A stretch of DNA of 42,514 nucleotides from a virus: the IMG/VR virus record IMGVR_UViG_3300034101_004053, positions 1-42,514 of that record; one strand, written 5' to 3'. Of this stretch, positions 1 through 42,514 are shown piece after piece. The notes below the pieces were generated by a model. The model ran no database searches and was not told the DNA's origin. It was given only the letters and a program-made list of their open reading frames with translations. Both the position numbers and the translations under genes were made by a program. How positions within the stretch are numbered: position 1 is the stretch's first letter; the number at the start of each line of letters is the position of its first letter.

Positions 1-361
1 TGAAATGGGCGAACACAAGGATGATGTTCGGGTAGTGGTTCATGTGCATCCTACCTATTGTATTGCTGCCATGCATGCCGGGATTGATCTCAGCACAATC
101 AGCAATGCATTTCCCGAACTGAACCGATACACACGAGTAGCACCCAATGTGGGTGATGTGCCTCCCATCAGTCAAGAGCTTGCAGACCAGTGTCATAAGA
201 TGTTACAATTAGACAACAACGGCAACATTGCTTATGACATAGTGGGAATCAAAGGACATGGTGTTGTTGCCATAGACACCAGCCCGTGGCGTGCTTACGA
301 GCATATAGAAAGATTAGAACATATTTGCAAGATAGTACTTGCATCAGGAAACTACAAATGA
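1..361 (+). CDS. Class II aldolase/adducin-family protein, 3' part only
   Basis: The reading frame is open from the window edge, so the N-terminus lies upstream. The visible part has an HVHPTY segment, matching the zinc-binding His-x-His of class II (fuculose-phosphate type) aldolases. It ends with the family's KGHGVVA segment followed by an alanine- and glutamate-rich helix (EHIERLEHICKIVLAS). Family members are usually 200-260 residues, so about half is missing. Members split sugar phosphates or act as dehydratases such as MtnB; the substrate cannot be told here. The stop overlaps the nrdB start in ATGA, so the two genes are probably translationally coupled. Confidence 0.72.
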   Translation, partial: EMGEHKDDVRVVVHVHPTYCIAAMHAGIDLSTISNAFPELNRYTRVAPNVGDVPPISQELADQCHKMLQLDNNGNIAYDIVGIKGHGVVAIDTSPWRAYEHIERLEHICKIVLASGNYK

Positions 362-1458
362 GCAAACAACAATACAATTTAAAAACAAAAACAGACTATT
401 TGAATCGCAAGATGTTTCTAGACCCATCGGGTCCTGTGACCGTTCAACGATTTGAAGAAGTCAAGTACAACAAGCTGGCCAAGTTTGAACAAGAGGCCCG
501 TGGCTTTTTCTGGGTGCCTGAAGAAGTCAGCCTGACCAAAGATTCGCAAGACTTCAAAGACGCCAGTGACACTGTGAAACATATCTTTACGTCAAATCTC
601 TTGCGTCAAACTGCTCTAGACAGTTTGCAAGGACGCGGTCCCAGTCAGATCTTTACACCTGTGTGCAGTATCCCTGAGCTAGAAGCGGTTATGTACAACT
701 GGAGTTTCTTTGAAACCAACATTCACAGTCGCAGCTACAGTCACATCATTCGCAACATCTACAACGTGCCCAAGGAAGTGTTCAACACCATTCACGACAC
801 CGAAGAAATTGTGGACATGGCATCCAGTGTGGGTGATTACTATGACAAGTTGCATGTGATCAACTGCCGCAAAGAAACAGGCAGCGTGGTCACAGAAACA
901 GAACACATTGATGCCATTTGGCTTGCACTCAATGCCAGCTATGCATTGGAAGCATTCCGCTTTATGGTAAGTTTTGCCACCAGCTTGGCCATGGTAGAGA
1001 ACCGTATCTTTATTGGCAACGGCAATATTATTGGTTTGATTCTGCAAGATGAAATCATGCATAAGGAATGGACTGCTTGGATGATCAATCAAGTGGTCAA
1101 AGAAGATCCGCGTTTTGCTGCTGCCAAAGCTCGCTGCGAAGCTGAAGTGTATCAGATGTACCTGGATGTGATTCGTGAAGAAAAAGACTGGGCCAACTAC
1201 TTGTTCAAGCATGGGCCAGTGATTGGTCTCAACGCCAACATCCTGCGAGACTTTGTGGACTACACTGCCAAGAATGCCCTGCACGAAATTGGCATCAAGT
1301 ATCTGGAGTCTGCACCCCGTTCGACTCCCATTCCTTGGTTCAACAAGCATGTGGACACCAGCAAGAAACAAACTGCACTGCAAGAGAACGAAAGCACTAA
1401 TTATGTGATTGGTGTGATGAGTGATTCTCTTGACTACGACGAACTACCAACTCTTTAA
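358..1458 (+). CDS. nrdB: Class Ia ribonucleotide reductase small subunit (R2)
   Basis: This 366-residue protein is the radical-carrying subunit that works with NrdA to reduce ribonucleoside diphosphates for phage DNA synthesis. The di-iron ligand set is visible: Asp88 (LDSLQGR), Glu119 and His123, Glu198, Glu232 and His235 (DEIMH). The radical Tyr127 lies in HSRSY. The C-terminus SLDYDELPTL resembles the flexible tail that binds NrdA. The start at 358 was chosen because it makes an ATGA overlap with the gene upstream; a longer frame from 286 would run into that gene. One oddity is that Glu119 and His123 are separated by three residues (ETNIH), where E. coli has two (ETIH). The glutaredoxin gene follows after 10 bases. 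No nrdA is visible in the window. Confidence 0.96.
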   Translation: MSKQQYNLKTKTDYLNRKMFLDPSGPVTVQRFEEVKYNKLAKFEQEARGFFWVPEEVSLTKDSQDFKDASDTVKHIFTSNLLRQTALDSLQGRGPSQIFTPVCSIPELEAVMYNWSFFETNIHSRSYSHIIRNIYNVPKEVFNTIHDTEEIVDMASSVGDYYDKLHVINCRKETGSVVTETEHIDAIWLALNASYALEAFRFMVSFATSLAMVENRIFIGNGNIIGLILQDEIMHKEWTAWMINQVVKEDPRFAAAKARCEAEVYQMYLDVIREEKDWANYLFKHGPVIGLNANILRDFVDYTAKNALHEIGIKYLESAPRSTPIPWFNKHVDTSKKQTALQENESTNYVIGVMSDSLDYDELPTL

Positions 1459-1468
1459 GGAAAACAAA

Positions 1469-1690
1469 ATGAAAGCCATTGTATGGTCCAAAGATCAATG
1501 TCCCTATTGTGTTCAAGCCAAAGCTCTGTTGGAGAGCCACGGTATTGAATACGAAGAACGTAATGTGTCCAAAGACTGGACCAAGGAACAACTACTAGAA
1601 GCTGTGCCAACAGCTCGCACACTACCACAAATCTTCTTGGATGAAGAACATGTGGGCGGATTCACAGAACTCAGAAAGAAACTAACATAA
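1469..1690 (+). CDS. Glutaredoxin, likely electron donor for ribonucleotide reductase
   Basis: This 73-residue protein has a thioredoxin fold with the dithiol active site CPYC at residues 11-14, the cis-proline segment TLPQIF at 51-56 and the glutathione-binding GG at 63-64. It reduces NrdAB or other disulfides in the cytoplasm, and its position right after nrdB supports a role like T4 NrdC. The start at 1469 has an AAGGA Shine-Dalgarno eight bases upstream. An upstream in-frame start would overlap nrdB and add a non-glutaredoxin tail. The stop shares one base with the next start (TAATG). Confidence 0.93.
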   Translation: MKAIVWSKDQCPYCVQAKALLESHGIEYEERNVSKDWTKEQLLEAVPTARTLPQIFLDEEHVGGFTELRKKLT

Positions 1691-1995
1691 TGCAAATAGC
1701 ACTAGAACCCAATCAAGTATACACATTCAAAATGAACTCAGGCGAAGAAATGGTTGCCAAAGTAAAAATGTCAGGCAGCGACTGGATCTTCCTGGAAGAA
1801 CCGGTAAGCATTGCGCCTGGACCACAAGGCATGGGACTTGTGCCCAGTTTGTTTACTGCAGATCCCAAGGAAGAAATCCGGTTAAATACTAACAGCGTTT
1901 CTTTGATATCTAAAACAGACGATTCAGTCAAAATGAAATATCTAGAAGCAACAACTGGTATCAAAGTACCAGAAAAGAAACTTATACTAGGATAA
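1690..1995 (+). CDS. Small phage protein, possible Sm-like beta-barrel
   Basis: I do not recognise a defined family for this 101-residue protein. The sequence is mostly predicted beta strands: it opens with a segment on a motif like 'vytfkmnsGeemvakv', followed by a strand and turn, then a charged C-terminus ending VPEKKLILG. The start of the chain resembles the Sm1 region of LSm-type barrels, which is only an impression. It is coupled by TAATG to the glutaredoxin gene and lies one base before the PAAR gene, so it belongs to this operon and could be a tail or assembly factor. Confidence 0.6.
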   Translation: MQIALEPNQVYTFKMNSGEEMVAKVKMSGSDWIFLEEPVSIAPGPQGMGLVPSLFTADPKEEIRLNTNSVSLISKTDDSVKMKYLEATTGIKVPEKKLILG

Positions 1996-1996
1996 C

Positions 1997-2287
1997 ATGC
2001 CAGCAGTGCAGCGTCAAGGTGATTCAGATGCCGGCGGAGGAGTAGCCAATGGTGGTGTTCCTTCGGTCAAAGTCAACGGCCGTCCCATTATGATTCCTGG
2101 GCAACCAGTGACTCCACATCCTCCATACCCACGTCGTGGTCGCAATGCACACAACAATGGCAGCACAGTCACAGGCGGCGGCATACCAACAGTTCGTGCA
2201 GGTGGACAACCTGTGGTAGTAACTGGCGACGCTGATTCCTGTGGGCATCCTCGCTCAGGCGGCAGTGACAATGTAAGGGCAGGATAA
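1997..2287 (+). CDS. PAAR-domain tail spike tip protein
   Basis: This 96-residue, glycine- and proline-rich protein has the repeated short-strand pattern of PAAR proteins (PSVKVNGRPIMIPGQ, IPTVRAGGQPVVV). Candidate zinc ligands are His residues in VTPHPP and RNAHN and the Cys and His in DSCGH. PAAR proteins cap the central spike of contractile tails (T4 gp5.4 type) and sharpen it for membrane puncture. It starts one base after the previous stop, with AGGA upstream, and is coupled by TAATG to the large gene downstream. It is one of the best indicators that this is a contractile-tailed phage. Type VI secretion is the main alternative, but no such genes are nearby. Confidence 0.85.
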   Translation: MPAVQRQGDSDAGGGVANGGVPSVKVNGRPIMIPGQPVTPHPPYPRRGRNAHNNGSTVTGGGIPTVRAGGQPVVVTGDADSCGHPRSGGSDNVRAG

Positions 2288-4371
2288 TGGGTATCATAAC
2301 ACCTTTGCAGATCATTGCATCTGCTGGACTGTTGGACAATCAAGGACTGAAACCTTTGCCGGCAGCATTGACCACAGCAATCAATCAGTACAATGCTACC
2401 ACACTGATGCAAAACTTTTTTGCCGCAGTTGACTATTACAAAGCACAAGGTTTTTTCACAGAAAGCACATTTGACCAGTTGATCAGCATTGGTAGTACTG
2501 TGTGCCCTGCCCTGGGCAACAGCATACCAGCATCACCAGTGGGCTCATATCCCAACTTGATTGCTGAGTACTTGACCATCAACACAGTCACTGACAACAG
2601 TACCATTGATCCGTCTGGGTTTTCAAACTTGATTCAACAAACTGGTTCAGCCTACCTGGGCAATGGCGACATTGGTAGATTTGCACAGGGATTTCTTGCA
2701 GTGCAAGGTTACTTGTCCACTGTGAACTCTTTTGTAAATTCTGTGGACAACAGTCAGACCTATCTTGGTCCCACGTTTACCACAATGACAGACCTTGTGA
2801 CCAACAACATCAGCCGTGTGACCACAGACATACCCAAGTTTGCTGTGGATCTGCGCAACACAGGCCGGTTGATCAATACAGGCAATCTAGAATTGTTTGG
2901 CACACCTGCTGGATTACTACAACAACTGGCCACAGTGTCGGGTGCCACAGGAAGCTCATTGCCAGGTGTGCTTGCTCAACTAAAGAACCAAGACGCAGTT
3001 GCAACTAGATCAGGGCTCACAGACGCAGAAATCAACACATTGGCTTCGGACAATCGTGTGAGTTTGTTCAACCCAAGAGGTGTCAGCGCCTTGGCATTTG
3101 ATCAACTGCAAAAAACAGCATATCAAGCAATGACTCAAGTTCGTGGAGCAGAACTGCAGGATGTGTTGTCTGTGCTGGAGATCAGCACTCCCAATATCAA
3201 CACCATGGCCGATCTGTTGGATCTTGAAAAGATCATGCCCAACAGCTATCAAACTCTGCAGGTGCCCACTGCTGTTGGACCTCAGCCCATATATCTCAGC
3301 AACGGTGCAGTGGACCAGACTTTGGCTCCAATTGTGAATGCAATTTTGCCTGCACCTTCGGGCTGCGACGAGCTGGGCAAAATCATTCCCCCGGCCAACG
3401 CTGTGTCCAACAAAGCATTTCAGTCTGCACTGCAACAAGTTACCAACATAGCTCAGACTCCTGCACCAAACTTTGCGGTATCCATGGTCGATTTGCCACG
3501 TACCGCTTGGACCAACACAGTACCATATCAGGCCAATGCTGTGGTAGCACTGGCCCCTGCTTCTCCAGCTGGCCCTGCACAATTGTTGCCCGACACTGTG
3601 TTTTATAGAGCACAGCAAGATGTTGATGCGGGCACCAACATTGTGGACACCAATTACTGGCAACCATACACTCCTGAAGGCATCAGCACCATGGCTGATT
3701 TACCGCTGATCGAAGCGTTGACCTCGGCAGTACCTGCATCAGTGGCCACTGCTTTCAATGCTGAAGCGGCCACAGGCACAGGCCCCAATGGCACTGTGAC
3801 TGTTTGTGATGTGATTGGTACAGCTACAGACCACTGGGACTTTGCTGCCAGACTGGACACTGCTACCACTGCCATCAACACATTGCAAACTGCTGGTAGC
3901 CTGACCACACTGAACAACGCATATGTGGCCATTGTGAGTGCTGTAAACGATGCCGCTGTGTTGACACAAATTGGCAACGCCAATGCTGCCATAGCCGCAC
4001 TCAGTGCTGATCCTCAAGTGCCTGTGTTAAACACTGCCTGGAACTACATAGCCAACTATCTCAATCTAGAAAAAGGTTTTCAAAATCAAGCCGCACTGAA
4101 TTATTTTGAACTGGTGTCTGACGAAAAAGTCAGTGTGTATGCCCTGGCCCAAAGTCTTGGTCAGTTTGGCACACAGTGTCAGGCCTGCGGTCCAAATCAG
4201 TTTTTGCAAGATGTTGTGGACCAGACCACGCTGACAGGACAGGCCGTGATCGGCGCTCTGCGCGAAGGCCAAAATCAAGCCCAGTTGTCTGCTGCCGGTC
4301 TACAAGTAGACATAACTCCCAACGCCACGCCTGAAATCACTCCGCCTTGTGCAGTAAATCCAGTGACTTGA
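2287..4371 (+). CDS. Large tail-type structural protein with a carbohydrate-binding-like segment
   Basis: This 694-residue protein is rich in Ala, Thr, Asn and Gln, has no signal peptide and looks like an extended virion protein. It follows the PAAR gene in the same transcript. Residues about 403-460 (from WTNTVPYQANAVV to NYWQPY) resemble the small aromatic fold of chitin-binding CBM5/12 modules, with W, Y, V and a closing YW pair. Cys-x2-Cys pairs occur near the C-terminus (QCQACG). I infer a baseplate or tail-associated protein that may contact cell-surface glycans. The gene has no close match I can name. Its last bases overlap the -35 box of the next promoter. Confidence 0.68.
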   Translation: MGIITPLQIIASAGLLDNQGLKPLPAALTTAINQYNATTLMQNFFAAVDYYKAQGFFTESTFDQLISIGSTVCPALGNSIPASPVGSYPNLIAEYLTINTVTDNSTIDPSGFSNLIQQTGSAYLGNGDIGRFAQGFLAVQGYLSTVNSFVNSVDNSQTYLGPTFTTMTDLVTNNISRVTTDIPKFAVDLRNTGRLINTGNLELFGTPAGLLQQLATVSGATGSSLPGVLAQLKNQDAVATRSGLTDAEINTLASDNRVSLFNPRGVSALAFDQLQKTAYQAMTQVRGAELQDVLSVLEISTPNINTMADLLDLEKIMPNSYQTLQVPTAVGPQPIYLSNGAVDQTLAPIVNAILPAPSGCDELGKIIPPANAVSNKAFQSALQQVTNIAQTPAPNFAVSMVDLPRTAWTNTVPYQANAVVALAPASPAGPAQLLPDTVFYRAQQDVDAGTNIVDTNYWQPYTPEGISTMADLPLIEALTSAVPASVATAFNAEAATGTGPNGTVTVCDVIGTATDHWDFAARLDTATTAINTLQTAGSLTTLNNAYVAIVSAVNDAAVLTQIGNANAAIAALSADPQVPVLNTAWNYIANYLNLEKGFQNQAALNYFELVSDEKVSVYALAQSLGQFGTQCQACGPNQFLQDVVDQTTLTGQAVIGALREGQNQAQLSAAGLQVDITPNATPEITPPCAVNPVT

Positions 4372-4396
4372 CCTTTAATCAACTCCTTGCTATAAT
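4368..4396 (+). promoter_or_regulatory. Sigma-70 type promoter
   Basis: TTGACC and TATAAT are separated by 17 bp, with TGC directly before the -10. It drives the small membrane protein that starts at 4420. The -35 overlaps the stop of the preceding gene. Confidence 0.85.
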
Positions 4397-4415
4397 ATGC
4401 TATCAAACAAGGAGT
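4382..4415 (+). repeat. Inverted repeat spanning the -10 box and Shine-Dalgarno
   Basis: ACTCCTTG at 4382-4389 and CAAGGAGT at 4408-4415 are perfect complements. The left arm lies in the promoter spacer and the right arm is the Shine-Dalgarno. The left arm should not be in the mRNA, so if it has a role it would be as a DNA operator around the -10 box. Chance remains possible. Confidence 0.35.
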
Positions 4416-4419
4416 CACG

Positions 4420-4695
4420 ATGTCTTTGCCCAAAACTGTAACTATGACACGACACGGTGGTCGCTTTTGGCGTGCACAGGCCTTTGGCTTGACAATCAGC
4501 ATCGCTGCCTTGGTACCAGTTCTAGTAGCACTTATACTGGCCATCATAAACCCATTTTGGTTTCGTGATGGATTTTTTAACTGGGTAGAACGCACAGTAA
4601 ATCGCATCACCGTTTGGCGCAATCGCCTCACTTACCGCATATATTTGGGCACGGACCCTGAAATCTGGCATGCACTCAAGGACCCACAAAAGTAA
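4420..4695 (+). CDS. Small single-pass membrane protein
   Basis: This 91-residue protein has a basic N-terminus (about 22 residues), one long hydrophobic segment at roughly residues 23-46 (FGLTISIAALVPVLVALILA), then an amphipathic region rich in W, R and N. It has its own strong promoter and an AAGGAG Shine-Dalgarno. It has no recognisable family. A role in the inner membrane, for example in lysis or exclusion, is possible but not shown by sequence. Confidence 0.75.
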   Translation: MSLPKTVTMTRHGGRFWRAQAFGLTISIAALVPVLVALILAIINPFWFRDGFFNWVERTVNRITVWRNRLTYRIYLGTDPEIWHALKDPQK

Positions 4696-4706
4696 TACTT
4701 TTTTAC

Positions 4707-4735
4707 TTGACCAATAAATCCCGTTTTGCTATAAT
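4707..4735 (+). promoter_or_regulatory. Sigma-70 type promoter (conserved-spacer class)
   Basis: TTGACC, 17 bp, TATAAT, with TTTTGC before the -10. It shares spacer sequence with the promoters at 5153, 27442 and 35407. Confidence 0.85.
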
Positions 4736-4765
4736 TAACACTTGAAAACTAATCGAGGGTCAGCA

Positions 4766-5092
4766 ATGAAACTACATATCCAGACATATTTTTTTGTCAC
4801 CCACTTGACAGGTGGCCTTGCTTTTGGTAAAAGTTTCAACAACTACTTTTATATTCCCGATGAGCAAACATATAAAAAACATTTTCGAAAACCCCAGAAA
4901 TTATTTGAGTTTGTTACATACGAGTTAGAACCCCAGATACGATTGAATAATAAAAAAATACAGGAAAATCCCAAACGGTATCGAGAAATAGTAACGTGGT
5001 TCGATATAGTTGACAACGATTTTCTTACAGATTATGAGCAGATACAATTACGACGACACGGCGAAATTTGTGATCCTACCCCAATTATTTAG
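4766..5092 (+). CDS. Uncharacterised phage protein
   Basis: This 108-residue protein is rich in Y, F, K and N and visibly more A+T-rich in its codons than its neighbours, which suggests a separate origin. I see no known domain. The start at 4766 follows a GAGGGT Shine-Dalgarno; an upstream TTG at 4742 would sit at the transcription start and is rejected. It is a single-gene transcript, with a promoter before it and a strong terminator hairpin just after the stop. Confidence 0.7.
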   Translation: MKLHIQTYFFVTHLTGGLAFGKSFNNYFYIPDEQTYKKHFRKPQKLFEFVTYELEPQIRLNNKKIQENPKRYREIVTWFDIVDNDFLTDYEQIQLRRHGEICDPTPII

Positions 5093-5098
5093 GGCTAC

Positions 5099-5125
5099 AA
5101 TCTGCTTAATTTTTAAGCAGATTTT
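5099..5125 (+). terminator. Rho-independent-type terminator
   Basis: A perfect 11-bp stem (AATCTGCTTAA with its complement) closes a TTT loop and is followed by TTGTTGT. The T tract is short, so termination may be partial. Confidence 0.7.
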
Positions 5126-5152
5126 GTTGTAAAAATACAACACACGTTTTGG

Positions 5153-5181
5153 TTGACCAAATATTCCCAATTTGCTATAAT
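5153..5181 (+). promoter_or_regulatory. Sigma-70 type promoter (conserved-spacer class)
   Basis: TTGACC, 17 bp, TATAAT. The spacer ends CCCAATTTGC, shared with the promoters at 27442 and 35407. Confidence 0.88.
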
Positions 5182-5211
5182 ACTTGTATAGTAATTAAAA
5201 AGGAGCCAAAG

Positions 5212-5490
5212 ATGTCATACGTAATCGTAGCCAAAGGTACCGGTCTTATTGTTACAGACGGGCCCAACAAGACTCGTGCATACAAAACTTTTGGTGCCGC
5301 CAAAGCAACTCGTACTAGACTTTGTACCAAAGCTGGTTGGAACGAAAGCCAACTCAACATTGTTGCTCGTGACACTTACCAGGCTCCCAAGATCACTGTT
5401 AAGAATTTAATGACGGGTAAGGCAGTAGAAATTGATGCTGACACACCTTGGGCTTGCCGTGTAGATAGCGAAGCATACTGGAGCAATTGA
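5212..5490 (+). CDS. Small uncharacterised phage protein
   Basis: This 92-residue protein starts MSYVIVAKGTGLIV and has a basic central stretch (KTFGAAKATRTRLCTKAGW) followed by mixed strands. It has no family I can name. The start at 5212 has an AAGGAG Shine-Dalgarno; the longer frame from 5149 begins upstream of the promoter and is rejected. It heads a run of closely spaced small genes that continues to DNA ligase, so it is probably the first gene of that operon. Confidence 0.75.
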   Translation: MSYVIVAKGTGLIVTDGPNKTRAYKTFGAAKATRTRLCTKAGWNESQLNIVARDTYQAPKITVKNLMTGKAVEIDADTPWACRVDSEAYWSN

Positions 5491-5491
5491 T

Positions 5492-5635
5492 ATGAAAATC
5501 GTTTACAATAGTTTATTGTCAGGTTGGTTCATTGTGCGTGGCGCACACCAAACGCCCATCAGTGGACGTTTTGAAACCAAGGAAGCCGCATTAGCACACC
5601 TGCGTAGACGCAACCCTTTTCACACAGGAGTTTGA
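5492..5635 (+). CDS. 47-residue phage protein
   Basis: A short frame encodes a protein beginning MKIVYNSLLSGWFIVRG with a basic C-terminal part containing HLRRRN. It fits exactly between its neighbours, one base after the previous stop and one base before the next ATG, which supports it as a real gene. The pattern (an exposed 'GWFIV' strand, then an ETKEAALAHLRRR helix) resembles small phage proteins that add a strand-helix unit, but no function is known. Confidence 0.65.
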   Translation: MKIVYNSLLSGWFIVRGAHQTPISGRFETKEAALAHLRRRNPFHTGV

Positions 5636-5636
5636 T

Positions 5637-5912
5637 ATGATCAGCATCAAAGACGTTAATTCTGCAATCATGTTTGGTAACTTTACCAACACTGAACTCA
5701 CCAGCATTATCGATGCTGTGAAATATGCACGGGCTCAGCTCACACAACAAACCAAACGCAGTCTCATGCTAGGCGATACTGTGAAGTTTACCAGCAACCG
5801 CAACGGCCGTACCTATACTGGCACCGTTCGTAAAATTGCCATCAAGTTTGTGACAGTTGACACTGGTCAAATGTTGTTCAAAGTCCCTGCCAACATGTTG
5901 GAGGCCGCATAA
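5637..5912 (+). CDS. Small protein with KOW/SH3-like C-terminal barrel
   Basis: The 91-residue product has an N-terminal helical half (DVNSAIMFGNFTNTELTSII) and, from residue 45, a beta-rich half with the pattern GDTVKFTSNRNGRTYTGTV, typical of small KOW/SH3 barrels that bind nucleic acid or proteins. It is preceded by an ACAGGAG Shine-Dalgarno and coupled by TAATG to the next gene. The barrel is an inference from the pattern only. Confidence 0.7.
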   Translation: MISIKDVNSAIMFGNFTNTELTSIIDAVKYARAQLTQQTKRSLMLGDTVKFTSNRNGRTYTGTVRKIAIKFVTVDTGQMLFKVPANMLEAA

Positions 5913-6298
5913 TGGGACTGGATATGTACGCCTACGTGGCACACAAAGCAGGCCAACAAGAAGAATATTGGCAACAGGATGCTGATGCCACTGGTGTTTT
6001 TAAGCCACGTGAGATTGCTTACTGGCGCAAGCATCCTAACCTTCATGGCTGGATGCGTCGGCTGTGGGAATCAAAAGGCAACTCAGGTGACTTCAATGGC
6101 GACGAACTAGAATTGACCTGGCAGGATCTTGATGAGCTTGAACAGGCAGTAATGCATGGGCAGTTGCCGGGCACAACAGGATTTTTCTTTGGCGATGACT
6201 CAGACGAGCACTATCGTGAAAGTGATCTGGAGTTTGTTCGGAATGCTCGTGCTGAGTTGTTCTTGGGCTTAAAAGTGTTTTATAATTCCAGCTGGTAA
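5912..6298 (+). CDS. Conserved hypothetical protein found in phages and bacteria
   Basis: This 128-residue acidic protein begins GLDMYAYV and contains AYWRKHPNLHGWM. I recall this signature from a family seen in phages and some bacteria, sometimes mislabelled phosphoglycerate kinase. No catalytic motif is evident. It is coupled to the previous gene by TAATG and lies 10 bases before DNA ligase. Confidence 0.75.
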   Translation: MGLDMYAYVAHKAGQQEEYWQQDADATGVFKPREIAYWRKHPNLHGWMRRLWESKGNSGDFNGDELELTWQDLDELEQAVMHGQLPGTTGFFFGDDSDEHYRESDLEFVRNARAELFLGLKVFYNSSW

Positions 6299-6308
6299 GA
6301 GCGTAAAT

Positions 6309-7685
6309 ATGATCAATGAAATCAACTTTAGTGACCCCAGGTTCAACAGCATAATGGCAGCTGGTTGGATACGAGATTTAGAGAGTTCGGACAGCCGACT
6401 GCACAAAGAACGAGTGATTGAAAAAGCCTTGATGGCTGCAAAACTAGGCAGCGGTGATGCACAGATTTTCCTGTTCAACTGCTACCAGGCCTACAATCCT
6501 TTCTACACATTCAATGTCAAACAAGTGCCAGAAACCTCAGGCCTAACTGGTCGCGACAATCCTTGGCCAGTGTTCTGGGCCTTGCTGGAAGATCTACGTA
6601 CCCGTGGCGTCACCGGCGGCGCGGCACGTGCTAGGATCCAGGATTTGTCGGAACAGTTTGACAGCGAAGAATGGAACTTGATGTGTCGTCCTGTAATCAT
6701 CAAAGACCTGCGTTGCGGCATCTCGGAAAAGACCATCAACAAGGTTGTGGGCAACACAGAGTGGCGTATTCCTGTGTTTGGTGTACAACTAGCACAGGAT
6801 AGCACAGATCAGCCCAAGAAAATGAAAGGCATCAAACGCCTGGAAGTCAAACTAGATGGTGTGCGTGTGATTGCTGTGGTACAAGGTGCCACTTGCACAC
6901 TGTACAGTCGCAATGGCAAGACGTTTGAAAACTTCCCGCAGATTGCCGAAGCAATCGAAGATGCTCGCCGAGCATTCCAATACGGTCGCGGCACCGGCGG
7001 CCACTTTGTACTGGACGGTGAGATTGTGGGCGAGAGCTTCCAAAAACTCATGAAGCAGGCACATCGCAAAAGCGATGCCCAAACAGATGGCATGGTGTAT
7101 CATATTTTTGACATTATTCCCCTGGATGCACTCAAAGAAGGCCATTGGAATGTAAAACAACAGTCTCGCCTGGAGTGGTTGGAATCGGCTCAATCCGCGC
7201 TGGAACAAACTGATTGTTTGCGGATCATGCCCGGCATGAATGTGGATCTGGACACAGCAGAAGGCCATGATGTCATGCGCCGCTTTGCTGAAGCTTCGGT
7301 GGCACAGGGCTACGAAGGCATCATGATCAAGAATCTGGACGCACCCTACATCTGCAAGCGATCAGATTACTGGATGAAATGGAAACCCACTATCACAGTT
7401 GACTTGACCATTGTGGGTTTTGAAGAAGGTACTGGTCGCAATGCAGGACGACTCGGTGCTATAATTTACGAAGGAGTTGACAATGACAGAAATATTCGGG
7501 TTAATGTTGGTACTGGTTATAGCGATAGCGATCGCGATGAGTTTTGGTCCCTACGGGATCAGCTACTTGGTGTCATCGGTGAAATCCAAGCTGATGCAGT
7601 TACGCAAAACCAAGACGGAACATACAGTCTGAGATTCCCTCGGCATGTACGGTTCCGTGGTTTTGAACCAGGAGAGAAACTGTGA
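6309..7685 (+). CDS. ATP-dependent DNA ligase
   Basis: This 458-residue enzyme seals nicks in phage DNA and is of the T4 gp30 kind. The adenylated lysine is Lys181 in KLDGVRV (motif I). The downstream motifs are visible: YHIFDII (III), EGIMIKN (IV) and WMKWKP (V), followed by an OB-fold domain. The N-terminal roughly 170 residues form the helical DNA-binding domain typical of this class (FLFNCYQAYNPFYTF). Length is close to T4 ligase. It overlaps the next gene at GTGA. A second reading frame with its own Shine-Dalgarno lies inside its 3' part (see 7483-7632). Confidence 0.95.
   Translation: MINEINFSDPRFNSIMAAGWIRDLESSDSRLHKERVIEKALMAAKLGSGDAQIFLFNCYQAYNPFYTFNVKQVPETSGLTGRDNPWPVFWALLEDLRTRGVTGGAARARIQDLSEQFDSEEWNLMCRPVIIKDLRCGISEKTINKVVGNTEWRIPVFGVQLAQDSTDQPKKMKGIKRLEVKLDGVRVIAVVQGATCTLYSRNGKTFENFPQIAEAIEDARRAFQYGRGTGGHFVLDGEIVGESFQKLMKQAHRKSDAQTDGMVYHIFDIIPLDALKEGHWNVKQQSRLEWLESAQSALEQTDCLRIMPGMNVDLDTAEGHDVMRRFAEASVAQGYEGIMIKNLDAPYICKRSDYWMKWKPTITVDLTIVGFEEGTGRNAGRLGAIIYEGVDNDRNIRVNVGTGYSDSDRDEFWSLRDQLLGVIGEIQADAVTQNQDGTYSLRFPRHVRFRGFEPGEKL
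7483..7632 (+). CDS. Possible nested membrane micro-protein inside DNA ligase
   Basis: In a different frame from the ligase, an ATG preceded by AAGGAG six bases upstream opens a 49-codon frame. Its product has a short N-terminus, one continuous hydrophobic segment (FGLMLVLVIAIAIAMSFG, residues about 5-22) and a lysine-rich tail. This is the layout of small holins, antiholins and toxin-like membrane peptides. A TATAAT box lies at 7460-7465, but I see no good -35. The hydrophobicity could also be a by-product of the Ser-Asp-Ser-Asp repeat encoded by the ligase frame, so it remains a candidate. Confidence 0.4.
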   Translation: MTEIFGLMLVLVIAIAIAMSFGPYGISYLVSSVKSKLMQLRKTKTEHTV

Positions 7686-7876
7686 GAAAAGGTTTAGAAA
7701 TTGATTTTGATACTGCAGATCGAATCACTGTGATCACGCTGAAAGAACAGCGCAAGTATCTCAAGAAAGAACTAGCTGACTTTAAAAAAGGCAATTACCT
7801 GCATCCTGAAGATGTTGTCAACAATACTCGCTTGGTGCAGGCTCTTGATCTTGTTATTGATTACTATGGTGGTTAA
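7682..7876 (+). CDS. Small conserved phage protein
   Basis: This 64-residue, charged helical protein has the pattern ITVITLKEQRKYLKKEL followed by NYLHPEDVV and ends DLVIDYYGG. I recall this layout from small T4-like phage proteins of unknown role. It starts at GTG, overlapping the ligase stop as GTGA; there is no in-frame ATG that keeps the conserved N-terminus. It probably forms a short coiled coil. Confidence 0.8.
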   Translation: MRKGLEIDFDTADRITVITLKEQRKYLKKELADFKKGNYLHPEDVVNNTRLVQALDLVIDYYGG

Positions 7877-8308
7877 ATGAAAATTGGACTCAGCTTCAGT
7901 CGATGTGTGCGTGACATTGTGGACGGTACTGTGGACATCAACGATGTGTTGGTGGTAATCTCCCGCACTGACTTTGACCCGCACGATGACGAACAATGGC
8001 AGGGTATCTGGACTGGATACGGCGGCGGCCAGCAGTTTGGCAGTCCATTTAGTAGCCCAGAATGGATAGACTATCCCACTGAAGACGAAGTTAAATTTCG
8101 TAATGTTAGCATCCAACTTTGGGACGAAGGCAAACTTCACCAGCCTCGCAAGTTTGGTACTCGTCCTCGACGCCGACCTGAAATTTGGTTGGAAACTGTG
8201 TTGCCAGATTCCGAACTGGAATCACGCCCGGCAGTCAAAGAAGCCTGGAACAATTTTCAACTGTTGGCCGGACTAACTGGCGTTAAACTGGACCGAAAAT
8301 ACCAATGA
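7877..8308 (+). CDS. Uncharacterised phage protein
   Basis: This 143-residue protein starts directly after the preceding stop. It opens MKIGLSFSRCVRDIVDG and has an aromatic, glycine-rich centre (WTGYGGGQQFGS) and a basic stretch before the C-terminus (KFGTRPRRRPEIW). No known fold or motif is evident. It overlaps the next gene by 4 bases (ATGA) and sits in the ligase operon. Confidence 0.75.
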   Translation: MKIGLSFSRCVRDIVDGTVDINDVLVVISRTDFDPHDDEQWQGIWTGYGGGQQFGSPFSSPEWIDYPTEDEVKFRNVSIQLWDEGKLHQPRKFGTRPRRRPEIWLETVLPDSELESRPAVKEAWNNFQLLAGLTGVKLDRKYQ

Positions 8309-8772
8309 AAAAAATCTACTATGTCAAAGAGGGTCGTAGATACAAACCTGTGAGTGAATACGACAGCGATCTTGTGGATAGTTTTCACAGAGGCACTCAC
8401 CTGGTGATGGTGTACCCCGGTGGATCCAGCCGTAGGTACAACATTGATCCAGCGTATGCTCCTATGATTGCCGCAGGACGTTACGCAGAAGATGCTATCT
8501 GTCGAGCCATGTTGACAGCCAGCGAACTCCGGCCACAGCGTACTCCAATTACTCTAGCACAGCAACGAGCTTGGAAAAAACTAGCCAAAGAGATGGGAGA
8601 TGAATTATGTACCCTGACTGGCCTCAGTGTACGAGATTGTGCCGAAGCTGGCGTGCAAGCCATGCAGGCTGAAGCACTCCAACTAATGCAACACCCTGCT
8701 GTTCGTGATGCCTACGAACAGTTTCAACTGGTATGCAAACTTGTAAAGGAACAACAAAATGTCCACAATTGA
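8305..8772 (+). CDS. Uncharacterised phage protein
   Basis: The 155-residue product begins KKIYYVKEGRRYKPVSEYD and has a beta-rich N-terminal half, then a helical half rich in Ala, Gln and Leu (about residues 80-150). I find no catalytic motif. It is coupled by ATGA to the gene before it and overlaps the following gene by 14 bases. Confidence 0.75.
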   Translation: MKKIYYVKEGRRYKPVSEYDSDLVDSFHRGTHLVMVYPGGSSRRYNIDPAYAPMIAAGRYAEDAICRAMLTASELRPQRTPITLAQQRAWKKLAKEMGDELCTLTGLSVRDCAEAGVQAMQAEALQLMQHPAVRDAYEQFQLVCKLVKEQQNVHN

Positions 8773-9670
8773 AGAACAAGAAAAACTCATTGCACATTTG
8801 AAATTCACTCCACGCACCTACAAAATTCAATTGTGGGGCTATGGCGGCGAGTATGTGATGGGCACTGTGTCACGTGAAATCTACGACTATTTTAGAGAGC
8901 ACAGACTCAGTGTACCAGACTATGCCTGGGGCGGTGACGAGTTTGATGATGTGCCCGAAGACATGCGACCATTTGAGCCAGGATCATACTATGACTGTGA
9001 CAACATTGGACATGTCAATGGCGTTGATCGTAATTCTGGTACCATGCAGGTCTTGGACGAAAATGGCACTGTGGTCTACGAACGAGATCTGTCTGGCCTA
9101 GATGGATGTGATGTGCAACTCAGCACATTTGAGGAAGTTTGGGTTGACAGTCAACCGCCTGGCACGGTTGTGTATTTTGGCCATACATCCGATAAGGGTA
9201 CCTTCTTCGAAGCCGATATTGATCTCACAGAACCGTTTGACCCTGAAAAACTGTTGTTGAACCTTGCCGATTTTGACTCAAACGAAATTGTGATTGGCGT
9301 GGAATACGACGACCAAGAGCTGGACAACTATGGTGGTGACACCAATGGCAAAGGTTCAGATCATGCGTTCTACATTGCTGGCTCCAACCAGGGCTCGGGC
9401 TATGAACGATACCGCGACATGAATGACATCAAGTACCAGTTGACCAACTGGTTTCCAGCAAAAATCAACCCTGTGCGTGAAGGGATGTACAACGTGCAGA
9501 CTCAAACTGGGCATGAGTACCATGCTGGATGGAACGGCGAATACTGGTACAACGACTGGAAACCCACAGAGCTCATCAAGATCAAACAGTGGCAAGGTGT
9601 GGCCTACGATCCAGATGAACACTTTTTACGGGAAGAATTGGATCAAATCATTGTGGAATTCAACGTCTGA
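8759..9670 (+). CDS. Acidic 303-residue phage protein
   Basis: The protein is strongly acidic, with many Asp, Glu and Tyr residues (for example GGDEFDDVPEDMRPFEPGSYYD). It has no signal peptide or membrane segment. Beta-strand patterns dominate. Acidic, aromatic-rich phage proteins sometimes mimic DNA, but nothing here proves it. It is the last gene of the operon that includes ligase; a new promoter starts 20 bases after its stop. Confidence 0.72.
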   Translation: MSTIEEQEKLIAHLKFTPRTYKIQLWGYGGEYVMGTVSREIYDYFREHRLSVPDYAWGGDEFDDVPEDMRPFEPGSYYDCDNIGHVNGVDRNSGTMQVLDENGTVVYERDLSGLDGCDVQLSTFEEVWVDSQPPGTVVYFGHTSDKGTFFEADIDLTEPFDPEKLLLNLADFDSNEIVIGVEYDDQELDNYGGDTNGKGSDHAFYIAGSNQGSGYERYRDMNDIKYQLTNWFPAKINPVREGMYNVQTQTGHEYHAGWNGEYWYNDWKPTELIKIKQWQGVAYDPDEHFLREELDQIIVEFNV

Positions 9671-9689
9671 CTTTGTGACTCAATAACTA

Positions 9690-9718
9690 TTGACCAGCAC
9701 TGATATTGTTGTTATAAT
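9690..9718 (+). promoter_or_regulatory. Sigma-70 type promoter before a structured leader
   Basis: TTGACC, 17 bp, TATAAT. Transcription should start near 9725, about 175 bases before the next start codon, leaving an unusually long leader. Confidence 0.85.
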
Positions 9719-9724
9719 TACTAT

Positions 9725-9890
9725 GCATGGACAAAGAGGTAAGCAGTTCAATGGTGAAACGGAGTAGCTAATCCGGGCCCGTTTCGACCGTGGCATGTGA
9801 ACATCAGTCTTGTAGGTTGCGACAAGGACCATGATCGCAAGATCAAACCCCGGTTGGTACCCGGGAGTATGCCGAGTGGATTCATCTAGA
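9725..9890 (+). ncRNA. Structured RNA leader with a cloverleaf-like fold
   Basis: Two structural units can be folded by eye. First, a 10-bp stem pairs 9753-9762 with 9779-9789 (one bulge at 9786). Second, a 7-bp closing stem (9792-9798 with 9867-9873, two G-U pairs) encloses three hairpins: 9807-9813/9822-9829 with one bulge, 9832-9836/9841-9845 capped by a GCAA tetraloop, and 9849-9853/9861-9865 with a 7-base loop. CCGGG at 9773-9777 could pair instead with 9849-9853, giving a possible switch between folds. It looks tRNA-like but lacks a 7-base anticodon loop and a normal T-loop. It could be a riboswitch, a processed small RNA or a protein-binding leader for the gene at 9900. Confidence 0.55.
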
Positions 9891-9899
9891 AAGGACGTT

Positions 9900-10211
9900 A
9901 TGTCTGTCAACATTGAGGCCTCTACGTTGAGTATGCCTGAGTCACTTGACTCGCTTAAAACAACGCCTTTGTCCATGCACCGTATTTGGTTCCAGGTCAG
10001 CGACACTGATACCTGGTACAAGATTATTCATGAAGCCAACCGACAATACAGTCGTGATTGGCGGTGTCAGTCAGGAGTAAAACGCAAACTGGAACGCAAT
10101 CAATGGCGGCCTGTGCCTGTTGCTGTGTGGTTTGATGTTCCTGACCCTACCTTTGCTTCTTGGATAGCAATTAAACATGCAGTAGTGGCCACCGCAACCG
10201 CCACTAAATAA
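9900..10211 (+). CDS. Small phage protein behind the structured leader
   Basis: This 103-residue protein begins MSVNIEASTLSMPESLDSL. Its central part is rich in W, R and K (HEANRQYSRDWRCQ) and it ends in an Ala/Thr-rich tail. The start at 9900 has an AAAGGA Shine-Dalgarno. A frame-compatible ATG at 9831 lies inside the folded RNA and is rejected. Its function is unknown. The long structured leader suggests that its expression is controlled, perhaps by its own product or a metabolite. Confidence 0.7.
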   Translation: MSVNIEASTLSMPESLDSLKTTPLSMHRIWFQVSDTDTWYKIIHEANRQYSRDWRCQSGVKRKLERNQWRPVPVAVWFDVPDPTFASWIAIKHAVVATATATK

Positions 10212-10215
10212 TCTT

Positions 10216-11646
10216 ATGTTCCTTAGTTACCTTACACTGGCAGTAGCACTGAGCCTGTCAGTCATTGCCGCCTACTACAGTATTGCAGGTCTTACTGCTG
10301 TTTTTGCCGCGGCTGTGATTCCTATCATTGTGATGGGCGGCATTCTTGAGATTGGCAAAGTAGTGGTCACACTGTGGCTGCATGAGTACTGGAGTCGTTG
10401 CCGTTGGTTGATGAGACTGTATTTGGTACCTGCAGTGGCAGTACTGATGTTGATTACCAGCATGGGCATCTTTGGCTTCTTGAGCAAAGCACATTCGGAC
10501 CAAAGCTTGGTAGGCGGCGATGTACAGGCCAAGATTGCAGTCTACGACGAAAAGATCAAAACAGCAAAGGACAATATAGATGCAAACCGTAAGGCGCTTA
10601 AACAGATGGATGAGGCTGTGGACCAGGTCATGGCAAGAAGCAGTTCGGAAACGGGTGCTGACAAAGCAGTTGGACTACGACGCTCACAACAAAAAGAACG
10701 TGCCCGCCTTCAGTCTGAGATCCAAACCGAACAAAAAACAATTAGTAGTCTTAGCGAAGAACGTGCGCCAATTGCAGCCGAAGTACGCAAGGTTGAGGCC
10801 GAAGTAGGACCAATCAAATACATTGCCAAGTTGATCTACGGGGACAATCCTGATGCTAACTTGTTGGAAAAAGCAGTGACTTGGGTCATTATCATTATTG
10901 TTGCTGTGTTTGATCCACTGGCTATTATGATGCTGTTGGCAGCAACAGAGAGCATGAAGTGGGAACGGCAACGAGTGTTCGAACGGCTGGGATTGGCACC
11001 CAAGGACGAAGAACACAAACCTGAGTTAGATAAATCAGTGGTTCAGGATCCACACCCCACAGGTTGGATGTTCACGTCAAACAGCGAGTCAACGCCAGAA
11101 AAATCAATATTTGAACAGCATCCTTATCTGCTGAAGCCATTTACACATTTCAAAGATCTGGTGCCCATGGTTCACAAACCTGAACCTACAGAGGAATCTG
11201 AATCAACTGATGAAGAAATACACAACGAAACACCTGCAGTAAAAGCTGCAATAAAATTGTGGAAAGAACAAAATCCCAACAAAACCATCAAAGACCAACG
11301 CACCAAGTTGTCTCGAGGCGAAATAGCAGAACTGCCGTGGTTGGCTTTGGCAGCCGACAACGAAATGCCCAGAGAGCCAAAGTCGGGATTTGGGTCAGAA
11401 TTTCCAATGGACGCTGCCAAAGGCGATTCATTTGTGAGAGTGGATCGATTGCCAAACGAGGTATACAAGCACAACGGAAATGTCTGGATTTTAGTTGACA
11501 AATCACGAACAGATAACTATACTTACAACACAGCCTATATTGATCATTTGATATCAAAGATTGATACTGGTGAATACGACATTGATCTGCTGAGCGACAA
11601 TGAGCGTGAGCAAATTTCACAACGTCTACAAACCAAAAATACATGA
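10216..11646 (+). CDS. Membrane protein with periplasmic or cytoplasmic coiled coil
   Basis: The 476-residue product has hydrophobic segments at about residues 5-25, 29-50 and 68-92, a long charged coiled coil at about 100-205 and another membrane segment at about 218-244 (VTWVIIIIVAVFDPLAIMMLL). A hydrophilic C-terminal half rich in Glu, Ser and Pro follows. I recall proteins of this layout in marine T4-like phages, with no known role. It overlaps clpX by ATGA, so it may be expressed with the protease genes. Confidence 0.8.
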   Translation: MFLSYLTLAVALSLSVIAAYYSIAGLTAVFAAAVIPIIVMGGILEIGKVVVTLWLHEYWSRCRWLMRLYLVPAVAVLMLITSMGIFGFLSKAHSDQSLVGGDVQAKIAVYDEKIKTAKDNIDANRKALKQMDEAVDQVMARSSSETGADKAVGLRRSQQKERARLQSEIQTEQKTISSLSEERAPIAAEVRKVEAEVGPIKYIAKLIYGDNPDANLLEKAVTWVIIIIVAVFDPLAIMMLLAATESMKWERQRVFERLGLAPKDEEHKPELDKSVVQDPHPTGWMFTSNSESTPEKSIFEQHPYLLKPFTHFKDLVPMVHKPEPTEESESTDEEIHNETPAVKAAIKLWKEQNPNKTIKDQRTKLSRGEIAELPWLALAADNEMPREPKSGFGSEFPMDAAKGDSFVRVDRLPNEVYKHNGNVWILVDKSRTDNYTYNTAYIDHLISKIDTGEYDIDLLSDNEREQISQRLQTKNT

Positions 11647-12851
11647 AACAAACTGAAACACTCGAAACCTGTAGCTTTTGCGGCAAACACAAAGATGCAG
11701 TGGCCAAATTGATTGTGGGCGCAGACGTTGCTATATGCAACGAATGTGTTGACCTTTGTGAGAATCTTCTCAAAGATGAAGATGTTAGCATTGCAAAACC
11801 AGTTACACCTACCTTGGATCCTGTGGCTATCAAGGCGCATCTAGATCAATATGTGATTGGTCAAGACCTTGCCAAGCGTGTGTTGGCAGTGGCCATTGCC
11901 AACCACTACAAACGCATCAACAACACTGATAAAAATACTGAAATTGAAAAAGTCAACATTCTCATGCTTGGACCCACTGGTTCAGGCAAGACCTTGCTGG
12001 CACGAAGTGTGGCTCGATACCTAGATGTGCCGTTTGTGATTGCAGATGCCACTAGCCTGACTGAAGCCGGATACGTAGGTGATGATGTAGAAAGCTTGAT
12101 CAGTCGACTGTATGCTGCTGCCGAATACGATGTGAAAAAATGCGAACGTGGAATTGTGTTCTTGGACGAAGTTGACAAAATCAGTCGACGCAGTGAAAGT
12201 GCCAGCATTACCAGAGACGTGTCCGGCGAAGGTGTACAGCAGGCTCTGCTCAAGTTGGTGGAAGGTACCAAGTGTCGCATTGTGCCACAAGGCGGACGCA
12301 AACATCCATCAGGCGAAACTGTGGAGATTGATACCACCAACATCTTGTTTATTGCTGGCGGTGCATTTGTGGGCTTGGACAATTTGGTCAGAAATCGAAC
12401 CAGTGGTACCAGCATTGGGTTTAGCGGCCAAGTAAAATCCAAACAAGACAAACCCGACCTGGGTCAAGTCAATCCTGAGGATATCATCAAGTTTGGTATG
12501 ATTCCAGAATTTGTTGGTAGATTCCCCACATGGGTTGCGTTGGAAGAACTGACTCGTACAGATCTTATTGAAATCTTGATCAACATCAAGCACAGTTACA
12601 TCGAACAGTATCAGTGGTTGTTCCGTCAAGATCAAGTAGAACTGGAATTTTCTCGTGCTGCCTTGGAAACCATTGCAGACAACACCATGAAGAACAAAAC
12701 AGGTGCTCGAGGCCTGCACAGTGAACTTGAACGTGTGTTGATGCCGCACATGTACAGACTGTCTGAGTACGCTCGCAACGGAATTAACCGCGTAGAAATT
12801 GACGAGCACATGGTAAATACTCCCAGGGAGTTAAAACAGGTCAATGAATAA
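11643..12851 (+). CDS. clpX: ClpX unfoldase, phage-encoded
   Basis: This 402-residue AAA+ ATPase unfolds substrates and feeds them to ClpP. The N-terminal zinc-binding domain has Cys10, Cys13, Cys32 and Cys35. Walker A is GPTGSGKT (110-117), Walker B FLDE (173-176), and the pore loops GYVG (143-146) and RKH (219-221) are intact. The ClpP-docking IGF tripeptide is at 258-260, so it should bind a ClpP ring. The sensor-2 region GARGL is present. Length is slightly under the usual 415-430. Two ClpP-type genes (29599, 31929) and a ClpS gene (14546) lie in the same window. It is followed, with an 8-base overlap, by a bS21 gene. Confidence 0.97.
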   Translation: MKQTETLETCSFCGKHKDAVAKLIVGADVAICNECVDLCENLLKDEDVSIAKPVTPTLDPVAIKAHLDQYVIGQDLAKRVLAVAIANHYKRINNTDKNTEIEKVNILMLGPTGSGKTLLARSVARYLDVPFVIADATSLTEAGYVGDDVESLISRLYAAAEYDVKKCERGIVFLDEVDKISRRSESASITRDVSGEGVQQALLKLVEGTKCRIVPQGGRKHPSGETVEIDTTNILFIAGGAFVGLDNLVRNRTSGTSIGFSGQVKSKQDKPDLGQVNPEDIIKFGMIPEFVGRFPTWVALEELTRTDLIEILINIKHSYIEQYQWLFRQDQVELEFSRAALETIADNTMKNKTGARGLHSELERVLMPHMYRLSEYARNGINRVEIDEHMVNTPRELKQVNE

Positions 12852-13068
12852 GTTACACGGTAGATCAGTGCTGGTTCAAGACGGCAATGTAGATCGCGCA
12901 CTGCGCAAATTCAAAAAGAAAATTCAAGCAAGTGGCCTGTTGGACGATCTGCGCGAGCGTGAACACTACATCAAACCTACAACTGCTCGCAAGCTCCGCG
13001 CTGGTGCTGCCCGAAGTCGCTGGCGAAAGAAAATGCGAGAGCAAGAGCTTCCTAAAAAATTGTTTTAA
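12844..13068 (+). CDS. rpsU: Ribosomal protein bS21 homologue
   Basis: This 74-residue basic protein matches bS21: the VDRALRKFKKKI helix, then REREHYIKPTTARKLRAGAA and a basic tail. In the bacterial ribosome bS21 sits near the anti-Shine-Dalgarno end of 16S rRNA and affects initiation. Phage copies are known in several large phages and are thought to replace host bS21 on infected-cell ribosomes. It overlaps clpX by 8 bases and shares TAATG with the next gene, so it is co-translated with the unfoldase. Confidence 0.93.
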   Translation: MNKLHGRSVLVQDGNVDRALRKFKKKIQASGLLDDLREREHYIKPTTARKLRAGAARSRWRKKMREQELPKKLF

Positions 13069-13718
13069 TGTCGGCACTGTTGATATTTGGCGATAGTTGG
13101 CCATCTGGACAAGAACTTGTTTCAGGCGAACAGCCGTATGGCGAGTTGTTGTATTCTCGTATAGGTTGCGATTGTGTCAAAACGTTTTCAGCACCTTCAA
13201 CGTCAATCCCTCATTTGGTGTTGCAGCTTAATTCTGCATTGGAACAAGACGTAGCAGGATCCAAAGCTGTATTCTTTTTAACTGGTGTTGATCGTGAATT
13301 GATTTGGGTCGACAACAGGCCCACGGAGTTGTGCCCGAGTGCACCCGGAGATGTCCACTGGTACACAAAATACAACAGTCCAGAATTAACACAATATAGA
13401 ATCAACACAACATTAATTGCATTGCAATCAATGTGCAAAAAATACAACATAGAAGATTACTATGTTTGGGGCTGGAACACTATTGAACTGTGGCCCAGTG
13501 TGGACTCTTCAAAATTTTATCACACCACCGTTGCTGATGAATTTGTTTCAAATATAACATTGCCCGACGATACCGGGTATCTTTGGCCCAAAGATGCCGA
13601 CAACCTTTTCCGCATATCAAACACAAAAAATCCCTATATATGGCCAAAGATGTGTCATCCTAATCAGCTGGGACATCAATTGATTGCAGATATATTGGCA
13701 AAATGGATATGTACATAG
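13068..13718 (+). CDS. SGNH/GDSL-hydrolase-like protein
   Basis: The 216-residue protein opens ALLIFGDSWPSG, with a nucleophile serine at residue 10 in the GDS block of SGNH hydrolases. Near the C-terminus CHPNQLGHQLIADIL resembles the block that carries the catalytic His. The intermediate Gly and Asn blocks are less clear. Such enzymes remove acyl groups from polysaccharides or lipids, and in phages may trim the cell surface. There is no signal peptide. It is coupled to bS21 by TAATG. Confidence 0.65.
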   Translation: MSALLIFGDSWPSGQELVSGEQPYGELLYSRIGCDCVKTFSAPSTSIPHLVLQLNSALEQDVAGSKAVFFLTGVDRELIWVDNRPTELCPSAPGDVHWYTKYNSPELTQYRINTTLIALQSMCKKYNIEDYYVWGWNTIELWPSVDSSKFYHTTVADEFVSNITLPDDTGYLWPKDADNLFRISNTKNPYIWPKMCHPNQLGHQLIADILAKWICT

Positions 13719-13972
13719 AATTCAGTTTGCCAAAAGACACTGATGGACCAGCAGCCATTCATGTAAATCAAATTCTTGTTAGAGAACTCGATCGTTGGTC
13801 AAAGCAACATGGCATTGATTACAATACCAAAAACATCAAATACACAAAAAGAGTCACTTTCGAAAACGACAATTCCTACAGCTTTTTTGCACTGAGCTGG
13901 GCTCCTAGATCTAGCAATTTTGAAAGCTATTTGCTCAATTATCGTTTGATAGAACCAATGAATCGTTTATAA
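13703..13972 (+). CDS. Small uncharacterised phage protein
   Basis: This 89-residue protein begins MDMYIEFSLPKDTDG and has a middle segment ILVRELDRWSKQHGIDY that looks like an amphipathic helix. A start at 13709 is equally possible. No family is recognised. Its last codons contain the promoter of hsp20, a compact arrangement that suggests the two transcripts overlap. Confidence 0.62.
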   Translation: MDMYIEFSLPKDTDGPAAIHVNQILVRELDRWSKQHGIDYNTKNIKYTKRVTFENDNSYSFFALSWAPRSSNFESYLLNYRLIEPMNRL

Positions 13973-13973
13973 T
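13946..13973 (+). promoter_or_regulatory. hsp20 promoter
   Basis: TTGATA, 16 bp, TATAAT, lying in the end of the preceding gene. Transcription should start at about 13980, exactly where a hairpin begins. Confidence 0.75.
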
Positions 13974-13980
13974 AAATACT

Positions 13981-14010
13981 GTTGTGGATGCCCATGGTGG
14001 GGTTCACAAC
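13981..14010 (+). promoter_or_regulatory. 5'-end hairpin of the hsp20 mRNA
   Basis: GTTGTGGA pairs with TTCACAAC (8 bp, one G-U), and an inner CCC/GGG pairing closes a 5-base loop. It occupies the predicted 5' end of the transcript, 21 bases before the AGGAG Shine-Dalgarno. It may protect the mRNA. It does not cover the Shine-Dalgarno, so it is not a simple RNA thermometer. Confidence 0.6.
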
Positions 14011-14041
14011 AATCGTCATACTTGCTTAATAGGAGATAAAC

Positions 14042-14488
14042 ATGACAAAAACTCTAACCCTTCGTTCTTTCGATATTCCCCAACTGCACAAGTTTGGTAT
14101 TGGCTTTGACAACATGTTTGATGAACTCATGCGTGTTACTTCGCAACAAACCAATTCAAATTATCCTCCCCACAACGTGATCAAGACTGGTGAAAACACA
14201 GTCACGATCGAAGTTGCTGTGGCCGGATTTGCAGAAGGCGATATTGACATCAGCCTGGAAAAACGTGTGCTGACCATTGCTGGTGCCAGAAAGGCCGTCG
14301 AAGACGCTGAACACGAATACATGCATCGTGGCATCAGCAGCCGTGACTTCCGTCACACATTTACACTGGCCGAGCATGTAGAAGTCAAGACCGCTAGCAT
14401 CCGAAATGGTATTCTCAGCGTGTATCTTGAGCGAGAAGTTCCTGAAGAAGCCAAGCCTAAAGCTATTGCTATCACCTATCAGAACTGA
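14042..14488 (+). CDS. Hsp20 (IbpA-type small heat-shock protein)
   Basis: This 148-residue alpha-crystallin-domain protein begins with the IbpA-like opening RSFDIPQLHKFGIGFDNMFDEL. The beta-sandwich runs from about residue 42 to 132 and ends with the GILSVYLER strand, followed by a short tail (PKAIAITYQN) with an I-x-I motif for oligomer contacts. It holds unfolded proteins for refolding. T4-like cyanophages commonly carry hsp20. It has its own promoter, a 5' hairpin and a strong AGGAGA Shine-Dalgarno, so high expression is likely. Confidence 0.95.
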   Translation: MTKTLTLRSFDIPQLHKFGIGFDNMFDELMRVTSQQTNSNYPPHNVIKTGENTVTIEVAVAGFAEGDIDISLEKRVLTIAGARKAVEDAEHEYMHRGISSRDFRHTFTLAEHVEVKTASIRNGILSVYLEREVPEEAKPKAIAITYQN

Positions 14489-14494
14489 TATAAT
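14466..14494 (+). promoter_or_regulatory. clpS promoter
   Basis: TTGCTA, 17 bp, TATAAT, overlapping the end of hsp20. Transcription would start near 14501. Confidence 0.65.
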
Positions 14495-14504
14495 AGTGTA
14501 AATA

Positions 14505-14529
14505 CAGTGGCAGCGCAGTGCTGCCACTG
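14505..14529 (+). promoter_or_regulatory. 5'-end hairpin of the clpS mRNA
   Basis: CAGTGGCAGC and GCTGCCACTG form a perfect 10-bp stem with a 5-base loop, a few bases after the predicted transcription start. No T tract follows, so it is not an obvious terminator, though it could also protect the 3' end of hsp20 mRNA. Confidence 0.65.
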
Positions 14530-14545
14530 GCTACAAGGAAACAAC

Positions 14546-14857
14546 ATGGCACAAACTGAAACAAAAACTCGAACTCGCACACAGATACTGGTACAAGAAC
14601 CGCCGAGATTCAAAGTAATTTACATCAATGACAACACCACCAGTATGGAATTTGTGATTGAAAGCTTGATGGAGTTCTTTGATTACAATGAAGAATCTGC
14701 TGCACAAATCACCATGGACATTCACGATGCTGGATCAGCAGTGGTTGCAGTGTTGCCGTTTGAAATTGCCGAACAAAAAGGCGTTGAAATCACAGTGAGT
14801 GCACGGGCACAAAGCTATCCTTTGCAGATCAAGCTAGAACCCGAAACAATCAATTAA
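14546..14857 (+). CDS. clpS: ClpS, N-end-rule adaptor
   Basis: This 103-residue adaptor delivers proteins with bulky N-terminal residues to ClpAP. The substrate pocket residues are present: Asn28 and Asp29 in YINDN, Met34 (TSMEFV) and His60 (DIHDAG). The first 18 residues form the flexible extension needed for delivery. The start at 14546 follows AAGGA; a longer frame runs back through the hairpin. A phage clpS together with clpX and clpP genes is notable, because ClpS normally partners ClpA and no clpA is seen here. It converges with the phosphoesterase gene, overlapping by 8 bases. Confidence 0.92.
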   Translation: MAQTETKTRTRTQILVQEPPRFKVIYINDNTTSMEFVIESLMEFFDYNEESAAQITMDIHDAGSAVVAVLPFEIAEQKGVEITVSARAQSYPLQIKLEPETIN

Positions 14858-15644
14858 GATCTACCACGATGCGTCGGGGATTGTACACATACTGGTTGTA
14901 AGATGTGTCTGCTCGTCCTCGACAGTTGTTGACAAATCTCACGCCGTGATGTATCTGATCCACTGATCCATGATAGTGCCCAAAGCACCAGGTATGTATT
15001 TTTTCTTGCGAGTCGGCCATCAATGCCTGTTGCATGTAGGCATTGCCCATACAATTGAATCGCATACTGCCATCTAGATCAATATCGTGTTGTATCAATT
15101 CTGGCAGAGGCACAGTATGTGTGACCATTATGATTTTTTTAACATCTTTGTGAGACTGCAATCGTCGAACGCTAGACACCATGTAAGTGGCGTCTGTGGT
15201 GGCCATTCTAGCAACACTTTTGACAGCAACACCAGACACCGCCATTTTTTCTTGCCACCACAACGCAGACCGCGTGGGATCCACAGACAGATCAAGATCA
15301 AACCCCCACCATCCATTGGTGCCCAATATGGCAACTCCGTCTACTACCACAACATTGTCTTGCAGATACACCACATTGGGAATTTTCTCTATTTGTTTTA
15401 CCAACGCTGAATAACTGAGATTCAAATGCTCGATGTGATTTACATGTTCATCGTTGCCGTCGATATAAAACACAGCTTGGTAACACTGCCCCAAATGACG
15501 CAGTGTTTGGATCAACAACTGTCGATCTTTGGCAACGTCACCTGCTACAATACAATATGGGCTGGTGGCCAACCCTGACCAATCAAAATCGTTGTTCCAT
15601 GTTTCGATATGTAGGTCTGAAATTAAATCAAATGCTATACTCAT
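14850..15644 (-). CDS. Calcineurin-like metallophosphoesterase
   Basis: This 264-residue protein carries the metal motifs in order: SDLHIE (Asp10, His12), AGDVA, a GNDEH in place of the usual GNHE, VTHT and GHYHG. The shift of His within GNDEH may alter metal binding or simply reflect a family variant. Relatives hydrolyse phosphodiesters, nucleotides or phosphoproteins; the substrate cannot be predicted. It is transcribed opposite to its neighbours. A second phosphoesterase is at 38416. Confidence 0.85.
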   Translation of the reverse strand: MSIAFDLISDLHIETWNNDFDWSGLATSPYCIVAGDVAKDRQLLIQTLRHLGQCYQAVFYIDGNDEHVNHIEHLNLSYSALVKQIEKIPNVVYLQDNVVVVDGVAILGTNGWWGFDLDLSVDPTRSALWWQEKMAVSGVAVKSVARMATTDATYMVSSVRRLQSHKDVKKIIMVTHTVPLPELIQHDIDLDGSMRFNCMGNAYMQQALMADSQEKIHTWCFGHYHGSVDQIHHGVRFVNNCRGRADTSYNQYVYNPRRIVVDLN

Positions 15645-15668
15645 GATACATATTTAAAAGGAAATCAA

Positions 15669-16037
15669 ATGCACATTATATTTGGCGACGATGCTAAAAA
15701 ACTAGCAGACAAGTTCACTGTGTTGGAATTAGACACTGTTAAACTCAACGAAACAGATCAAAAAGTAACATCATACTGCATAGTGGAAAATATCCCGCTG
15801 GGAGACTTTCCGGTTGTGGATGCCTATGTAAAGGTACACCATGACATGATGCAGTCTTATCGAGATCAGAACTGGGACTATTGTGAGTCTGCAATCAAGG
15901 GACTAACTGGAAAATGGAACGGAGAACTTGATACTTTCTATCAAATCATGTTTGACCGTGTGAGCCTGTTGAGAACACAAACATTGGAACCCGGGTGGGA
16001 CGGCACAATTGAAAAATCTGTGTCACAGCCTGCTTAA
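15669..16037 (+). CDS. Small protein resembling the C-terminal tail of the phage adenylate cyclase
   Basis: The 122-residue product begins MHIIFGDDAKKLADKF. Its second half (about residues 63-115) lines up by eye with the last 55 residues of the cyclase encoded at 20117: a helical pair, then FYQIMFDRVSLLRTQTL and W-x-G, against YYEMWIERCEFQKTQTL and W-x-G. This segment follows the cyclase domain in many bacterial enzymes. The free-standing version might interact with the same partner. An AAAAGGA Shine-Dalgarno precedes the start. It diverges from the phosphoesterase gene with only 24 bases between. Confidence 0.68.
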   Translation: MHIIFGDDAKKLADKFTVLELDTVKLNETDQKVTSYCIVENIPLGDFPVVDAYVKVHHDMMQSYRDQNWDYCESAIKGLTGKWNGELDTFYQIMFDRVSLLRTQTLEPGWDGTIEKSVSQPA

Positions 16038-16075
16038 CTCATAACTACTTTTATTGCATTAAGGAACACTCATAT

Positions 16076-17320
16076 ATGAAAAAAATTGGATTCATTGGCA
16101 TTGGCAAACTGGGACTGGACTGTGCCGAAGTCATGGCAGAAAAACATGAAGTTCGAGGTTACGACATTTATCCACGAACTAGCAACGTGGTAAAAGTTTG
16201 CGGCATTGAAGAATTAGTCACAGAAAGTGACTGGATTTTTGTTGCTGTACCTACACCACACACTGAAGGCTACGATGGTAGTGTACCATCAAGTCACATG
16301 AAGCCCAAGGACTTTGGACACGATGCAGTGATTGATGCCATCAACAACATCAATCAGTATGCCACTACACCCAAAAAGATTGTGCTGATCAGCACAGTGT
16401 TGCCGGGCACAACACGCCGCAAGTTTGTGCCGTTGTTGGATCCCAAGCACGAATTTGTGTACAATCCTTATCTCATTGCCATGGGCAGCGTGAAGTGGGA
16501 CATGGTCAATCCCGAAATGGTCATGATTGGCACCGAAGACGGCAGCATGACTGGTATTGCTGGCGAACTGATTGAATTGTACAAAACAGTGATGGAAAAT
16601 GATCCACGCTACGAAGTAGGTACCTGGGACGAATGCGAAGCCATCAAGATCTTCTACAATACATTTATTAGTGCCAAAGTTGGATTGGTCAATATGATTC
16701 AGGATTTTGCACTTAAAATTGGCAACATCAACGTTGACGTTGTGACCAATGCGCTGGCTCGTAGTACCATGCGTATCATGGGACCCAAGTACATGACTGC
16801 TGGCATGGGTGATGCAGGTGCTTGCCATCCACGTGACAACATTGCACTGCGTTGGTTGGCCAAAGAGTACGACATCGGCTATGACCTGTTTGACACTGTG
16901 ATGCATGCCAGAGAAATTCAAGCAAAAAATCTTGCCAAGTTCTTGTTTGACACTGCTGCCCAGGATCAAAAGTTCTTGCCTATTGTGATTCACGGCAAGG
17001 CCTACAAGCCCGACGTTGAATACTGCATTGGCAGCTACAGCACCTTGGTAGGGCACTACCTTCAGAAAATGGGTGTGGAGGTCAAATATGTAGACCCATT
17101 GGCCGATGATGCCACAGATGTTGTTGCAGAGATTGAAGGTCCAGCAGTTTACTTGTGGGCACATAACCGCAAGATCACATATGAGTACACTGGCGAGCAG
17201 GCAGAAACACAACCCTACTGCAAAATTGCCACAGGTTCGGTGATTGTGGATCCGTGGCGCAAGCTGGAATCCACCGACGATGTTCGGGTAATTCATTATG
17301 GCAACACCCGCAGCCATTAA
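16076..17320 (+). CDS. UDP-glucose/GDP-mannose dehydrogenase-family protein
   Basis: This 414-residue protein has an N-terminal NAD-binding fold (GFIGIGKLG), the STVLPGTT loop, a central segment with Lys191 and Asn195 (KIFYN), the nucleophile Cys250 in GACHPRD and a C-terminal sugar-nucleotide domain (HGKAYKPDVEY). The family oxidises UDP-sugars twice to uronic acids. The usual PEFLxEG segment reads PYLIAMG, so the water-activating Glu is replaced by Tyr132. It may therefore oxidise a different substrate or stop at another stage. It is co-transcribed with the next two genes, overlapping by 23 bases. AAGGA precedes the start. Confidence 0.88.
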   Translation: MKKIGFIGIGKLGLDCAEVMAEKHEVRGYDIYPRTSNVVKVCGIEELVTESDWIFVAVPTPHTEGYDGSVPSSHMKPKDFGHDAVIDAINNINQYATTPKKIVLISTVLPGTTRRKFVPLLDPKHEFVYNPYLIAMGSVKWDMVNPEMVMIGTEDGSMTGIAGELIELYKTVMENDPRYEVGTWDECEAIKIFYNTFISAKVGLVNMIQDFALKIGNINVDVVTNALARSTMRIMGPKYMTAGMGDAGACHPRDNIALRWLAKEYDIGYDLFDTVMHAREIQAKNLAKFLFDTAAQDQKFLPIVIHGKAYKPDVEYCIGSYSTLVGHYLQKMGVEVKYVDPLADDATDVVAEIEGPAVYLWAHNRKITYEYTGEQAETQPYCKIATGSVIVDPWRKLESTDDVRVIHYGNTRSH

Positions 17321-17816
17321 GTATCACATTGAACGGTTCTGGGACGATGAATTCAAAACTCTGGACTACATACAAGAACCGTTCAACGATCCTGAAACAG
17401 TGAGCCTATGGCTCAGTCAAGGATACACAAATAAAATCTGTGGCGACTTGTGTGACATGCGTCATCGATTGCCCAACTGGGTCAGCAAATTTGTCGACAT
17501 CTACGCTGAACTGGGCTGGAAGGATATTGGCATTGCATTCTATCGCATGCCCACAGGTACAGTGATGCCGGTACACAGTGATCTTTACCGACGCTACATT
17601 GAACTGTTTGATTTACAAGGTAGTGAACACACCATCAGACGTGCGTTGTTGCTGTTGGAAGACTGGAAGTCAGGACACTATCTTGAAGTAGACAATCGTG
17701 CCTACACTAACTGGCGTGCAGGAGATGTAGTAGAGTGGGCATACAGTACTCCACACATGGCGGCCAATCTTGGTCTTGAAGACCGCTACTCATTGCAAAT
17801 TACAGGACACTTATGA
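17298..17816 (+). CDS. 2-oxoglutarate/Fe(II) oxygenase-like protein
   Basis: This 172-residue protein has a double-stranded-helix pattern with a candidate iron triad: His and Asp in MPVHSDLY and a distal His in STPHMAANLG, followed by an Arg in RYSLQITG that would bind 2-oxoglutarate. Aspartyl/asparaginyl-hydroxylase-like proteins of this size are frequent in T4-like marine phages. It lies between a sugar-nucleotide dehydrogenase and an amidinotransferase, which hints at modification of a small molecule or glycan. The target is unknown. Confidence 0.75.
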   Translation: MATPAAIKYHIERFWDDEFKTLDYIQEPFNDPETVSLWLSQGYTNKICGDLCDMRHRLPNWVSKFVDIYAELGWKDIGIAFYRMPTGTVMPVHSDLYRRYIELFDLQGSEHTIRRALLLLEDWKSGHYLEVDNRAYTNWRAGDVVEWAYSTPHMAANLGLEDRYSLQITGHL

Positions 17817-18730
17817 TATCCAGCTACAACGAATACAGCACACTAAAAAAGATTGTGGTAGGTGATGCATCACATGCTAACTGGCCCGTGCATGATCCTG
17901 TGTTCAGAGCTGAAGCAGAACACACACTGTGGAAAGAAACACCGTTACCTTCGGGGCCTGTGCCACAACACATCATTGACGAAGCCAACAAAGACTTGCA
18001 AGGCCTGTGCAATATCCTGACTGATCATGGAGTCGAAGTGGTTCGTCCTGATGTCATGAATTTTCAAGCACACGATGGCATGTACAACTATTGTCCACGT
18101 GATCGATTCATTGTGTATGGCAGTACTGTGATTGATCCTTCCATGTTGTATCCCTGCAGAGACATGGAATATCAGTGTTATACCAACATATTGAAATCAG
18201 CTGATCGTGTGATACACATGCCACGAGCCGCAGGCATGGTGCTGGATGCTGCCAATGTGTTGCGAGTGTCAGAAAACCAATGGTTGTTTTTGGAATCAGC
18301 GTCGGGCAACCGTGCTGCCTATGAATGGCTGTGCGATCAAGTGCCCGAAGTGGAGATCGAATTGTGCAACTTTTATGCTGGTGTTCACATTGATTCAACC
18401 ATTGTGGCCTTGAATGCCGATACCTTTGTGGTCAACGGCAGCAGAGTTAACTCAACTACATTGCCTCGAATGCTGCAGGACAAACTCATATTGTATGTGA
18501 ACGAAGTGGTGCCACAGGACTTTTACCAGTACCCGTATGCATCAAAATGGATTGCCCTCAACATGCTGAGTATCAATCCACATACAGTAATTGTGGACTC
18601 TGCCCAAACGGACCTGATTCGAACCCTGGAAAGCCGATTGGGCATGACAGTGATTCCTCACCAACTGCGTCACAGTCGCACACTTGGTGGTGGATTTCAC
18701 TGTACAACACTGGATTTGATACGCGGTTGA
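17813..18730 (+). CDS. Amidinotransferase (glycine/inosamine type)
   Basis: The 305-residue protein shows the catalytic triad pattern of arginine:X amidinotransferases: an Arg/Asp pair in CPRDRF (residues 94-99), His192-x-Asp194 in GVHIDST, and the nucleophile Cys297 in GGGFHC close to the C-terminus. These enzymes move an amidino group from arginine to an amine such as glycine or an aminocyclitol. It starts at ATGA overlap with the oxygenase gene, so the dehydrogenase, oxygenase and amidinotransferase form one operon. The acceptor cannot be inferred. Its stop overlaps the -35 of the uvdE promoter. Confidence 0.88.
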   Translation: MISSYNEYSTLKKIVVGDASHANWPVHDPVFRAEAEHTLWKETPLPSGPVPQHIIDEANKDLQGLCNILTDHGVEVVRPDVMNFQAHDGMYNYCPRDRFIVYGSTVIDPSMLYPCRDMEYQCYTNILKSADRVIHMPRAAGMVLDAANVLRVSENQWLFLESASGNRAAYEWLCDQVPEVEIELCNFYAGVHIDSTIVALNADTFVVNGSRVNSTTLPRMLQDKLILYVNEVVPQDFYQYPYASKWIALNMLSINPHTVIVDSAQTDLIRTLESRLGMTVIPHQLRHSRTLGGGFHCTTLDLIRG

Positions 18731-18755
18731 CCAATATTCAGCTTTGTTGTATAAT
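18727..18755 (+). promoter_or_regulatory. uvdE promoter giving an apparently leaderless mRNA
   Basis: TTGACC, 17 bp, TATAAT. The ATG of uvdE begins six bases after the -10, where transcription should begin. Confidence 0.8.
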
Positions 18756-18761
18756 ACAAGC

Positions 18762-19790
18762 ATGAATACACATCCTCGAATTGGCTTCTGTTGCAAATGG
18801 CTCAATGACCCGTCCGAATGCGGCGGCATGAAAGTCAATGCAGTAGACCGGGACCTTAACGGGCGTTCAACCACTATGCGCTGGCTTCGCGAACACAAAG
18901 ATGAAGCTGAACAGCGCCAGTGGGACATTATGAATCACAATGCCAGAGCCGCTGTGAAAATGATCGAGCGTGTGGCTACACTGCCGCCTGAACGGCGCAT
19001 GGTACGACTGGGTAGTGAAATGTTGCAAGGCTACACTGAACCCAGTTGGATTGACTGGTGGCAACAACCTGACATACAACGTCATTTGGAACAGATCTTT
19101 GCACCCATTGGCGAAACTGCTCGTAGACTGGATGTGAGACTGAGCTTCCATCCTGGGCAGTTTTGTGTGCTGGCCAGCGAAGCCGATGAGATTGTGGAAC
19201 GCAGTATCCTGGAATTTGAGTATCATGTGGACATGGCTCGTTGGATGGGCTATGGTAGCACATGGCATGATCATGGCTTTATGATCAATGTACACTTGAG
19301 CGGCCGAGGTGGTACTGCCAAGTTCTTGCAGACTTTGAGTCGCATGACTCCCGAAGCCCGCAATCTTATTACTATAGAAAACGACGAAATATCAAATGGG
19401 CTTGACTCTACTCTTACTGTGGGCCAGCATGTGGCTCTTGTGTTGGACATACACCATCACTGGGTTAACACAGGTGAATATATCAGTGCCCAAGATGATC
19501 GCACTCAGCGGGTTATTGACAGTTGGCGTGGTGTGCGCCCTGGCATGCATTACAGTGTTAGCCGCGAAGATCTTCTTGTGGGTCATTGTACCCGAACTCG
19601 GCCCGATCTTGCAGTCCTCATGGGTCAGGGCATGAAGAAACAAAAGATTCGAGCACATTCAGACTTTATGTGGAATTCTGCTGTGACTGAATGGGCACTG
19701 ACGTTTGCTGATCAGTTCGATATCGAAGTCGAAGCCAAAGGCAAAAATCTTGCCAGCGAACAAGTTTACAGGCAGTTGATCAATGGTTAA
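18762..19790 (+). CDS. uvdE: UV damage endonuclease UvdE
   Basis: This 342-residue TIM-barrel enzyme cuts DNA next to UV photoproducts. Metal-site segments are visible: LSFHPGQF, INVHLSG, TIENDE, VLDIHHHW and KIRAHSDFMWN. Length is typical of the family. The start at 18762 is the only ATG after the promoter, and no Shine-Dalgarno is upstream because transcription starts at or very near the ATG. Surface-water phages are often exposed to UV, which fits. It overlaps the next gene by 8 bases. Confidence 0.93.
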   Translation: MNTHPRIGFCCKWLNDPSECGGMKVNAVDRDLNGRSTTMRWLREHKDEAEQRQWDIMNHNARAAVKMIERVATLPPERRMVRLGSEMLQGYTEPSWIDWWQQPDIQRHLEQIFAPIGETARRLDVRLSFHPGQFCVLASEADEIVERSILEFEYHVDMARWMGYGSTWHDHGFMINVHLSGRGGTAKFLQTLSRMTPEARNLITIENDEISNGLDSTLTVGQHVALVLDIHHHWVNTGEYISAQDDRTQRVIDSWRGVRPGMHYSVSREDLLVGHCTRTRPDLAVLMGQGMKKQKIRAHSDFMWNSAVTEWALTFADQFDIEVEAKGKNLASEQVYRQLING

Positions 19791-20073
19791 GTTCGTTGCC
19801 GGTGTTGTGGATTGGGTACAACAAGATTGGCACAGCAATCCTGTGCGATGTGTGCTGGAAATATCAGCCTGGATTCTCAGTATTGGTTGTGCTACGACCA
19901 TGATGCTGACAGTACCTAACCCGCCATTCTTGATATTGTATCCGTTGTTTATTATACAATGTGCAATTTTTGCCTGGGCGGCCTGGACAAGACGCAGTTC
20001 AGGCATGCTGGCCAACTATGTGCTGTTGGTCACTATCGACACCGTGGCATTGGCTCGTTTGTTGATGCTGTAA
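19783..20073 (+). CDS. Small three-helix membrane protein
   Basis: The 96-residue product has a short amphipathic start (VDWVQQDWHSNPVR), then hydrophobic segments at about 24-44, 46-68 and 77-95. The NPVR followed by EISAWILSIGC and a VPNPPFLILYP turn is a layout I recall from marine T4-like phages. It is co-transcribed with uvdE and followed directly by a terminator. Its function is unknown. Confidence 0.8.
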   Translation: MVKFVAGVVDWVQQDWHSNPVRCVLEISAWILSIGCATTMMLTVPNPPFLILYPLFIIQCAIFAWAAWTRRSSGMLANYVLLVTIDTVALARLLML

Positions 20074-20079
20074 TTGAAC

Positions 20080-20101
20080 AGGGTGGCAACGCCCTATTTT
20101 T
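20080..20101 (+). terminator. Terminator with GCAA tetraloop
   Basis: AGGGTG and CGCCCT form a 6-bp stem (one G-T pair) with a GCAA loop, followed by ATTTTT. It ends the uvdE transcript. Confidence 0.7.
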
Positions 20102-20116
20102 ACGGCTAAATATTTG

Positions 20117-22159
20117 ATGCTTAAAAAAATTCTAACAAGTCCGTGGACAGCATTGGTTACACTGGCACTGGTATTGGGAGTAAGGATTGCAGATCCTGGC
20201 TTTGTGGAAAGTGTGAGACTGCGATATTTTGATACCTTGATCACTGGTCAGCCCGCTGTGCAAAACAACATACACACAGTGGACATAGATGAAGCAGCCC
20301 TGGAAAAATACGGACAATGGCCATTTCCACGTGATCAGTATGCCAGAATAATACAAGATCTCTACAGTAGAAATGCTGGCTTGGTGGTATTCAATGTGTT
20401 GATGCCTAACCCAGATCGTGCTGGCCAAGATGCAGCACTGGCTCGAGTTCTACGACAACACCCAGTGATACTGCCCAGTGTGCCCAGTGATCGCACACAG
20501 AATCAGCCGCGTGTGCCTGGCTCTGCTGTGATTGGTGCAGAATGGGCCGATTCAATTGTGCAGTATCCCGGTATGATTGCCAACGTACCTGTGCTGGAAA
20601 ATGCAGCCGCAGGTGTGGGCATTGTGGGAACCATGCCTGAAATTGACGGTGTGAATCGACGTGTGCCCTTGGTGGTCACTGTGGATGATCGCATCTATCC
20701 TGCATTGAGCCTGGAAGTATTGCGTGTGACAGCAGGAGACAACACTGTGCAGGTCAAGCTTGGTGAATTTGGTGTGGAAAAAATGCGTGTGCCTCAGTTT
20801 GGCCCTGTGACCACAGACAGTCTGGGCCGTGTCTGGATAGACTGGAGTCAACGCAGTCACAGTCACAGTCTTGTGAATTTACCACAGGACTTTGGCGGTG
20901 GTATTGTGATAGTGGGTCCCACTGCTGCCGGCATCGGTAATCCTGTGCCCACTGCTGTTGGTGCTGTGTTCCCGCATCAGTTGCAGGCCGCAGTGTCAGC
21001 GACCATGATCAATCAAGTGGTTATACAACGCCCTGCATATGCTGACTCTGCAGAAATTATAGCTGTGTTGCTGGCTAGTGTGTTGTTGTTGTTTTTGACA
21101 AGGTGGACTTATGTTGGACTTGCCTCAGTGGTTGTATTGGTCGGTGGCGGTGTTGCTGGCAGTATGTTTGCTTACAGCCATCTTTTATGGTTATTTGATG
21201 CTACTGCCTTTGCAGTTGGCACAACTTTGGTCGCTCTGCATGCCTATGGCGTCAAGTTTGTGAGTGAGTTCCTTCAGAAGCAAGCCATCAAGAAACAGTT
21301 TGCAGGCTATGCAAGTCCCACAGTGGTCCGACTGTTGCAGGAAAATCCAGACCTGATCAAGAAAGGCACCAAGCGTGAAGTCAGTATCTGCTTCTCAGAC
21401 TTGCGTGGTTTTACACCGCTAGGCGAAAGCTTTGGCGACGATGTAGGCGGACTCACTGAAGTCATGAACGGCTACATGGATGCTATCACACAGCCAGTGC
21501 TGGAAGCCAACGGCATGATCATCAAGTACATTGGTGATGCCAGCATGCACATACACAATGCTCCTATAGACGATCCTGATCATGCCAAGACTGCTGTAGC
21601 TGTAGGGCTAAAGATGGTCAAGGCTGTGAAAGAGTTCAGCAAACAACTGGAGGCCAAAGGTCGTCCAGGTGTCAAGATGGGCGCAGGTATCAACACTGGT
21701 CTGGGCTACATTGGCGAAATGGGTTCTACAGCACGTCACAGTTATGATGTATTGGGCGATGCTGTGAGCACAACAGCACGTATTGAAAGCAAGTGCAAAG
21801 AATACGGCTGTGTGTTGTTGGTAGGTGAAGAAACTGTTCGACGTTGTGGAGATGATTTTTTCTTTCTCAAGATCGACGATCTAGCAGTGAAAGGAAAGTC
21901 AGTGGGCGTAGGTATATGCACTGTGCTAGATGATGTCACTGAAGCATATTATCGAGCCAAGCTCACACACAACAAGATGCACGAACTGTATAGACTACAA
22001 AAATTCGATGCTGCTATTATCTTGTGTCAAGAACTCATGAACGAGTTTGATGGAAAAATGGCTGGCTATTACGAAATGTGGATTGAACGTTGCGAGTTCC
22101 AAAAGACACAGACACTACCGTCAGACTGGAACGGGGTTTTTATTGCTACGTCAAAGTGA
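20117..22159 (+). CDS. CHASE2-domain membrane adenylate cyclase
   Basis: The 680-residue protein has an N-terminal membrane anchor (about 9-24), a periplasmic CHASE2 sensor domain (about 30-305), three membrane segments (about 312-328, 332-352, 357-376) and a class III cyclase domain (about 415-605). The metal-binding Asp428 (CFSDLRGF) and Asp474 (YIGDA) are present, as are Lys470 and Asp544, the residues that select adenine. Arg555 is conserved, but the usual catalytic Asn of GDxVN is Ser551. A helical tail follows (see 15669). It would make cAMP in response to a periplasmic signal. ATG at 20117 is preferred over TTG three bases earlier. It converges with the desaturase gene, overlapping by 9 bases. 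Confidence 0.92.
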   Translation: MLKKILTSPWTALVTLALVLGVRIADPGFVESVRLRYFDTLITGQPAVQNNIHTVDIDEAALEKYGQWPFPRDQYARIIQDLYSRNAGLVVFNVLMPNPDRAGQDAALARVLRQHPVILPSVPSDRTQNQPRVPGSAVIGAEWADSIVQYPGMIANVPVLENAAAGVGIVGTMPEIDGVNRRVPLVVTVDDRIYPALSLEVLRVTAGDNTVQVKLGEFGVEKMRVPQFGPVTTDSLGRVWIDWSQRSHSHSLVNLPQDFGGGIVIVGPTAAGIGNPVPTAVGAVFPHQLQAAVSATMINQVVIQRPAYADSAEIIAVLLASVLLLFLTRWTYVGLASVVVLVGGGVAGSMFAYSHLLWLFDATAFAVGTTLVALHAYGVKFVSEFLQKQAIKKQFAGYASPTVVRLLQENPDLIKKGTKREVSICFSDLRGFTPLGESFGDDVGGLTEVMNGYMDAITQPVLEANGMIIKYIGDASMHIHNAPIDDPDHAKTAVAVGLKMVKAVKEFSKQLEAKGRPGVKMGAGINTGLGYIGEMGSTARHSYDVLGDAVSTTARIESKCKEYGCVLLVGEETVRRCGDDFFFLKIDDLAVKGKSVGVGICTVLDDVTEAYYRAKLTHNKMHELYRLQKFDAAIILCQELMNEFDGKMAGYYEMWIERCEFQKTQTLPSDWNGVFIATSK

Positions 22160-22858
22160 TCGAACGTGTGCCAGCCCAAATAGATTAAAAATTTTAAACC
22201 AGGCCCAGCCTAGATCAAATTCCCAACTTTGCTGACTCAGCTTGGGGCTGGCAGGTTGTGCATGGTGATTGTTGTGCAGTTCTTCTCCGCCTATAACAAT
22301 GCCCCAAGGCACAATGTTGGTGCTGTGATCCTTGGTATCAGTGTTGCGATACCCCCACCAATGTCCTAATCCATTTACCACACCTGCTGCCCAAAAAGGT
22401 ATCCAGGCCATTTGCACCAGCCACATCACAATACCCCAACCATGAAACAACCATACTTCCAAACACAGCAATGCAACAATGCCTAGTTTGCAGTGCGGAG
22501 CGTACAAGTTGCGTTCGATCCAGTCGGTGGGTGTACCTTTGCTGAAGTTGTTGACCATTTGTGTGTCTTTGCTGGCATCATTGTACAGCCAGGCGCCGTG
22601 CCATAACACGCGGCCAATGCCAAACACATGTGGGCTGTGTGGATCACCAGGCTTGTCTGTTGCACTGTGATGTTTGCGATGTATCGCTACCCACTGACTT
22701 GTGACCATTCCAGTTGTAAGCCATAACCAAGCTCGCATAAAATGTTCTAGCACAGGATGAAACACCATGCTTTTATGTGCCTGTCCACGATGTAGATACA
22801 GAGTAACGCACACAATGGTGATGTGCGTCATCACCAAAGTGATCAAAAGTTCTGTCAT
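22151..22858 (-). CDS. Acyl-CoA/acyl-lipid desaturase
   Basis: This 235-residue membrane di-iron enzyme has the three histidine boxes of the delta-9 family: HRGQAH (23-28), HRKHH (60-64) and HNNHH near the C-terminus. Hydrophobic segments lie between. It introduces a double bond into fatty acyl chains, changing membrane fluidity. It is shorter than bacterial desaturases (about 300-400), mainly at the ends. It is the last gene of the minus-strand envelope operon, only 3 bases after the holin-like gene. Fatty-acid desaturases also occur in some cyanophages and related phages. Confidence 0.92.
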   Translation of the reverse strand: MTELLITLVMTHITIVCVTLYLHRGQAHKSMVFHPVLEHFMRAWLWLTTGMVTSQWVAIHRKHHSATDKPGDPHSPHVFGIGRVLWHGAWLYNDASKDTQMVNNFSKGTPTDWIERNLYAPHCKLGIVALLCLEVWLFHGWGIVMWLVQMAWIPFWAAGVVNGLGHWWGYRNTDTKDHSTNIVPWGIVIGGEELHNNHHAQPASPKLSQQSWEFDLGWAWFKIFNLFGLAHVRSL

Positions 22859-22861
22859 TGA

Positions 22862-23218
22862 TTAACCTTCGCCTGCAGTAGCAGTTTTTTTGTCTTCGTC
22901 GTCGACTTTGCCTTGTATGGCTTTTTGGAATTTGTCACTGGCTTCGGTGTCTACTTTGACAGACTCTAGCACACGCTCGCTTTCTATGATCTTGCCACGC
23001 AGGTGCAGCACAGTGTTGACTTTTTGGTTGAGTCTGATCAAGTCGTTGTCCAGCATGCGTATACGATCAATCAGTGCTATCAAGGTAGCATTGGCTTCGC
23101 TCAGCACTGGCTTGATTTCTTTGGTGGCCCATTGCCACACGTAGAAAATCAAATATCCCATGCCCCCTGCGGCCACTATGGGAAACCCGTATTTGTTGAT
23201 TAATTCAGCTATGTCCAT
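22862..23218 (-). CDS. Holin-like small membrane protein (copy 2)
   Basis: The 118-residue product starts MDIAELINKYGFPIVAAGG, has one membrane helix (about 10-32), then a coiled coil with LIALIDRIRMLDNDLIRLNQKV and a charged tail. This layout matches small BhlA/YvrJ-like phage membrane proteins that are often called holins. The start at 23218 was chosen because the other copy (23416-23697) aligns from there; a frame from 23233 adds five residues. It overlaps the upstream gene by 14 bases. A role in membrane permeabilisation is possible, not shown. Confidence 0.75.
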   Translation of the reverse strand: MDIAELINKYGFPIVAAGGMGYLIFYVWQWATKEIKPVLSEANATLIALIDRIRMLDNDLIRLNQKVNTVLHLRGKIIESERVLESVKVDTEASDKFQKAIQGKVDDEDKKTATAGEG

Positions 23219-23435
23219 TTTGTGTTCTTTCATTCAGTGTCTGACCCATGGTAAATGCCACCAGTGGATCAATGCGTTCTAGTTGAGCACGACCGTCTAT
23301 GTTGACCAGTCGAAAAAAATCGCCAGCATTCCAGCCCAGCCTGTCAAGGTCGAGTTCTTCGTCCAGCACAATCCTGTCGTGACTTAGATCCCATGTATAA
23401 TCCAAGTACAGCACATTAGTCTCTTCTAGCGTCAT
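23205..23435 (-). CDS. Small acidic phage protein
   Basis: The 76-residue protein begins MTLEETNVLYLDYTWDLS and includes an acidic LDEELDLDRLGW segment. No known domain is evident. ATG at 23435 is preferred to a TTG seven codons earlier. It overlaps both neighbours (20 and 14 bases) and lies between the two holin-like genes, so it may be a regulator of them, as inhibitors often sit beside holins. Confidence 0.6.
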   Translation of the reverse strand: MTLEETNVLYLDYTWDLSHDRIVLDEELDLDRLGWNAGDFFRLVNIDGRAQLERIDPLVAFTMGQTLNERTQNGHS

Positions 23436-23697
23436 TTTTACCGTCTGCTCGTGCAATACGATCTACGTCTGGGCGCAGTCCCAGTGCATTGCTCACAATA
23501 GTGTCAATGCGAATCACGTCGTGGTTCATGGTTTTTACACGATTGTCCAGGGCACCAATAATGCCTTTGAGGCCGTTTACGGTGCTGGTTACACCAGCCA
23601 AGATAAACTTCAGTGTCAAAAACACAAAATACCCTGCGGCAATAGCTGATGCAATGGGAAATCCTACTTCAGCTACCAATTTAAAAAACTCACCCAT
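23416..23697 (-). CDS. Holin-like small membrane protein (copy 1)
   Basis: The 93-residue protein starts MGEFFKLVAEVGFPIASAIA, with a membrane helix at about 10-35 followed by a helix with LDNRVKTMNHDVIRIDTIV. The 'GFPI..a..GY' and 'r..mn.D.irid' signatures are shared with the copy at 22862, so the two are paralogues. AAGGAG sits six bases upstream of the ATG, a better initiation site than that of the other copy. A longer frame from 23832 runs into the FecR gene and is rejected. Confidence 0.78.
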   Translation of the reverse strand: MGEFFKLVAEVGFPIASAIAAGYFVFLTLKFILAGVTSTVNGLKGIIGALDNRVKTMNHDVIRIDTIVSNALGLRPDVDRIARADGKNDARRD

Positions 23698-23720
23698 GTC
23701 GGCTCCTTTGTTGACTATAT

Positions 23721-24815
23721 TTACCGTTGTGTGATGTTGATTCGGGTGGTGCCGCCGTTGTTGACCTGCTGATACAGCATTACCCCTGCTTGATTGGCTT
23801 GTAATATAGCGTCTTGATCGCTGGGCATCCATATTTCAAATGCGTTGCCCAGATCCCTGCGCAGAATCAATCGATCTTCGTCGTCCAGATTCCATTTCAA
23901 CAAACTGGATGCTTGATACCCGGGCAATATCTGATTGGTGGCCAGTATGGACTCAGCACTGGATATCATGCTAGCAGTGTCCACGTCCAGTACACTGGCC
24001 AAGAAGTCACTGTCCAAGAAATTTTTGTCCAGTTGTCCCTTGGTGCTCAGCAGATCTTTGTTGAGCTCATCAAAATCCAAAAATTTCTGGTTCAGAAAAT
24101 TAACATCCAAACTGGTTTGGCTTCGTGTCTCAACTTCTTGTGTTTTGAGTTCAGTGGGAAATGACACAATCATAAGGTTGCTGATGTTGGCAGGATCTAT
24201 GTTGATTACCACAGGTGACTGCGGAGCAACGTCAACTGAACTCACAAAAGTGGCTTGGTATGCTGTGTCCATGGTCACTGATCCTGCGTTGTTGAAAACT
24301 TCAATCTTTCCAGTCACACACGATGTTGCATCACAACTGGGCAACAACATCACAATGCTGCGTCCCAATTCGTCTACGGTCATGGAAAAATCTGTGCCAC
24401 GAACTGCAATGGTGGCTGTGGGTGTTTTTACTGCTACCTGCTGTGGATTGCTTTTGGCAATCTGTCCCGACGCATACTTGGCAGTACCTAGGGCAACTTT
24501 GAGAGCCAATCTTCCAGTGCCACGATTGGCATCATACACAAAATCGTCGATCAGCAATTTGCTTTGTTCAGAGATTTTTACTGTGGTGTTGTCTTCAAAG
24601 GTCAGTTGAGCACGACTCCGTGCCGTCACAACTGTGTCATTCATTTCCACAGCCGTGTTTACTGCACTGGACACACTTTTTTTATCTCGTACAATTTCCA
24701 TGGGCCCAGTCTGTTCAGTGACTCGGCCCACCGCCGCATTAATCGGACTGTGTGATAGCAACAGTGTTGTTAGAACCAGCAGTAGAAGCAATGATTGTTT
24801 TTGCAAGTAGGCCAC
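23721..24815 (-). CDS. Exported FecR-domain protein
   Basis: The 364-residue protein has a Sec signal peptide (LLLLLVLTTLLLSHSPINA, cleavage near residue 27), then a FecR domain (VGRVTEQTGP to the TIAVRGTDFSM segment, about 28-150). The rest is beta-rich, with a repeated F-L-x-x-x-F-L pattern (about 235-275). FecR-domain proteins bind or sense periplasmic ligands and are often found near CHASE2 cyclases in bacteria. The start is a GTG inside the end of the curlin gene, 77 bases before that gene's stop; no downstream ATG keeps the signal peptide. Translation by re-initiation is likely. The exact start is uncertain. Confidence 0.8.
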   Translation of the reverse strand: MAYLQKQSLLLLLVLTTLLLSHSPINAAVGRVTEQTGPMEIVRDKKSVSSAVNTAVEMNDTVVTARSRAQLTFEDNTTVKISEQSKLLIDDFVYDANRGTGRLALKVALGTAKYASGQIAKSNPQQVAVKTPTATIAVRGTDFSMTVDELGRSIVMLLPSCDATSCVTGKIEVFNNAGSVTMDTAYQATFVSSVDVAPQSPVVINIDPANISNLMIVSFPTELKTQEVETRSQTSLDVNFLNQKFLDFDELNKDLLSTKGQLDKNFLDSDFLASVLDVDTASMISSAESILATNQILPGYQASSLLKWNLDDEDRLILRRDLGNAFEIWMPSDQDAILQANQAGVMLYQQVNNGGTTRINITQR

Positions 24816-25335
24816 TTTGTGTCATAGTAATTGTGTTGTTGCCGCCGTTCACTGTGTATTCCACTGTGCTAGCCCCGGTGTTGGTACTGGTGTGAGTCAC
24901 TGTGTTGGTATCGCCAGTGATCACCAGTTTGCTGCTGTGATTGGCACCGCTGCCCAGATTCTGTATCACAATATTGTCGTCACCTGTGATGGTCTGAATA
25001 ATGTCACTGCCGCTACATGTGGCCGATACTGATGTTCCACAGTTAACGGTCTTGACATTGTTGTTGCCATTGACTGTGAGAGTAACATTGGTAGCAGCAC
25101 CGTTGACCGTTAGAGCCAAATCGTTGGCTGCACCAATTTGTTGTATGTTCACAGTGTTGCTGCCACCTCCAATGAATATGGGCGCCAGTTCTGTGCCTAT
25201 TCGATTGTCTGCGCCATCCTGCAGAATTGTGATAGTGCTGCCGTTTCCTACCTGTTCCATGTATACTTTGTTTTGTGCTTGAGCAGCCCATGCAACTGCT
25301 AACAAAGTTCCAGCGGTTATTATTTTTTTTATCAT
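24739..25335 (-). CDS. Curlin-repeat amyloid-type protein (CsgA/CsgB-like)
   Basis: This 198-residue secreted protein has a signal peptide ending AQA (about residue 20) and then a chain rich in Asn, Gly, Thr, Gln, Val and Ile. Curlin-like units recur, such as VYMEQVGNGSTITILQDG, NTVNIQQIG and NTITMTQSG, with N-x-aliphatic-x-Q-x-G spacing. The last unit ends NNTVAITQSD. The repeats are looser than in E. coli CsgA. It is translated from a GGAGGT Shine-Dalgarno and overlaps the csgG stop (ATGA). It is the probable substrate of the CsgG pore next to it. Confidence 0.82.
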   Translation of the reverse strand: MIKKIITAGTLLAVAWAAQAQNKVYMEQVGNGSTITILQDGADNRIGTELAPIFIGGGSNTVNIQQIGAANDLALTVNGAATNVTLTVNGNNNVKTVNCGTSVSATCSGSDIIQTITGDDNIVIQNLGSGANHSSKLVITGDTNTVTHTSTNTGASTVEYTVNGGNNTITMTQSGLLAKTIIASTAGSNNTVAITQSD

Positions 25336-26123
25336 TTGGAACCTCCTTGTTTGAAAGACCAAAGGCCTTTTCGTTCCCCTTCTTGTATCATCTCATATAC
25401 AGATTGCTCCACAGCAAGTCTAATAGCATATGTGGTAGGCTCATTGACTGCTACTCCAGCCTCTAACTCTACAGATCGTGTTCCGTCGGCTATGAATCTC
25501 ATCACACCAGTGTTGAATGCAGTACTGTACACAGTCTTGCTCACGCTGTTGCTGATCAGAATCTCGCCGGTGTTGACCGAGATCACACGCAGAGCCACAA
25601 CAATTTCGTCCACACGATATTGCTTGCTTGCACCAATTCCCAGTATCCTGGCCCCGTGACCCCCAGATTTGGTATTGGCGTCAAATCCTATGATGCCACC
25701 TTCGATTATGAGCCCGGCCACAATCATGGGCCGTAATGGTTTGGCATCCTTGCCTTCGTATACTTCACGCTGATTGCGTATGAGCTGACGTTCCTTGATC
25801 AAGTTGTCAAGACCCACTCGCTCTACCACAGTAAACCAACGTCCTGCATCCTGCAAGGCCTTGATCAAGAATACTTCAGATCCCTGTGTCACAGCAGTGG
25901 AAAAACTGGCCAGGCGTTCGTTGGATTTTTTCTGTCCTGTTTTGTCTTGAAATCCATACACTGCCACAGTGATCGGTGGACCACTGGGTTCAGGCAGATT
26001 TTTTTGCAAGAACGTGTTGTTCTTCATGCTCTGCGGAGGCTCATACTCAACGTCGTCTCTGAAGTCAGCATCAAACGCACAACCTGACATCAACACTGCC
26101 ACAATCACAATCCATTTTTTCAA
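25332..26123 (-). CDS. csgG: CsgG outer-membrane curli secretion pore
   Basis: The 263-residue lipoprotein has a signal peptide with lipobox LMSGC (lipidated Cys15). The body matches CsgG: VAVYGFQDKTGQKK, then ALQDAGRWFTVVERVGL, NLIKERQLIRNQR and the stretch of strands ending in VRFIADG-type segments and a Tyr/Glu-rich C-terminus. CsgG forms a nonameric pore in the outer membrane that exports curlin. The start is TTG, overlapping the csgF stop as TTGA, with GGGAG nine bases upstream. No in-frame ATG lies near. Length is close to E. coli CsgG (277). Confidence 0.95.
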   Translation of the reverse strand: MKKWIVIVAVLMSGCAFDADFRDDVEYEPPQSMKNNTFLQKNLPEPSGPPITVAVYGFQDKTGQKKSNERLASFSTAVTQGSEVFLIKALQDAGRWFTVVERVGLDNLIKERQLIRNQREVYEGKDAKPLRPMIVAGLIIEGGIIGFDANTKSGGHGARILGIGASKQYRVDEIVVALRVISVNTGEILISNSVSKTVYSTAFNTGVMRFIADGTRSVELEAGVAVNEPTTYAIRLAVEQSVYEMIQEGERKGLWSFKQGGSK

Positions 26124-26560
26124 AATGCAAAACTCCCGATAGGCACAGTGATTTCAGTTCTGCTGCCATTGGCTTCTAGTATTACAAGAGTGACACTGGT
26201 TCCTGTCTTGAACCAACTAATAGAACTGCCTTGAAAGTCCAAGGTTCCTGAATCTCCTGCAGTCTCAGAAAACATAGCATCGGCTAGTTGTTTGCTGAGT
26301 TGTGCATAGATACGACTTTCCAGATTCACAATAAATTTGGACAAGGTGGTATTCTTGGCGTCTCGTTCTGCACGATCGGTCACAGATTTTGCTTCGTCGC
26401 GAAGCTTTTGCTTGCGACTGTCTTCCAGTTGTTTGATGGTCAGAACATGGCTCGAGAAACCTATTCCACTAAAACTGGGTGATGCAAACTGAAATGTCAG
26501 TTCACTGGCGTTGGCTCCCTGGGCTAAGATCAGACCGCATATTGCTATAATTTTTTTCAT
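26120..26560 (-). CDS. csgF: CsgF-like curli accessory protein
   Basis: The 146-residue exported protein has a signal peptide ending ANAS, followed by LTFQFASPSFSG, which matches the conserved N-terminus of CsgF (TFQFxNPxFGG in E. coli). That segment inserts into the CsgG pore and forms its second constriction. A helical middle and a C-terminal sheet (LDFQGSSISW, then TVPIGSFAF) follow. It is first in the operon csgF, csgG, curlin, FecR. The promoter ends only 11 bases before the ATG, so the leader is very short. No csgE or csgD is visible. Confidence 0.88.
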   Translation of the reverse strand: MKKIIAICGLILAQGANASELTFQFASPSFSGIGFSSHVLTIKQLEDSRKQKLRDEAKSVTDRAERDAKNTTLSKFIVNLESRIYAQLSKQLADAMFSETAGDSGTLDFQGSSISWFKTGTSVTLVILEANGSRTEITVPIGSFAF

Positions 26561-26564
26561 GCGA

Positions 26565-26597
26565 AAACCCCACTATAATATATTTATAGCAGGGTTT
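26565..26597. repeat. Imperfect palindrome over the csgF promoter
   Basis: AAACCC (26565-26570) pairs with GGGTTT (26592-26597) and CTATAA (26573-26578) with TTATAG (26584-26589), with two-base mismatched joints on both sides and a 5-base centre. The symmetry suggests a repressor operator, or a hairpin shared by both strands. Confidence 0.5.
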
Positions 26598-26600
26598 CAA
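26572..26600 (-). promoter_or_regulatory. Promoter of the csgF-csgG operon
   Basis: On the minus strand, TTGAAA (26595-26600) and TATAGT (26572-26577) are 17 bp apart. Transcription would begin around 26565, almost at the csgF ATG. It lies inside a long imperfect palindrome. Confidence 0.6.
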
Positions 26601-26617
26601 AAATAATCCAGGTGTTT

Positions 26618-26938
26618 TTAGTTTGCTTTTTTGGTTCTAGCAGGTTTTGCTGCTTTAACTGGAGCTTTTGTTGCTGCTGGTTTCGATGCGGCAGGTTTTG
26701 TAGCTGCTGGTTTTTTGACAGCAGGTTTGGCTCGTGGCTTGGCCGGCGCAGTGGACTCAACTCGGACAGCAGCGGGTTCGCCAACTTCAGCAGGTGCAGA
26801 CACAACAGGTGCAGCCTCCATTACCGGGGCAACTTGAACAGTTGCTTCAACTTTGTAGGGTGCAGCTTCGGGTTGTACAGCAGGTGCTAGTGATTTTGGG
26901 TCGGGTTGGCGGAACCAATTGAAAATTGCTTTAAGCAT
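26618..26938 (-). CDS. Histone H1-like Lys/Ala/Pro-rich protein
   Basis: The 106-residue protein begins MLKAIFNWFRQPDPKSL; the second half is a low-complexity run of K, A, P and T (repeats such as KPAATKPAASK), like histone H1 tails and bacterial H1-like proteins. It probably binds DNA or RNA by charge. The plus strand also has open frames here, but they are shadows of the repeat. A hairpin encloses its Shine-Dalgarno and start codon (26935-26953). Confidence 0.72.
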   Translation of the reverse strand: MLKAIFNWFRQPDPKSLAPAVQPEAAPYKVEATVQVAPVMEAAPVVSAPAEVGEPAAVRVESTAPAKPRAKPAVKKPAATKPAASKPAATKAPVKAAKPARTKKAN

Positions 26939-26953
26939 AGATATCTCCTATGC
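26935..26953 (-). promoter_or_regulatory. Start-codon-sequestering hairpin
   Basis: Read on the minus strand, GCATAG and CTATGC form a 6-bp stem around a 7-base loop. The ATG is inside the right arm and part of the AGGAG Shine-Dalgarno is in the left arm and loop. If it forms, translation of the H1-like protein would be limited. Confidence 0.5.
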
Positions 26954-27024
26954 AGTATTTACATCAGAATGTCAAATTGGCAAAATTAGTGAATGGTCAC
27001 TAAACAACTAAAAAATCTTGATTA

Positions 27025-27041
27025 ATGTTGCAGTGCAACAT
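27025..27041. repeat. 17-bp palindrome over the -35 box
   Basis: ATGTTGCA-G-TGCAACAT is a perfect palindrome that contains the -35 (TTGCAG). A shorter form, TGTTGCAACA, overlaps the -35 at 36884-36893, suggesting a shared operator. Confidence 0.55.
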
Positions 27042-27057
27042 AAATATATGTTACAAT
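27028..27057 (+). promoter_or_regulatory. Promoter of the phasin-like gene
   Basis: TTGCAG, 18 bp, TACAAT. Transcription starts near 27064, leaving a leader of about 55 bases. Confidence 0.6.
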
Positions 27058-27084
27058 AACACATAGGGCGCTGGATAGGCCGGG

Positions 27085-27112
27085 TCCTAAGTCAAACTCG
27101 CTTAAATTAGGA
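27085..27112 (+). promoter_or_regulatory. Possible Shine-Dalgarno-covering helix in the leader
   Basis: TCCTAA (27085-27090) is complementary to TTAGGA (27107-27112), which holds the Shine-Dalgarno. A 6-bp helix with a 16-base loop would block initiation; chance pairing is possible. Confidence 0.35.
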
Positions 27113-27119
27113 GAAACAC

Positions 27120-27395
27120 ATGTTTACAGCAGACGCAATCATCGACACCGTTCAAACCGGTAAAAAGACTTTTGTCAACACATTCGTTACAAATGAAACT
27201 GTCAAAGACTCAATGATCAAGTTCATTGATGCTCAGGCCGAGTACACCAAAAAAGCCACCAAAGTTGGCATGGACACATTTACCACATTGACATCCGAAG
27301 CAGTTAAGGCTGGTCAAGAAGCCATGAAATTTGACTACACCAAATTTGGTGAAGGCATCATGAAAGCTTACACAGCACAAACATCCAAAAAGTAA
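27120..27395 (+). CDS. Small phasin-like helical protein
   Basis: The 91-residue product is almost all amphipathic helix, with VKDSMIKFIDAQAEYTKKATK, then a turn and KAGQEAMKFDYTKF. The helix pattern is reminiscent of phasins and of small phage proteins of similar length; the role is unknown. It is a single-gene transcript with its own promoter, a strong TTAGGAGA Shine-Dalgarno and a good terminator, which implies high expression. Confidence 0.8.
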   Translation: MFTADAIIDTVQTGKKTFVNTFVTNETVKDSMIKFIDAQAEYTKKATKVGMDTFTTLTSEAVKAGQEAMKFDYTKFGEGIMKAYTAQTSKK

Positions 27396-27413
27396 TACTC
27401 AAGTATTACATTT

Positions 27414-27440
27414 AAAGCCCTGTTAATAGCAGGGCTTTTT
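27414..27440 (+). terminator. Rho-independent terminator
   Basis: AAAGCCCTG and CAGGGCTTT form a 9-bp stem with a 7-base loop, followed by further T residues. Confidence 0.9.
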
Positions 27441-27441
27441 C

Positions 27442-27470
27442 TTGACTTAAAATTGCCAATTTGCTATAAT
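27442..27470 (+). promoter_or_regulatory. Sigma-70 type promoter (conserved-spacer class)
   Basis: TTGACT, 17 bp ending GCCAATTTGC, TATAAT. It drives the next two small genes and starts one base after the terminator. Confidence 0.88.
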
Positions 27471-27491
27471 ATTGACATAGAGTAACAAAAC

Positions 27492-27641
27492 ATGAAACCC
27501 ATACAATTCAAAATTCAAGCACCTCCACAGCGACGGCACCGTGCTCTGTTTGATCAGAGCTTGCCGTTTCGTGGTCGCGTAGAACAACCTAAAACTCAAT
27601 ATCAACGTCAACCCAAGCATCGTAATCAGGAGACACTATGA
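27492..27641 (+). CDS. 49-residue basic phage protein
   Basis: A short frame from ATG encodes MKPIQFKIQAPPQRRHRALF followed by a basic, Gln-rich tail. It lies at the expected distance from the promoter and overlaps the next gene as ATGA, which supports it. There is no strong Shine-Dalgarno. The proline and arginine composition suggests binding to RNA or acidic partners; no function is known. Confidence 0.65.
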   Translation: MKPIQFKIQAPPQRRHRALFDQSLPFRGRVEQPKTQYQRQPKHRNQETL

Positions 27642-27829
27642 GCATTGAACCAGCTGAACCACCCTTGGATGGGCGAGCCACTGTGGAGATTGATCTGAGC
27701 CGTGAAGAATGGTATCAGCTCATGATGATGGCACACCAACGTGACATCACTCTGAATCAAATGGTAGAACAACTGTTGCGTGAAGCAATTGCTCATTATG
27801 GCAACTCACTGCCTGAATCTGCTGTATAA
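27638..27829 (+). CDS. Ribbon-helix-helix-like small protein
   Basis: The 63-residue product has a strand-like VEIDLS then two helices (REEWYQLMMMAHQRD; TLNQMVEQLLREAI), resembling Arc/CopG ribbon-helix-helix DNA-binding proteins. Such proteins dimerise and repress promoters. It has an AGGAG Shine-Dalgarno. It may control a nearby palindromic operator, which is inference. A TATAAT box at its end (27825-27830) may start the lipoprotein transcript. Confidence 0.68.
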   Translation: MSIEPAEPPLDGRATVEIDLSREEWYQLMMMAHQRDITLNQMVEQLLREAIAHYGNSLPESAV

Positions 27830-27855
27830 TATCTATATCAACCAAGGAAATCATT

Positions 27856-28533
27856 ATGAAACGTTTTGCAACAATCGCGGCTGCCGTGGCAGTATTGACT
27901 TTGACTGCATGCAGTTCAACCAACAAGGTCGAAGGTTCTCCGGGCGTGACTCCTGGACCTCAGTCAGCTATCAGTGAACAACTGGCTGTGAGTGATTTCA
28001 AACGCCGTGGTATTCGTGTTGTGTATAGTTTGTCCGGCAAACTGGAAGCTATTGAAACTGTGGGCTATGCTCCTATTTGGGGCCGCAGTCAGAACTCTGT
28101 GCGTGAGGCATACCGTGTGGCCGAACTGGAAGCCAAGAAAGGTCTCAACGACTTTATCAATCAAGAAGTAATCAATTCAGAAACTTCGGTGACCATGATC
28201 AGTCGCAACATTGAACGAGCACGTGACAACAAGGTCAACGACTTTGCTACCAACCGCAGTCGGGACGTTGTGAGTTCAGAAGAAACTGATGAGAAACCGC
28301 AGGACGATCGCAACTTCAATCGTGAAGCCAACACTGCCACCCGCAACGATGCACTCAGTATTGTCAGCGTGGTCAACAACACCATCCGCACTCGCAACCA
28401 AGGTATCTTGGGCGGCCTGTATCTTGTGGAAGGTGATGTAGTAGATGGCGGCCGTGTGGTGCGTGTGGTGTATCGTTGGGATGAAAAGCACAACCGACAG
28501 CGTGGTCATATCCGTCAACAAATGATGCAATAA
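27856..28533 (+). CDS. LPP20/FlgP-like outer-membrane lipoprotein
   Basis: The 225-residue protein has a lipoprotein signal with lipobox LTAC (lipidated Cys19). The following domain (about 45-210: VSDFKRRGIRVVY, then AYRVAELEAKKGLNDFINQ) resembles the LPP20 family, which includes Vibrio FlgP of the flagellar outer-membrane ring. A poorly conserved charged insert lies in the middle. AAGGA precedes the start. It is followed two bases later by the FlgT-like gene, so the pair is likely co-expressed and may act together in the outer membrane. Confidence 0.78.
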   Translation: MKRFATIAAAVAVLTLTACSSTNKVEGSPGVTPGPQSAISEQLAVSDFKRRGIRVVYSLSGKLEAIETVGYAPIWGRSQNSVREAYRVAELEAKKGLNDFINQEVINSETSVTMISRNIERARDNKVNDFATNRSRDVVSSEETDEKPQDDRNFNREANTATRNDALSIVSVVNNTIRTRNQGILGGLYLVEGDVVDGGRVVRVVYRWDEKHNRQRGHIRQQMMQ

Positions 28534-28534
28534 C

Positions 28535-29587
28535 ATGCGCCGCACCGTTGCTGTTCTTGCTCTGGCGCTGGCCACCACACTGGCCCAGGCACAATCATTC
28601 AGCGCCATTGGTACTGCACTCACAGTGGGACAATGGATTTCTTTGAACACCAAACGTGTTTACTACATTGAAGTTGACAGTCGAGGCGACACATTTGAGG
28701 ATGCAAAAAACGAAGCGTTCAGACTGGCCATTGAACAAGCTGTGGGCACATTGATTCTCAGCGAAACTGAAGCACAGAACTATCGCTTGAAACGCAACGA
28801 CATTGTGACCTATGCGTCGGGCTATGTAGATCGATTTGAAATTACAGATCGTAACCAACTGGCAGGGCAAACTCGTTTGCGTGTTCGGGTATGGGTGGCT
28901 CACAGTGCCATTGCAGGCCGACTGCTACACCAACAGGCCGAACCACGTGAAATCAGCGGCAATACCATTGCCACACAAATACAGTCGTTTCAACAACAGC
29001 AACAGTCCGGGGATCGTTTGTTGAGCACTGTGTTGCAGGATTTCCCTCATCGTGCATTTGATGTCATAATGGAGCCTGCTAGAGTGATTGTAGACTCTCA
29101 TCGTCAAGGGCACCTACAGGTACCTTTTGTAGTGGGCTGGAGCAAAACCTACACCAAGGCCATGGAAGAAACCTTGCACAACATCAATCAGTATCCGCAA
29201 TGCACTAGCATAGGTGCCGATTGTACCAGAGTACGCAGTCGTATTGAACTGGACGTAAATCTGGTCAGCCGAGACCCAGGAGCGTGGTTTAACGATGACA
29301 CTGCCTGGAATCTGGCCATGAACGCCATGACTGCAGATCGCCCAGTGTATCGTATGACACTGAGCACTGTGAGTGGTAGAAAATTAACTTATTGTTACAA
29401 TGCCAGTGAGCTTGTGGATGGGTTTGATTATAGACCCAGATATTTTGCCAACATTGGCCCAGGATTGATCCGAATCAACGGACACAATCGCGAACGTGTG
29501 GTATTAACTGTGCCGTTAACTCAACTGCCTGTGCAAGACGTTACTCAGGCAACAGTGGATATTGTGCGTCAAACCAACTGCAAGTAG
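28535..29587 (+). CDS. FlgT-like periplasmic protein
   Basis: The 350-residue protein has a signal peptide (RRTVAVLALALATTLAQA, cleavage near residue 20) and, at about 40-135, the pattern EAFRLAIEQAVGTLILSETEAQNY...IVTYASGYVDRF, characteristic of the FlgT N-terminal domain. The rest is not assigned. FlgT and FlgP build rings around the Vibrio flagellar motor in the periplasm and outer membrane. A phage copy next to an LPP20-type lipoprotein and 2 kb from CsgG suggests a ring or pore assembly. Flagellar modification is an alternative. Confidence 0.75.
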   Translation: MRRTVAVLALALATTLAQAQSFSAIGTALTVGQWISLNTKRVYYIEVDSRGDTFEDAKNEAFRLAIEQAVGTLILSETEAQNYRLKRNDIVTYASGYVDRFEITDRNQLAGQTRLRVRVWVAHSAIAGRLLHQQAEPREISGNTIATQIQSFQQQQQSGDRLLSTVLQDFPHRAFDVIMEPARVIVDSHRQGHLQVPFVVGWSKTYTKAMEETLHNINQYPQCTSIGADCTRVRSRIELDVNLVSRDPGAWFNDDTAWNLAMNAMTADRPVYRMTLSTVSGRKLTYCYNASELVDGFDYRPRYFANIGPGLIRINGHNRERVVLTVPLTQLPVQDVTQATVDIVRQTNCK

Positions 29588-29598
29588 CTATAAATACC

Positions 29599-30183
29599 AT
29601 GCAAAATCCCAACATGAATACAGAACTAGACACAACCACATCACATACCCAAACCTTGGCCGATAACGGTATGTATGTTTTCATGGGCGAAGTTGACCAT
29701 GAAAACATCAAACCCATAATTGAATGGATTTTGCACGAGAACTTTGTGTCCAAGAGAAAACGCAAAGAACTCTTGTTGATGATCTGTAGCGAAGGTGGGG
29801 ACATGAGTGCCGCATTTGCCTTGATTGACGTAATGCGGAGTTCCAACATATTCATCAAAACAGTAGGGCTGGGCCAGATTGCATCAGCAGGGCTGTTGAT
29901 CTTTTTGGCAGGATCTCCTGGACGCAGAACACTAACGCCCAACACTTCAATCATGAGTCATCAGTATGCCTGGGGCAATGATGGCAAGCATCATGAACTG
30001 CTGGCCACAATTAGAGAATTTGAACTCACACAAAAACGCATGGTCAATCACTATGTGACATGCACTGGTCTAAGTGAAGAAGACATCAAGCAACACCTGT
30101 TGCCACCACATGATGTTTATTTGAGTGCAGACGATGCCCTGCGCTTGGGCATTTGTGATCATATCAGCCAACTGGCTCGTTAA
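29599..30183 (+). CDS. ClpP-like serine protease (divergent)
   Basis: The 194-residue protein has a complete ClpP triad: Ser96 in GQIASAG, His121 in MSHQ and Asp172 in HDVYLS, with 25 residues between Ser and His as in E. coli. It lacks the usual N-terminal segment ([22 protein letters not shown]) that forms the axial gate and part of the ClpX contact. It may therefore be a partner subunit, a free peptidase, or gated differently. No clear Shine-Dalgarno is seen; a start at 29614 is also possible. It converges with the following gene, overlapping by 4 bases. Confidence 0.88.
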   Translation: MQNPNMNTELDTTTSHTQTLADNGMYVFMGEVDHENIKPIIEWILHENFVSKRKRKELLLMICSEGGDMSAAFALIDVMRSSNIFIKTVGLGQIASAGLLIFLAGSPGRRTLTPNTSIMSHQYAWGNDGKHHELLATIREFELTQKRMVNHYVTCTGLSEEDIKQHLLPPHDVYLSADDALRLGICDHISQLAR

Positions 30184-31874
30184 CGTCGGCGTTTTTCTCT
30201 GCCCAAGGTGCCAGCATCAGTTTTGATCTCGCTGTTGGCCCGCGCTACTTTTGCTCCAGGTCCCTTGAGTCTGCCTTGAGTTACTGCATCCAAGTCATCA
30301 GTGCTTAACTTAGTTGGTGCTTCCACGCCTGAATCAGGTTCTTGAGTTTGACTGTCGTCTGCAGTTTTAGTACCCCTTTCGTTGCCCACACTAAATGCCA
30401 AACGGCTAGTGGATTTTTTGTTGCTCTGAAAGTCACTGGCACTGAATTTAATTTTTCCAGTAAATGTCGGAGGCCATATAACATCAAATTTACTAAATGA
30501 CACACCGTCATCTTTTCTTTCTGTAAATTGATTCACTTGCACCAAGTTAGCACGGCTCAACATGAATTTGAAAAATTCTGTGGTTAGACCAATGTTGTTA
30601 TTCAGGTGTTTAACCACAAGTCTAGCCAAACTGGCTATCACATGGTAACAAATCTTGTAGTCAGGTTTGTCTGTTTTCGCACTAAAAATACTTTTATCAT
30701 TGATGATTTCTCGCAATCGAGGAGTCAACAAACGTGGATCATTGGTCTTTTGGTCTAGATTTTTTAAAGCATTGGCCGCATCGGCATCGTTGATATAGCC
30801 AAACTCTTGAGCTAGTTTAACTGGACCTTCGTACCCTCTTGAACCAGCAATGGTTCTTAGTGCGGTGATAAAATCTCCATACTTGCCGCCGGGTTCCAGC
30901 ATGGCTTTGTCTTCTTCTGAAAACCGTTCTGGGTATTTGTCTATAATTTCTAATATAGAAGTAGTGCTGGCAGCACCACCCTTGCCTTCGGCTTTGTTGC
31001 TGATTCTTAACTTCACACCATTGGGCCACATAATTTGGCTGTCGTACAACGGTTCGTTTCCAGCTTCAGGATAAAACACTTGAGTGGCTGTGCTCCAACT
31101 CACTCCTAGAGGACCCAACAGCTCGCTGTCTACCTTGACATAGCTGCCTCCCACGTGTTTTCCCACTACCAATCCTAACGGAGCAGCCACTTCTCCATAG
31201 TCTACTCGTATATCTCTTTCATACGGTACCAGGCCTTGTACAGGCTCTGTACTGCCGGCCAAAGTATTGGTTAATAGTGTTTGTAGTTGTTGCGCCAGTT
31301 CAGGTCCTACTTTGTTGTCAGCGGCCAACATCTGACCTGATTTCGCTGGCACACTGGCAATGCTCATGTTGGTATTGGTAGGAATAGAAAACTTTGGTTT
31401 CAACTCAATTCTGCTGATAACTTCTGCTTGTCGATCTTTACCTGTGCCTGTAACACGAGTCTGTTCCCAAGCTAGACCAGTTTCTCTTTCAAAATCTGCA
31501 GGAGGCCAATGCATGCCCAGACTGCCCATGTCACGTTTGTTAAAAAATCTAAAATACGGAAACAAAATGCCGTTTTGATTTTTCATTATAATCAACATAC
31601 CGGCTCCTTGTTTTGCTGGCATGCGATTTACAAATCGTATGTTTTCTTTTCCTAGACCCAGGGGTGCAATTGCAGTTTCTAATTCGGCTCCCAGTTCTGC
31701 AATAGGAGCTGCCGGAACTTGATCAGGAAACAGCAAAAGATTATCGATGGTATATCTATTTCCTTTTGCATCAAGAAAATATATTGGACGCTGTTGACTT
31801 TCTAGCCATCTTTTGGCCATACCGCCTGCTGACTCAGACAGCACATTATCTAGTAAATTGAGTAGGTCTCTCAT
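30180..31874 (-). CDS. Large uncharacterised phage protein
   Basis: The 564-residue protein starts [18 protein letters not shown], an opening I recall from large unknown proteins of marine T4-like phages. It alternates beta-rich regions (two similar blocks, around [17 protein letters not shown] and [13 protein letters not shown]) and ends in a basic tail (GREKRRR). No catalytic motif is visible. ATG at 31874 is preferred to TTG at 31886. Its start coincides with the -35 box of the divergent clpP promoter, so the two genes share a compact control region. Confidence 0.78.
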
Positions 31875-31902
31875 TGTGGGTTCCAAAAAAATATGTTATA
31901 CT
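31874..31902 (+). promoter_or_regulatory. clpP promoter
   Basis: TTGTGG, 17 bp, TATACT, with a leader of about 20 bases before the ATG. Confidence 0.55.
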
Positions 31903-31928
31903 TACTTATCATTAACACAAGGAACTCT

Positions 31929-32552
31929 ATGCCAAATTTGGTACCAATCGTACTCGAACAAACTTCAAAAGGTGAACGCAGTTATGACATCTACAGTCGT
32001 TTGCTGAAAGATCGAGTGATCATGCTGGACACAGAAGTATCTGAACACACAGCCAGTCTCATAGTGGCGCAAATGCTGTTTTTGGAAAGTGATAACCCCG
32101 ACAAAGATATTTCGCTATATATAAACAGCCCAGGCGGCATTGTGACCGCAGGCCTGGCCATATACGATACCATGCAATTTATCAAGTGCGACGTTCAAAC
32201 CATTGTGATGGGCCAAGCTGCCAGCATGGGCTCTATGTTGGCTCAAGCAGGTGCACCGGGCAAGCGTTGGGTACTGCCCGAAAGCCGTACCATGATTCAC
32301 CGTGTGAGTTCAGGCACTCCGGGCACTCGCGGTAGTGTGCACGTTCAAGATCTGCAGTTTGAAGATTCAAAACGCAGTTTTGAAGAAAGTGTACGTATCA
32401 ACAAGCGCCTAACTGAACTGTATGTCAAGCACAACACAGCAGGCAAGACCTATGAAGAACTGTATGAAACCATGAAGTTTGACACGTTTTTGAGTGCTGA
32501 ACAAGCAGTGGCGTTTGGCCTGGCTGATCGGATTGTGGACAAACGTGTTTAA
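31929..32552 (+). CDS. clpP: ClpP protease subunit
   Basis: This 207-residue serine protease has the full N-terminal gate ([20 protein letters not shown]) and triad Ser99 (GQAASMG), His124 (MIHR) and Asp185 (FDTFLSA). The stretch between His and Asp is about 12 residues longer than in E. coli, giving a larger handle helix region. It is expected to form a tetradecamer and be opened by ClpX, encoded at 11643. AAGGA precedes the start at 31929; an upstream frame from 31893 begins before the transcription start. It shares one base with the next gene (TAATG). Confidence 0.94.
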
Positions 32553-33703
32553 TGTTTTTTAGTATTGCACCTACTTTCTTGGAAAACTACCCTTGCCACT
32601 GGCAGCTGGGTAGTTTTTGTGTCAACACAGATCAAGGGTGGCACCACACTAGGTTGGGCACAGCAGAGATCTTGTACAAGGGCTATGTTGACACAGCAAT
32701 GTTGGCCCAAGTGTTGGAACAAATTTTGTTTCAAACTGAACCAATGTTGACCGGAAATTTTTGTGCATTGGTGTTGACAAACAACACAATCAAAATACAA
32801 ACAGACCGATACAGAAGTTTTCCTATCTTTGTTGGCAACGGTGTCAACAATTTGATACCCACATCTCACACAGCTTGGACAGACAGCTTGGTCACAGTGC
32901 AGTCTGATCTGTCTGTGACCGAAAACAAATTTGATGTCATTGGATCTATCAATGCTGAGAATTTGTCCAAACATCAAGTGACACAGCAAATTATCAACAT
33001 TCTTGATGCCAAGACTCAGAGCTTTGTGGCCAACAATAAGTTGCCTATCAAAGTATTTTTGAGCGGCGGTGTTGACTCACTGTTGGTTTATAGTTTTTTA
33101 AAAAAATACAGCAACAATGTTGAACTTGTGTTGGGTTCACATCATGAATGGGATTATTTCTGGGTTAAAAATTCCAGCGACATTACCAGGAACTGGGGGT
33201 ATACACAAATACATCACTGGAATCAGCACTGTGTGTTGACTTCGGGTGCACCTGGTGATGAATTTATGTTACGCAGTCCTGTCACAGCAGATTTGTTTTT
33301 GAAACATCAAGGAATCAGCATTGTTGACTTGTTGAATGATCCCAAATGGAAAAACTGTTTGCATCAGGCATATTTTATGCAGGAAAAACATCAACGTATA
33401 TTTCAAACACAGCCATCGCCGGCTGTGACTGATCATCAACTGCACTGGGATTTGTGCAATGTTGTTGCAAATGATTGGCAACATTGGCATCTGGGTCGTA
33501 CATTGACCTGGACCCCACTTCGGGATTTGGAAATTTTTAAATTGATGTTGCGACTGCCTCAACAAGATGCAATTGATCAAATAATGAACAGTCGTGTCAG
33601 CATTGACATAATTGAGCACAATAGCCCTGGACTGAGCGGTGTGCTATCACCACAAAAAAATATGCACAATCCACTGACCAATTTAGCTGGGTTGGTAGGT
33701 TAA
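32552..33703 (+). CDS. Asparagine-synthetase-like ATP pyrophosphatase
   Basis: The 383-residue protein has the PP-loop SGGVDS at residues 171-176. The N-terminal half resembles the glutaminase domain fold (TGNFCALVLTNN, IQTDRYRSFPIFV) but lacks Cys at position 2, so glutamine hydrolysis is unlikely. The C-terminal half follows the synthetase pattern (GAPGDEFML in place of GxGGDE). Such proteins make amides in Asn synthesis, lasso peptides or other products. It is coupled to clpP by TAATG and overlaps the end of the radical SAM gene on the other strand by 21 bases. Confidence 0.82.
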   Translation: MFFSIAPTFLENYPCHWQLGSFCVNTDQGWHHTRLGTAEILYKGYVDTAMLAQVLEQILFQTEPMLTGNFCALVLTNNTIKIQTDRYRSFPIFVGNGVNNLIPTSHTAWTDSLVTVQSDLSVTENKFDVIGSINAENLSKHQVTQQIINILDAKTQSFVANNKLPIKVFLSGGVDSLLVYSFLKKYSNNVELVLGSHHEWDYFWVKNSSDITRNWGYTQIHHWNQHCVLTSGAPGDEFMLRSPVTADLFLKHQGISIVDLLNDPKWKNCLHQAYFMQEKHQRIFQTQPSPAVTDHQLHWDLCNVVANDWQHWHLGRTLTWTPLRDLEIFKLMLRLPQQDAIDQIMNSRVSIDIIEHNSPGLSGVLSPQKNMHNPLTNLAGLVG

Positions 33704-34813
33704 AATTTTGTTCAAAGTACTGCAATAGTCACTGGCAGCTATACCTTTGACCTGATCCATGGATTGAACAAAGTCGCACCACTGTTGGTGACCATCAGCA
33801 TTCCATGGCTGAGTTTGCAACCTTGTGGCAATGCTGGTCAGTGCATTTATTGCATTGTGTTGTTGTCCTGATTCAATTTTGGCATTTTTTACCAGACCTA
33901 TTGCTCTGTGTAAACTGTCAACAATTTCGTTCCGTAGTTCCACAGGCACAGTGCTTTCCAACAGGTACTCATCAAACGGTGTTCCAAATGACACTACCTC
34001 AGGCCAATCAGGAGTCAGCAGTTCCATCAGAGATTCAAGATGATGGTAGTTGTACACCGAGGTGGTAATGTTTACTCGAGTATTGACCATGGTTTTGGCA
34101 CGTTGATAATTGCTCCATACATCAGACCATACTGTGCCCATTCTTACATATTCGGCAGCACGGCCCACAGCATCAATGCTGAACACCAGAGTTATTTGGC
34201 CTTGATAGTTGTTTAAAAAATCCCAATCTATTATGGACCCATTGGTAAACATGGTCAAATTGGCAGAAAGATTTTGTTGAGCCCAGCTCAAGAATTCTCT
34301 ACACGCTTTGTCGTAAAATGGTTCGCCACCTAGCAAAATTACATCACGAATTCGATGCTGAATAGGCAACAAGAATTCAAAGTCAGTGATGCGTTTGGAG
34401 TTTAAACTTTTGATATCAATCAAGCCAGCCTGACTGTGATACTGAGCAACTCTTGAACTGGCTTCGGGCCAACAAGTTTGGCAAGCAAAATTGCAAGTAT
34501 TGCCAGGGCGTATTTCTAAAGTGATGTCATTGGCGCCATAGTGTGCATACGCAGAATTCCCGTTGGCTCTCATGCTGTCTGCACGACCACGGCTTTCAAT
34601 GCGGGCACAATCACTGCAAGCAGTTGGCCATTGATCCCGAGCTAGATTTTGTTGTATATTGATTACCGGCTGACTGATATGCCAGTCAGCAAGATTGGTA
34701 GTCGACAGCTGATTTTGTTGCTGCCAATTATTGTCTATTTTCCAAACACAACAAGGTTTGACCACATGATCGTAACTGATTGCTAGGCCGTTGTGTATAA
34801 ATTTGCAGTCCAT
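33683..34813 (-). CDS. Radical SAM enzyme
   Basis: The 376-residue protein has the iron-sulfur motif C-x3-C-x2-C (Cys107, Cys111, Cys114: TCNFACQTC) and the GGEP SAM-binding motif (ILLGGEPF). An N-terminal region with Cys pairs (PCCVW, CSDC) may bind another cluster. This arrangement is found in twitch-type radical SAM proteins of T4-like phages whose substrates are unknown. It may modify a peptide, tRNA or nucleotide. The start has no Shine-Dalgarno; a hairpin lies immediately upstream. Confidence 0.88.
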   Translation of the reverse strand: MDCKFIHNGLAISYDHVVKPCCVWKIDNNWQQQNQLSTTNLADWHISQPVINIQQNLARDQWPTACSDCARIESRGRADSMRANGNSAYAHYGANDITLEIRPGNTCNFACQTCWPEASSRVAQYHSQAGLIDIKSLNSKRITDFEFLLPIQHRIRDVILLGGEPFYDKACREFLSWAQQNLSANLTMFTNGSIIDWDFLNNYQGQITLVFSIDAVGRAAEYVRMGTVWSDVWSNYQRAKTMVNTRVNITTSVYNYHHLESLMELLTPDWPEVVSFGTPFDEYLLESTVPVELRNEIVDSLHRAIGLVKNAKIESGQQHNAINALTSIATRLQTQPWNADGHQQWCDFVQSMDQVKGIAASDYCSTLNKILTYQPS

Positions 34814-34814
34814 A

Positions 34815-34838
34815 CACTAGTTAGCGACACTGCTAGTG
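34815..34838 (-). promoter_or_regulatory. Hairpin directly before the radical SAM start codon
   Basis: CACTAG (34815-34820) pairs with CTAGTG (34833-34838). On the minus strand a TATAAT (34845-34850) lies seven bases upstream, so the hairpin should sit at the 5' end of the mRNA. The -35 is poor. Confidence 0.45.
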
Positions 34839-34874
34839 GGACTGATTATATTCAATAACACACGGGGCTGGCTG

Positions 34875-34973
34875 TTAGAACCAACCGGTAAATTCGTCAG
34901 TGATCAATGGGCGGACTTCCCATCCTTGTTGCTTCCAGCGCAGTAGCATTATCAGTGTATCTAACAAGTTCAT
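34875..34973 (-). CDS. 32-residue phage micro-protein
   Basis: The frame encodes MNLLDTLIMLLRWKQQGWEV followed by a short acidic end (TDEFTGWF). It starts in ATGA overlap with the micro-gene upstream, making it the fourth gene of a chain. The N-terminal half is amphipathic. No function is known. Its TDEFTG ending recalls small proteins in T4-like phages. Confidence 0.58.
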   Translation of the reverse strand: MNLLDTLIMLLRWKQQGWEVRPLITDEFTGWF

Positions 34974-35044
34974 AGCAATTCCTGACTTATGTAAGATAAT
35001 ACTAGTACACCTATAGTAACTAACTGTACAACAAATAGTTCCAT
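34970..35044 (-). CDS. 24-residue membrane peptide
   Basis: The product MELFVVQLVTIGVLVLSYIS plus four residues is essentially one membrane helix. The start lies two bases after the upstream stop, with GGCGAG as a weak Shine-Dalgarno, and its stop overlaps the next start as ATGA. It resembles the single-helix peptides found in many phages and bacteria. Confidence 0.5.
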   Translation of the reverse strand: MELFVVQLVTIGVLVLSYISQELL

Positions 35045-35046
35045 AA

Positions 35047-35166
35047 TTAGCTCGCCATCATTTTTCGAGCTTCTTTGTGCATACCTGCACGGGCCATGGC
35101 AGAGGCAGCACGAGCCTGACCAATGCTTAGGCCAATTTCGTATAGAATGTTTAGTAATTTTTTCAT
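35047..35166 (-). CDS. 39-residue helical micro-protein
   Basis: The frame encodes MKKLLNILYEIGLSIGQARA and a basic Ala/Met-rich second half (GMHKEARKMMAS). It has AAAGGAAAG before the ATG and overlaps the upstream stop as ATGA. A similar small protein occurs beside DUF3563-type genes as I recall, but the match is not certain. Confidence 0.65.
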   Translation of the reverse strand: MKKLLNILYEIGLSIGQARAASAMARAGMHKEARKMMAS

Positions 35167-35330
35167 AGATAGCTTTCCTTTTGAGAATTAAATTGTCGGA
35201 TGTATGTTTCCAACTGTGCGGCATCGGTAATGCCTTTGGTGCTTAGATATTGATCCAAGCGGCTTTGGTAATCGGATCCTGGAAACATTTCGGATAAACG
35301 TTCCAGTAGTCGTGCTATGGTTTGTGTCAT
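35163..35330 (-). CDS. 55-residue phage protein, DUF3563-like
   Basis: The product begins MTQTIARLLERLSEMFPGSD, followed by YQSRLDQYLSTKGITD and AAQLETYIRQF. This layout (F-x-P-G/D, then a short helix and an ID-type helix) resembles the DUF3563 family and small T4-like proteins. AAGGAAAT is nine bases upstream. It heads the chain of four micro-genes on the minus strand. Confidence 0.65.
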   Translation of the reverse strand: MTQTIARLLERLSEMFPGSDYQSRLDQYLSTKGITDAAQLETYIRQFNSQKESYL

Positions 35331-35354
35331 GATTTTATTTCCTTCTACGTATTT

Positions 35355-35375
35355 ACCACTAGTGGTTAGTACTAA
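35355..35375. repeat. Two abutting palindromes in a divergent control region
   Basis: ACCACTAGTGGT (35355-35366) and TTAGTACTAA (35366-35375) are each perfect palindromes sharing one base. They lie between the minus-strand micro-gene chain and the plus-strand promoter, a natural place for an operator. Confidence 0.5.
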
Positions 35376-35406
35376 TAAAGTATTACTTTTCTCCGAAACT
35401 TGTTGG

Positions 35407-35435
35407 TTGACTCAAATTGCCCAATTTGCTATAAT
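35407..35435 (+). promoter_or_regulatory. Sigma-70 type promoter (conserved-spacer class)
   Basis: TTGACT, 17 bp ending CCCAATTTGC, TATAAT. Confidence 0.88.
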
Positions 35436-35465
35436 ATACACATAGTAATAAACAAAGGACCTTTG

Positions 35466-35567
35466 ATGACGCTGTACACAATTCAATGGACACAACCCTA
35501 CGCCACTTGGCCTGTGGAAGATCTTGCCGCGGCCCGTGACGTACTTGCAAGGATCATGGCACTATGA
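35466..35567 (+). CDS. 33-residue micro-protein
   Basis: The frame encodes MTLYTIQWTQPYATWPVEDL followed by a helix AAARDVLARIMAL. It starts eight bases after an AAAGGA Shine-Dalgarno, at the right distance from the promoter, and overlaps the next gene as ATGA. Confidence 0.6.
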   Translation: MTLYTIQWTQPYATWPVEDLAAARDVLARIMAL

Positions 35568-35806
35568 ACCAACAAATTCAACAACTTGCTGAACAGGCTG
35601 GTATGGTCAGGATTCTAAATGAACACGCCCACGAATATGGCAATGGTACATTTGAGAATACTCCGTATCCAGAATTAAAAAAGTTCGCCGAGTTGATTGT
35701 TAGGCAATGCGGAGAAGTTGCCTATAAAGCGTATTGGGACAATCCCGAAACAGTTAGAGGCGTACACATTCAAGAAAAGATTAAAGAACATTTCGGAGTT
35801 GAATGA
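35564..35806 (+). CDS. Small phage protein, tandem paralogue 1
   Basis: The 80-residue product begins NQQIQQLAEQAGM, has the central LKKFAELIVRQCGEVAYKA and ends KEHFGVE. The next gene shares the KFAELIV, the Cys after it and the HFG ending, so the two arose by tandem duplication. The family is frequent in marine and freshwater myophages; its role is not known. Confidence 0.8.
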   Translation: MNQQIQQLAEQAGMVRILNEHAHEYGNGTFENTPYPELKKFAELIVRQCGEVAYKAYWDNPETVRGVHIQEKIKEHFGVE

Positions 35807-36012
35807 TGAACGAACGATACAAAGAACTTGCTGAACAGGCTAATTTAAAGTTGGATGAATTATCAGATGATACATTTATACCTTTGGAAAAGTTCGCCGA
35901 GTTGATTGTAGAAGAATGCGCTACAGTGATTGAACGAAATCTATTTCAAGGCATAGGCTGGAACACCAGCAGAGCAGTCAAACGCCATTTTGGAATTGGA
36001 GTTGAAGAATGA
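35803..36012 (+). CDS. Small phage protein, tandem paralogue 2
   Basis: The 69-residue product begins NERYKELAEQANLKLDELS, shares EKFAELIVEECATVI with its neighbour and ends KRHFGIGVEE. It is 11 residues shorter before the shared segment. Starts at 35803 and 35806 are both possible. It overlaps both neighbours by 4 bases. Confidence 0.8.
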   Translation: MMNERYKELAEQANLKLDELSDDTFIPLEKFAELIVEECATVIERNLFQGIGWNTSRAVKRHFGIGVEE

Positions 36013-36359
36013 AATGGTTTGCCGAAACAACCGACTACCGAGACTCAGTGCCCAACGGCATTTACTTGCTGGACGACTCCAAGTCCAAGATGTATGCTTT
36101 CCGCTCACATGCAGGGCAAGGTGAGATCCGGACGTTTAAAAACCCCATCAGGATTGACGTGCGTGGCCGCAAGTTTGTGATCAATCCTGTACAGTTTAGA
36201 ACTGGGTTGAAAGAGCCCGAGCCCGAAGGTCGTACATGGGTTGTAAAAGGATCAAAAGGCGATGAGTACAAGGTATCAGAACTCAATGGCAACTATTCCT
36301 GCACTTGTTCAGGTTTCAAGTTCCGCGGCGACTGCAAGCATGTCAAGAGTGTGGTATAA
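36009..36359 (+). CDS. SWIM zinc-finger protein
   Basis: The 116-residue product has a C-terminal SWIM motif C-x-C-x8-C-x-H (Cys98, Cys100, Cys109, His111), which binds zinc and usually nucleic acids or partner proteins. The N-terminal part (about 1-85) is beta-rich, with an RTWVVKGSKGDEYKVSE segment leading into the finger. SWIM domains occur in Swi2/Snf2 ATPases and recombination proteins; here the domain stands alone. It ends exactly where the opposite-strand gene ends. Confidence 0.85.
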   Translation: MKWFAETTDYRDSVPNGIYLLDDSKSKMYAFRSHAGQGEIRTFKNPIRIDVRGRKFVINPVQFRTGLKEPEPEGRTWVVKGSKGDEYKVSELNGNYSCTCSGFKFRGDCKHVKSVV

Positions 36360-36791
36360 TTACTTGTAAATGTAGTTTACAGTGGTAGAATTTTCACGGT
36401 AAATCCCAGCACCATTCTTCAAATGGAAACGTCGGGCCATCTCGGTCTTGGGGCTCAAGGTCACGTAGGTTTCAATGTTGGGAAACTCTGCCTGAATTGA
36501 CTTCTGTGCTTCCACAATCAGTTCGCGTCCAGATCCTGCGGTATAACTCCAAATGGTATAAAATACCGCAGTTGTGGCACCACCGACCAAACCGACCAAG
36601 TCATCCACGGCCGCAGGAATCGAGCTCAAAAACTTAACGCAGGTCACTGCCTGTGTTTTGTCCCCGTCTTTGAGCATGTAAATTCTGCTGTTGGAGTTGA
36701 CTCGTTGAGTCACAGGAATTTCAGGGCGAACAGGGTCGTCCCGGATAATGATTTCTAATTCGTCAGTGATGGTAGTGATAGCTTGCAACAT
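36360..36791 (-). CDS. GNAT-like phage protein
   Basis: This 143-residue protein has a fold pattern of acetyltransferases: IYMLKDGDKTQAVTCVKFL strands, AVFYTIWSYTAGSGRELI, then a final TLSPKTEMARRFHLKNGA segment. The usual acetyl-CoA pyrophosphate loop is replaced by SGRELI, so activity is uncertain. Similar proteins occur in T4-like marine phages. The start at 36791 has a GGAGGG Shine-Dalgarno; a longer frame from 36866 is rejected. It converges with the SWIM gene. Confidence 0.75.
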   Translation of the reverse strand: MLQAITTITDELEIIIRDDPVRPEIPVTQRVNSNSRIYMLKDGDKTQAVTCVKFLSSIPAAVDDLVGLVGGATTAVFYTIWSYTAGSGRELIVEAQKSIQAEFPNIETYVTLSPKTEMARRFHLKNGAGIYRENSTTVNYIYK

Positions 36792-36835
36792 GTTACGCCC
36801 TCCATTTGCAACCTTATTTATATGTGCGTATATTA

Positions 36836-36863
36836 AAATTTTGTGACAATTGGCAAATTTTGT
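36836..36863. repeat. Direct repeat AAATTTTGT with 19-bp period
   Basis: AAATTTTGT occurs at 36836-36844 and 36855-36863. The spacing of about two helical turns would let a regulator bind both copies on one DNA face between the divergent genes. Confidence 0.4.
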
Positions 36864-36885
36864 CAAAATACTTGTCCAATAAGTG

Positions 36886-36914
36886 TTGCAACAACAATCA
36901 ATAACCAGTACAAT
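36886..36914 (+). promoter_or_regulatory. Promoter with palindromic -35 region
   Basis: TTGCAA, 17 bp, TACAAT. The -35 lies in TGTTGCAACA (36884-36893), a perfect palindrome related to the one at 27025-27041. Confidence 0.65.
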
Positions 36915-36920
36915 AGATAC

Positions 36921-36939
36921 ATGCTGTAGACAACAGCAT
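36921..36939 (+). promoter_or_regulatory. 5'-end hairpin of the HTH-gene mRNA
   Basis: ATGCTGT and ACAGCAT form a perfect 7-bp stem with a 5-base loop at the predicted transcription start, followed by CTTTTT. It may protect the mRNA or act as a weak early terminator. Confidence 0.6.
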
Positions 36940-36961
36940 CTTTTTAACTTAGGAGATTATT

Positions 36962-37231
36962 ATGCGTTTCAATGAAGACACCAAAACTTTCAAACTGTTT
37001 ACAGCCTTGCGTACCGGCGAAGCTATTACCCCTGCTGCCGCTGCCAAGCGTTTCGGCATCAAGAACATGAGTGCTGAAGTCAGCCGTGTTCGTGCTGGTG
37101 GGTTTGCAGTGTATGCCAACACCCGTGTGGCTGGTAATGGCGTGCGTGTGACCGAGTACCAAATGGGCAAGCCAAGTCGCAAGCTGATTGCAGCCGGCTA
37201 CAAGGCCATGGCACTGGGCTTGGTTGACTGA
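36962..37231 (+). CDS. Winged helix-turn-helix phage protein
   Basis: The 89-residue protein has a helix-turn-helix pattern: RTGEAITPAAAAKRFGIKN then SAEVSRVRAGG, followed by a beta wing (AVYANTRVAGNGVRVTEYQ) and a basic C-terminal helix. Similar small proteins are widespread in marine T4-like phages and probably bind DNA. A promoter, a 5' hairpin, a TTAGGAGA Shine-Dalgarno and a strong terminator make it a stand-alone, probably abundant product. Confidence 0.82.
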   Translation: MRFNEDTKTFKLFTALRTGEAITPAAAAKRFGIKNMSAEVSRVRAGGFAVYANTRVAGNGVRVTEYQMGKPSRKLIAAGYKAMALGLVD

Positions 37232-37250
37232 TCAGTAACTGATACTGCCA

Positions 37251-37278
37251 AAAAGCCCGCTGATTTGGCGGGCTTTTT
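37251..37278 (+). terminator. Rho-independent terminator
   Basis: AAAAGCCCGC and GCGGGCTTTT form a 10-bp stem with a 7-base loop, followed by T. Confidence 0.93.
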
Positions 37279-37279
37279 C

Positions 37280-37308
37280 TTGACCATATATGCTATATCA
37301 TGTACAAT
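37280..37308 (+). promoter_or_regulatory. Sigma-70 type promoter
   Basis: TTGACC, 17 bp, TACAAT, directly after the terminator. It drives the cupin gene and those that follow. Confidence 0.82.
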
Positions 37309-37328
37309 AAACATGCAAAGGAGTTTTT

Positions 37329-37781
37329 ATGTTTCTCAAATTGCTAGAACGTTTGGGTCGCAAGCGCATTGTATATGATCGCATAGACAACGAGCCCTAT
37401 CTGGAACGCTATTACCTGTTTCTCAAAGAGCGAGATCGTTTTCCCTTCAACGTGTTCCTACACAAGTTTTTGAAATCCGATCCGGATGACGTACATGATC
37501 ATCCTTGGCCCTTTGCTACCTTGATCCTTCAAGGTGGATACTGGGAATGGCGCCCTCAGTTCAATGCGCAAGGTCAAAAAATTGGCGAAGTTGCTCGTTG
37601 GTGTGGTCCTGGTAGCTTTAGAACTGCCCGAGCCACTACATATCACCGCATTGAACTGGACCCTGCAGTAACTTGCTGGACCTTGTTCATGCCTGGACCC
37701 AAGCAACGAGACTGGGGCTTCTTGGTACGCAACGTGTGGGTGCAGTGGGAACAATATTTGAAACAAAGGAAGGCCTCATGA
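37329..37781 (+). CDS. Cupin-like protein
   Basis: The 150-residue protein has a cupin metal-site pattern (DPDDVHDHPWPFATLIL, later TYHRIEL and CWTLFMPG). Related phage proteins are often annotated as cupin or cysteine-dioxygenase-like, with no tested substrate. AAGGAG precedes the start. It overlaps the next gene as ATGA. Confidence 0.8.
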   Translation: MFLKLLERLGRKRIVYDRIDNEPYLERYYLFLKERDRFPFNVFLHKFLKSDPDDVHDHPWPFATLILQGGYWEWRPQFNAQGQKIGEVARWCGPGSFRTARATTYHRIELDPAVTCWTLFMPGPKQRDWGFLVRNVWVQWEQYLKQRKAS

Positions 37782-38074
37782 ATTGGCTTAAACTAAAACT
37801 TCGTGATTGGGTAAACAGTGCTCATGATATTGATGCACCTGAGACTGTCTATGCCACTAGGTCAAAGAATCGATTGATTGCTCGCAGTGACGTAGAGTCA
37901 GAAGACGGGCTAAGTATCACTGTGAGATCAGCCATTGGTGGCCGCATTGTGACGTTCAGACATTATGATCACAAGACAGACCGCACCAATCATCGCCTGT
38001 ACATTGTTCCAGAAGATCAGGACTTTGAACGCGAACTGGGCAAAATGATCACATTGGAAAGCATGCGAGGTTGA
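37778..38074 (+). CDS. Conserved phage protein
   Basis: The 98-residue product begins MNWLKLKLRDWVNSAH, with a middle beta segment (GLSITVRSAIGGRIVTF) and an acidic C-terminal part (YIVPEDQDFERELGK). No domain is known. The start at 37778 overlaps the cupin stop; a longer frame would run through the cupin gene. Confidence 0.75.
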   Translation: MNWLKLKLRDWVNSAHDIDAPETVYATRSKNRLIARSDVESEDGLSITVRSAIGGRIVTFRHYDHKTDRTNHRLYIVPEDQDFERELGKMITLESMRG

Positions 38075-38075
38075 C

Positions 38076-38450
38076 ATGGAATATTTCTTGGTATTTTTGG
38101 CAGGTATGGCAACATCCTTGTTGCTTCTGCGTTGGGCAATCAATTGTGCCATCGATCGCATGCTGGACCGCATGGCTCAGGATGATGAAGAAGATGCTGT
38201 GGCCGAGACCACAGCGAACATGGAACTCAGAGTTGAGTTTGACCGAAATATCTATTTCTGCTACAATATCACTGATGGTGCATTTGTGTGCCAAGGCACC
38301 AATTTAGCAGAGATACAGTCAAACTTTCGAAACCGATTCCCCAGCGTCAATGCAGTCATAGTAGATGGTGATGACAACAGTGTGAGTTGGCTAAAAACAG
38401 AAATGAGCAAAAGCAATGAAGATAGCAGTAGCGTCAGATCTACACCTTGA
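38076..38450 (+). CDS. Membrane-anchored small phage protein
   Basis: The 124-residue protein has an N-terminal membrane helix (about 3-24, FLVFLAGMATSLLLLRWAI), a charged stretch and a C-terminal domain with strands (LRVEFDRNIYFCYNI, VCQGTNLAEIQSNF). It is probably anchored in the inner membrane, with its C-terminus in the cytoplasm. Its last 35 bases overlap the phosphoesterase gene. Confidence 0.75.
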   Translation: MEYFLVFLAGMATSLLLLRWAINCAIDRMLDRMAQDDEEDAVAETTANMELRVEFDRNIYFCYNITDGAFVCQGTNLAEIQSNFRNRFPSVNAVIVDGDDNSVSWLKTEMSKSNEDSSSVRSTP

Positions 38451-39306
38451 ATTTGGTGATTTAGATATTCCGAACACAGATGGTGCTGATGTTTTAATCC
38501 TCAGCGGCGATATTCTTGTTGCCGCCGACATTGGCAAGCCAGATCCGCACAACTTCATGGAAGGTGCTCGTAGCAATCGTTATGCAGATTTCTTTAAACG
38601 TTGCAGTTTTCAGTTTCCGCATGTGATCTATGTGCTGGGCAACCACGAACACTATCATGGTGATTTTGCTACAACTGCTGATCGAATCCAGGCCATGCTG
38701 GATGGCAACCAGTTGAGCAATGTTTATCTGCTGGACCGTGGTGTCAAGATCATTGACGATGTTACATTCGTTGGTGGAACACTGTGGACCGACATGAACA
38801 ACGGCGATCAACTTACCTTGTATCACATGAAGTCTATGATGAATGATTTTCGATCTGTGGAAAACTCCGGCAAGGTTGTGCATTACAAAACCTACGAACA
38901 AATTGACGGCGTTGAAAATCGTGACAAGCCTATCTTCAAAACTCGCACAGCCAAGTTTTCACCCGAAGATGCGGTCGAAGAGCATGTCAAAATGAAAGGC
39001 TATATTCAACAAATTGTAGAAGGCAAATTTGATCAAAAGTTTGTGGTGGTGGGACATCATGCACCCAGCAGATTGTCCACACATGAAATGTACAAAGACG
39101 ACACCATAATGAATGGCGGCTATTCGTCAGAGTTGGACGAGTTTATTCTTGATCATCCACAGATCAAATTGTGGACACACGGACACACCCATCACAATTT
39201 TGATTACATGATCGGTAGCACAAGAATTGTATGCAACCCACGTGGCTACATCAACTATGAAGCACAGGCAGATACATGGCAACTACAGACAGTGGAGATT
39301 CAATGA
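38416..39306 (+). CDS. Calcineurin-like metallophosphoesterase
   Basis: The 296-residue protein has all motifs in order: SDLHLE (Asp8, His10), SGDIL, GNHEHY, GHHAPS and GHTHHN. It is a canonical metal-dependent phosphoesterase, unlike the variant at 14850. Its substrate is unknown. The start lies inside the preceding gene, with overlap of 35 bases; a downstream start would lose the first metal ligands. Confidence 0.93.
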   Translation: MKIAVASDLHLEFGDLDIPNTDGADVLILSGDILVAADIGKPDPHNFMEGARSNRYADFFKRCSFQFPHVIYVLGNHEHYHGDFATTADRIQAMLDGNQLSNVYLLDRGVKIIDDVTFVGGTLWTDMNNGDQLTLYHMKSMMNDFRSVENSGKVVHYKTYEQIDGVENRDKPIFKTRTAKFSPEDAVEEHVKMKGYIQQIVEGKFDQKFVVVGHHAPSRLSTHEMYKDDTIMNGGYSSELDEFILDHPQIKLWTHGHTHHNFDYMIGSTRIVCNPRGYINYEAQADTWQLQTVEIQ

Positions 39307-39587
39307 GCAATCAAGAAACCCCAGCTCGAGGACAACGTGGTATCCTGATATCAGGATTTGGTGGCGGTGTGTACTTTAGACAGTACCGTGAAGACCATTC
39401 TTTTGTGGACTATGAAGTCACTAACTATGACGTGGAGATTGAAATCCGTGATCCAGACGCTGCCTTGATACGCAATGAACATGGAGATTTCTTGGACTAT
39501 ACATCGGAGAGCATGAATGTCGTATCAAACAGTGACCTTGACCCGAAACCAGATCACGCAGTTAGCAACGTATTTCGCCATAGATGA
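39303..39587 (+). CDS. Small acidic phage protein
   Basis: The 94-residue product begins MSNQETPARGQRGILISGFG and has a beta-rich middle (YFRQYREDHSFVDYEVTNYD) followed by an acidic stretch. No domain is recognised. The start at 39303 makes an ATGA overlap with the phosphoesterase stop. Its 3' part overlaps the next gene by 71 bases in a different frame. Confidence 0.65.
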   Translation: MSNQETPARGQRGILISGFGGGVYFRQYREDHSFVDYEVTNYDVEIEIRDPDAALIRNEHGDFLDYTSESMNVVSNSDLDPKPDHAVSNVFRHR

Positions 39588-39717
39588 AGGCATTCACAGT
39601 GTGACTATAACTGAATCACACGGTAGCGGAATTGGTGCTAACCACTATGGCCAGTTCCACAAGGAACAAATCGAACGTGAGTTCGAAGCAGACATAACAG
39701 ACGTAGGAAATTGGTAA
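39517..39717 (+). CDS. Small phage protein
   Basis: The 66-residue product begins MSYQTVTLTRNQITQLATYF; the C-terminal part has SHGSGIGANHYGQFH, a glycine-rich turn with His residues, and an acidic end. The overlap with the previous gene is long but both frames look coding. It is coupled to the next gene by TAATG. Confidence 0.6.
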   Translation: MSYQTVTLTRNQITQLATYFAIDEGIHSVTITESHGSGIGANHYGQFHKEQIEREFEADITDVGNW

Positions 39718-40430
39718 TGAAAATATATTTAGGCAAACCCCGCTATCACTGGATCAGTCCATACACTATGTTGGATTACATGTTCTTTTGGACAGACTGG
39801 TCACGATGCAGTCGTGACAAGAGTTTTCGTGGGCTTGATGAAGAAAGCAAATATGTTGAGCACCCTGAATGGGTAGAACGTTGGAGTGATCGTTTGGAGC
39901 CTGTCAGCAAGGCCATTCAATGGGTACTGGATCGAGTGCATCCTAAAATCAAAGTGGTCAAAATTGACTACTGGGATACCTGGAGCATGGATCATACTCT
40001 GAGTCCTATCATCCTGCCCATGTTGCGACAACTCAAAGAAAAGAAACACGGTGCTCCGTTTGTGGACGATGAAGATGTACCTGAGCATCTTCGTAGCACA
40101 GCCGCACCTGCTAAGGAAAACGAGTGGGACACCGACGCCAATCACTTCCTGCGTTGGGACTGGGTCATGGACGAAATGATCTTTGCATTTGAGTGCAAAG
40201 TGGACAATAGCTGGGAAGATCAGTTCCGCTCTGGAGAACATGACATGTTGTGGGTGCCTGTGGATGCCAAGGGCAACGAAGTACCCAAGGGCGAGCACAA
40301 GTACTACCAAATGAAGGATGGTCCAAACAACACCTACAAGTGCGATTATGATGCCATGAAAGTCGTAGAGGCTCGCATCCAAAACGGTTTCCGACTGTTT
40401 GGCAAGTACTATCAGGCCCTGTGGGACTGA
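39717..40430 (+). CDS. Conserved phage protein of unknown function
   Basis: The 237-residue protein begins MKIYLGKPRYHWISPYTM and is rich in W, D and K, with conserved-looking blocks VVKIDYWDTWSMDHTLSPII and FLRWDWVMDEMIFAFE. I recall close relatives in many marine and freshwater myophages, none characterised. ATG at 39717 is preferred over TTG at 39711. It is coupled to the next gene by TGATG. Confidence 0.85.
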   Translation: MKIYLGKPRYHWISPYTMLDYMFFWTDWSRCSRDKSFRGLDEESKYVEHPEWVERWSDRLEPVSKAIQWVLDRVHPKIKVVKIDYWDTWSMDHTLSPIILPMLRQLKEKKHGAPFVDDEDVPEHLRSTAAPAKENEWDTDANHFLRWDWVMDEMIFAFECKVDNSWEDQFRSGEHDMLWVPVDAKGNEVPKGEHKYYQMKDGPNNTYKCDYDAMKVVEARIQNGFRLFGKYYQALWD

Positions 40431-40900
40431 TGAGCCAAGAGTCAAACTCTGCCAAAGGGCGTGACAGCTTTGATATTGCCACGGGCAATACCCTGGTGCA
40501 TTTTTTCAATCGCAATGTCACACCCTATGCTACATCTACTCTGGGACCGCAGTTTGACCTAATTCCTGTTGAAAAACAAAAGGACATCATGGTCAATGTG
40601 GCTCGCATGCATGCTCAACAAGAGTATGATCGAATCATGGATCTTGTGTCAGTGCTCAGCAAACAGGCCGAAGAAATCAAACATAGATTGGATATCACAG
40701 ACATGGTGCATGCGGCCAAGTATGATTTCCAAACCTACCATGGCCAGATCTACTGGTTGTTGTATGATCGACGCAAAGACTGTACTCGTCTCAGCATCAA
40801 TGGGCCCACTGACTGGAGCACTGGCATTCCCGAAGGCTACGAATACATTACTCAGGTAAAATGGTTGGGAGACTATACCTGGATCCAAGTTGACACATAA
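40430..40900 (+). CDS. DUF2452-like protein
   Basis: The 156-residue protein has the DUF2452 layout: GRDSFDIATGNTLVHFFNRN, a helical middle (YDRIMDLVSVLSKQAEEIK) and a C-terminal GQIYWLLYD...GPTDWSTGIPEGYEYI segment. Function is unknown in phages and eukaryotes alike. The start at 40430 overlaps the previous stop (TGATG). Its 3' end holds the promoter of the next gene. Confidence 0.85.
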   Translation: MSQESNSAKGRDSFDIATGNTLVHFFNRNVTPYATSTLGPQFDLIPVEKQKDIMVNVARMHAQQEYDRIMDLVSVLSKQAEEIKHRLDITDMVHAAKYDFQTYHGQIYWLLYDRRKDCTRLSINGPTDWSTGIPEGYEYITQVKWLGDYTWIQVDT

Positions 40901-40918
40901 TTGACTATATGTTACAAT
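40890..40918 (+). promoter_or_regulatory. Promoter giving an apparently leaderless mRNA
   Basis: TTGACA, 17 bp, TACAAT. The ATG of the next gene begins five bases after the -10, so transcription should start at it. Confidence 0.7.
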
Positions 40919-40923
40919 ACGAT

Positions 40924-41616
40924 ATGACTACTCAAGACCTGACATTAGACTGTGACGACGGCTTCAAAGCCTTGTTCAACACCCCCGAACCAGACATGAC
41001 GTTTGCAGACGACCCTGTGGCCCTGGCCTGGGCTGCTTATCGGGTGTATTTGTCTAACCCGGCCCTGCGATGGATTGACTTTGCTGATGTCGAAGTCACT
41101 GTGCATGATCGTGCGGTAGCACAAGAAATTCGCAGTTACTACACCGGTCGTATCTTGATGGATACCATGAGGTCCAAAAAATCCATGAGTGAGTTTAGAA
41201 AAAAACTGTACGGATTGTTGATTGGTGAAACTGGTCTCAAGAAAAAGGACATTGGCTTGTTGTATAGACTGCCGTATTTTTATGTGGAAGACACTGCACT
41301 GGACCAAGTGATTGCACAAACTGAAGCACCAACGTCTGCACTGACACCGGCCACAATAACTGGTACGTTCAATTTGATCAAGCGTATACAAGTAAGTCGT
41401 AGAAGTGCTGAGTTTGTTCAATTTTGGCTCCAGCATCACAAAAAAACTGAGCCGTTTATGATTGCAGTTAAAGCAGACAATCCCTTGTTGCCGTTGTTAG
41501 AAAATATTCTACAACGTTGCTTGCCAATAAGCGCAATAGCACATTTTAGAATACATCGCGGATATCATCGCAATCGAGGTTTTTATCAACTGAGCAATGT
41601 GGAGTTGGCGTCTTAA
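40924..41616 (+). CDS. Conserved phage protein of unknown function
   Basis: The 230-residue product begins MTTQDLTLDCDDGFKALFN; later blocks include RSKKSMSEFRKKLYGLLIGE and a C-terminal basic region (AIAHFRIHRGYHRNRG). A frame starting at 40909 would begin inside the -10 box and is rejected. No Shine-Dalgarno is present, in line with a leaderless mRNA. I recall similar proteins in T4-like phages but know of no function. Confidence 0.75.
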   Translation: MTTQDLTLDCDDGFKALFNTPEPDMTFADDPVALAWAAYRVYLSNPALRWIDFADVEVTVHDRAVAQEIRSYYTGRILMDTMRSKKSMSEFRKKLYGLLIGETGLKKKDIGLLYRLPYFYVEDTALDQVIAQTEAPTSALTPATITGTFNLIKRIQVSRRSAEFVQFWLQHHKKTEPFMIAVKADNPLLPLLENILQRCLPISAIAHFRIHRGYHRNRGFYQLSNVELAS

Positions 41617-41855
41617 TGCATTCAGTGTTCCAACACATGGCCATGAACATTCCGCACATTTACCCCCGTGACAATACTCCAGTAGAGTCGGCAGATTATC
41701 AGCAGTGGCGTCAAGAATCTGTGTTTGACATGTTGCGTGGTGTACGATACGGTCAAAGTTTTTGCAATCGTTTTGACATCACAGATAATATTTTGTTCTA
41801 TGAACGAGATCATGAATGGGCAGATGTGTACATTCGAAAAACCTATATTGCATGA
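41616..41855 (+). CDS. Small phage protein
   Basis: The 79-residue product begins MHSVFQHMAMNIPHIYPRD and ends ERDHEWADVYIRKTYIA. It is coupled to the gene before by TAATG and overlaps the next by ATGA. No domain is known. Confidence 0.7.
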   Translation: MHSVFQHMAMNIPHIYPRDNTPVESADYQQWRQESVFDMLRGVRYGQSFCNRFDITDNILFYERDHEWADVYIRKTYIA

Positions 41856-42070
41856 CACCTGTAAAAATTTTGCATGTCAATGCTGTTCGAGCACTAGAAA
41901 TGCGAGATCAACTGCAGGACGCAGGTCTGATTATGAATCAGGACTTTGAATGGGAATATCGTCAGGCTGTATACGACAACTTTTCTTATGATGCTGTGGT
42001 GCCCAGGCACGTGACATTTAGATTTCGTGATGCTGCCTTGGCCACCTACTACAGTCTAAAATGGACATAA
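41852..42070 (+). CDS. Small phage protein, paralogue of the next gene
   Basis: The 72-residue product begins MTPVKILHVNAVRALEMRDQ and ends VTFRFRDAALATYYSLKWT. The final strand-helix-LKW unit is shared with the gene at 42107. ATG at 41852 is chosen because it overlaps the previous stop. Confidence 0.7.
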   Translation: MTPVKILHVNAVRALEMRDQLQDAGLIMNQDFEWEYRQAVYDNFSYDAVVPRHVTFRFRDAALATYYSLKWT

Positions 42071-42106
42071 AATGTGTATTACACAGTTTGACCATAATTA
42101 AGGATA

Positions 42107-42346
42107 ATGAGTACCACTGAGTCCACTGAGTATAGACCGCGAGACAAAGACAGTTTTTTGTACACTCGTGAAATTACCAAACCTTTTGGCTATCTGGACC
42201 CAGTGATAGAATGGTGCAAGGCCGAATGTGAATCAGACTGGAGATGGCAAGTGCTTGATGTCAGTTCGGATATTCGTCCGGGGGTATATGTATTTTACTT
42301 TGATTCTGAACGTGATTGTTGTGCATTTGCTTTAAAATGGACTTGA
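42107..42346 (+). CDS. Small phage protein, paralogue of the preceding gene
   Basis: The 79-residue product begins MSTTESTEYRPRDKDSFLYT and ends YVFYFDSERDCCAFALKWT, matching the end of its neighbour. AAGGA precedes the ATG. The shared unit may be a small ferredoxin-like fold; this is a guess. Confidence 0.7.
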   Translation: MSTTESTEYRPRDKDSFLYTREITKPFGYLDPVIEWCKAECESDWRWQVLDVSSDIRPGVYVFYFDSERDCCAFALKWT

Positions 42347-42371
42347 CCAATAATTGACTGTGTTGTACAAT
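42343..42371 (+). promoter_or_regulatory. Sigma-70 type promoter
   Basis: TTGACC, 17 bp, TACAAT. The -10 and downstream bases (TACAATACAAGC) nearly match those of uvdE (TATAATACAAGC). Confidence 0.82.
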
Positions 42372-42395
42372 ACAAGCTCACTACAGGACCATTCA

Positions 42396-42514
42396 ATGAA
42401 TCCACATGACAAACAAAATCTTGAATTTATTCTGACTCGCAGTGCAGACCAACTTGCACACTGGTTTCGTGATATGCAACAGCAGGGCGATGCCGATGAG
42501 CTTCAGTATGCTAC
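42396..42514 (+). CDS. Phage gene cut by the window end
   Basis: The visible 39 codons begin MNPHDKQNLEFILTRSADQL and continue with a helical, Gln- and Asp-rich part. An AGGA Shine-Dalgarno and a promoter lie upstream. The 3' end is outside the window, so no function can be given. Confidence 0.65.
   Translation, partial: MNPHDKQNLEFILTRSADQLAHWFRDMQQQGDADELQYA

Follow-up and report, generated by a model that had tools for sequence, protein, structure and literature searches.

Curli modules encoded by phages have been described before: in 2022, modules with CsgF, CsgG, CsgA/B, FecR and adenylate cyclase were reported, and the modules of pelagiphages are without CsgE (PMC9599517). In Pelagibacter phage HTVC008M a gene annotated 'curlin minor subunit CsgB' lies beside csgG, and the annotation of Methylophilales phage Melnitz lists two curlin repeat proteins and a FecR protein. 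According to the text of the Melnitz paper, csgA/csgB are missing and CsgG/CsgF is interpreted as regulating lysis; cultures showed its authors no clumping (PMC9004378). A sequence-only reading of the locus analyzed here regarded a substrate gene as a step beyond phage CsgG/CsgF pairs. This step had already been taken, as the CsgB of HTVC008M, the Melnitz curlins and the modules in PMC9599517 illustrate. New here are the presence of the curli module also on T4-like contigs reaching 364 kb, its association with a CHASE2 cyclase and the gene pair S1/S2, the late promoter and hairpin at csgF, and bacterial sister operons. For the function of phage curli modules, sibling capture, nutrient import and lysis timing have been proposed, and a late promoter combined with a lock on the ribosome site of csgF would indicate when such a module acts.

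The stretch of DNA analyzed (the window) is the IMG/VR virus record IMGVR_UViG_3300034101_004053 of 42,514 nt. As had been claimed, csgF, csgG, a curlin-like gene and a FecR gene form one operon. The limits given for it, 23721-26560, enclose these core genes and are too narrow, for the run continues past FecR through S1, m, S2 and a desaturase gene to 22151, and a promoter and hairpin precede csgF; a CHASE2 cyclase gene is convergent to the operon. The features are as follows.

26561..26602, minus strand: operator of the csgF operon, a predicted hairpin (about 26564-26598) with a late promoter core (fold and motif statistics)
26581-26588, minus strand: putative T4-type late promoter core TATAAATA inside the csgF hairpin
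26120..26560, minus strand: csgF, secreted pore partner (Pfam CsgF 2.5e-15; phrog_35372 5.8e-48)
25332..26123, minus strand: csgG, outer-membrane lipoprotein pore (Pfam CsgG 1.4e-52; solved CsgG structures 1.2e-49)
24739..25335, minus strand: curlin-repeat protein, candidate amyloid subunit (family profile, alignment, AlphaFold2)
23721..24815, minus strand: FecR-domain protein, candidate anchor or nucleator (Pfam FecR 2.1e-12)
23416..23697, minus strand: S1, 93-aa protein with one hydrophobic stretch by eye (phrog_18771 6.8e-34; alignment)
23205..23435, minus strand: m, small protein encoded between S1 and S2, possibly MazE/AbrB-like
22862..23218, minus strand: S2, small membrane protein, paralogue of S1 (phrog_18771 2.6e-31; alignment)
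22151..22858, minus strand: fatty acid desaturase, accessory (Pfam FA_desaturase 5.7e-12)
20117..22159, plus strand: CHASE2 nucleotide cyclase, convergent to the operon (Pfam CHASE2 3.5e-37, Guanylate_cyc 1.7e-17)

That this cassette is phage-borne is confirmed by the virus record and by a twin of the window, a T4-like contig of 349,369 bp that is 99.995% identical across the 20,273 nt fetched and carries gp23, terminase and a gp55-like gene. Contamination of the window with bacterial DNA is ruled out by this twin with its capsid and terminase genes. For the wider comparison, loci were retrieved with the window's CsgG (window-type set; 9 of 73 contigs are at least 200 kb) or with the CsgG of HTVC008M, to which two annotated isolates were added (HTVC008M-type set), a grouping that is not by habitat; each locus listing used was limited to the 80 best, out of 194, 581 and 551 loci respectively. 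Among 156 loci, many of them cut by contig ends, CsgG is found in 156, CsgF in 152, curlin in 145, FecR in 128, m in 23 and a desaturase homologue in 10. Purifying selection acts on all seven genes measured, with median dN/dS of 0.05-0.15 (7 to 15 chosen pairs each), a highest single ratio of 0.46 and the lowest value for S1. The pelagiphage-kind order CsgF-CsgG-curlin-FecR with a nearby cyclase is present in the window. The reported absence of csgE and csgD also stands: the csgE gate was found in 0 of 17 records searched and a LuxR-type (csgD-like) HTH in 0 of 9. Because pelagiphage modules are likewise without CsgE (PMC9599517), this gate is no defining part of the phage kind of module.

The csgF product has a signal-peptide-like start followed by TFQFASPSF, and a phmmer search with it found no CsgF match in the PDB; in CsgG, Gly14 and Cys15 of the lipobox LMSGC are invariant across 18 aligned proteins. 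The curlin repeats attributed to the third protein are clear for the family rather than for the window protein taken alone. The latter matches Curlin_rpt with E values of 0.011 and 0.017 (16.1 and 15.5 bits), under the Pfam cut-off of 20.7, and its N-terminus looks signal-peptide-like by eye (AQA|NK). By contrast, 41 of the 42 homologues aligned (out of 57 listed) match Curlin_rpt at E <= 0.1, the best at 2.3e-9, and the family profile run against 177,635 PDB sequences (E <= 1) gives two matches, both curlins (8c50, 8.9e-8; 8enq CsgA, 0.011). Two cysteines (99 and 107) are invariant in the 42 aligned homologues; E. coli CsgA is not known to have them. The median dN/dS of the gene is 0.116 (15 chosen pairs). 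AlphaFold2 models the protein as a monomeric solenoid of regular strands (pLDDT 88.2), for which Foldseek returned nothing at E <= 0.001 and no curlin structure among the matches listed. Given that the best structural matches are SufB/SufD beta-helices (VIA Z 16.3, rmsd 2.8, 169 aligned) and no curlin, the model supports a solenoid and not an amyloid.

The FecR protein also has a signal-peptide-like start, and its C-terminal ~60 aa have a curlin-like ending. In hhalign this C-terminus matches the curlins with E 4.1e-4 (reverse 1.1e-3) compared to 0.22 for the N-terminus as control; Curlin_rpt was found in none of the 55 FecR proteins scanned. The model of the protein is middling (pLDDT 75.6, pTM 0.45) and resembles 5ix9, 'Cell surface anchoring domain' (Z 7.2, rmsd 2.4, 73 aligned), which we take to be an RTX-adhesin retention module; with Z under 8 this likeness is a lead only.

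S1 has a conserved coiled-coil-like region and a C-terminal DARRD, and S2 is its paralogue. All full-length cases of S1/S2 examined share their contig with csgG; the pair was found in 0 of 12 curli-bearing bacterial genomes tested. Among 50,697 phage records only six have S1/S2, two of HTVC008M and four of Melnitz strains, all with the CsgG cassette, and the pair looks like a phage-only addition. A search for CsgG in the same phage records gave a seventh match, a 1.5-kb unannotated 'Salmonella phage' record. S1/S2 probably correspond, by position, to the published 'histidine kinase' before csgF. A function as histidine kinases was rejected, as HisKA/HATPase was not among the matches of 18 S proteins (Pfam, NCBIfam, E <= 1), and so was one as general holins, as their occurrence in phage records is confined to the six carriers of the cassette. 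S1/S2 are a concrete target that the label 'histidine kinase' would conceal. Between them, m has no Pfam match in the window; of three homologues scanned, L024 and L071 match MazE_antitoxin below the cut-off (7.5e-4, 1.8e-3) and L013 does not match it. In the cyclase, the expected class III catalytic residues D429, K471, D475 and R556 are invariant in 24 of 24 aligned sequences; position 552, usually Asn, is Ser in 6 of the 24, one of them the window's. TAAATA lies 10 nt before the cyclase ATG, and cNMP_binding, the mark of a phage-borne cAMP receptor, was found in 0 of 9 records.

The region before csgF folds with an MFE of -17.5 kcal/mol (z -3.29, equalled by 1 of 200 shuffles) into a stem of 14 pairs, the 3' arm of which bears the GGGG ribosome-binding site of csgF. 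TATAAATA occurs three times in the window against 0.51 expected, a number reached in 2 of 100 shuffles. Of 53 distinct upstream regions in the HTVC008M-type set, 50 have it <= 100 nt from csgF, where about 1 would be expected, and it is found upstream of csgG in 0/110, of curlin in 0/143 and of FecR in 0/94. Only 3 of 57 window-type csgF genes have the exact motif; TAAATA is present within 60 nt of 39 of 55. In 12 of the 16 without the motif, S genes stand ahead of csgF, which is then not the first gene, compared to 0 of the 39 with it; the other 4 of the 16 are also without S upstream. In the capsid region of the 349-kb contig TAAATA precedes 6 of 12 ORFs (0.27 expected), gp23 not among them. 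All 8 large csgG contigs searched carry a gp55-like late sigma gene (E 1e-5 to 1e-7), including the twin (1.1e-6), as do HTVC008M (1e-21) and Melnitz (1e-20), and none was found within the 42.5-kb window itself; in the single case taken further, the best-matching description is 'sigma factor for late transcription' (7e-72).

A stem of at least 8 pairs surrounds the motif in 13 of 38 csgF genes, the other 25 having shorter ones, compared to 2 of 113 other motif-bearing genes, and the mean stem of 6.54 pairs falls to 4.54 when arms are swapped between loci (top of 200 trials, 5.15). We relied on these comparisons since RNAalifold, run with 22 of the 39 anchored csgF sequences, gave no common structure, in our view because the stems shift register. 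HTVC008M-type csgF genes are without a stable hairpin (mean z -0.26; 5 of 49 below -2), and as 36 of 48 nevertheless enclose the motif by at least 4 pairs, enclosure alone is a weak sign; curlin upstream regions also beat shuffles (mean z -1.23; 17 of 57 below -2). For the window and roughly one third of its relatives, the putative late promoter sits within a strong predicted hairpin over the csgF ribosome site, which is the layout of the T4 lysozyme switch. According to PMC3014915, the ribosome sites of T4 gene e, soc, 49 and I-TevI are sequestered in a helix and the late promoters of gene e give messages without the 5' strand.

Building on gene content, conservation, late motif, late sigma gene and hairpin, we infer a scheme for timing, secretion, amyloid, the roles of FecR, cyclase and S1/S2, and purpose: (i) the hairpin around the late promoter core would hide the csgF ribosome site, leaving read-through early messages untranslated, (ii) late messages would start beyond the 5' arm and be translated, as for T4 gene e, (iii) CsgG and CsgF would build an outer-membrane pore through which the curlin-repeat protein may be exported as a fibre subunit, (iv) the FecR protein, with its curlin-like tail, would remain in the envelope as anchor or nucleator, (v) the process may be sensed or tuned by the CHASE2 cyclase together with S1/S2, the phage-specific pair of membrane proteins, and (vi) amyloid on the late-infected cell would aggregate neighbours or block competitor phages around the burst. 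The sequence suggests that the module acts late in infection, and the late promoter and ribosome-site hairpin make a late-phase role likelier than one throughout infection. We consider it rather probable that a T4-like jumbo phage here carries a curli (type VIII secretion) module that lacks CsgE and is expressed late, its amyloid aggregating neighbours or blocking competing phages. More tentatively, we suggest that T4-like phages adapted a curli operon of bacteria as a device for the burst phase, with a lock of the T4-lysozyme type, the phage-only S1/S2, a FecR-curlin hybrid anchor and pre-burst amyloid.

Several other roles have to be weighed against this late amyloid module. A pinholin or secretin role has been proposed for CsgG/CsgF (PMC9004378), and the late motif and gene-e-like lock at csgF would also suit a device for lysis and release in which S1/S2 are holin-like inner-membrane partners of the pore and the curlin is secondary. 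The holin likeness of S is weak (phrog_4898, 6e-4 with window S2; YvrJ in 3 of 18 S proteins, best 0.0041), and the unrelated family TM140 scores as well (3 of 18, best 0.0017). CsgG is an outer-membrane pore and alone would not release endolysin; moreover, curlin and FecR genes stay with csgFG under purifying selection and S is missing from the bacterial sister operons, so that we regard the lysis device as rather unlikely. An ungated CsgG pore importing nutrients for phage production (PMC7029224, PMC9599517) would accord with the absence of csgE from all 17 records, yet it needs neither curlin nor FecR protein and the late motif places expression at the end of the cycle; such a role appears very improbable.

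Alternatively, the curlin-like protein may be an exported soluble or short surface solenoid that blocks the receptor and excludes superinfection. The confident monomeric model and the invariant cysteine pair speak for this solenoid, whereas its repeat family is that of the amyloid curlins and CsgF, which in E. coli helps fibre nucleation on the cell surface, is kept in nearly all loci; we judge it unlikely. Finally, the CsgG trees indicate a bacterial origin, and contig L069 groups with bacterial operons (support 92/70) and is without S, as bacterial DNA wrongly called viral might be. Of the 16 csgG contigs searched, 9, the window's twin among them, carry gp23 or terminase, and there are annotated relatives in the isolates HTVC008M and Melnitz; this explanation is hardly credible.

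Among 79 genome-collection CsgGs, the nearest to the window are those of operons of the same make-up in Caulobacteraceae and Hyphomonas (L246, L248, L277). These have the CsgF-CsgG-curlin-FecR-cyclase core in the window's order, and their CsgGs, near-identical in L246 and L248, fall on the window's side of a 100/98 branch. They differ in lying on bacterial contigs with S1/S2 neither in the locus nor in the genome and, in the Caulobacteraceae MAGs, in having two curlins. The sister operons provide a tractable system for the FecR-cyclase-curlin link. A Burkholderia operon tied to biofilm formation likewise sets a secreted FecR-domain protein (FecR/LysM) beside a CHASE2 sensor; this is a histidine kinase where the window has a cyclase, and no curli genes are included (PMC5192318). 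With csgBAC/csgDEFG of E. coli, the window has CsgG, CsgF and curlin repeats in common, and it differs in having no detected csgE or csgD-like HTH, one curlin gene, and added FecR, cyclase and S1/S2.

The pelagiphage modules (HTVC008M; HTVC023P-type; PMC9599517, PMC7029224) share with the window CsgF, CsgG, curlin, FecR, cyclase and the lack of csgE. The window differs from them in its much larger phage, convergent cyclase, one curlin instead of two, trailing desaturase and a putative late promoter inside a ribosome-site hairpin, and whereas HTVC008M has two S genes upstream of csgF, S1-m-S2 of the window come after FecR. Melnitz has, by annotation, the gene set of the window, with two curlin repeat proteins and a different order. 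The switch of T4 gene e shares with the window a sequestered ribosome site and a late promoter core inside the hairpin; in T4 it governs lysozyme, while its counterpart in the window, predicted from sequence, would control a secretion operon.

The window does carry a curli cassette, and it belongs to a known kind, the phage T8SS. The sequence-only reading had proposed an operon of four genes, and this is confirmed: the genes for CsgF, CsgG, a curlin-repeat protein and a FecR-domain protein form a single run with overlapping ends on the - strand at 23721-26560. The encoded proteins match CsgF (2.5e-15), CsgG (1.4e-52) and FecR (2.1e-12) in Pfam, and the window's curlin by itself falls below the Pfam threshold (0.011). 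The curlin repeats seen in the sequence are borne out by the homologues, 41 of the 42 aligned phage proteins matching Curlin_rpt at E <= 0.1, and a profile of these 42 proteins has two matches among 177,635 PDB sequences, both of them curlins. Because of these profile results, we consider the curlin identity settled also for the sub-threshold member in the window, for which an AlphaFold2 model is a regular all-beta solenoid (pLDDT 88.2). The median dN/dS over chosen pairs (7 to 15 per gene) is 0.13 for CsgF, 0.11 for CsgG, 0.12 for curlin, 0.10 for FecR, 0.15 for the CHASE2 nucleotide cyclase encoded convergently, and 0.05 and 0.15 for S1 and S2, two small related membrane proteins of the module; the highest single-pair values are 0.41 (CsgG) and 0.46 (S2). 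By these ratios, the curli module is in use.

The window, an IMG/VR virus record, is 99.995% identical across the 20,273 nt compared to a T4-like (jumbo phage) contig of 349,369 bp. This twin carries both T4-type gp23 and terminase, which were found on 8 and 7, respectively, of the 16 csgG-bearing contigs searched. In line with the reading of the window, no csgE or csgD-like gene was found: csgE is in 0 of 17 records searched and a LuxR-type HTH in 0 of 9. According to sections of PMC7029224, pelagimyophages carry csgF and csgG together with a curli-associated protein, and freshwater relatives do not; a passage of PMC9636769 names csgGF among sediment temperate virus genes; in the literature searched, no paper joins jumbo phage with curli and CsgG. 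Short contigs in Pelagibacter, Pirellulales and Flavobacteriales MAG bins (L240, L241, L260) resemble phage curli loci, and such phage-like contigs inside MAG bins call for caution in host claims. A 1.5-kb record named Salmonella phage S.Kent 1-2-1 (OR851715.1), of doubtful origin and without annotation, contains a CsgG at 41% identity.

In a CsgG tree of 108 rows, a branch with 100/98 support separates all 29 phage rows, two phage-like MAG contigs and three bacterial operons from the 74 other bacterial CsgGs. The three sister operons encode FecR and a CHASE2 cyclase and come from two near-identical Caulobacteraceae MAGs and one Hyphomonas MAG; among the genome-collection CsgG loci (best 80 of 551), these alone have FecR with the cyclase. 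An alphaproteobacterial source of the phage modules is already proposed in the text of PMC9599517, to which we add a bacterial operon with the same gene order, without S1 and S2.

Module content was compared in 156 loci, many of them cut by contig ends, comprising the window, 73 loci found via its CsgG, two annotated phages, and the best 80 of 194 found via the CsgG of the Pelagibacter phage HTVC008M. CsgG is present in 156, CsgF in 152, curlin in 145, FecR in 128 and an S protein in 116, and 79 have a cyclase match, short relatives among them. The end of the cyclase also has a homologue in a short protein that stands alone (~100-135 aa), encoded in the window (15669-16037, + strand) and in L016, L018, L035, L037, L038, L040, L042, L059, L063 and L069, where it lies upstream of csgF. 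S1 and S2 have about 90-120 aa each and a single hydrophobic stretch. Exactly two S copies occur in 16 of 17 csgG records (window and twin both counted), even when they do not adjoin csgF; the sole exception is L069, whose CsgG branches with the bacterial operons (support 92/70). Searching with S (best 80 of 581) gave 79 new loci, 50 of which contain csgG; in 25 of the other 29 the contig ends within the locus, and all four full-length ones carry csgG elsewhere on the contig. Among annotated phages S is confined to six records, all with a curli cassette, and an S profile that does match in phages found none in 12 curli-bearing bacterial genomes (picked from 80). The one genome-collection CsgG locus with S (best 80 of 551) is L260, a 3,961-bp MAG contig that is probably phage. 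The module is bigger than published descriptions.

PMC9599517 states, in the text available, that one or two histidine kinases always precede phage modules. The HTVC008M genes at that position include two 93-aa hypothetical proteins, both members of S, and from position and number we infer that these 'histidine kinases' are the S genes. None of the matches of 18 S proteins scanned (Pfam, NCBIfam, E <= 1) is a kinase domain, and on this basis S1 and S2 as histidine kinases were rejected. The published label would then need correcting, and the redefinition of S1/S2 is new.

A structure comparison places the FecR domain close to signalling domains of the PupR type (Z 15.1, rmsd 2.7, 138 aligned). 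The final ~60 residues of the protein end in a pattern like the curlin repeat: hhalign of the tail to curlins gives E 4.1e-4 (35% probability), and the reverse 1.1e-3 (20%), with a control at 0.22; Pfam finds no curlin match in the tail. We regard it as a lead for a putative anchor or nucleator. A FecR protein adjoining a CHASE2 sensor is also described, in the portion of PMC5192318 available, for a Burkholderia biofilm operon. In the cyclase, D429, K471, D475 and R556 are kept in 24/24 aligned sequences, and the usual Asn is replaced by Ser in the window and five others. Given that 0 of 9 records searched contain a cNMP-binding domain, any cyclic nucleotide produced would have to act through a receptor of the host or a different kind of phage receptor.

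The window contains three copies of TATAAATA, the exact 8-mer core of the T4-type late promoter, against 0.51 expected; one copy immediately precedes csgF on the same strand. In the HTVC008M-type set, i.e. loci found with that CsgG (best 80 of 194) and the two annotated isolates, the 8-mer lies <=100 nt from csgF in 50 of 53 distinct regions; its start is exactly 13 nt ahead of the ATG in 40 of these, 14-17 nt in 9 and 28 nt in 1. The same search found it upstream of csgG in 0/110, curlin in 0/143, FecR in 0/94, S in 29/162 and cyclase in 2/58. Assuming T4 geometry, transcripts from the 13-nt sites would presumably be leaderless. At 3190 and 4472 of L075, too, TATAAATA lies exactly 13 nt ahead of ATGs, with the same leaderless prediction. 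In the window-type set, found with the window's CsgG, the exact 8-mer precedes just 3 of 57 csgF genes, and the shorter form TAAATA 39 of 55. In the capsid region of the 349-kb contig, TAAATA is found ahead of 6 of 12 ORFs, where 0.27 would be expected, and gp23 itself is without it. S genes lie directly upstream of csgF in 12 of 16 distinct window-type loci without the motif versus 0 of 39 with it (Fisher 4e-9; the rows share descent and are not independent), so that csgF is not the first gene in those 12. A T4 gp55 query matches on 8/8 large csgG contigs (1e-5 to 1e-7), in HTVC008M (1e-21) and in the Methylophilales phage Melnitz (1e-20), with no match within the 42.5-kb window; the one protein from a large contig that was examined in more detail matches a 'sigma factor for late transcription' (7e-72). 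In the literature searched, csgF, late promoters and phage come together in PMC9004378, PMC7029224 and one E. coli paper. Late promoter prediction was unsuccessful according to a passage of PMC7029224; PMC9004378 predicts 15 in Melnitz, and the part of its text available assigns none to csgF. The main text of PMC9599517 does not contain the word 'promoter'.

Other features of the window are:
11643-12851: ClpX
27856-29587, + strand: two secreted-looking proteins, divergent from csgF, the first lipoprotein-like and the second FlgT-like (by eye); zero Pfam matches at E <= 0.01, homologues in 3 of 156 loci
29599-30183 and 31893-32552: read as ClpP by eye, with TATAAATA immediately before the first
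36360-36866, - strand: a further candidate late gene; TATAAATA occupies 36815-36822, some 24-31 nt ahead of the likely ATG (36791)

Judged from sequence, the function of the module would most likely be a late surface amyloid, which may serve aggregation or exclusion. Clumping is absent in Melnitz according to a passage of PMC9004378, and this counts against aggregation in that phage.

In the window the late motif lies inside a hairpin (-17.5 kcal/mol, z -3.29) with the csgF ribosome site on its 3' arm. Regions upstream of window-type csgF have a mean z of -2.18 (29 of 55 below -2), compared with -0.32 for csgG, 0.19 for FecR, -0.57 for S, -1.03 for the cyclase and -1.23 for curlin; HTVC008M-type csgF regions have no stable fold (mean z -0.26). 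At least 4 pairs enclose the motif in 38 of 39 window-type csgF regions and also in 36 of 48 HTVC008M-type regions. Since enclosure is common even without a stable fold, stem length was used as the criterion: at least 8 pairs surround the motif in 13/38 csgF regions versus 0/20 for S, 1/12 for the cyclase and 2/113 for other genes. The mean stem is 6.54 and falls to 4.54 when arms are exchanged between loci (200 trials, highest 5.15). RNAalifold found no common structure in 22 anchored csgF upstream sequences, and the stem register differs among loci. The same type of late-motif hairpin, with 14 pairs, is seen at a 510-aa ORF (L320, 15774-17318) that lies in the capsid region of the 349-kb contig.

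New in our analysis are the location on very large T4-like contigs, the bacterial sister operon and the late promoter with its predicted lock. As described in the text available of PMC3014915, a helix sequesters the start codon or the ribosome site of the T4 genes e, soc, 49 and I-TevI, and gene e messages from late promoters are without the 5' portion of the helix. In csgF of the window and about a third of its relatives, the late promoter is combined with a gene-e-like lock predicted from sequence.
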